36,367 nucleotides of DNA, from NCBI GenBank assembly GCA_947630245.1, contig CANRGR010000008.1:1-36367 (forward strand), given 5' to 3'. This DNA is from an uncultured Clostridia bacterium (GTDB taxonomy: Bacteria; Bacillota; Clostridia; Christensenellales; Borkfalkiaceae). The position numbers were made by a program, and so were the translations under genes. How positions within the stretch are numbered: position 1 is the stretch's first letter; every line of letters starts with the position of its first letter. Of the stretch, positions 1 through 36,367 are shown in pieces. Under the pieces are notes generated by a model. That model was not told the DNA's origin, made no database searches, and was given only the letters and a program-made list of their open reading frames with translations.

Positions 1-199
1 CGCCCTGCGTGCCGCCGCCTTGCGTGCCGCCGCCCTGCGTGCCGCCGCCTTGTGTGCCGCCGCCCTGCGTTCCGCCGCCTTGCGTGCCGCCGCCTTGCGT
101 GCCGCCGCCCTGCGTGCCGCCGGGTTGCTCATTCCCGCCCTGTGTTCCGCCGCCTTGCGTGCCGCCGGGTTGCTCATTCCCTCCCTGCGTGCCGCCGGG
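1..199 (-). repeat. In-frame 15-bp tandem repeat (GGGTQ units, some GGNEQP variants)
   Basis: Repeated gccgccgccttgcgt / gccgccgccctgcgt units visible on the + strand. Confidence 0.85.
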
Positions 200-310
200 C
201 GTTTCGGGAGCGGAGTTGCGGGTGAAGATCACCGCAAGCACGACGCCCACTGCGATCAGCGCCGCGAGCACGATCGCAAGAATGATGAAAAGCCGTTTTT
301 TCTTCGTCAT
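1..310 (-). CDS. Signal-anchored surface protein with GGGTQ low-complexity repeat, truncated at the left window edge
   Basis: Absent from the ORF track because it runs off the window. Reverse complement from 310 reads MTKKKRLFIILAIVLAALIAVGVVLAVIFTRNSAPETPGGTQGGNEQPGGTQGGGTQGGNEQPGGTQGGGTQ...; a ribosome-binding site (AAAGGAGAAAACTTATG) precedes the start on the minus strand. Confidence 0.75.
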   Translation of the reverse strand, partial: MTKKKRLFIILAIVLAALIAVGVVLAVIFTRNSAPETPGGTQGGNEQPGGTQGGGTQGGNEQPGGTQGGGTQGGGTQGGGTQGGGTQGGGTQGGGTQGGGTQG

Positions 311-394
311 AAGTTTTCTCCTTTCTCAATTTTTTATGGACGAATAAGGACGCCCCAATACGGAGCGCCCGCAATGAGTATCCCCGTATTGTTT

Positions 395-484
395 TGCGTC
401 ACAATTCTTTTACACACATGGAAAAAGAAGGATACACCAACTGCCGATTGTAATCCAGTGTGTATAGTATGAAATTGTGACGCA
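395..484. repeat. Interrupted long inverted repeat (12-bp outer arms, 7-bp inner arms)
   Basis: TGCGTCACAATT (395-406) is the exact reverse complement of AATTGTGACGCA (473-484); TACACAC (411-417) is the exact reverse complement of GTGTGTA (458-464). Confidence 0.7.
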
Positions 485-553
485 GTTTTATTTTACCATA
501 CGAGATGGAAAAATGCAAGCATTGTGGATAATTTTTTCAAAAATATCGCTCGC

Positions 554-582
554 TTGACAGATCCCGCCGCGCGTGATATAAT
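554..582 (+). promoter_or_regulatory. Sigma-70 type promoter, TTGACA-17-TATAAT
   Basis: Consensus -35 at 554-559 and -10 at 577-582 with a 17-bp spacer. Confidence 0.75.
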
Positions 583-782
583 CAATCCCGATGGGGTACA
601 TATGACAAAATTCAAAGTTGCGGCGGGAAGCGGCGCGGCAAAAAATCATCGCGGCGTCCCTTGCGGCGCGGCGGGCGCGGGTCATTTGGCGGAATTGACA
701 AAGATCTTTGCCGAATTGCAAAACTTGTTTTCTTGATTTTCGGCTTGCGGCATGCGAGAATCAAAGAAAAAAGGGGTTTGCC

Positions 783-1268
783 ATGAAAAAATGTTCGCGT
801 CTTTCCGTGACTTTTCTTCTGCTCGGCGTCGCGGTGCTCGCGGCGGGACTGTTGCACACGGGGATCGCCTACGGGCTCGAAATCGTCCGCCAGCAAAGGG
901 AGCCCTTTGCGACGAGTTTTCCGCCCGAAGTCATGCTCTTCCTCTTCGTGCCGTACGCGCTCGCGCTCTGCCTCCTGTCTGCGGTTTGGTTCTGCCTGTA
1001 TGAGCGGCGGCGGGGGATCGGCAGGCTCGACGTTGCGATCTGCACCTGCGGTCTCTTCGCCGCTCTGACCGCATGCGGCGGCATTGTCACCGTCCTCTTT
1101 GTCGCGGTGAATGGGGGAGGAATGGACGCCGCGTCGTTCTTCGGTGTTCTGACGCCCTTTCTTGCCGTGCTCGCGCCGCTTCTCACCGTGACGACGGTTT
1201 GCTCGGTTTGGAAGGATCGCCGCGCGGCAAAGGCACGGAAAAAGGAGAGAAGAGAGGAGGAATTATGA
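783..1268 (+). CDS. Small multi-pass membrane protein, paired with the downstream XRE regulator
   Basis: MKKCSRLSVTFLLLGVAVLAAGLLHTG... with several hydrophobic segments; its stop overlaps the start of the next gene. Confidence 0.75.
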   Translation: MKKCSRLSVTFLLLGVAVLAAGLLHTGIAYGLEIVRQQREPFATSFPPEVMLFLFVPYALALCLLSAVWFCLYERRRGIGRLDVAICTCGLFAALTACGGIVTVLFVAVNGGGMDAASFFGVLTPFLAVLAPLLTVTTVCSVWKDRRAAKARKKERREEEL

Positions 1269-1726
1269 CGCTCGGCGATAAGATCCGTCAACTGCGCGAA
1301 GAGCGTGGGCTCTCGCAAGAGGAACTTGCGGAACGGCTCGACGTCTCGCGGCAGACCGTTTCGAATTGGGAAAACGACAAGGCGACGCCCGACGCAATCA
1401 AACTCGGCGTGCTGTGCCGGACGTTCGGTGTGAGCGCCGACGAACTGCTCGCGCTGCCCGTCTCTGCGGAGGAGCGGGAAAGCGGGACAAAGGGCGCGGG
1501 CGGGAAGAGCGGGCTCTCAAAATGGGCGGTGCCGCTCATTGCTGCGGCGGTGTTTGCCGTGATCGCGGTCGTCGGGCTCATTCTCTGCGCGACGGGAGTG
1601 ATCCCCGCGCGCGACGTGGGCTCTTCTGTCGTCATTTTCACGAATACGACCGTCTTTTATCTCTTTCTCATCATCGGCGCGGGCTGTGCGATCGCCGCTC
1701 TCGTGCTTTTTCTCAAAAGGAAATAG
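1265..1726 (+). CDS. XRE-family transcriptional regulator with C-terminal transmembrane segments
   Basis: MTLGDKIRQLREERGLSQEELAERLDVSRQTVSNWENDKATPD is a canonical HTH_3 region; two hydrophobic C-terminal helices follow. RBS gaggaggaattATG. Confidence 0.9.
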   Translation: MTLGDKIRQLREERGLSQEELAERLDVSRQTVSNWENDKATPDAIKLGVLCRTFGVSADELLALPVSAEERESGTKGAGGKSGLSKWAVPLIAAAVFAVIAVVGLILCATGVIPARDVGSSVVIFTNTTVFYLFLIIGAGCAIAALVLFLKRK

Positions 1727-1746
1727 AGATTTTTCCCATTAAGACA

Positions 1747-1776
1747 GGCGCGGCGGCTCTTTCGAGCCGCCGCGCC
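1747..1776. terminator. Stem-loop between convergent genes (probable bidirectional terminator, weak T-tract)
   Basis: GGCGCGGCGGCTC-TTTC-GAGCCGCCGCGCC, 13-bp perfect stem. Confidence 0.6.
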
Positions 1777-1804
1777 GTATGTTCAGCCGTATGTTCATAG
1801 ATTG

Positions 1805-2749
1805 TTAAATGCGTTCCGTCACGGGTTTTCCCGCTCTCTGTTTTTCTTCCGAGGGGGAAAAAGCGCCGCGGCGATCCTTGCCGTAGAAGAAGAGCGCAAC
1901 CGTTCCGGGTCCCACATGCGAGCCCGTGCAGAGATCGTAGTATTCGATGATGATCTCTTTTGCGCCGATTTCGCGGATCATATCGGCAAGAGCGAGGGCG
2001 TCCTCTTCGCAGTCGCCGTGGCAGATGGCAACGGTCTGCGTCTGCGGATCAATTGCGCGCTCCCGGTACGCCTCCGCAAGCGCGGAGAGCGCCTTTTTCC
2101 TGCCGCGCTCCTTTCCATAAAAGACGATTTTCGCATTTGCGCCGCCGTCTGCGCGCAAGACGGGTTTGATGTTCAAAATCGTGCCCGCGATCGCGAGCGT
2201 AGCGGAGATCCGCCCCGTCCGTTTGAGATATTTGAGATCGCCGACCGTGAGATAGCTGTTGATCTTGTAGGCGTTTTCCTTCACCCACTGCGCGCACGTC
2301 TCGACGCTCTCGCCGAGATCGCCGAGATCGGCCACTTTCAGCGCCTGCAATCCTTCGCCCATCGAGGCGTTTGCGCTGTCAAAGACATAGATTTTCCGCT
2401 CCGGGAACTCCTTCCTCAGCGCCGCTCCCGCGTCCTGCGCCTGTTTGTTCGTTCCGCTGATCCCGGAGGAGATGGTGAAGAGCATGACGTCCTTTCCCGC
2501 TTCGAGGGAGGGACGCATCGCCTCCTCAAAGACATGGGCGGGAAGGAGGGACGTCTTGACGTCCGCACCCGCACGCATCTTGTTGTAGAACGCCTTCGCC
2601 GTCTGCTCAAAGGGGACGTCCTCTTCGAAGCAGGGCTGTTCCGTGCCGTCCACGGTGAGCGAATAGGGGATCACGCGGATCCCCCGCTCGCGTTGCAGAA
2701 GGTGGGGAATGTTTGCGCCGGAATCCACGATTATATCAAATGTTCTCAT
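1805..2749 (-). CDS. DegV family fatty-acid-binding protein
   Basis: MRTFDIIVDSGANIPHLLQ...GADVKTSLLPAHVFEEAMRPSLEAGKDVMLFTISSGISGTNKQAQDAG... matches DegV architecture; RBS GGAGG upstream on minus. Confidence 0.85.
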   Translation of the reverse strand: MRTFDIIVDSGANIPHLLQRERGIRVIPYSLTVDGTEQPCFEEDVPFEQTAKAFYNKMRAGADVKTSLLPAHVFEEAMRPSLEAGKDVMLFTISSGISGTNKQAQDAGAALRKEFPERKIYVFDSANASMGEGLQALKVADLGDLGESVETCAQWVKENAYKINSYLTVGDLKYLKRTGRISATLAIAGTILNIKPVLRADGGANAKIVFYGKERGRKKALSALAEAYRERAIDPQTQTVAICHGDCEEDALALADMIREIGAKEIIIEYYDLCTGSHVGPGTVALFFYGKDRRGAFSPSEEKQRAGKPVTERI

Positions 2750-3007
2750 CCGATTTTTCCTCCGCACGGCGGACAGTTGCCCGCCTTGCATTTTCAGCAT
2801 AATGCAAAACCCGCCGATCTACAACCTATTTTTGCGATTTTACCCTCTATGCTTTCCGATTTATCCTCCATTTTGCTGCAAAACGGCTCTACGATGCGTA
2901 AAATCGGCTCTACTCACAGTAGAGTTCACTGTTTTCTGCTTGTTTTTGCAATATTTTGTTCAAAAGCGAAAGGGAAAAAGTTATTGCGTCAATCTGATGA
3001 ACAGATA

Positions 3008-3036
3008 TAGACAAATTCAACGAGTTGTGATATAAT
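3008..3036 (+). promoter_or_regulatory. rhaBA promoter, TAGACA-17-TATAAT with extended -10 (GTGATATAAT)
   Basis: -35-like TAGACA 3008-3013 and -10 TATAAT 3031-3036, upstream of the RBS and ATG at 3062. Confidence 0.7.
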
Positions 3037-3061
3037 ATATCGGATATAAGGAGAGAACCTC

Positions 3062-4360
3062 ATGAAGTATTTTCTTGCGATAGATATCGGCGCTTCGAGC
3101 GGGCGGCACATCGTCGGTTGGAACGAAAACGGCGAAATCCGCACGGACGAAGTGTTCCGCTTCCCGAACGGAGCGAAGGAGGAGGACGGACATCTCGTCT
3201 GGGACGTCGTCGCGCTTCTCGGCAGCGTGAAGGCGGGGATTGCGGCGGCGTTTGCGAAATATCCGCAAATCGAGAGCCTCGCCATCGACACCTGGGGCGT
3301 CGACTATGTTCTTCTTTCCGGGGACAGGGAGATTCTGCCCTGTTACTGTTACCGCGACAGCCGCACCGAGCGGGTCATCGGAGAAGTGCATGAAAAGATT
3401 CCCTTCGAACAGCTCTATGCCCGCACGGGGATCCAGTTCCAGCCCTTCAATACAATCTACCAACTCTACGACGATCTGAAAGAGGGCAGGCTCTCGAAGG
3501 CGACGGATTTTCTGCTCCTGCCCGAATATTTGTCCTATAAACTGACGGGTGTGAAACTGCATGAGTTCACCAATGCGACGACGACGGGACTTCTGAATGC
3601 GGAGGGGAAGTACGACGGCGAGATTATCCGCCGGCTGAAATTCCCCGGGAAACTGTTCGGAACCATCTCCGCGCCGGGGACGCCCGTCGGCGCACTCAAA
3701 GCGGAAATCGCGGCGGAAGTGGGCGGAAACTGCACCGTCCGCCTCTGCGCCTCGCACGACACGGGCAGTGCGGTGGAGGGGATCCCGATGGAGGACGACG
3801 CGCTCTATATCTCGTCCGGGACATGGTCTCTCCTCGGCGCAAAGGTTCCCTCGATGGTCTCCGACGAACGGAGCCGCAAGGCGAACTATTCCAACGAGGG
3901 CGGCGTGGGGTATATCCGCTATCAGAAGAACATCATGGGGCAGTGGGTCGTCAACCGCCTGCGGGAGGAACTCTGTCCCGGGAAGCCGTTCGACGAGATC
4001 GTCCGCGAGGCGCGCGGCAGCGAGTTTCACGAATTTGTCGACGTCAACGACGAACGCTTTCTCGCACCCCGCAGCATGGTGGACGCCTTCGACAGTTGGT
4101 TCAAGGGCGAGGAGAAGCCCTCGGCGCCGTGCGACTATTTTAATTGCGCCTTTCTGAGCCTCGCGGTGAGCTACATGAATGCCATCGAGGAGCTCGAAGA
4201 GAATCTCGGCAGAAAGTATTCGCGGCTCTATATCGTCGGCGGGGGCGCGAAGAACGGGTATCTCAACGAATTGACGCGCGCCGCGTGCAAGATCGAGGTC
4301 ATCGCCATCCCGATTGAGGCGACGGCGATCGGTAATCTGAAAATCCAAATGGAGAAATGA
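3062..4360 (+). CDS. rhaB: Rhamnulokinase
   Basis: MKYFLAIDIGASSGRHIVGW..., IDTWGVDYVLL, ISSGTWSLLGAKV, IVGGGAKNGYLNELTR: FGGY carbohydrate kinase motifs; adjacent to rhaA. Confidence 0.93.
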   Translation: MKYFLAIDIGASSGRHIVGWNENGEIRTDEVFRFPNGAKEEDGHLVWDVVALLGSVKAGIAAAFAKYPQIESLAIDTWGVDYVLLSGDREILPCYCYRDSRTERVIGEVHEKIPFEQLYARTGIQFQPFNTIYQLYDDLKEGRLSKATDFLLLPEYLSYKLTGVKLHEFTNATTTGLLNAEGKYDGEIIRRLKFPGKLFGTISAPGTPVGALKAEIAAEVGGNCTVRLCASHDTGSAVEGIPMEDDALYISSGTWSLLGAKVPSMVSDERSRKANYSNEGGVGYIRYQKNIMGQWVVNRLREELCPGKPFDEIVREARGSEFHEFVDVNDERFLAPRSMVDAFDSWFKGEEKPSAPCDYFNCAFLSLAVSYMNAIEELEENLGRKYSRLYIVGGGAKNGYLNELTRAACKIEVIAIPIEATAIGNLKIQMEK

Positions 4361-4362
4361 CC

Positions 4363-5613
4363 ATGAAAGAATATTTTGAAATCGCAAAGAAACTGTACGC
4401 CGCTTACGGCGTAGACGCCGAACAGGCGATCGAACGGCTCGCGGAGATTCCCGTATCCATCCATTGCTGGCAGGGCGATGACGTCATCGGCTTCGACGGA
4501 TCGGATTCGCTCAGCGGCGGGATTCAGACGACGGGCAACTATCCCGGCAGGGCGCGCACGCCCGAGGAGCTCATGGCGGATATCCGCTTCGCGTTCGGGC
4601 TCATCCCCGGGAAGAAGCGCCTCAACCTGCACGCGAGCTACGCCATTCTCGGCGCGGATCGGGGCAAAGTGGACCGCGACGGCTACACCTATCGGCACTT
4701 CGAGCCGTGGGTGAAGTTTGCAAAGGAGATCGGGCTCGACGGCATCGACTTCAATCCGACCTTCTTCGGACATCCCAAGATGAAGGACGGGCTCTCCCTG
4801 TCCTCGCCCGACGAGCCGACCCGCCGCTTCTGGGTGGAGCACGGCAAGCGCTGCATGGAGATTGCGGCGGAGCTCGGCAAGGCGTTCAACAAGCCCTGCC
4901 TCGTCAACATCTGGATCCCGGACGGCTATAAGGACGTTCCCGCAGACCGCCTCGGACCCCGTCTCCGCCTCAAAAAGTCTCTCGACGAGATTCTGGAACA
5001 TTACGACAGAGAGTGGGTGATTCCCGCCGTGGAGAGCAAGGTGTTCGGGATCGGGCTCGAAAGCTATACGGTCGGATCCAACGAGTTCTACCAGAACTAC
5101 GCCGCAAAGAAGAATATCTGCTGCCTGCTCGACAACGGGCACTATCATCCCCTCGAATACGTCAGCGACAAGATCCCCGCGCTTCTCGCCTTCTACGATA
5201 AGGTCGCGCTCCATGTCACGCGCGGCGTGCGCTGGGATTCGGATCACGTCGTTCTCTTGGAGGATGAGCTCAAAGAGATCGCAAAAGAGATCGTGCGCAA
5301 CGACGCGACAGAAAAGGTTCTGATCGGGCTCGACTACTTCGACGCGAGCATCAACCGGATTGCGGCATGGGTCACGGGCGCGCGCAACATGCAGAAGGCG
5401 CTCCTCTATGCGCTCCTCCTTCCCAACGCGAGAATGAAGGAACTCCAAGACAATGCGGACTTCACGGCGCTCATGAATCTCGGCGAAGAGGTCAAGACGC
5501 TTCCGCTCGGTGGGGTGTGGGACGAATATCTCGCGCGGACGCATACGGCGGGTTCGGATTGGTACAACGAAGTACGGAAATACGAGGAAAACGTGCTGAG
5601 TAAGAGAAATTGA
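4363..5613 (+). CDS. rhaA: L-rhamnose isomerase (alternative ATG at 4357)
   Basis: VSIHCWQGDDVIGFD, TTGNYPGRARTPEELMAD, LNLHASYAI, CLLDNGHYHPLEYVSDKIPALLAF are recognisable RhaA segments. Confidence 0.95.
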   Translation: MKEYFEIAKKLYAAYGVDAEQAIERLAEIPVSIHCWQGDDVIGFDGSDSLSGGIQTTGNYPGRARTPEELMADIRFAFGLIPGKKRLNLHASYAILGADRGKVDRDGYTYRHFEPWVKFAKEIGLDGIDFNPTFFGHPKMKDGLSLSSPDEPTRRFWVEHGKRCMEIAAELGKAFNKPCLVNIWIPDGYKDVPADRLGPRLRLKKSLDEILEHYDREWVIPAVESKVFGIGLESYTVGSNEFYQNYAAKKNICCLLDNGHYHPLEYVSDKIPALLAFYDKVALHVTRGVRWDSDHVVLLEDELKEIAKEIVRNDATEKVLIGLDYFDASINRIAAWVTGARNMQKALLYALLLPNARMKELQDNADFTALMNLGEEVKTLPLGGVWDEYLARTHTAGSDWYNEVRKYEENVLSKRN

Positions 5614-5627
5614 GATTTTGTGTGCGA

Positions 5628-5666
5628 TGCGCCTCTTTCCATGCGGAAAGGGGCGCAAATTTTTTG
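5628..5666 (+). terminator. Rho-independent terminator after rhaA
   Basis: TGCGCC-T-CTTTCC-ATGC-GGAAAG-G-GGCGCA followed by aattttttg. Confidence 0.8.
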
Positions 5667-5680
5667 AAAAATCGGATTTA

Positions 5681-5730
5681 ACATAGTATTATGTCAGACA
5701 TAAACAGTACTATGTCAGACATAGTATATG
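5681..5730. repeat. Pair of palindromic elements (TTATGTCAGACATAA and TACTATGTCAGACATAGTA)
   Basis: Perfect odd-centred palindromes at 5689-5703 and 5708-5726, centres 21 bp apart; a related copy lies at 20951-20976. Confidence 0.8.
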
Positions 5731-5761
5731 GATTTTTGCGGAAAAATCCTCAAAAACCGTC

Positions 5762-5785
5762 AAAAAACCCCGCCGAGGGGCGGGG
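5762..5785 (-). terminator. Terminator for the minus-strand PHP gene
   Basis: CCCCGCC-GAGG-GGCGGGG (5768-5785) with an A-run on the plus strand (T-run on the minus strand) at 5762-5767. Confidence 0.7.
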
Positions 5786-5803
5786 CTTCAAAAAACCGAA
5801 GTA

Positions 5804-6553
5804 TCAAATTCCGTCGAACGCGAGGCGGATGCCCATGTCGCGGATGAGCTTATTGGCGGTTTTGACGCGGTCGGGCTTGTACTCGCGGATGATGTGGCTG
5901 TCGAATCCGACGCTCAGCTTCGCGCCCGATTGGCGTACGATCTCCTGCTGCTGCTTGTTGCGGAAAAACTCCGTGACGTAGTCGAAGGTGCGGAATCCGT
6001 GGATGCTGTCGAAATTGACGTTGATCTCCCAGAAGATGTTTTCCTCCGCCATTCTGCGGAAATATTTCGCGGGGGATTCGCCTCGCTTTGCGAGGAAGGA
6101 GAAGAGGTCGGTGTGGGCGATTCCCGTGGGGCAGCCGCACCGCTTGGCAAAGGAAAAGATGTCGCCGCGGGCGATCGAGCGGTCGGGAACGTCGAGATTC
6201 TCCACGATCACATAGTCGAAGAAAGACACGTCCGCCGAGTCCGGCAGGGCGTATGCGTCGCGGCTCACAAGCGTGCAGACTTCGAGCCCGCTCAATACCT
6301 TGATCTTGTTGCGGTACTTCTCCGCCGCCGTCAAAACATGGTCGTGATAGCGCAGGAGCATGCCGCCGTAATTCGCCTCGGGCGCGGGACCCTTGTCGTA
6401 GCAGACGTCCGTTCGCCCGCAGCCGACCCCGTAGCTGTGATCGGTGATGCCGAGCAGTCCGACGCCGCCCGCGATCGCCGCTTCGATCACGCGCTCGATC
6501 CGATCCGTCGAATCGAAGGAATAATAGGTGTGAGTGTGCAGATCCTGTATCAT
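5804..6553 (-). CDS. PHP-domain phosphoesterase (histidinol-phosphatase-like)
   Basis: MIQDLHTHTYYSFDSTDRIERVIEAAIAGGVGLLGITDHSYG...IAHTDLFSFL...VGFDSHIIREYKPD: PHP metal-binding motifs (HTHTYYS, ITDH, GFDSH). Confidence 0.85.
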   Translation of the reverse strand: MIQDLHTHTYYSFDSTDRIERVIEAAIAGGVGLLGITDHSYGVGCGRTDVCYDKGPAPEANYGGMLLRYHDHVLTAAEKYRNKIKVLSGLEVCTLVSRDAYALPDSADVSFFDYVIVENLDVPDRSIARGDIFSFAKRCGCPTGIAHTDLFSFLAKRGESPAKYFRRMAEENIFWEINVNFDSIHGFRTFDYVTEFFRNKQQQEIVRQSGAKLSVGFDSHIIREYKPDRVKTANKLIRDMGIRLAFDGI

Positions 6554-6732
6554 CGCTTGTTTTCCTGCCTTCTTTGCCTTCATTATAGTACACGCTCGGC
6601 GCGATTGCAAGCGTTTTTCGGCAGGTCGGTTTGTCATTATATTGAATATTTTGACTTCTTTTGCTCATTTTAGTTTGTTTTTGATTATTTCATTCTAATA
6701 AAATATTTTTTTGCCATTATTATAAACAAATA

Positions 6733-6761
6733 TGGACAACAAAGAAATTGTGTGATAAAAT
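6733..6761 (+). promoter_or_regulatory. Candidate promoter of the BMC operon, TGGACA-17-TAAAAT
   Basis: -35-like TGGACA 6733-6738, -10-like TAAAAT 6756-6761; in an AT-rich region upstream of ackA. Confidence 0.55.
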
Positions 6762-6837
6762 TGATAGCGGAATGAGAGTGCGGGAGTGGATTCTTGCATT
6801 CCGTTCCCGGAAAAAAGTCGGAAACCGGAGCGTGAAT

Positions 6838-8034
6838 ATGAAAATTCTTGTGGTCAACGCCGGAAGCTCGTCGCTGAAATACCAGCTCTTCGACATGGAT
6901 ACGGGATCCGTGCTTGCGAAGGGCAACTGCGAGCGCATCGGCATCGACGGAATGATCACCCATAAGTGTCCCGGGCGGGAGGACTTCCATGCAACGCCTG
7001 CCTTCCCGGATCACAGGGCGGCGATCGGATATGTGCTCGGACTGCTCACCGATCCCGAACGCGGCGTCATTGCGGACGTCGGGGAGATCGCGGCGGTCGG
7101 ACACCGCTTTGCCCACGGCGGGGAGAAGCTCAAAGCGTCCACCGTCCTCGGCGAGAAGGAGATCGCCTATCTCGAAAGCATTGTGGGGATCAACCCGCTG
7201 CACGGTCCGCCTGCGATCAGCGGGCTCAAAGCGTGCAGGGAAGTGATGCCGGATATCCCGCATGTCGGCGTGTTCGACACGTCGTACTACTCGGGGTTGG
7301 AGGAATACGCCTATCTCTATCCCATTCCCTACGAGCTGTACGAGAAATACCGCGTGAGAAAATACGGCTTCCACGGGACGTCCCACAGATACGTTGCGGG
7401 AAGAGCGGCGGAACTGCTCGGGAATCCCGGCGCGAAGATCATCACCTGCCATCTCGGGAACGGTTCGTCCATCACGGCGACGGTGAACGGCAGGGCGGTG
7501 GATACGTCGATGGGCTTCACCCCGCAGGACGGCGTGCCGATGGGGACGAGGAGCGGCGCGGTCGACCCGACCGTCGTCACCTACCTCATGAAGGAGGAAC
7601 ATCTGACGGCGGAGGAGACCGAAAAACTCCTCAATTCGAAATCGGGACTTTTGGGGATTTCGGGCGTTTCGAGCGACTGCCGCGACATCCGCGAAGCCGC
7701 CGCCGCGGGAAACCGCCGCGCACAGCTTGCGATGAAGATGCTCGTGCAAAGCGTGAAGAAGATCATCGGATCCTTCTATGCCGTCATGGACGGCGCGGAC
7801 GCGCTCGTGTTCACGGCGGGAATCGGCGAGAACGACAGGGAGCTGCGCTCCGAAGTCTGCTCGGGGCTCTCCGCACTCGGCATCGAAATCGACGAAACGG
7901 TCAATGCGACCTGCCCGCGCGGCGCGGTCGCGGAACTCACCCGGAAGGGGGCGCGCGTCAGAACGTTCGTCATTCCCACCAATGAGGAATACATGATCGC
8001 GCTCGACACCCAATCGCTTTCCAAGTCAAAATAA
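6838..8034 (+). CDS. ackA: Acetate kinase (probable acetate/propionate kinase in this context)
   Basis: MKILVVNAGSSSLKYQLFDM, HRFAHGG, YGFHGTSHRYVAGRAAELLG, CHLGNGSSITA, MGFTPQDGVPMGTRSGAVDP, FTAGIGEND. Confidence 0.95.
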   Translation: MKILVVNAGSSSLKYQLFDMDTGSVLAKGNCERIGIDGMITHKCPGREDFHATPAFPDHRAAIGYVLGLLTDPERGVIADVGEIAAVGHRFAHGGEKLKASTVLGEKEIAYLESIVGINPLHGPPAISGLKACREVMPDIPHVGVFDTSYYSGLEEYAYLYPIPYELYEKYRVRKYGFHGTSHRYVAGRAAELLGNPGAKIITCHLGNGSSITATVNGRAVDTSMGFTPQDGVPMGTRSGAVDPTVVTYLMKEEHLTAEETEKLLNSKSGLLGISGVSSDCRDIREAAAAGNRRAQLAMKMLVQSVKKIIGSFYAVMDGADALVFTAGIGENDRELRSEVCSGLSALGIEIDETVNATCPRGAVAELTRKGARVRTFVIPTNEEYMIALDTQSLSKSK

Positions 8035-8066
8035 ATCATCGAAAATAGAAAAAAGGAAGAAACAAC

Positions 8067-8816
8067 ATGAAATCTCCGTTTGAAATCAAAAAAGAAATCT
8101 GCGAAGTCGGTCACAAACTCTACGCGAAGAATTTCGTTGCGGCAAACGACGGCAACATCTCCGTGAAGATCAACGACAACGAGTTCTATTGCACGCCCAC
8201 GGGCGTGTCGAAGGGCTCGCTCACCCCGGATATGATCATCAAGGTCGACCGGGATGGGAACAAGATCGAGGGCAAGCTCAATCCCTCCTCCGAAATCAAG
8301 ATGCACATGCGCGTCTACCGCGACCGTCCCGACGTCAACGCGGTCGTCCATGCGCATCCGCCCGTTGCGACGGCGTTTACGGTTGCGGACATCAATCTCG
8401 ACCAGTACATTCTGCCCGAGGCGGTTCTCACGATCGGCGAAGTGCCCACCTGCGACTACGGCACGCCTTCGACGATGGAGATTCCCGATTCCCTCGAACC
8501 CTACATCCAGACGCACGACGCATTCCTGCTCCGCAACCACGGCGCGCTGACGGTCGGCTGCGACCTGACAAAGGCGTTCTTCATCATGGAAGAAGTGGAA
8601 TTCAACGCGATCATCTGCAAGCACGCGATGGAGCTCGGCGCGGTGCACGAGATTCCCAACAGCCAGCTCAAAAAACTCATGGAACTGCGCGAAAAACTGC
8701 ATCTTACGGGGCGTCATCCCGGACTCGAAATTGAGGAAGAACATCCCGCACAGCCCACGCAGGAAGCGCTCGTCGAGGCGATCACAAAGAGAGTTCTTGC
8801 CGCGCTCGGCAAGTGA
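8067..8816 (+). CDS. Class II aldolase (rhamnulose/fuculose-1-phosphate aldolase type) with C-terminal encapsulation-peptide-like helix
   Basis: NDGNISVKINDNEFYCTPTGVSKG, VVHAHPPVATAF, LLRNHGALTVGCDLTKAF; C-terminus PTQEALVEAITKRVLAALGK. Confidence 0.9.
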   Translation: MKSPFEIKKEICEVGHKLYAKNFVAANDGNISVKINDNEFYCTPTGVSKGSLTPDMIIKVDRDGNKIEGKLNPSSEIKMHMRVYRDRPDVNAVVHAHPPVATAFTVADINLDQYILPEAVLTIGEVPTCDYGTPSTMEIPDSLEPYIQTHDAFLLRNHGALTVGCDLTKAFFIMEEVEFNAIICKHAMELGAVHEIPNSQLKKLMELREKLHLTGRHPGLEIEEEHPAQPTQEALVEAITKRVLAALGK

Positions 8817-8840
8817 GAACGGAACGGAAAGGAGGATACG

Positions 8841-10292
8841 ATGGCAATTAACTGGACGGACGCGCAGATCGAGGAAGTGGTGGCAACGGTCATCAAGAGC
8901 CTCGGCGCCGCCTCCGAGACCGGAAGCTGGGACGCCACGCAGTACCACGGCAGAAAGCTCATCGGTATTTTCGAGGACATGAACGACGCGATCGACGCGG
9001 CAACGGCGGGCTACAAGGCAATCCGCGCGATGTCGCTCGAAGAGCGGGAAAAAGTGATCGGCGCAATCCGCGATCTCTGCCGCAAGGAAGCGGCGGCAAT
9101 GGCGGAACTCGGCGTTGCCGAGACCAAGATGGGGCGCGTCGAGCACAAGACGGCAAAGCACATTCTTGTGGCGGATAAGACGCCCGGCACGGCGGACATC
9201 GTCGCGCAGGTCAAGACGGGGGACTACGGTCTCACGCTCACCGAAATGGCTCCCTTCGGGGTCGTGGGCAGCATCACGCCGAGCACGAACCCCTCGGAGA
9301 CCGTCCTCTGCAACAGCATCGGCATGGTTGCGGCGGGCAACGGCGTCGTGTTCAATCCCCACCCGAACGCGATTGCAACTTCCAACTATGCGGTGGACCT
9401 TGTCAACCGCGCCAGCGCTTCGGCGGGCGGACCGAAGGTGCTCGTCGCCTCTGTGGTGAAGCCCACGCTCGACACGGCGCAGATCATGTATCAGCATCCC
9501 GCGATCCGTCTCCTCGTCTGTACGGGCGGTCCCGGCGTGGTGAAGAGCGTGCTTTCGAGCGGCAAAAAGGCGATCGGCGCGGGCGCGGGGAACCCTCCCG
9601 TCATCGTCGACGACACGGCGGACGTGAGAAAGGCGGGCAAGGACATCATCGACGGTTGCAGTTTCGACAACAACCTGCCCTGCATTGCGGAGAAGGAAGT
9701 GTTTGCGTTCCGCAACATCGCGGACGAACTCATCGACTCCATGCTCCACAGCGGCGCGTACATGATTACGCACGAACAGGCGGACGCGCTGGCGAAGATC
9801 GTGCTTGTGGAATCCAAAAATCCCAAGACGGGAATCGTCAAAAAGATCGTCAGCCGCGAATGCGTCGGCAGAGACGCAAAGGTGCTCCTTGCGAAGATCG
9901 GCGTGACCGTCGGCGACGAGGTGCGCTGCATTATCTGCGAGACGGAATTTGAGCATCCCTTCGTGCAGAACGAGCTCATGATGCCGATTCTTCCCATCGT
10001 GCGGGTGAACGACATCGACGAGGCGATCGACCTTGCGGTCAAAGCGGAACACGGGTGCCGCCACACCGCGCACATGCACTCCAAGAACATCGACCATCTC
10101 ACGCGCTTTGCGCGGGCGGTCGAGACGACGATCTTCGTCAAGAACGCGCCCTCCTATGCGGGGATCGGGTTCGGCGGCGAGGGACATACGACGTTCACGA
10201 TCGCAGGTCCCACGGGCGAAGGACTGACGAGCGCGCGCAGCTTTACGAGATACCGCAGATGCGTGATGTCGGACAGCTTCCGCATTATATAA
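8841..10292 (+). CDS. pduP: CoA-acylating propionaldehyde dehydrogenase with N-terminal encapsulation-peptide-like helix
   Basis: MAPFGVVGSITPSTNPSETVLCNSIGM, GAGAGNPPVIVDDTADV, FDNNLPCIAEKEVF; N-terminus MAINWTDAQIEEVVATVIKSLG. Confidence 0.92.
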   Translation: MAINWTDAQIEEVVATVIKSLGAASETGSWDATQYHGRKLIGIFEDMNDAIDAATAGYKAIRAMSLEEREKVIGAIRDLCRKEAAAMAELGVAETKMGRVEHKTAKHILVADKTPGTADIVAQVKTGDYGLTLTEMAPFGVVGSITPSTNPSETVLCNSIGMVAAGNGVVFNPHPNAIATSNYAVDLVNRASASAGGPKVLVASVVKPTLDTAQIMYQHPAIRLLVCTGGPGVVKSVLSSGKKAIGAGAGNPPVIVDDTADVRKAGKDIIDGCSFDNNLPCIAEKEVFAFRNIADELIDSMLHSGAYMITHEQADALAKIVLVESKNPKTGIVKKIVSRECVGRDAKVLLAKIGVTVGDEVRCIICETEFEHPFVQNELMMPILPIVRVNDIDEAIDLAVKAEHGCRHTAHMHSKNIDHLTRFARAVETTIFVKNAPSYAGIGFGGEGHTTFTIAGPTGEGLTSARSFTRYRRCVMSDSFRII

Positions 10293-10311
10293 GAAAGGAA
10301 AGGAGGAATCT

Positions 10312-11505
10312 ATGGATATTTCGGCTTCTCAGGTGGAAAACATCGTCAGAAAAATCCTCGGCGAGATGGGAACGGGCGCGAAGAGCACGGACATTCCCAA
10401 GACGGCGAAGGTCGCGATGCTGACCGCCCCCAAGCATATCGAAGTCAAGGAATTCGAAATTCCCGCGCTTCGGGACGACGATATTCTCGTCAGAGTAGAA
10501 GGCTGCGGCGTCTGCGGAACCGACGTGCACGAATGGAAGGGCGATCCCTTCGGGATCATCCCCGTCACGCTCGGACACGAGGGCACGGGCGAGATCATCT
10601 ATCTCGGCAAGAACATCAAGACGGACACGGCGGGCAATCCCATTAAAGTTGGGGATAAGCTCGTCACCAGCGTCATCAGCTGCGGCGAGTGCTACATCTG
10701 CCGCAACCATCCCGCGAACACGAATCTCTGCGACAAACAGGGCGTGTTCGGGCTCATTCCCCACAGCGACGCACAGCCGCTCACGGGTTGGTTCTCCACC
10801 CATCTTCTCATCCGCGGGAAGGGAGCGACTTACTTCGTCGTCAACGATCTCGACCTTCAAGAGAGAATGCTCCTCGAACTTGCGTGCGTGTGCGTGCATG
10901 CGTTGAAGCGCGCGAACGGGACGGGATTGCTGAATTTCAACTCCAAAGTGCTCGTGCAGGGGCTCGGTCCCGTCGGGCTCGTCATGATCAGCGTGCTCCG
11001 CGCGGCGGGCATCAACCACATCATCGCGATCGACGGAACGCCCAAGCGGCTCGAAATGGCAAAGAAACTCGGCGTCAAGACCGTGATCAACTTCCGCGAA
11101 GTGACGACGCTCGAAGAGCGCGTGAAGCTCGTCAAGAGCGTGGCGAACGGCGTCGGAGCGGACTTTGCGTTCCAGTGCACGGGCGCGCCCGCTGCCGCCA
11201 AAGACATCTATGAGTACATCCGCCGCGGCGGCGGTCTCTGCGAGATGGGCTTCTTCGTCAACAACGGAGAGTACAACGTCAATCCCCATTTCGCAATGTG
11301 CAACAAGGAGATCAATCTCGTCGGCTCGTGGGACTATTCCGCGGACGACTATCCAACGACGATGGCGTTCCTCCGTCAGGCGCGCGAGATGAACATTCCC
11401 ATCAAGGATCTCATCACGCACACCTTCCCGCTCGACAAACTCAACGAGGCGATGGAAGTCAACGTGGCGCAGGCGGGGATCAAGATCTGCTACGTCGCGC
11501 AGTAA
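10312..11505 (+). CDS. Zinc-dependent alcohol dehydrogenase with N-terminal encapsulation-peptide-like helix
   Basis: GCGVCGTDVHEWKGDPFGIIPVTLGHEGTGEI and SCGECYICRNHPANTNLC (catalytic and structural Zn motifs); N-terminus MDISASQVENIVRKILGEMG. Confidence 0.9.
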   Translation: MDISASQVENIVRKILGEMGTGAKSTDIPKTAKVAMLTAPKHIEVKEFEIPALRDDDILVRVEGCGVCGTDVHEWKGDPFGIIPVTLGHEGTGEIIYLGKNIKTDTAGNPIKVGDKLVTSVISCGECYICRNHPANTNLCDKQGVFGLIPHSDAQPLTGWFSTHLLIRGKGATYFVVNDLDLQERMLLELACVCVHALKRANGTGLLNFNSKVLVQGLGPVGLVMISVLRAAGINHIIAIDGTPKRLEMAKKLGVKTVINFREVTTLEERVKLVKSVANGVGADFAFQCTGAPAAAKDIYEYIRRGGGLCEMGFFVNNGEYNVNPHFAMCNKEINLVGSWDYSADDYPTTMAFLRQAREMNIPIKDLITHTFPLDKLNEAMEVNVAQAGIKICYVAQ

Positions 11506-11539
11506 AGGAAACGGCGAAAGACGCCCGTAAGGAGAAAAC

Positions 11540-11875
11540 ATGGCGCTTGGCATGATAGAAGTTTTCGGATTCGCGACGGCGATCGTCGTGGCGGATGCGA
11601 TGGTCAAGGCGGCGGACGTCGAGCTCGTTGCGATTGATAAAAACAAACCCGCGGCGGGGGACGCGGCAAGAGTGCCCCTCGTCATGGTGGTGAAGGTGGA
11701 AGGGTCGGCGGCGGCAGTGGAAGCGTCGATCGCGGCGGGGAAAGCCGAAGCCGAAAAACGGGAGCTCTACATCACCCACAAGGTGATCGCAAGGCAGAGC
11801 GAGGACATCGAGTGGTTTGCCCATCTCAACGCCCTCGGAAGAGACAAACTCAGAAATAATGAAAATCAAAAATAA
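11540..11875 (+). CDS. BMC-H shell protein with atypical pore loop and C-terminal extension
   Basis: [69 protein letters not shown] fits the BMC domain with extra residues in the pore-loop region. Confidence 0.85.
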
Positions 11876-11892
11876 TTAAGGAGATTAAAATT

Positions 11893-12168
11893 ATGTTGGA
11901 AGCATTGGGTATGGTTGAGACCAGAGGTCTCGTGGCGGCGATCGAAGCGGCAGATGCGATGGTCAAGGCGGCGAACGTCGTTTTGATCGGCAGCGAGAAG
12001 ATCGGCAGCGGGCTCGTGAGCGTCATGGTGCGCGGCGATGTCGGCGCGGTGAAAGCGGCGGTCGAAGCGGGCGGCGCGGCAGCGACGGCGCTCGGCGAAG
12101 TCGTGGCGACGCACGTCATTCCCCGTCCTCATTCCGACGTCGAAAAACTTCTTCCCACGATCAAGTAA
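11893..12168 (+). CDS. BMC-H shell protein, PduA-like (copy A)
   Basis: [61 protein letters not shown]...[15 protein letters not shown]. Confidence 0.95.
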
Positions 12169-12185
12169 TTTTCGCGCGAGGGTTT

Positions 12186-12458
12186 ATGAACGCAATCGCA
12201 TTACTGGAAGTGCAAGCTATGGTTGCCGCAATCACCGGGCTTGACGCGATGGTAAAGGCGGCGGACGTGAAGCTGATCCACGTCGAAAAGCGCCTCGGCG
12301 GCAGACTTGTCACGGTCGTCGTCGAAGGCGAGGTTTCGGCTGTGACGGCGGCGGTTCAGGCCGGTGCCGCCGCCGCGGCAAAGGTAGGCAAGGTCAAATC
12401 GTGCGAGGTGATTGCGCGCCCGCACCCCGACGTCATGAGATTTCTGACGACGGGCTGA
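12186..12458 (+). CDS. BMC-H shell protein with divergent RLGGR pore loop
   Basis: [60 protein letters not shown]...EVIARPHPDV. Confidence 0.92.
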   Translation: MNAIALLEVQAMVAAITGLDAMVKAADVKLIHVEKRLGGRLVTVVVEGEVSAVTAAVQAGAAAAAKVGKVKSCEVIARPHPDVMRFLTTG

Positions 12459-12520
12459 CGGATTCAGCGGAGCGGTCGCTCCGATGACGAAATAAGAAAA
12501 TAATACAGGAGGAACATGTC

Positions 12521-12793
12521 ATGGAAGCATTGGGTATGGTTGAGACCAGAGGTCTCGTCGCGGCGATTGAGGCGGCGGATGCAATGGTCAAGGCGGCGAA
12601 TGTCATTCTGATCGGCAGCGAGAAGATCGGCAGCGGACTCGTGAGCGTCATGGTGCGCGGCGATGTCGGCGCGGTGAAAGCGGCAGTCGAGGCAGGCGGC
12701 AGAGCAGCGACCGCGCTCGGCGAAGTCATTGCGACGCACGTCATTCCCCGTCCTCACGCAGACGTTGAAAAACTTCTTCCCACGATCAAGTAA
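12521..12793 (+). CDS. BMC-H shell protein, PduA-like (copy B, near-identical to 11893-12168)
   Basis: [43 protein letters not shown]...; differs from copy A at only four aligned residues. Confidence 0.95.
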
Positions 12794-12819
12794 GAGGACA
12801 GGATCCGTCGGGAAACAAT

Positions 12820-12849
12820 CGCGGTGCCCGAGCGTTTTCGGGTACCGCG
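12820..12849 (+). terminator. Intra-operon stem-loop between shell genes and pduL (possible attenuator or processing site)
   Basis: CGCGGTGCCCGA-loop-TCGGGTACCGCG (one G-U pair) followed by gaggttttt. Confidence 0.5.
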
Positions 12850-12892
12850 GAGGTTTTTCGCGGCAAATTTATCGAAAAAAAGGACGAAAAAT

Positions 12893-13546
12893 ATGGAAAT
12901 CACAAGTGCACAGATCACGGAAATCGTCAAGAAAGTGCTTGCGGGCATGGAGGACGGCGCAGGTTGCGAGGACAATCTCGTCCCCGTCGGCGTCTCCAAC
13001 CGCCATATCCATCTGAACAAGGCGGATCTTGCGACGCTCTTCGGAGAGGGTTACGAACTCACGCCCCTCAAAGATCTGTCGCAGCCCGGGCAATACGCCT
13101 GCAAGGAACTTCTGACTCTGATCGGTCCCTCCCTGCGTCCCATTGAGAACGTGCGCGTGCTCGGTCCGGTGAGAAGCAAATCTCAGGTGGAGATCTCGGC
13201 GACCGATTCCTATGTGCTCAAAGTGAAACCGCCCGTGCGCGAATCGGGCAATATCGCGGATTCCGCGGGGATCACAATCGTCGGTCCACGGGGAGTCGTC
13301 ACTCTGAAAGAGGGATGTATCATTGCAAACAGGCACATCCACATGTCGCCTGCGGACGCCGCGCGGTTCGGCGTGAAGGACGGGGACACGGTCACGGTGG
13401 ATGTCGACGGAAAGCGGCGCACGCGCTGGTACGACGTGCAGATCCGCGTCAGTCCCGACTTCCGTCTTGAAATGCATGTCGATACCGACGACGCGAACGC
13501 GGCGGGGATCGGCAACGGCTTCAAAGTGAGGGTCGTGAAGGAGTAA
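12893..13546 (+). CDS. pduL: PduL-type phosphate propanoyltransferase with N-terminal encapsulation-peptide-like helix
   Basis: VPVGVSNRHIHLNKADLATLFGEGYELTPLKDLSQPGQYACKE and ANRHIHMSPADAARFGVKDGDTV: two PduL-type RHIH metal motifs. Confidence 0.95.
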   Translation: MEITSAQITEIVKKVLAGMEDGAGCEDNLVPVGVSNRHIHLNKADLATLFGEGYELTPLKDLSQPGQYACKELLTLIGPSLRPIENVRVLGPVRSKSQVEISATDSYVLKVKPPVRESGNIADSAGITIVGPRGVVTLKEGCIIANRHIHMSPADAARFGVKDGDTVTVDVDGKRRTRWYDVQIRVSPDFRLEMHVDTDDANAAGIGNGFKVRVVKE

Positions 13547-13549
13547 GCG

Positions 13550-13798
13550 ATGCTGAGAGGAATCATCAGAGGAAACATCGTCTCTACGAGGAAGCAGGAA
13601 TCGCTTGTGGGCGCGAAGTTCATGGAAGTGGAAATCATGGAAAACGGCGAATTGACGGGGAAATACATCATCGCCATCGACAGCGTCGGCGCGGGCATCG
13701 GCGAAACGGTGCTCATCACCGTGGGGAGCCCCGCGCGCCTCGCACTGCACAACAGGGATGTTCCCACGGACGCGGTCATCGTGGGTATTGTGGATTGA
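13550..13798 (+). CDS. BMC-P pentameric vertex protein (EutN/CcmL family)
   Basis: MLRGIIRGNIVSTRKQESLVGAKFMEVEI...IAIDSVGAGIGETVLITVGSPARLAL...DAVIVGIVD. Confidence 0.93.
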   Translation: MLRGIIRGNIVSTRKQESLVGAKFMEVEIMENGELTGKYIIAIDSVGAGIGETVLITVGSPARLALHNRDVPTDAVIVGIVD

Positions 13799-13838
13799 GG
13801 AAGGACCGCATACCGGACGCCGCTTGGAGCGTTAATTT

Positions 13839-15158
13839 ATGGAAATCGACAAACTCGGAAAATTGATGAAGGATTGCGGGGTCGTAGGCGCGGGCGGCGC
13901 AGGATTTCCCTCCTACGCCAAACTTGCCGGCGGGGCGGACACGCTTCTCGTGAACGGCTCGGAGTGCGAGCCTCTGCTCTATACCGACTATTACCTTCTC
14001 AAAACCGGAATGCCCGAAGTGCTCGCGGGCATCCGTGAACTGCTCGAAGCTCTCGGGATTTCCCGTGCGTTTCTGTGCATCAAAGAGCATACCGCAAAGC
14101 GGTTGCGGCTTTCGGACGGCGAAACACTCGCCGAAAAGGTCGCGGTAAAGACGCTTCCCGACGTCTATCCGATGGGGGACGAGATCAGTCTCATCTATCA
14201 GGCGACGGGGAGAATCGTAAAGCCGGGGTGTCTCCCCATCACCGCGGGCGTGATCGTCTACAACGTCGAGACGGTCTGCAATATCGCCGCGGCGTGCAAC
14301 GGGACGCCCGTCACAATGAAATGGCTGACGGTCGGAGGGGACATCCCCGAGGCGATCGTCGTGCGCGTGCCGGTGGGAACGCCGGTCACGGATCTGTTTG
14401 AAAAATACGGAATCACTGTCCCCGAGGACCACACCGTGCTCGACGGCGGTCCCTCGATGGGAAAGATTATAGACGAACGGGCGGTCGTCACCAAGACGAC
14501 GAAGGGAATCCTCATCCTGCCCGACGAGACGGAGGCGATCCAGTCCAAACTGCTCGACGCAAAGCGTTCGGTTGCGCGGGCGGAGACCGCCTGCTGTCAA
14601 TGCACGCACTGCACGGACATGTGTCCGCGCGCCCTGCTCGGATATCCGATCGAGCCGCACAAGCTCGTGCGCACGGCGCGGCAGGCGGTGGAGATCACGC
14701 CCGAAATGGCGATTACCGCGAGCCTGTGCTGCGGTTGCGGCGTCTGTACGAGCGTCGCCTGCTGCCAGGAGATCTCGCCCAAAGCGGTCATCGACTATTA
14801 CAAGGGCATTCTTGCAAAGAACAAACTCAAATACATCTCGAAAGAGGAGCCGAAGGCGGAACCCGAGCGGGAATACCGCATGATTCCCTCCGAGCGGTGG
14901 GCGAAGTCGCTCGGCGTGGGACGGTTCGACCGCGTGCCCGTCTTTCGCGGCGAGGACAGAGAGTTTTCCCGCGTGGAGGTCAGGCTCTCCCAGCATATCG
15001 GCGCGCCGAGCAAGGCGATCGTCGGGGCGGGGGAGATGGTCGAAGCGGGACAGCGGATCGCCGATAGCGCCGAGGGACTCTCTCTTCCGCAGTATGCGCC
15101 GATCGCGGGTCAGGTGAAACTCGTCACCGAAAAAAAGATCGTCATCGACAGGGGGTAA
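13839..15158 (+). CDS. pduS: PduS/RnfC-like electron transfer flavo-iron-sulfur protein
   Basis: GVVGAGGAGFPSYAKLAGGADTLLVNGSECEPLLYTDYYLL; ferredoxin-type motifs CCQCTHCTDMCPR and CCGCGVCTSVACC. Confidence 0.92.
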   Translation: MEIDKLGKLMKDCGVVGAGGAGFPSYAKLAGGADTLLVNGSECEPLLYTDYYLLKTGMPEVLAGIRELLEALGISRAFLCIKEHTAKRLRLSDGETLAEKVAVKTLPDVYPMGDEISLIYQATGRIVKPGCLPITAGVIVYNVETVCNIAAACNGTPVTMKWLTVGGDIPEAIVVRVPVGTPVTDLFEKYGITVPEDHTVLDGGPSMGKIIDERAVVTKTTKGILILPDETEAIQSKLLDAKRSVARAETACCQCTHCTDMCPRALLGYPIEPHKLVRTARQAVEITPEMAITASLCCGCGVCTSVACCQEISPKAVIDYYKGILAKNKLKYISKEEPKAEPEREYRMIPSERWAKSLGVGRFDRVPVFRGEDREFSRVEVRLSQHIGAPSKAIVGAGEMVEAGQRIADSAEGLSLPQYAPIAGQVKLVTEKKIVIDRG

Positions 15159-15161
15159 GCA

Positions 15162-15707
15162 ATGTTCAGATCAGTCGGAGTCATCGAACTGAAAAATGTA
15201 CCGAAGGGCGTGGAGGCGACGGACGACGCGCTCAAAAGCGCGGGCGTGGAGCTTGTCTCCGCCCATCCTTCCTGTCCCGGGAAGTATGAAATCATCCTCA
15301 CGGGCTCGATCTCCAATGTCACCGCGTCCGTCAATCACGTCACGGAAAAATTCGAAAACTATGTGATTGATTCCTCCGTCATGGGCAGAATCGACGAACA
15401 GGTCATCACGGCGCTGTTCGGGACACAGAAAGAGGCAAAGAAGGGTGCGCTCGGGCTCATCGAGACGTTCTCGGCGGCGAGCTGCATCAAGGCGTCCGAC
15501 CTTGCGGTCAAGACGGCGCGCGTGGAGATCTTCGATCTCCGCGTCTCGCGCGGGCTCGGCGGCAAAGGCGTCGTGCTCCTCACGGGCGAAGTGGGGGACG
15601 TCACGGCGGCGGTCGAAGCGGGCGCAAATTACGCAAAGGGGCTCGGAATGCTCTCGGCAAGTTCGGTCATTCCCGCGCCGCATGCCGATCTTTGGGATCA
15701 GCTTTAA
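15162..15707 (+). CDS. pduT: BMC-T shell protein, PduT-like
   Basis: Two BMC domains in tandem; SAHPSCPGKY places a Cys at residue 38, the position of the Fe-S ligand described for PduT. Confidence 0.9.
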   Translation: MFRSVGVIELKNVPKGVEATDDALKSAGVELVSAHPSCPGKYEIILTGSISNVTASVNHVTEKFENYVIDSSVMGRIDEQVITALFGTQKEAKKGALGLIETFSAASCIKASDLAVKTARVEIFDLRVSRGLGGKGVVLLTGEVGDVTAAVEAGANYAKGLGMLSASSVIPAPHADLWDQL

Positions 15708-15730
15708 TCACGAAAAAGGGGACGGATACT

Positions 15731-18262
15731 ATGGAACAAATCAAATTTGTGATTCAGAAGAGCGCGCGGATCGGCAAGCTCATCGACGATCTCTACGCCA
15801 AGATGCCGGAGATCGAGTCCGCACGCGGGATCCTCGTCACGGAGAGCTACCGGAGCACGGAGGATCTTCCCATCATCCGCCGCAGAAGCGCGGCGTTTGC
15901 GCACATTCTCAAAAATATTCCGATCATCATCCGCGACGGCGAACTCATCGTCGGAAGCGCGACCATCGCGCCGCGCGGCTGTCAGGTCTTTCCCGAATAT
16001 TCCTATGAATGGCTGGAAGCGGAATTCGATACGGTTGCGACCCGCGCCCCCGACCCGTTCTACATCAGCGAAAAGACAAAACAGGAGCTCCGCGCCGTCT
16101 ATCCCTATTGGAAGGGAAAGACGTGCAGTGACCTTGCCCGGACGAACATGTCCCCCGAGGCGTATGCGGCGTTCACCGTGCACGGCATGTACACGCCCGG
16201 GAACTACTTCTACAACGGAATCGGGCATGTCAACGTGGACTATGCAAAGGTGCTCCGCGTCGGATACCGCGGGATCATCGACGAGGCGAAGGAAGCGCTC
16301 GCCTCGCTCACCGTCTGCAATCCCGAATATGTGCGCCGCCACAATTTCCTCACGGCGGTCGTCGAGAGCTGCGAAGCCGTGATCGGCTATGCCAATCGCT
16401 ACGCCGTTCTCGCGCGCGACATGGCGAGAAAGGAAGCGAACGCAACGCGGCGGGCGGAACTCAAAGAGATTGCCTCCGTCTGCGCCCGCGTGCCGGAGAA
16501 TCCCGCGCGCAACTTCCGCGAGGCATGCCAGAGCTTCTGGTTCATCCAGCTTTTGCTCCAAATCGAATCGAGCGGACATTCCATCTCGCCCGGCAGATTC
16601 GACCAATACATGTATCCCTATTATAAAAAGGATATGGACGAGGGTAAGATCACGCGGGAACAGGCGCAGGAACTGCTCGACTGTATCTGGGTCAAACTCA
16701 ACGACATCAACAAGTGCCGTGACGCGGCGTCTGCGGACGGATTCGCGGGCTACGGCATGTTCCAGAATCTCATCGTCGGCGGTCAGGACGTCCACGGCAT
16801 GGACGCGACCAACGATCTGTCTTTTATGTGTATCGAAGCGGCGATGCACGTCCCGCTTCCCCAACCGTCGCTCTCCATCCGCGTCTGGAACGGCTCCCCG
16901 CAGGATCTTCTCCTCAAAGCGGCGGCTCTGACGCGCATCGGCACGGGACTGCCCGCCTATTACAACGACGAGATCATCATTCCTTCGATTATGGCGCGCG
17001 GGCTCACGCTCGAGGACGCGCGGGATTATTGCATTATCGGCTGCGTCGAGCCGCAGAAGGGCGGCAAGACGGACGGCTGGCACGACGCCGCGTTCTTCAA
17101 CATGTGCCGCGCGATGGAGATGGTTTTCACAAACGGCATGGACAGGGGCGTCAGAATCGGACCGGAGACGGGCGACGTCACAAAGATGACGACCTTCGAA
17201 GAAGTGTTCGAGGCGTACAAGACCCAGCAGACGCATTTTATCCGTCTCCTCGTCAATGCGAACAACGCGATCGACGCCGCGCATGCGGTGCGCTGTCCGC
17301 TTCCTTTCGAATCCTGTATGGTGCAGGACTGCATCGGGCGCGGAATGTCTCTCCAAGAGGGCGGCGCGATCTATAATTTCACGGGACCTCAGGGCTTCGG
17401 TATCGCGAACAACACCGACGGACTTCTTGCGATCAAACAACTTGTCTTTGAAGAGAAGAAGGTGACGATGGCGGAATTCCGCGACGCGATGGCGGCGAAC
17501 TTCGGCTACGGATTGAAGGGCGCCGCGGCGGAGCGGGTGACGGGCGAGATCGCCGCACAGCTCCGCAAACAGGGCGTGAACGTGGACGAGAAGGTCGTCA
17601 AGGTCATCTATGACGAAGTCACGTCGGCGGGCGGGCTCGATCCCAAGTTGAAGGCGAGGTATCGCGAGATCAAACGTCTCATCGACGAGACCTGTCCCAA
17701 ATACGGCAACGACATCCACGACGTCGACATGTTCGCCCGCGAAGTGGGCAACACCTACACGAAGGAGATGGAAAAATACCGCAATGTGCGCGGCGGCACC
17801 TTCCAGGCGGGGCTCTATCCCGTCTCGGCGAACGTCCCGCTCGGCGCGCAGACGGGCGCAACGCCCGACGGCAGGCTCGCATACACCCCGATCGCGGACG
17901 GCATCGGTCCCGCTTCGGGCAGAGACGTGAAGGGTCCGACCGCGACGGTCAACTCCGTTGCGAAGCTCGAACAGGGAATCGCCTCCAACGGGACACTGCT
18001 CAACCAGAAATTCCATCCTTCCGCACTGGCGGGGATGGCGGGACTTACCAAGTTCGTCGCGCTCATCCGCTCCTATTTCGATCAAAAGGGCATGCACATG
18101 CAGTTCAACGTCGTCACGCGCGAAACGTTGCTCGACGCGCAGAAGCATCCCGAAAAATACAAGACGCTCGTCGTGCGCGTGGCGGGATACAGCGCGCTCT
18201 TCACAACGCTCTCCCGCTCTCTCCAAGACGACATCATCAACCGCACGCAGCAGGGATTCTGA
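15731..18262 (+). CDS. Glycyl radical enzyme, probable B12-independent 1,2-propanediol dehydratase
   Basis: Active-site DYCIIGCVEPQKGG and C-terminal glycyl-radical motif VVRVAGYSALFTTLSRSLQDDIINRTQQGF; BMC context. Confidence 0.93.
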   Translation: MEQIKFVIQKSARIGKLIDDLYAKMPEIESARGILVTESYRSTEDLPIIRRRSAAFAHILKNIPIIIRDGELIVGSATIAPRGCQVFPEYSYEWLEAEFDTVATRAPDPFYISEKTKQELRAVYPYWKGKTCSDLARTNMSPEAYAAFTVHGMYTPGNYFYNGIGHVNVDYAKVLRVGYRGIIDEAKEALASLTVCNPEYVRRHNFLTAVVESCEAVIGYANRYAVLARDMARKEANATRRAELKEIASVCARVPENPARNFREACQSFWFIQLLLQIESSGHSISPGRFDQYMYPYYKKDMDEGKITREQAQELLDCIWVKLNDINKCRDAASADGFAGYGMFQNLIVGGQDVHGMDATNDLSFMCIEAAMHVPLPQPSLSIRVWNGSPQDLLLKAAALTRIGTGLPAYYNDEIIIPSIMARGLTLEDARDYCIIGCVEPQKGGKTDGWHDAAFFNMCRAMEMVFTNGMDRGVRIGPETGDVTKMTTFEEVFEAYKTQQTHFIRLLVNANNAIDAAHAVRCPLPFESCMVQDCIGRGMSLQEGGAIYNFTGPQGFGIANNTDGLLAIKQLVFEEKKVTMAEFRDAMAANFGYGLKGAAAERVTGEIAAQLRKQGVNVDEKVVKVIYDEVTSAGGLDPKLKARYREIKRLIDETCPKYGNDIHDVDMFAREVGNTYTKEMEKYRNVRGGTFQAGLYPVSANVPLGAQTGATPDGRLAYTPIADGIGPASGRDVKGPTATVNSVAKLEQGIASNGTLLNQKFHPSALAGMAGLTKFVALIRSYFDQKGMHMQFNVVTRETLLDAQKHPEKYKTLVVRVAGYSALFTTLSRSLQDDIINRTQQGF

Positions 18263-18273
18263 TCCGAGGGATT

Positions 18274-19056
18274 ATGGCATATCAAGGCAAAGGCAGAATT
18301 TTCAATATTCAGCGCTTCTCGATCCACGACGGTCCGGGAATCCGTACCATCGTGTTTTTCAAGGGCTGTTATATGCGCTGTGCCTGGTGCTGCAACCCCG
18401 AATCGCAGGAATACGGGATCGAGACGATCGTCGAAAACGGAAAGGAAAAGACGGTGGGGCGGGACGTGACCGTGGAGGAGATCATGCCCGAATTGCTTTC
18501 GGACGCGATCTTTTACCGCCGTTCCGGGGGCGGGATTACGCTCTCGGGCGGGGAATGCCTTGCCCAGCACGAGTTTGCGCGCGATCTGCTCGAAGCCTGT
18601 AAAAACGAGGGACTGCATACGGCGGTCGAATCGACGGCGAACGCGCCCTTCGAAAAAATCCGTGCGATTCTTCCCTTTCTCGATCTCTATCTCATGGACG
18701 TCAAGCACATGGACAGCGCGAAGCACCGCGAATATACGGGGGTCGGAAACGAACTCATCCTCGCAAACGCGCGGAAGATCGCGGAGAGCGGGGTGGAGCT
18801 CATCATCCGCACGCCCGTGATCCCGGGCTTCAACGATACCGAGGGAGAGATCCGCGCGATTTCCCGCTTTGCGGCGTCCCTTCCGGGCGTGAAGGAGCAC
18901 CACTTGCTCCCGTATCACCGCCTCGGACAGGACAAATATGCGGGGCTCGGAAGATCGTATGCGCTCGACGGCGTGGAACCGCCCACAAAAGAACGGATGG
19001 AGTACTTACTTTCATGCGCCGAGACGAGCGGGCTGCGATGCCAGATCGGCGGATAA
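18274..19056 (+). CDS. Glycyl-radical-enzyme activase (radical SAM)
   Basis: FSIHDGPGIRTIVFFKGCYMRCAWCCNPESQ (CxxxCxxC), GGGITLSGGECLAQ, LMDVKHMD, RTPVIPGFNDTE. Confidence 0.95.
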   Translation: MAYQGKGRIFNIQRFSIHDGPGIRTIVFFKGCYMRCAWCCNPESQEYGIETIVENGKEKTVGRDVTVEEIMPELLSDAIFYRRSGGGITLSGGECLAQHEFARDLLEACKNEGLHTAVESTANAPFEKIRAILPFLDLYLMDVKHMDSAKHREYTGVGNELILANARKIAESGVELIIRTPVIPGFNDTEGEIRAISRFAASLPGVKEHHLLPYHRLGQDKYAGLGRSYALDGVEPPTKERMEYLLSCAETSGLRCQIGG

Positions 19057-19067
19057 GGGAGGATTCA

Positions 19068-19427
19068 ATGGAACTCAAAGAAAAAATGCGCATCATACAG
19101 GAGCTCGTCCCCGGCAAGCAGGTCACGCTCTGCCACATCATCGCCAACCCCGACGACGTGCTCTATACCAAGCTCGGGCTCGATCCCAAGACCGACTATT
19201 CGCGCAGTGCGATCGGCGTGCTTACGATCAGCCCCTGCGAGAGCGCGGTCATCGCGGCGGACATCGCCTTGAAGGCGTCCAACGCCGAAGTCGGATTTGT
19301 GGACAGATTCACGGGCACGCTCATCATCTCGGGCTCGGTCTCGGCAGTCGAAGCCGCGTTTACGGCGATCCGCGAATATGTGATCAATAAGCTCGGCTAC
19401 ACCTGCTGCGAACTGACAAGAACCTGA
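19068..19427 (+). CDS. PduU/EutS-like (circularly permuted) BMC-H shell protein
   Basis: MELKEKMRIIQELVPGKQVTLCHIIANPDDVLYTKLGL...AIGVLTISPCESAVIAADIALKASNAEVGFVDRFTGTLIISGSVSAVEAAF. Confidence 0.92.
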   Translation: MELKEKMRIIQELVPGKQVTLCHIIANPDDVLYTKLGLDPKTDYSRSAIGVLTISPCESAVIAADIALKASNAEVGFVDRFTGTLIISGSVSAVEAAFTAIREYVINKLGYTCCELTRT

Positions 19428-19459
19428 GCGACGGGGCAGTTCACGGACGGGGTACCGAC

Positions 19460-19897
19460 ATGAAGAAGATCATTCTGATCGGCCGCGTTGCGGCGGGCAA
19501 GACCACGCTCACGCAGGCGTTGCGCGGCGAGGAGATCCACTACTTCAAGACGCAGTACATCAATTATCTCGATACGATCATCGACACGCCGGGCGAGTAC
19601 ACCGAGCTTCGGCAGACGAGCGGAGCGCTGGCGCTCTATGCCTATGAGGCGGACGTCGTCGGGCTCGTGCTCTCCGCAAACGAACCGTATTCCATCTTTT
19701 CGCCCTGCATCACGAGCCTCGTCAACCGCGAGGTGATCGGGATCGTGGCGGGGATTGACAAACCCGACGCCAACGTCGAACGCGTTTCCCGTTGGTTGCG
19801 GCTTGCGGGGTGCAAGAAGATCTTCCCCGTGAGCGCGGTGACGGGCGAGGGACTTTCGGATATCATTGCCTATCTCGAAGAGGAGGGCAAAAGATGA
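19460..19897 (+). CDS. EutP/PduV-like P-loop GTPase
   Basis: MKKIILIGRVAAGKTTLTQALRG (Walker A), IIDTPGEYTE, AGIDKPDAN, PVSAVTGEGL. Confidence 0.92.
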   Translation: MKKIILIGRVAAGKTTLTQALRGEEIHYFKTQYINYLDTIIDTPGEYTELRQTSGALALYAYEADVVGLVLSANEPYSIFSPCITSLVNREVIGIVAGIDKPDANVERVSRWLRLAGCKKIFPVSAVTGEGLSDIIAYLEEEGKR

Positions 19898-20685
19898 GCC
19901 TTACAAAAGTGATCTCCTTTGCCAACAACAAGGGCGGAAGCGGAAAGACGACGACATGTTCCAACGTCGGCTGTGCGCTCTCCATGCTCGGCAAGCGCGT
20001 GCTCATGATCGACGGGGATATGCAGCTCAATCTCACCATCTCTTACTTCGACGAGGACACCGCGCTCGGATTTGCCAAGAGCGGAAAAAACATTCTCGCC
20101 GCGGTCAAGGAGGAGCGCGATCTCGGGGAATATGTCGTTCCCACGAGATTCGAGGGACTCGATATGGTCACGTCGTCCTCCCTCATGAGCGGGATCGAGT
20201 TCGAACTCTTTCCCAAATGGCAGCGCGAATTTGTGCTTTCCAAGTGCCTCGAACCCGTCAAGGCGCGGGGGACGTACGACTACATCCTCATCGACGCGCC
20301 GCCCACGCTCGGCGGCTGGGTGATGAATATCCTCTGTGCGTCGGACGACGTCGTCATTCCCGTCGAAGCCAGCCCGTGGGGGCTCTTCGGACTTGCCAAT
20401 ATGTTTGACTTCATCTCGCAGGCAAAGCGGCTCGCGCCGCGGATGGAGATCCTCGGGATCGCCGTCACGAAGGCGGACGAGCGGAAAAAATATTTCAAGC
20501 AGACCCTCGAAACGCTGAAAGGGTTGGAGCAGACGCGGATGTTCGAGAACTATATCCGCGTGGACAGCGCGATCGAATGGTCGCAGGACAGCAGCTGTCC
20601 CGTTGTCGCCTATAAAAAGACGAGCCGTAGCGCCGTCGAATATAGTAATCTTACAAAGGAGATCATGAAGTATGCCGATCGGTAA
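19894..20685 (+). CDS. ParA/MinD-family ATPase in the BMC operon (McdA-like positioning ATPase candidate)
   Basis: FANNKGGSGKTTTCSNVG (deviant Walker A with signature Lys), LMIDGDMQLNLT (A'), YDYILIDAPPTLGGWVMN (Walker B). The ATG overlaps the EutP-like stop (ATGA). Residues after the ATG match ORF-track entry 19792-20685. Confidence 0.93.
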   Translation: MSLTKVISFANNKGGSGKTTTCSNVGCALSMLGKRVLMIDGDMQLNLTISYFDEDTALGFAKSGKNILAAVKEERDLGEYVVPTRFEGLDMVTSSSLMSGIEFELFPKWQREFVLSKCLEPVKARGTYDYILIDAPPTLGGWVMNILCASDDVVIPVEASPWGLFGLANMFDFISQAKRLAPRMEILGIAVTKADERKKYFKQTLETLKGLEQTRMFENYIRVDSAIEWSQDSSCPVVAYKKTSRSAVEYSNLTKEIMKYADR

Positions 20686-20899
20686 AAATGCAATCAAGAG
20701 AGTGGAGAACAACGGCTATTCCAACGTGCAGACGTCCGCGCCCGACATGGAGAACAGCGTTGTTCTTGCGGAAGGGGAACGCCCCGCAAAGCGCGCGCCC
20801 GCAGCCAAAAAGCCCGCAACCGAGAAGAAAGTCGGCGGCGGAAAGAACGGCTTCGAACGCGTGGAGTTTGGCGACGAAATGCCGTATTGGCTCCTTTAA
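20672..20899 (+). CDS. Small basic protein partner of the ParA ATPase (candidate McdB/ParB-like adaptor)
   Basis: MPIGKNAIKRVENNGYSNVQTSAPDMENSVVLAEGERPAKRAPAAKKPATEKKVGGGKNGFERVEFGDEMPYWLL; overlaps the parA 3' end by 14 nt; aaaggag RBS upstream; terminator follows directly. Confidence 0.8.
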   Translation: MPIGKNAIKRVENNGYSNVQTSAPDMENSVVLAEGERPAKRAPAAKKPATEKKVGGGKNGFERVEFGDEMPYWLL

Positions 20900-20907
20900 C
20901 CGGACGG

Positions 20908-20943
20908 TCCACCCGAAAATCGGGTGGATTCTTCGCGTTTTTT
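20908..20943 (+). terminator. Rho-independent terminator closing the BMC operon
   Basis: TCCACCCGA-AAA-TCGGGTGGA then ttcttcgcgtttttt. Confidence 0.8.
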
Positions 20944-20950
20944 GCCATTT

Positions 20951-20976
20951 TGCATAGTACTATGTCACACATAACC
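20951..20976. repeat. Third copy of the TATGTCASACATA-type palindrome
   Basis: tgCATAGTACTATGTCACACATAAcc; compare the 5681-5730 elements. Confidence 0.7.
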
Positions 20977-21008
20977 GCGCGTTTTTGCGCGCGGAGGGGG
21001 TTGATTTT

Positions 21009-23072
21009 GTGAAAAACGCTTTTTTATATCTGGAGGACGGAAACGGCCGCGTCCTCTACATCGACCTTTCGGAGCGGGAATTGCCGCGCGGAAACGAGTA
21101 TGCGGAGCTTCCCTTCCTTGCGGAGTATTCCTGCGAGGCGGAGGGGGAATTGCACGGGGAGACGTCGAATTTCCGCCTCGTTTCGGAGCGGGAGCGGGGT
21201 GCGGTGAAAGAGAGCGTCTACCGCTCGGACGACGGCGCGGCGGAAGTTACCGTTATGCGGAAATTCCTGCGCGGCGTGCTCACGCAGTCCTGCGAAATCA
21301 AAAATCTCTCCTCGGGGCGCCTCTGCGTCAAGAAACTCTTTAACCGCTTCCCGGGGATCTGCACGGACGCGCTCTCGGGAGACTATCTCCGCGACGTCGA
21401 GATCGGCGTCGTGCGCGGCGAATGGGGCGGCGAGGGACAGCTGTTCTGGCAGAACGCCGAGGAGCTCGGGCTCTACCGCGCTACGGGACACCGCACGTCG
21501 TGCACGGCACAGCTCTGTTCGCCCGCCGCCTACACGACGAGAAAATTCGCGCCGCTTCTCTTTTTCCGCCACAAAAAGACGGGAACGGTCTGGGCGATCC
21601 AACATCTTCCCGAGGGACCCTATGTGCTCGAAATCGGGCTGACGGATCTCGAAAATATTCCCGGGAGTTTCTATTCCGCCGCCTGCGGCGCGGGCGACAG
21701 CGAGCGGCAGGGGTTCCGCTACTATCTCGGCAGAAACAAGAGCTACCGCAACGCGGAGACCCTCTTCACCTGCATGCCCTCCTTCGGAGAGGCGGTTATG
21801 CGGCTCGCGGAATACCGCCGCACGTTGCGCCGCCGTCCCGCCCCGCCCATCATGTTCAACGACTACATGAACTGCCTCTGGTGCAGGCAGGGGGAGCGGG
21901 AGTGTCTCGATCTGATCGAAGCCGCGCAGAGCGTGGGAGCGGAGGGCTATTGTTTCGACGACGGCTGGTACCGCGCGCCCGACGAGGACGGTTCTCTCCG
22001 TTTGGGGGACTGGATTCCCTGCGATTCGCGCTTCGGCGGGCATACCTTCGCCGAGATGGTGGAGGAGGTCACCTGCCGCGGGATGATCGCGGGCGTCTGG
22101 ACGGAGCTCGAAGTGTGCGCCTCGCGCGCCGCGGCGAGCAAATTCCCCAAGTCGTGGTTCCTCCGCAACGAGGGAGAGCGGATCTTCCGCTGCGGACGGT
22201 ACTATTTCGATCTCACGCGTAAGGATGTGCAGGACTATCTGATCGGAAGGGTGCGCGCGCTCTATGATCTCGGCGTCCGCTACATCAAGAACGACTACAA
22301 CGGGCACCCCGGCTGCGGCTGCGACCACAGGAATGCGTCGCCCTATGCGGGGCTCGAAGTGCATTGCCGCGCCGTGAACGCCTTTTACGAGCGGCTGGGA
22401 CGGATTTTCCCCGATCTCATCCTCGAAAACTGCGCTTCGGGAGCGATGCGGGCGGACGCGCGCACGATGCGCAACTTCAACACGCAGAGCATCTCCGACT
22501 GCGAAGAGTATGAAAAGATGCCCTCCATCCTCAACGGCACGCTCCTGTCCCTCCTGCCCGAACAGATTTCGGTGTGGGTCTATCCCTATCCGCGCATCTT
22601 CTGGGAGATGAACGGCGAGGGGTATCTCACGCGGGAGTACATCGCGTCCCAGGCGGACGGAAGGCAGACCGCGTTCAATTTGGTCAGCGGCTTCATGGGA
22701 ACGCCGCTCCTCTCGGGCAAGATCGACCGCGCCGACGAAAAGAACTTCGAACTCATTGCGCGCGGGATCGCCCTCTACAAGGAAAAGCGCGATTTCATCT
22801 CCACAGCGCTGCCCGTGTATCCGCTCGGCTGCGCCCGTCTCACCGATCCGCTCCGTCCCATCGCGCAGGGGTTGAAGCGCGGAAAGCGGATCCTGCTTGC
22901 CGTGTGGAGAAGGGAAGGGGAGGCGCGCGTGCACATCCCGATCGAGGGGATCGCGGGCGCGGAAGTCTGTTTCCCGCGGGGCGGCTGCGGCATCGACCGC
23001 CGCGAAAACGCCGTCGACGTCGTGTTCTTCGAAAAGAATCAGGCGGTTCTCCTCGACATCACGCTCGGCTGA
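21009..23072 (+). CDS. Alpha-galactosidase-like glycoside hydrolase (GH36/clan D type)
   Basis: GYCFDDGWYRAPDEDGSLRLGDW, DLGVRYIKNDYNGHPGCG, LILENCASGAMRADARTMRNFNTQSISDCEEY. GTG start after GGAGGGGG; the ORF-track TTG at 20985 is less likely. Confidence 0.8.
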   Translation: MKNAFLYLEDGNGRVLYIDLSERELPRGNEYAELPFLAEYSCEAEGELHGETSNFRLVSERERGAVKESVYRSDDGAAEVTVMRKFLRGVLTQSCEIKNLSSGRLCVKKLFNRFPGICTDALSGDYLRDVEIGVVRGEWGGEGQLFWQNAEELGLYRATGHRTSCTAQLCSPAAYTTRKFAPLLFFRHKKTGTVWAIQHLPEGPYVLEIGLTDLENIPGSFYSAACGAGDSERQGFRYYLGRNKSYRNAETLFTCMPSFGEAVMRLAEYRRTLRRRPAPPIMFNDYMNCLWCRQGERECLDLIEAAQSVGAEGYCFDDGWYRAPDEDGSLRLGDWIPCDSRFGGHTFAEMVEEVTCRGMIAGVWTELEVCASRAAASKFPKSWFLRNEGERIFRCGRYYFDLTRKDVQDYLIGRVRALYDLGVRYIKNDYNGHPGCGCDHRNASPYAGLEVHCRAVNAFYERLGRIFPDLILENCASGAMRADARTMRNFNTQSISDCEEYEKMPSILNGTLLSLLPEQISVWVYPYPRIFWEMNGEGYLTREYIASQADGRQTAFNLVSGFMGTPLLSGKIDRADEKNFELIARGIALYKEKRDFISTALPVYPLGCARLTDPLRPIAQGLKRGKRILLAVWRREGEARVHIPIEGIAGAEVCFPRGGCGIDRRENAVDVVFFEKNQAVLLDITLG

Positions 23073-23100
23073 AACCGCAATATCGCCTGAATTTTCCGGA

Positions 23101-23128
23101 AATCTCCTTCAAAAAAGGAGATTTTTTT
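23101..23128 (+). terminator. Rho-independent terminator after the GH36-like gene
   Basis: AATCTCCTT-CAAAA-AAGGAGATT followed by ttttt. Confidence 0.8.
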
Positions 23129-23188
23129 CATTTGCAAACCGCTTGAAAAAATTTTTGTCGAAATTGATAAATTTTTTCAGAAAACCCC

Positions 23189-23217
23189 TTGACAAAAAGT
23201 TCGAAGCGTGATATGAT
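23189..23217 (+). promoter_or_regulatory. Promoter of the rhamnosidase/secreted/ABC cluster, TTGACA-17-TATGAT
   Basis: -35 23189-23194, -10 23212-23217 within GCGTGATATGAT. Confidence 0.75.
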
Positions 23218-23268
23218 TTAATCGGTTACGCGAATAACTGAAATAATTTGTTAATTCATTGACGATCA

Positions 23269-23301
23269 TGTTTGTCATTTGTCAGTCAAATTTGACAAAC
23301 A
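23269..23301. promoter_or_regulatory. Operator-like inverted repeat between promoter and GH78 start
   Basis: TGTTTGTCA (23269-23277) and TGACAAACA (23293-23301), with an additional TTTGTCA at 23278-23284. Confidence 0.6.
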
Positions 23302-23328
23302 TTCGGTCGGATAGAGAGGGTAATAGAA

Positions 23329-24930
23329 ATGGATCGACGCGTGAGAGAGGTGTTGTTCCCCGTCGGGGTAACGGATGTCTGCGGCGAGATTGACAACGCC
23401 GCGGTTCTGACGAAGCAGTGCGATCTTCAAATCGGGCTCAACGAAGATCATCTCGTTACGGTGCACGGGAAGGGGTATCTCGTCCTCGATTTCGGAAAGG
23501 AGATCAACGGCTGCGTGCGGATTCTGACGCAGCTTTCGGACGGCGGGAGCTGTCTTGTCCGCGTCAGAACGGGGGAATCTCTCTCCGAGGCGTGCGCCGA
23601 GCTTGCCGAGCGGAATGCGGGGAACCATCATTCCCTGCGCGATTTCACGGCGGCGCTTCCCATCTATTCCGATCTCGAATTTTCCGAGACGGGCTTCCGC
23701 TTTGTGCGGATCGACTTCTGCGAGAACAAGACCGTCACGATCAAAGCGGTGCTGGCGATGTACATTCACCGCGATCTGCACCCGACGGGCGGCTTTGTCT
23801 GCAACGACGAGCGGGTCAACCGCATCTTCGAGGTCGCGTCGAGAACCCTCTTCCTCAATATGCAGAATTACATCTGGGACGGAATCAAGCGGGACCGTCT
23901 CGTCTGGATCGGGGATATGCATCCCGAGACGTCGGCGATCATCTGTCTGTTCGGCGCCGATCCGTCGGTGGAGGAGTCCCTCACCTATACGAAGGAGCAC
24001 ACGCCGCTTCCGACGTGGATGAACAACGCTCCGACCTACACGGCATGGTGGTTTGTCATCCTGCACGACTACTATCTGCAAAATGCCGACCGCGCCTATC
24101 TGGAAGAACAGAGAGAGTATCTCCGCGGCGCGCTCGAACTGATGGACGGCGAGATCAAAGAGGACGGCAGTTTCTCTTCGCTGAGCGAGTCGAGCCTGTT
24201 CGACTGGCCGAGCCACTGTTCGGAGGACGAGAAAGTCGGCGTGTTCGCGCTGTGGACGCTGGCGGCGAAGTGCGCGGAATATCTCTTCCGCGAAGTGGGG
24301 CTCGATCCCGCTCCCGCGCGGAACCTTTTGAGTAAGCTCTCCAAAAAGCGGGATCTTACCGTCAAAAAATTCAAACAATGCGAGGCGTTCCTCGTCTATG
24401 CGGGCATCCGCAGCGCCGAGGACGCATACGACTTCCTTACGGAGAGAGGCGCGCACGGATTCAGCACGTTCATGAGCTATTACATCCTGAGCGCGATTGC
24501 CGACGGCGGTCATCCCGACCGCGCGCTCGGACTGATGAAAGAGTACTACGGCGGAATGCTCGATCTCGGTGCGACGAGTTTCTGGGAGGACTTCAACATT
24601 GACTGGATCGAGGGGAGCGCCCCGATCGACCGTCATCCCCGCGAGGGAGAACACGATATCCACGGCGACTTCGGCGATCATTGCTATGTCGGGTTCCGCC
24701 ACAGTCTCTGCCACGGCTGGTCGTGCGGTCCCGTCACCTTCCTCATCCGTAAACTCGGCGGGATCGAGGTGCTCGAAGCGGGATGCAGGCGCGTGCGCGT
24801 CCGTCCGCAGCTTGCGGGGCTCGAATGGATGAAGATCGACTATCCCACGCCGTTCGGCGTCATTCATATCGAATGCGGCAAGGACGGGTGCACGGTCACG
24901 GCTCCGGAAGAGGTCGCGATCGAGCGGTAA
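23329..24930 (+). CDS. Alpha-L-rhamnosidase (GH78-like), no signal peptide
   Basis: QNYIWDGIKRDRLVWIGDMHPETSAI, TSFWEDFNIDWIEGSAPIDR, SLCHGWSCGPVTFLIRKLGGIEVLEAGCRRVRVRPQLAGLEW: GH78 catalytic-domain pattern. Confidence 0.88.
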   Translation: MDRRVREVLFPVGVTDVCGEIDNAAVLTKQCDLQIGLNEDHLVTVHGKGYLVLDFGKEINGCVRILTQLSDGGSCLVRVRTGESLSEACAELAERNAGNHHSLRDFTAALPIYSDLEFSETGFRFVRIDFCENKTVTIKAVLAMYIHRDLHPTGGFVCNDERVNRIFEVASRTLFLNMQNYIWDGIKRDRLVWIGDMHPETSAIICLFGADPSVEESLTYTKEHTPLPTWMNNAPTYTAWWFVILHDYYLQNADRAYLEEQREYLRGALELMDGEIKEDGSFSSLSESSLFDWPSHCSEDEKVGVFALWTLAAKCAEYLFREVGLDPAPARNLLSKLSKKRDLTVKKFKQCEAFLVYAGIRSAEDAYDFLTERGAHGFSTFMSYYILSAIADGGHPDRALGLMKEYYGGMLDLGATSFWEDFNIDWIEGSAPIDRHPREGEHDIHGDFGDHCYVGFRHSLCHGWSCGPVTFLIRKLGGIEVLEAGCRRVRVRPQLAGLEWMKIDYPTPFGVIHIECGKDGCTVTAPEEVAIER

Positions 24931-24947
24931 AAAAATTTCGGGCGGTT

Positions 24948-24992
24948 GAGCAGCCGCGGCTGCTCTTTCTGTGTTCCGCTGGAACACAGAAA
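24948..24992. other. Two adjacent stem-loops between the GH78 gene and the secreted-protein gene
   Basis: GAGCAGCCGCGGCTGCTC perfect palindrome (24948-24965), then TTTCTGTGTTCC-GCT-GGAACACAGAAA (24966-24992). Confidence 0.7.
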
Positions 24993-25019
24993 TAAAAAAA
25001 ACTTTAATTGGAGGAACAA

Positions 25020-26327
25020 ATGGGCAAAAAAATTCTGAGTCTTGCAGTTGCGGCGGTGTGTCTGTGCGGCGCAGTTGCGATCCCCGCGTTCGTTCCGGAC
25101 GACGGGACGCCGACGGCGGTTGCCGAGACACCGCAGGGACAGGAAGCGATCTTTTTGCAGTCTGTGACCCTTACGAAGCCGAACGGGAACGATTATGTCT
25201 TTACCTATCACTTCGATAAGGAAGTCTCCAAGACGGCGGCATCGCTTGACGGCAAAAAATCGTTCTTCACGGTCGGCGGGAAGGCGCTCACGGAGATCTC
25301 CGGGGCGACGCTTTCCTATTCCGACAACAAGAACGAGATCACGGCGACCGTTCCCGCCTCGTCGGGCGCGGTCAAGGAGGGGGAGACGACCCGCGTCACG
25401 GTGCTCGGCGGTTTCATCAGCGAAACCGACCGTGTGACGACCGTGCGCTACATCTACGATTTCAACAATCCCGGACAAGGAGAGCGCATCTATCGCAGCG
25501 ACAACATGGACGACTACGAAGAAGTGACGGTGACGTCCATCTCCGTGCCCTCGGGGGAATCGCAGAACGGATGTATCTACATCTATTTCTCCGACGTCGT
25601 CACGCCGAAGAAATATCAGGATCTCCAATGGACGAAAACCTGGCTCAGATCGGCATACGGAGAAGGAACCAAACTTTCGCTTTACAGCGATTCCGTGCTC
25701 GATCTGCTCTATAACTATCAGGTGTTCGATCCCTATTGGGAGAACAGCCTCTCGCATCTTCTTCTGTTCGGCTGCGAGGATTACAACGGACTCAAAGCCT
25801 TCCCCACGAACACGGGCGGGATCGACATGACCCCCAAGATGACGGTGGACGGCGTCGAGCTCTTCTCGGTGCGCCAATTCCAGGAATCGGTCGCCGAGAA
25901 CGGCACGAAATATATCGACAAAGCGGGGCAGACGCAATCGTTCAACGGACAGCAGTGCTTTGCCGTTCAGGTCCATTTCGATCAGAACTGGATTCAATTC
26001 ATTCTGAAAGGCGACTCCTCCAACGACACGCAGCTCTCCAAAGTCCTCGACGCGGACGGGAAGGAGATCCCGGGCGTGACGTCCTTCCATGAAAATCTCC
26101 GTCCCGAGAGTTTCAAGCAGAAGATGGCGATCGGCGTGCGCAAGGGACTTCTCATGCCCAACGGAAAGATGGTCAAGCAGGACTTTATCTTCACCTACGA
26201 CTACATGAAGAAGCAGTGGAGCATTGCCGGCGAGGCGAAGGGCGAGACCCGTGAGGACGAAACGCTCTCCAACCAGGAAGGCTACACCGACGCGGAACTT
26301 GCCCAAATCGAGAAAAACAAGGCATAA
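25020..26327 (+). CDS. Secreted protein of unknown function (signal peptide, beta-rich)
   Basis: MGKKILSLAVAAVCLCGAVAIPAFVPDDG... typical signal peptide; RBS ggagg. No confident family. Confidence 0.8.
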   Translation: MGKKILSLAVAAVCLCGAVAIPAFVPDDGTPTAVAETPQGQEAIFLQSVTLTKPNGNDYVFTYHFDKEVSKTAASLDGKKSFFTVGGKALTEISGATLSYSDNKNEITATVPASSGAVKEGETTRVTVLGGFISETDRVTTVRYIYDFNNPGQGERIYRSDNMDDYEEVTVTSISVPSGESQNGCIYIYFSDVVTPKKYQDLQWTKTWLRSAYGEGTKLSLYSDSVLDLLYNYQVFDPYWENSLSHLLLFGCEDYNGLKAFPTNTGGIDMTPKMTVDGVELFSVRQFQESVAENGTKYIDKAGQTQSFNGQQCFAVQVHFDQNWIQFILKGDSSNDTQLSKVLDADGKEIPGVTSFHENLRPESFKQKMAIGVRKGLLMPNGKMVKQDFIFTYDYMKKQWSIAGEAKGETREDETLSNQEGYTDAELAQIEKNKA

Positions 26328-26342
26328 GGCGAGGAGAATGAG

Positions 26343-29084
26343 ATGAAAAAGAAATGGTTAAAAGGCTTTGCTTTGACGCTTGCAATGCTCGTCGGGACAA
26401 GTGTGTTCGCGGCTTGCGGCACGGAACCGGACAATCCCGGTGGAACGACTCCCGGCGGAACGACTCCGGGCGGGACAACCTCGGGCGGAACGACCCCCGG
26501 TGGAACGACTCCGGGCGGCGAGACCCCTGGCGGAACAACTCCCGGCGGAACGACTCCGGGCGGAACAACTCCCGGCGGCGAGACTCCGGGCGAGGACGTG
26601 GACGTTCCCGATCTCAACAACGGCTACACCTATCATAAGGAGAACAACGAGGGGCTCATGCAGTTTTACAGCTCCGACGAGGATCTCGACTTCTTCCTCA
26701 ACGACTACATGCGCCGCCATCTCCGCTATGACGATGACGCGATCGGCGCGCTGAAAATCGGCGAGGGCAACAGCGTCTGGAAGGAATGGGAGACGATGTC
26801 CGTCGCGTGGATGAACACGGCGGGAATCGGTTACAGCCCCAAAGACAACGTCAAGAACTGGTTCTCGAATATCTATCAGGACGCATTCGGCTACATCTGG
26901 TTCGACGCCGGCACCACGACGACGAACTGGGGACAGAGCTGGGAGTTCCCGAGCTGGGCGCACTCGTACTACTACGAGGGCGGGCACAAGATGTTCCTCA
27001 ACACCAACTATTTCGACGGGCTCAACAATCTCAGCGACAACGGAAATCCCAAGAACGGGAACAACATGCTCACTTCCATCTGGAAGGGGGTTTCGGACAA
27101 GGGCATTGAGGGCGTGTTCGGCAAGAATACGACGGAGTACTACGACTACATGTCGATCACCGGAAACGACATCCGTTCGATCACCTACACCTACGAGACG
27201 CCCGTGAACAACATCAACGAGCTCGGACAGGAAGTGAAACCGTTCATGGGAACGCCGTTCTGCTCCCCGTTCCTCGAACTCGACTTCTCCATCACCGACT
27301 ACGATTCCCTCGGGCTCACCGATCAGGTGCAGGACATCGTCGTATGGTGGAAGGGCGGCAGCGGCGAGAGGAACGAGACCTGGGACGAACGGCACATGGT
27401 CAAGTACAGCGAATTCTCGACGAACTACCGCGAACGCTTCGCTTCCACGTCGCACATCGTATTCCCGATGTATGCGCATGAGAATTGGGGAATGTCCGAC
27501 GACATCGAGGACGCGATCACCGACATGAAGATCGAAGTCATCTTCAAAAACGGGATCAACGCGGAAATCCGCCTCGAAGAAGTCACGCTCGCCTTCGACG
27601 GGCGCCAGATGAACAACAACAGCGTCTTTATCGCGGCGGCGGCATACTACTATCAGTTCACGCAGGACGACGCATGGCTTCAAAAGAACATCGGAAAGCT
27701 CCGCCGCGCGATGCAGTTCCTCATCACCTACTGCGGATCGGAAGAGGAAGCGACGAACGCGCTCGTCACGACCGAACGCTTCATCGGGCACGACGGCTCC
27801 TCCAACTACGACTATTTCACGGGCACCGAGGACAATCCCGGCAAGTACAATGCGGGCAACGTCACCAACTATAAGTCGGTGGGACACGGCATCGGCGACG
27901 GCTATTGGGACGCCGTCAACAACCCCTGCATCAATCTCTATACGAACACCTATTTCTATAAGGCGCTCAAAGGGATGGAATATCTCGAAAGAATGATGGA
28001 CGCGAGCGGCGCGAAGGACAGCGAGACCGTGAAAGTCCGCCCCGCGGATATGGGCACGGAAGTGACCTATTCCGAGACGCCCGAGACGCTCCGTGCGAGA
28101 ATCGAGGCATTCGTTCCCCAATTCCGCGACTACTTCTGGAACAAGGAAACGGGCAGGTTTGTGCTCGGCTACCTTTCGGAGGACGATCCCGGCGTCAAGG
28201 CGGGCGTGATCGACAGAACCGTCGACTACGGCTTTACGACCTACAACCAGGAAGTCATCGAGCTCGGGCTCGCAACCGAGGAGCAGACCCGCTCCATCAC
28301 CGATTGGATCAACGGCGTGAGAACGGTCGAGGGCGACGACGCGGATAATTCGACCGACAAGAAAACGACGCAGATCTATGCGTTCGAATTTGCGCCCCGC
28401 TGGACGACGAAGGCAAACCGCTACCAGTTCTGGTTCCGCTTCAACGGAATCAGCTCGGGCACTTACGGCTGGAACAAGCAGGTTCAGAACGGCGGCACTG
28501 CGCTCCACTGCGCTTATTACGATATGGTCGCGGAGAAGGTCGCCCACGGCACCGAGGCAAGTTTCGCAAAACTGAGAAACGTGCAGGCTTGGTACGAAAA
28601 GGTCTACGACGCGGAGGGCTACGGCACCGACTTCTATTACGAGTATTACAGAAAGGCGGGCATCAAACTGCAAGGGACGAGAGGCTCGGGCGTCATCGGT
28701 GTGGACAGTGAGTTCATCGAGGCGACCATGCTCTACACGGCGGTTCCCGTTGCGTTCTTCGGGCTCGGCTCCACCGAGTACAAGACGCTCAACATCACGC
28801 CCGACCTTCCCGCGGAGCTCACCTTCTGGAAGATGGAAAACCTCAGTTTCGCCGATCTTGACTACGATCTCACGATCGGGGATAACTGGATCCAGATCAA
28901 CAGCGTGCAGGGCGACCTCACGGGCAAGAAGGTCCGCGTCACGCTCGACGCGCCCGAAGGCAGCTTCGAAGTCCGCCAGCACAACGTCATTCTCAAAAAC
29001 GGCACGGATTACGTCGTCGAAAACGGAAAGGTGATCATCACCGCTCCCTTCCGCAACGGCAGAATCCAGATTGTGAATCGCTGA
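26343..29084 (+). CDS. Lipoprotein with TPGG-repeat linker and glycosidase-like toroid region (uncharacterised)
   Basis: Lipobox VFAAC; (TPGGT)n linker; VGHGIGDGYWDAVNNPCINLYTN and IYAFEFAPRWTT segments shared with the 32567-34984 paralogue. Confidence 0.85.
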   Translation: MKKKWLKGFALTLAMLVGTSVFAACGTEPDNPGGTTPGGTTPGGTTSGGTTPGGTTPGGETPGGTTPGGTTPGGTTPGGETPGEDVDVPDLNNGYTYHKENNEGLMQFYSSDEDLDFFLNDYMRRHLRYDDDAIGALKIGEGNSVWKEWETMSVAWMNTAGIGYSPKDNVKNWFSNIYQDAFGYIWFDAGTTTTNWGQSWEFPSWAHSYYYEGGHKMFLNTNYFDGLNNLSDNGNPKNGNNMLTSIWKGVSDKGIEGVFGKNTTEYYDYMSITGNDIRSITYTYETPVNNINELGQEVKPFMGTPFCSPFLELDFSITDYDSLGLTDQVQDIVVWWKGGSGERNETWDERHMVKYSEFSTNYRERFASTSHIVFPMYAHENWGMSDDIEDAITDMKIEVIFKNGINAEIRLEEVTLAFDGRQMNNNSVFIAAAAYYYQFTQDDAWLQKNIGKLRRAMQFLITYCGSEEEATNALVTTERFIGHDGSSNYDYFTGTEDNPGKYNAGNVTNYKSVGHGIGDGYWDAVNNPCINLYTNTYFYKALKGMEYLERMMDASGAKDSETVKVRPADMGTEVTYSETPETLRARIEAFVPQFRDYFWNKETGRFVLGYLSEDDPGVKAGVIDRTVDYGFTTYNQEVIELGLATEEQTRSITDWINGVRTVEGDDADNSTDKKTTQIYAFEFAPRWTTKANRYQFWFRFNGISSGTYGWNKQVQNGGTALHCAYYDMVAEKVAHGTEASFAKLRNVQAWYEKVYDAEGYGTDFYYEYYRKAGIKLQGTRGSGVIGVDSEFIEATMLYTAVPVAFFGLGSTEYKTLNITPDLPAELTFWKMENLSFADLDYDLTIGDNWIQINSVQGDLTGKKVRVTLDAPEGSFEVRQHNVILKNGTDYVVENGKVIITAPFRNGRIQIVNR

Positions 29085-29095
29085 TAAAAGCTCAG

Positions 29096-29122
29096 CCCCT
29101 GCCGCGGCGAACGCGGCAGGGG
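29096..29122. other. Strong intercistronic stem-loop upstream of the ABC binding-protein gene
   Basis: CCCCTGCCGCG-GCGAA-CGCGGCAGGGG, 11-bp perfect stem, no T-tract. Confidence 0.7.
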
Positions 29123-29142
29123 GAACAAAAAAGGAGACATCT

Positions 29143-30612
29143 ATGAAAAAGATTTTATCAATCGCGCTCGCCGCACTCCTGTCCGCAACGCTTGCGATTT
29201 CCTGCGTCGGCTGTAACATCGACACGGGAACTCCGAACACCCCGGGCGGCAATCAGGGCAACACTCCCGGCGGGCAAACCCCGGGCGGGAGCACTTCCGG
29301 CGGCGAAACCCCCGGCGGCGAAACCCCCGGCGGCAACCAGGAGGATCCTCCCGTCACCAATCCCGACGCGGTCACGGTCACGGTTGCGACGCTCGGCAAA
29401 CAGGATGAAATCGCACTGATGCGCCGCTGGACGAACGCGTACAATAAGGCGCATCCCGAAGTGAATATTCAGATCGTCAAGCAGATGCAGGGCATGCCCG
29501 ACACCACGCTTTGGATGTCGTCCAATGAAATGCCCGACATCATCTGGACGGCGGGGGATCAGCATTCTCCCTATTCGGGATACTACAAATACTTCCAGGA
29601 TCTCTCGGATGAAAGCAAATTCGAGGGCAGCAAGGAATTTTTCGCGGACTTCTACGACTCGCTGATTGATACCACGCATGCGACGACGGAGGACACGGGC
29701 ATCTGGTTCGTCCCGCGCGATTATAACCGTCTCGTCGTCTATCTCAACAAGACCGCGTTCGAGGCGGCGGGGATTCCGCTTCCCGAGAACGATTGGACCT
29801 TCGAAGAATTCATCGGCATCTGCAACGCGCTCATGGACAAGGGCGCAAAGAAGGGCGTCGAATGGATGGTCTGGCGTCCCATCTTCACGACAATGCTGCA
29901 AAACTTCGGCGGGAAGTATGTCGAAAACGGCAAGCTCGCGCTCGAAAGCAAGGAGACCGAGGCGTGCGTGGACTTCTTCCGCAAGATCTACGAGCGCGGT
30001 CGCAGCGAATCCGATCCTTACCTCGGCATCGCAATGAAAACGACGACCGCGGGCGAGTTCTTCACGAACTATCCCGACGACATTACGGACAGCATTCCCA
30101 TGACGATCAACGTCCGTCCCCAGCTTCCGAGCTTCATTTCGATGGCGGACGCGGGCGGATGGGAGCTCGAAGTGCGCGCCTTCCCGAACTTCAAACAGGC
30201 GGACGGCTCCGACGGATACGTCGGCGCGGGTTGCTCGGGCTACGGCATCACGACCGCCTGCACCGATCCCGCCAAGATCTCCTGGGCATGGAAGTTCCTC
30301 AAATGGTGCATGTCCGAAGAGGGCTACAACGAAGTGGCGGATCTCGGAAACATCGTCCCCGCGCTCAAATCCATGAGATCGAAGGGCGCATGGCGGGACT
30401 ATGAGTACTACGGAGCGTCCGTCGACGCGGACGCGTTCGTCTATGAAAACACCCGCGACATCTTCCTCAACTATCAGAACGGTCTGCCCGTCTCCAAGCA
30501 TGACGACTTCATCGCGCGGATCGACGATTTCTGGACGAACATTCTCACCGGCGGATACAGGGGCGCGATCGACCGGTTGAAAGAGGACTGCAAGGCGCTC
30601 GGAATCGACTAA
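29143..30612 (+). CDS. Carbohydrate ABC transporter substrate-binding lipoprotein (family 1)
   Basis: Lipobox ISCVGC, TPGG-rich linker, then VTVATLGKQDEIALMRRWTNAYNKAHPEVNIQIVKQM and binding-protein fold features; followed by two permeases. Confidence 0.92.
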   Translation: MKKILSIALAALLSATLAISCVGCNIDTGTPNTPGGNQGNTPGGQTPGGSTSGGETPGGETPGGNQEDPPVTNPDAVTVTVATLGKQDEIALMRRWTNAYNKAHPEVNIQIVKQMQGMPDTTLWMSSNEMPDIIWTAGDQHSPYSGYYKYFQDLSDESKFEGSKEFFADFYDSLIDTTHATTEDTGIWFVPRDYNRLVVYLNKTAFEAAGIPLPENDWTFEEFIGICNALMDKGAKKGVEWMVWRPIFTTMLQNFGGKYVENGKLALESKETEACVDFFRKIYERGRSESDPYLGIAMKTTTAGEFFTNYPDDITDSIPMTINVRPQLPSFISMADAGGWELEVRAFPNFKQADGSDGYVGAGCSGYGITTACTDPAKISWAWKFLKWCMSEEGYNEVADLGNIVPALKSMRSKGAWRDYEYYGASVDADAFVYENTRDIFLNYQNGLPVSKHDDFIARIDDFWTNILTGGYRGAIDRLKEDCKALGID

Positions 30613-30628
30613 CACAAAGGAGGACAAC

Positions 30629-31630
30629 ATGCCGGATATGGTTTCGGAACAAGAACTCTCGAAGAGCTCCTCAAACGCAGTCGCTGCGGCGGAGACGAAG
30701 GGGACCTCAGTCCGCAAATCTCCCGAATACCGTAAGCGGAAGATCAGGGAAAATCTCGTCGGATATCTCTACATCATGCCCGTCATACTCGGCGTGCTCA
30801 TCTTCACGGCGTTTCCCGTCGTCTATGCGTTCATCGAGAGCTTCTTCGAAACGCGGCTCATGCCGCTCGGCGAATCGCTCGGCGAGTTCGTGTGGTTCGA
30901 CAATTACATCAAAAACTTCACAAATTCCTTTTACCGGAGGCAGTTTTTCCAATCGCTCGGCGTCACGTTCCTCTATGCGGTGACCTATATCCCGCTCAGC
31001 CTCGTGCTCTCCTTCCTGCTCGCCGTCCTGCTCAACCAGGACATCAAGGGAATGAAGTTCTTCCGGGTGCTCTACTATCTGCCCGTGCTCATTCCCGCGG
31101 TTTGCAGCGGCATGCTCTGGAACAGAATCACCGACCCCGAATACGGGATCATCAACAAGGCGCTGGAAAACATCGGGCTCGGAGGGCTGCCGTGGTTTAC
31201 CACCGCGGCGTCGAGTATGCCGTCCTTCATCTTCATCAACTTGTTCACGCTCGGCGGCAGTATGATCCTGTGGCTCGCGCAGCTCAAAAACGTCCCCAAG
31301 ACGCTCTATGAGAGCGCGCGGCTCGACGGCGCGGGAAAGTTCCGGCAGCTCATCAGCATCACCATTCCCGTCTGTACGCCGATGATCCTCTACAACTTCA
31401 TCATGAGCGTCATCGGCGTCATGCAGACCTATTCGCAGGTCATCACGCTGACGGGCAACTCGGGCGTGGACAACAGCTTGCTCTTCTATGTCTTTAATAT
31501 CTACGGCAACCGCGTCTCGCACTTCGGCTATGCCTGCGCGCTGAGTTTCATCCTGTTCGGGATCATCGGCGTTCTGACGGCGGTTACGATGAAGACGAGC
31601 AAGTGGGTCTATTACACGGAGGAGGGCTGA
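30629..31630 (+). CDS. Carbohydrate ABC transporter permease (MalF/UgpA type)
   Basis: VGYLYIMPVILGVLIFTAFPVVYAFIESF...; EAA-like loop LYESARLDGAGKFRQLISITIPVCTPMI. Confidence 0.95.
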   Translation: MPDMVSEQELSKSSSNAVAAAETKGTSVRKSPEYRKRKIRENLVGYLYIMPVILGVLIFTAFPVVYAFIESFFETRLMPLGESLGEFVWFDNYIKNFTNSFYRRQFFQSLGVTFLYAVTYIPLSLVLSFLLAVLLNQDIKGMKFFRVLYYLPVLIPAVCSGMLWNRITDPEYGIINKALENIGLGGLPWFTTAASSMPSFIFINLFTLGGSMILWLAQLKNVPKTLYESARLDGAGKFRQLISITIPVCTPMILYNFIMSVIGVMQTYSQVITLTGNSGVDNSLLFYVFNIYGNRVSHFGYACALSFILFGIIGVLTAVTMKTSKWVYYTEEG

Positions 31631-31632
31631 TC

Positions 31633-32559
31633 ATGGAACATGAAGCGTTGAATCCCGTTTTGGAACCGGTTGCGGAGGACCCGATGGTCATCGAGGGGAG
31701 AAAGCGCAGAAAGCGCGCGAAGGCGATGCGGATCGTCGGAAAGACGGGAAGCTATCTCTTCCTCACCGCGCTGTCGCTGTTTTTCCTCTTCCCGTTCCTC
31801 GTCATGATCTGTCTGAGCATCCTCTCCAACAAGGAGATCTTACAGCAGGTGCTCTTTTCCCCGACGGGAACCATCTATCTCGGAACATACCGCGCCCTCT
31901 TTTCAAGCGGATCGACTTATCTGCGCTATCTTCTGAACACCCTTTACGTCGCGGCGATCACGACGGTCGGAATCCCGCTCGTCTCCTCGCTCTGCGCCTA
32001 CGGATTTGCGAAGCTCGAATTCAAGGGGAGGGACGTCATATTCGGGATCGTGCTCGGCACGATGATGATCCCCGCGGTCATCAGTATTGTCCCGCTCTAC
32101 ACCCTCTACGCAAAGCTCGGGTGGATCAACACGCTGTTCCCGATGTGGGTTCCGTCCCTCTTCGGCGGCGGCGCGACGAACATCTTCCTCATGCGCCAAT
32201 TCATGCGGGGGATTCCGAACGACATGCTCAAAGCCGCCAAACTCGACGGCGCGAACTCCTTCGTGATCTATCTCCGCATCATGATCCCGCTGTGCCTTCC
32301 CATCATGCTGTTTGTGGCGGTGCAGTCCTTTATGGGAGCGTGGAACGACTTCATGACGCCCTTCACCTATCTCAATTACGGATCGGAGAGCGTGACGCTC
32401 GCGCTGGGCATCTATTGGGACTACGGTCCCGGGAGCATCAAATTTGCAAACGAGGCGATGGCGGCGGGCGTCGTCATGACGCTTCCCTGCGCGGTGATCT
32501 TCTTCTGTTTCCAGAAGTATCTGATCGACGGCGTGGCAGTCACGGGCATGAAGGACTGA
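31633..32559 (+). CDS. Carbohydrate ABC transporter permease (MalG/UgpE type)
   Basis: YLFLTALSLFFLFPFLVMICLSI...; EAA-like loop MLKAAKLDGANSFVIYLRIMIPLCLPIM. Confidence 0.95.
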   Translation: MEHEALNPVLEPVAEDPMVIEGRKRRKRAKAMRIVGKTGSYLFLTALSLFFLFPFLVMICLSILSNKEILQQVLFSPTGTIYLGTYRALFSSGSTYLRYLLNTLYVAAITTVGIPLVSSLCAYGFAKLEFKGRDVIFGIVLGTMMIPAVISIVPLYTLYAKLGWINTLFPMWVPSLFGGGATNIFLMRQFMRGIPNDMLKAAKLDGANSFVIYLRIMIPLCLPIMLFVAVQSFMGAWNDFMTPFTYLNYGSESVTLALGIYWDYGPGSIKFANEAMAAGVVMTLPCAVIFFCFQKYLIDGVAVTGMKD

Positions 32560-32566
32560 GGTGAGT

Positions 32567-34984
32567 ATGAAAACGTTATTCAAGAAAATCTTTCGTATCG
32601 TTTGTTTGTCCCTCGCGGCGGCGATGCTTCTCGGCGCGTTTGCGGGTTGCGGCGGAAATACGGAACAGCCCGGTCCGGACAATCCCTCGGGGGGCAACCC
32701 CTCGGGGAACAACCCTTCGGGCAACGATCCTTCCAAAGAGGATCCTTCCAAAGAGGATCCCGCGGAGAAGTATGAGCCCTACGACTATCAGGTGGCGCAC
32801 ACGAGCGCCGACCGCTATGTGAGTTTTTACAGCTCCGACGCGGATCTCGACACGTTCCTGAACGAATACCGTGAGCGGCACATGCGCGCGACGGAGAACC
32901 GCATCCATTCCCATCCCGTAGGCGCCGGCGGCACGGCGTGGAAGGAATGGGAGGCGATGACGGGGTCGTGGTGGGACGCTTCGGCGAAGTACGGCACGAT
33001 GCCCGAATTCTATGCGACGAAGGATTACGTCGAGAATTGGCTCATCGCGCCCGTGCAGGATCGCGAAGGCTACATCTGGCGGGACGAGGGCAAGAATCTC
33101 TCCGACTGGTCGATGGGCTGGGAGTTCCCCGATTACAGAACGGGCGGCATCGGCTGGACGTTCGGCGACGGCGACGAGGGTTGGACGGTAAACGGCGGCG
33201 AGCTGTCGGTTGCGAACGCCGTTCTCTCCGTCTCCCTGCGCGGCGCGCAGGAAGCCGAGCTCGTCTCGCCCGACTTTTCCACTGCGTCCACGAGCACGCC
33301 GTTCTTCCGCGCCTGCTTCTCGTATGAGGCGGCGGGCGGCGAAGTGGAGGACATCTGGCTCTACTATCAGACCGAGAAAAACAGCGGTTGGTCGGACAGC
33401 CGCAGGGTCTCGTTTTCCGAGTTCTGCACGCGCGGTTTCCCGATCGGAGAGGGGAACGTGGGGAAGAACGGCTATTTCTTCCCGATGTATCTCTGCGACG
33501 ATTGGGGCTGGGACGTCGGCATGAGCGCGAACGTGATCACAAAGGTCAAGTTCGTCATCAAGGCGAAAGAGGGGAGTACGATCTCGGGGACGTGGAATTT
33601 CGACTATCTCGCGACCGAGTACGACGACCGTCAGCCGCTCAACGTCACGAATTATCTCATTGCGGCGAAGGAGATTTTGTCCTATTCGCAGGACAGGGCA
33701 TTGCTTGAAGCGGTGATGCCGTACGCCCGCAGGGCGATGAACTTCCTGCTCGATCAGCTCGGCGGCAGAGAGGGGCTCATCTCCACGGCGTATCTCAAAG
33801 GACACTTCAACGACCGCTACAAGGCGATGGGCACGGGCATGGGCAACGGCTATTGGGATGTTCTTGCCTTCCCCGAAGTCAATCTCTACTGCAACATCGG
33901 CTACTATGACGCGCTCCGTGCGATGCTCTTCCTCGAAGAGATGTGCGAAGTACTCGGCGTTACGCCCGAGCGGGCGGTGACGGTCGGGCGCGGCATGGTC
34001 GGCGAGACGGAATACGCCGAGAGCGTCGATTCCTTGAAAGAGCTGTTGAGCCTCTGCGGCGAGAAGATCCGCACCTACTTCTGGAATGAAAAGACGGGGA
34101 GATTCCACGTCGGATTCATCGACGGCGGGAGCGGAAAGACCGTTCAGGACAAAGGCTATGTGATGTTCAACGAGCAGGTGATCGCGAGCGGAATCGCGAG
34201 CGAGGAGCAGATCGCGTCCGTGATGAGCTGGATCAACGGCGAACGCACGGTGGCGGGCGACAGGAGCTCGGGCGAGGACATCTATTTCTATGAATTTGCG
34301 CCGCGGTTCAACACGGGGGAGATCGCGCCCGATTTCTACTTCGGATACGGCGCGTCGTTCGGCGACAACGTACAGGACGGCGGCACCGCGCTCCAAAATG
34401 CGTATTACGACGTCGTGGCGCAGTCCGCGCTCGGCAGCGAAGCGGCATACAAGCGGATGGAAGCGATCAAGGCGTGGTATCTCAAAGTGCGCGCGGCGGG
34501 CGGCGAAGGCTGGAACTTCTACCGCGAATACTATAAAACCACCGACATCAGCGTGCAGGGCGGCGGCACGGGCGGCACGGTCGGGCTCGATTACGAGTTC
34601 CTCGAAGCCGCGCTCCTCATCCGTTCCGTTCCCGAGGCGTTCTTCGGGCTGGGTGCGGACAGTGCGGGCGTACTGCATGTCACCCCCGCGCTTCCCGAAA
34701 AGCTCGACTATTGGCGGCTTGAAAATCTTACGTTTGCGGGATACTATTACGATCTGTCGATCGGGAAGTATTTCGTTCAGATCAGCGGCGCGGAGGACTG
34801 CCGCGAAGGCTCGGGAAAGAGCGGAAAGAAGGTGGAGATCACCTTTGAAAAGCCCTCATTTGAATTCGGAATTTATCTCGACGGAGTGAAAACGGACGAC
34901 TATCGCACCGAAGGCGGGAAATTGATCGTCACCGTGCCGTTCCAAAACGGTAAAGTGGAGATCAAGGGAACGAAAGAGGCGTGA
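32567..34984 (+). CDS. Lipoprotein paralogous to 26343-29084 (uncharacterised glycosidase-like)
   Basis: Lipobox AFAGC; NPSGNNPSGNDPSKEDPSKEDP linker; shared FYSSDADLDTFLNEY, GTGMGNGYWDV, IYFYEFAPRFNTGE segments. Confidence 0.85.
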   Translation: MKTLFKKIFRIVCLSLAAAMLLGAFAGCGGNTEQPGPDNPSGGNPSGNNPSGNDPSKEDPSKEDPAEKYEPYDYQVAHTSADRYVSFYSSDADLDTFLNEYRERHMRATENRIHSHPVGAGGTAWKEWEAMTGSWWDASAKYGTMPEFYATKDYVENWLIAPVQDREGYIWRDEGKNLSDWSMGWEFPDYRTGGIGWTFGDGDEGWTVNGGELSVANAVLSVSLRGAQEAELVSPDFSTASTSTPFFRACFSYEAAGGEVEDIWLYYQTEKNSGWSDSRRVSFSEFCTRGFPIGEGNVGKNGYFFPMYLCDDWGWDVGMSANVITKVKFVIKAKEGSTISGTWNFDYLATEYDDRQPLNVTNYLIAAKEILSYSQDRALLEAVMPYARRAMNFLLDQLGGREGLISTAYLKGHFNDRYKAMGTGMGNGYWDVLAFPEVNLYCNIGYYDALRAMLFLEEMCEVLGVTPERAVTVGRGMVGETEYAESVDSLKELLSLCGEKIRTYFWNEKTGRFHVGFIDGGSGKTVQDKGYVMFNEQVIASGIASEEQIASVMSWINGERTVAGDRSSGEDIYFYEFAPRFNTGEIAPDFYFGYGASFGDNVQDGGTALQNAYYDVVAQSALGSEAAYKRMEAIKAWYLKVRAAGGEGWNFYREYYKTTDISVQGGGTGGTVGLDYEFLEAALLIRSVPEAFFGLGADSAGVLHVTPALPEKLDYWRLENLTFAGYYYDLSIGKYFVQISGAEDCREGSGKSGKKVEITFEKPSFEFGIYLDGVKTDDYRTEGGKLIVTVPFQNGKVEIKGTKEA

Positions 34985-35036
34985 TCGGAAGCGGAAATTC
35001 CCGAGAGAAAAAGAAAAAAAAGGAGAAGGAAGGAAA

Positions 35037-36367
35037 ATGAACAAAAAATTTATTGCGATCCCCCTTGCGATTGCGATGGCGTTCGGTTTGGTCGGCTGCG
35101 GCGAAACCACGAGTGGCAACAACAGCGGCACGAGCGGCGGACAGCAACAAGAACAGCCCGGCGGACAGCAGCAGCCCGGCGGCGGACAGCAGCAGCCCGG
35201 CGGACAGGAACAACCCGGCGGACAGGAACAGCCCGGCGGACAGGAACAGCCCGCGGCAAAGACGATGTATGACGTCACGGTCACGGACGGCTTCATCAAG
35301 GGCACGGCGAATTGGAACCACCAGTCCGTCGAGGAGAACACGAGTGTGACGGTCGTTGCGCTCGAAGAGAACAAGGCGCGCGGCGCATTCCTGAATTGGG
35401 AAGTGAACGGCGAGAACGTTTCCCAGACGAAGGAATACACCTTCAATGTGACGGGGAACATCACCGTCACGGCGAAATACGGCGATCCCGCAACGGAGCC
35501 CGTGAAGGAATATGTCTCCCTCACCGTGCTCGGCGGCGGCGTGATTACGGGCAACGAGAACAACATCAACCACGAGACGTATGAGAAGGGCACGCAGGTC
35601 TCCGTCACCGCGCCCGACAAGTCTCCCTCGGCGTTCGTCGAATGGCAGATTGACGGCGAGAGAGTGGACGGCGGCAGTACCTATTCGTTCAAGCTCGAAG
35701 AGACGACGATCATCACCGCGGTCTACGACGGTTCCACTTACAGCGTGTGGGACGGCGAGTATCCCGAAGCGGCGCCCGCAGGCTTCGTCGAGGACACCGA
35801 GACCAAGACGTGGCACATCACTTCGGCGAGCGGGCTCGCTTATTGGGCAAGCCTCGTCACTTGCAGTTTGGACGGCACCGATAAGAACGTCCACAAGTAC
35901 AGCGCATTCGACGGTTCGACCGACGCAGTCGGGCACGACTTTAATGCGCACTATCATCCCGAGAACGCCTGGACGCTCTATCTCGACACCGACGTCGACC
36001 TCGCGGGGTACAAGTGGGATCCCATCAACTCGCTTCAATGGAGCTTCTGCGGTCTGACCTTTAACGGCAACGGACACACCATCAAGAATCTCTATGTCGA
36101 ATGCAAGCAAATGTTCCCCGGTGCGGACAGTTCGACTGCCGGCTTCTTCGGCTATGTGCTCAAAGACGACATCACCATCAAGGACGTCACCTTCGACGGC
36201 GCGAGAGTTGTTCATGATCCCAGAGTGGATCTTCATGATCCAAATGATACCCAAGACAAACGTTCGAGTACCGGATGCGGCGCAACTGCGATTGTCATCG
36301 GCTATGTCAATCCCAGCCATCACTGGCGGGACGCTACGATGGGATATGACTATTTCGGGACCCCTCA
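35037..36367 (+). CDS. Surface lipoprotein with QPGG-repeat linker and beta-repeat regions, truncated at the right edge
   Basis: Not in the ORF track (runs off the window). MNKKFIAIPLAIAMAFGLVGCGETTSGNNSGTSGGQQQEQPGGQQQPGGG...; InlB-like (VTVTDGFIKGTANW..., LTVLGGGVITGNENN...) and GLUG-like (LTFNGNGHTIKNLYVE) regions; strong RBS aaggaggaagg-type upstream. Confidence 0.82.
   Translation, partial: MNKKFIAIPLAIAMAFGLVGCGETTSGNNSGTSGGQQQEQPGGQQQPGGGQQQPGGQEQPGGQEQPGGQEQPAAKTMYDVTVTDGFIKGTANWNHQSVEENTSVTVVALEENKARGAFLNWEVNGENVSQTKEYTFNVTGNITVTAKYGDPATEPVKEYVSLTVLGGGVITGNENNINHETYEKGTQVSVTAPDKSPSAFVEWQIDGERVDGGSTYSFKLEETTIITAVYDGSTYSVWDGEYPEAAPAGFVEDTETKTWHITSASGLAYWASLVTCSLDGTDKNVHKYSAFDGSTDAVGHDFNAHYHPENAWTLYLDTDVDLAGYKWDPINSLQWSFCGLTFNGNGHTIKNLYVECKQMFPGADSSTAGFFGYVLKDDITIKDVTFDGARVVHDPRVDLHDPNDTQDKRSSTGCGATAIVIGYVNPSHHWRDATMGYDYFGTP

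Follow-up and report, generated by a model that had tools for sequence, protein, structure and literature searches.

A ParA-type ATPase and a small adaptor at the end of a GRM5-type microcompartment operon: a candidate positioning pair with ParB-like relatives

The operon and its last two genes

The window, by which is meant the whole 36,367-nucleotide stretch of DNA analysed, contains what is by its gene content a GRM5-type (rhamnose/1,2-propanediol) microcompartment operon, and the last two genes of this operon are those of a ParA-type ATPase and of a 75-residue protein, here called the adaptor (Table 1). The GRM5 locus has been defined by a glycyl-radical enzyme and its activase, a class II aldolase, a lactaldehyde reductase, PduS, PduT and shell genes (PMC6325248). 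This set is complete in the window operon, in agreement with the original prediction of a rhamnose/propanediol glycyl-radical microcompartment operon. The genes found 3' of the operon (20985-34984), named by sight, are alpha-galactosidase-like, other glycosidase-like and lipoprotein-like genes and an ABC sugar transporter.

Table 1. Genes and features of the operon, in order of position in the window
Feature	Position	Strand	Basis
Class II aldolase (fuculose/rhamnulose-phosphate aldolase)	8067..8816	+	PF00596 E 2e-48
BMC-type acylating aldehyde dehydrogenase	8841..10292	+	NF011927 669 bits
Zinc alcohol dehydrogenase, GRM5 lactaldehyde reductase	10312..11505	+	PF00107/PF08240
Four BMC-H shell genes	11540..12793 (11540-11875, 11893-12168, 12186-12458, 12521-12793)	+	PF00936 E 1e-19 to 1e-28
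PduL-type phosphate propanoyltransferase	12893..13546	+	NF011652, above cut-off
BMC-P vertex protein (EutN/CcmL-like)	13550..13798	+	
PduS/RnfC-like protein	13839..15158	+	TIGR01945 196 bits, under cut-off 246
PduT-like tandem-BMC shell protein	15162..15707	+	TIGR02526 108 bits, under cut-off 250
Glycyl-radical enzyme, presumed 1,2-propanediol dehydratase	15734..18262	+	TIGR01774 804 bits; substrate inferred from context
Glycyl-radical enzyme activase	18274..19056	+	TIGR02494 297 bits
PduU/EutS-like shell protein	19068..19427	+	EutS model NF012012, 110 bits, just under cut-off 123
EutP/PduV-like GTPase, 145 aa, untailed in the window, tailed in relatives	19460..19897	+	TIGR02528, 145 bits vs cut-off 138
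ParA/Soj-type deviant Walker A ATPase, 263 aa	19894..20685	+	AAA_31, residue conservation, AF2 fold
Adaptor, 75 aa, McdB-like layout: proposed ParA-facing N-terminus, disordered linker, C-terminal tail	20672..20899	+	Conservation, purifying selection, AF2
N-terminal motif MPIGKNAIKR, proposed ParA-activating peptide	20672..20701	+	Conservation; function inferred
C-terminal tail MPYWLL, proposed compartment-docking peptide	20879..20896	+	Conservation, tail also on EutP; target inferred
Hairpin and T-run just 3' of the adaptor stop, probable operon end	20897..20950	+	-23.3 kcal/mol, z -3.27

A complete ParA starting in the EutP stop had been claimed for this locus, and it is present. Its ATG at 19894 overlaps the EutP gene, with its TGA at 19895-19897, by 4 nt, and the protein matches AAA_31 (Pfam, E 3e-49). 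The motifs KGGSGKTT, DGDMQLN and LIDAPPTLG are found, so that the deviant Walker A (KGGxxGK), Walker A' and Walker B are all represented, and across 25 relatives the residues K13/G14/G15/S16/G17/K18, D40, D42, D134 and R245 are invariant. The AF2 model (pLDDT 85, pTM 0.89) has Soj/ParA structures as its best fold matches (TMq 0.87, 0.86). The McdA compared by fold, that of Cyanothece, ranks 22 among the matches (TMq 0.80), and the sequence match of McdA to the window ParA is only 1e-10. In the window genome an ordinary ParB (MAKGLGRGLSALF...) also follows a second ParA, a chromosomal one; since this separate pair exists, the operon ParA, which shares 34% identity with the chromosomal one, is not the chromosome segregation system.

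The adaptor gene overlaps the ParA 3' end by 14 nt, as had been described. No Pfam or NCBIfam model matches the 75-residue protein, and a solved-structure search with it gave nothing significant. When the 80 closest relatives of ParA from GTDB species genomes (62-81% identity) were opened, a small ORF was found at the ParA 3' end in 62 of them, mostly with the same 14-nt overlap. Because the same ORF recurs in the same place, its presence is beyond chance and it is a real gene. It is under purifying selection: pN/pS is 0.144 over codons 6-29, which are clear of the ParA overlap, and 0.239 over the last 6 codons (42 sequences), and substitution is thus not random, the point on which the original prediction had proposed to check it.

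Both ends of the adaptors are fixed, with xIGKxxIxR at the N-terminus and [LM]Px[YWHF]LL at the C-terminus, and the K/A/P-rich linker between them varies. In 63 sequences G4 and R10 are invariant, the trimming pattern having included the N-terminal Gly, and K5 and I8 are each found in 61. At the other end P(-5) and L(-2) do not vary, and the tail [LM]Px[YWHF]L[LM] is found in 63/63, an invariance that is partly a product of the way the ORFs were collected, because the pattern used for this demanded most of it. By contrast, an ending in [WYHF]LL is seen in just about 0.2% of the unrelated ORFs of the same DNA. A conserved C-terminal Trp had been expected, but position -3 is Tyr in 49 adaptors and Trp in only 9, with His in 3 and Phe in 2. 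Adaptor lengths span 63-202 aa, a roughly threefold spread that is due to the linker. AF2 places a short helix at residues 6-12 alone (pLDDT 61, pTM 0.13), and a C-terminal helix of 4 or more residues is absent. The predicted architecture of basic N-terminus, disordered middle and aromatic C-terminus is therefore borne out by conservation and AF2. Pfam matches of the linkers to HC2 (histone-like) were dismissed as below cut-off and due to composition only. The terminator that had been predicted after the small ORF stands in part: a strong hairpin (-23.3 kcal/mol, z -3.3) lies directly 3' of the stop with a T6 run a few bases further downstream, but a strict consensus terminator scan does not include it among its terminators.

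Linkage of the ParA family to the compartment

ParA (PF01656) has been listed among the ancillary genes of BMC loci by Axen et al. in 2014 (PMC4207490). Among the 80 best relatives of the window ParA, the pair ends or adjoins a GRM5-type operon in 47, and in many other genomes (Blautia, Mediterraneibacter, Robinsoniella and others) it lies away from the GRM5 operon. BMC shell genes, detected with Pfam PF00936, are present in all 34 ParA-carrying genomes checked, in 32 of which the ParA is away from the BMC genes, and a GRM5-type cluster was found in each of the 17 of these genomes that were opened. The base rate of shell genes in the class is 87/288 genomes (30%), and the GRM5 reductase marker is present in 51/288. 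Window-type ParA occurs in 3/288, all three with shell genes and the GRM5 marker, and thus in only 3 of the 51 marker genomes. In the order to which genome G288 belongs, 8 genomes have both ParA and BMC genes, 1 (a 76%-complete genome) has ParA without BMC, none has BMC without ParA and 22 have neither; the eight genomes with both belong to one family and the counts are not phylogenetically independent. From these class and order counts it follows that the ParA-adaptor module is specific to GRM5 but optional. The original prediction had proposed to test whether the small protein co-occurs with ParA next to BMC genes; co-occurrence of the small ORF with ParA, and of ParA with BMC genes, is observed.

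Twenty ParA loci have no recognisable adjacent adaptor: 18 of the 80 and two (L102 and L103) in a related family, f54. A rhamnulokinase gene is present on the fetched DNA in 15 of the 18, and the next gene, where read, is AraC-type regulator-like by sight. ParA lies beside an AraC-like regulator and rhamnulokinase in L051, L053, L054, L056, L058, L061, L063, L068, L072, L074, L076, L080, L081 and others, and genomes with loci of this type carry their GRM5 locus at another site. In five genomes with adaptor-less ParA the exact N-terminal and tail patterns were never found near each other, and both positive controls were recovered. A different arrangement is seen at L045 (11482-12654), L046 (from 11464), L050 (11202-12371) and L055 (from 11078), where a gene for a PduQ-like alcohol dehydrogenase (by sight) directly follows the pair; the pair is not beside shell genes there and may form a satellite locus. 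The lactaldehyde reductases nearest to that of the window in the class sample (62% identity) come from the GRM5 loci of G063, G096 and G215, genomes without window-type ParA.

ParB-like relatives and a tail shared with EutP

In family f54, in which the ParA is Soj-like, the ParA partners are longer (about 165-210 aa, that of L119 longer still) and keep both the adaptor N-terminus (SIGKxSIxRA) and the tail (LPxYLL, MPTFLL). ParB_N is matched in the middle of the partner at three loci (E 2.8e-12, 6.2e-9 and 4.5e-12), all above the Pfam cut-off, and is not matched by Pfam in the window protein. L113-L119 are f54 loci with ParB_N between the adaptor N-terminus and the tail. The best solved relatives of the f54 partner are ParB/Noc/Spo0J, and the L119 partner combines a long K/A/P linker with a ParB_N-like domain, an intermediate form. 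Neither a parS-binding HTH domain nor a C-terminal ParB domain was detected by Pfam in the window partner or the f54 partners. Of the CTPase fold, box II (GxxRxxAA) is kept in f54 and boxes I (QPR) and III (ENLQR) are not, and it is therefore doubtful that the f54 partner binds CTP.

The only detectable homology of the partner is to ParB, as judged from one related family. ParB proteins carry an N-terminal ParA-binding motif, LG-[RK]-GL (PMC12704722), in which the hydrophobic residues and the basic residue at the centre make the contact with ParA (PMC12462528). The adaptor motif IGKxxIxR has in common with it the position, the Gly, the basic residue and a hydrophobic residue; the exact spacing differs. 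In a ParA tree a single clade (UFBoot 97) unites the linker forms with the adaptor-less forms. The ParB_N forms branch outside this clade, next to a Soj outgroup; the outgroup branch is long and support for the root is weak. On the simplest reading the adaptor is a descendant of a ParB, an ancestor that would have lost the parS-binding part first and the CTPase-fold domain afterwards.

The EutP proteins add a second observation. Of the 46 EutPs in ParA-linked loci, 21 have a disordered-looking K/P-rich extension that closes with [WYH]LL, mostly in the form L-x-x-[WYH]-LL. This is the tail of the neighbouring adaptor. The tailed forms are those of L003-L007, L010-L012, L015, L016, L023, L025, L027-L030, L033, L036, L037, L041 and L049. 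The window EutP is itself untailed, and several ParA-linked clades keep the adaptor tail with an untailed EutP. None of the other operon protein families of the ParA-linked loci ends in [WYH]LL. In 19 GRM5 loci from genomes without window-type ParA, the tail was found in 0 of the 6 EutPs present and no adaptor-like ORF was found.

Two points go beyond the original prediction. The adaptor looks like a degenerate ParB in which the parS-binding part may have been traded for a compartment tail, and EutP carries the adaptor tail in 21 of 46 ParA-linked loci. We lean slightly towards a history in which a segregation ParAB module was converted to organelle positioning: ParB would have retained the tip that faces ParA, given up the part that binds parS and gained a microcompartment-docking tail, a disordered linker would have replaced ParB_N in most lineages including that of the window, and the same tail would also have been added to EutP. 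In full-text literature searches, with subscription papers mostly outside their scope, no paper combining 'ParB-like', 'CTPase' and 'bacterial microcompartment' was found, nor any report of the adaptor-ParB link or the EutP tail, and the word microcompartment is absent from a 2025 ParB-fold survey.

Proposed function and comparison with known systems

We propose, with a probability of about 0.7, that ParA and the 75-residue protein work as a pair, spacing or partitioning the GRM5 microcompartment over the nucleoid. The nucleoid would carry a coat of ATP-bound ParA dimers, and the small protein would be anchored to the compartment by its [LM]Px[YW]LL tail. Contact of its N-terminal IGKxxIxR peptide with ParA would trigger ATP hydrolysis and ParA release, so that the compartment would follow the ParA gradient as a diffusion ratchet. 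Positioning is the best explanation of the layout and conserved ends of the adaptor, the linkage to the compartment, the ParA motifs and Soj fold, the ParB_N relatives, the EutP tail and the parallel with McdAB. The parallel is experimental, as the McdB N-terminus binds McdA (PMC12204374) and its C-terminal aromatic residue binds carboxysomes (PMC11321042). Against positioning are that the pair is optional in GRM5 genomes, that some ParA loci have no adjacent adaptor, and that the N-terminal motif is not an exact ParB motif. The tail could also bind something other than the shell.

Could the tail instead serve as a signal for encapsulation or assembly? In that case the small protein and the tailed EutP would enter or cross-link the compartment, and ParA would act on assembly or number and not on position. 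A linker with a short terminal motif is like cargo-targeting peptides in general layout, and the tail is common to two proteins of one operon. Encapsulation peptides are amphipathic helices, however, and the adaptor tail is unlike them, with only about 6-8 residues, an invariant proline and no C-terminal helix in the AF2 model. Encapsulation also leaves the conserved basic N-terminus beside a ParA unexplained, and PduV, a relative of EutP, is reported to be located outside the shell and to bind PduU (PMC4315436). We consider this reading unlikely, and because of the reported location of PduV a tail target on the compartment surface is favoured by analogy.

ParA itself is a possible tail target. 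The tail might bind ParA or a third factor, with EutP and the small protein as regulators or clients of ParA and with shell contact made elsewhere, for example between EutP and PduU. The restriction of tailed EutP to loci with ParA would fit this. However, the N-terminus is the expected ParA contact by analogy with ParB (PMC12462528) and McdB (PMC12204374), and the ParA-linked clades with a tailed adaptor have in several cases an untailed EutP, which makes this reading quite improbable. A role of the pair in segregating DNA, be it an element or the chromosome, with only an accidental place in the operon, is hardly credible despite the Soj-type ParA and the ParB_N of f54, since a separate chromosomal ParA-ParB exists in the genome, Pfam detected no HTH domain in the partner, and co-occurrence with one compartment type is tight even where the genes are far apart.

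The positioning proposal bears on the placement and inheritance of metabolosomes outside the carboxysomes and on the origin of McdB-like adaptors. For both questions the ParA-adaptor family offers a candidate that is defined and genome-linked, together with what looks like an evolutionary intermediate that still has ParB_N. As the tail is short and portable, both can be tested directly with a 20-residue peptide and a tag of roughly 10 residues.

Putative McdB-like proteins of PDU and GRM loci have reportedly been put forward by MacCready and Vecchiarelli in 2020/2021. They also appear in Basalla et al. 2024 (Fig. 4), and a Tyr or Phe is described among their last five residues (PMC11321042). 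As such proteins had already been proposed at GRM/PDU loci (PMC8262871, PMC11321042), the positioning idea itself is not new. By their description in the text they embody the same idea as the window pair; that text mentions neither ParB_N nor a shared EutP tail.

The window pair is likened to McdAB by its layout: a ParA-type ATPase and a small disordered adaptor with a basic N-terminus and a C-terminal aromatic residue are encoded with a BMC. The pair may work like McdAB, but the kinship implied by the original prediction is not supported, because Soj/ParA structures outrank McdA among the matches of the ParA model and the only homology detectable for the partner, in one related family, is to ParB. 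The window-family tail, with Tyr as the usual aromatic, also differs from the Trp motif R(V/I)WPD of alpha-McdB (PMC11321042), and relatives of the window adaptor carry ParB_N, of which no report was found for McdB. The pair resembles ParABS (Soj/Spo0J) in its Soj-type ParA, in the adaptor directly downstream and in the ParB_N of the f54 adaptors; it differs in that no HTH or C-terminal ParB domain was detected in the adaptors, that the f54 adaptors do not keep CTPase boxes I and III, and that a BMC-linked tail is present instead. PadC of Myxococcus xanthus is a ParB-fold protein that recruits ParA to bactofilin (PMC12704722). Its cargo and architecture are unlike those of the window adaptor, but in PadC too a ParB fold and a ParA-binding motif are coupled to a structure other than the parS complex.
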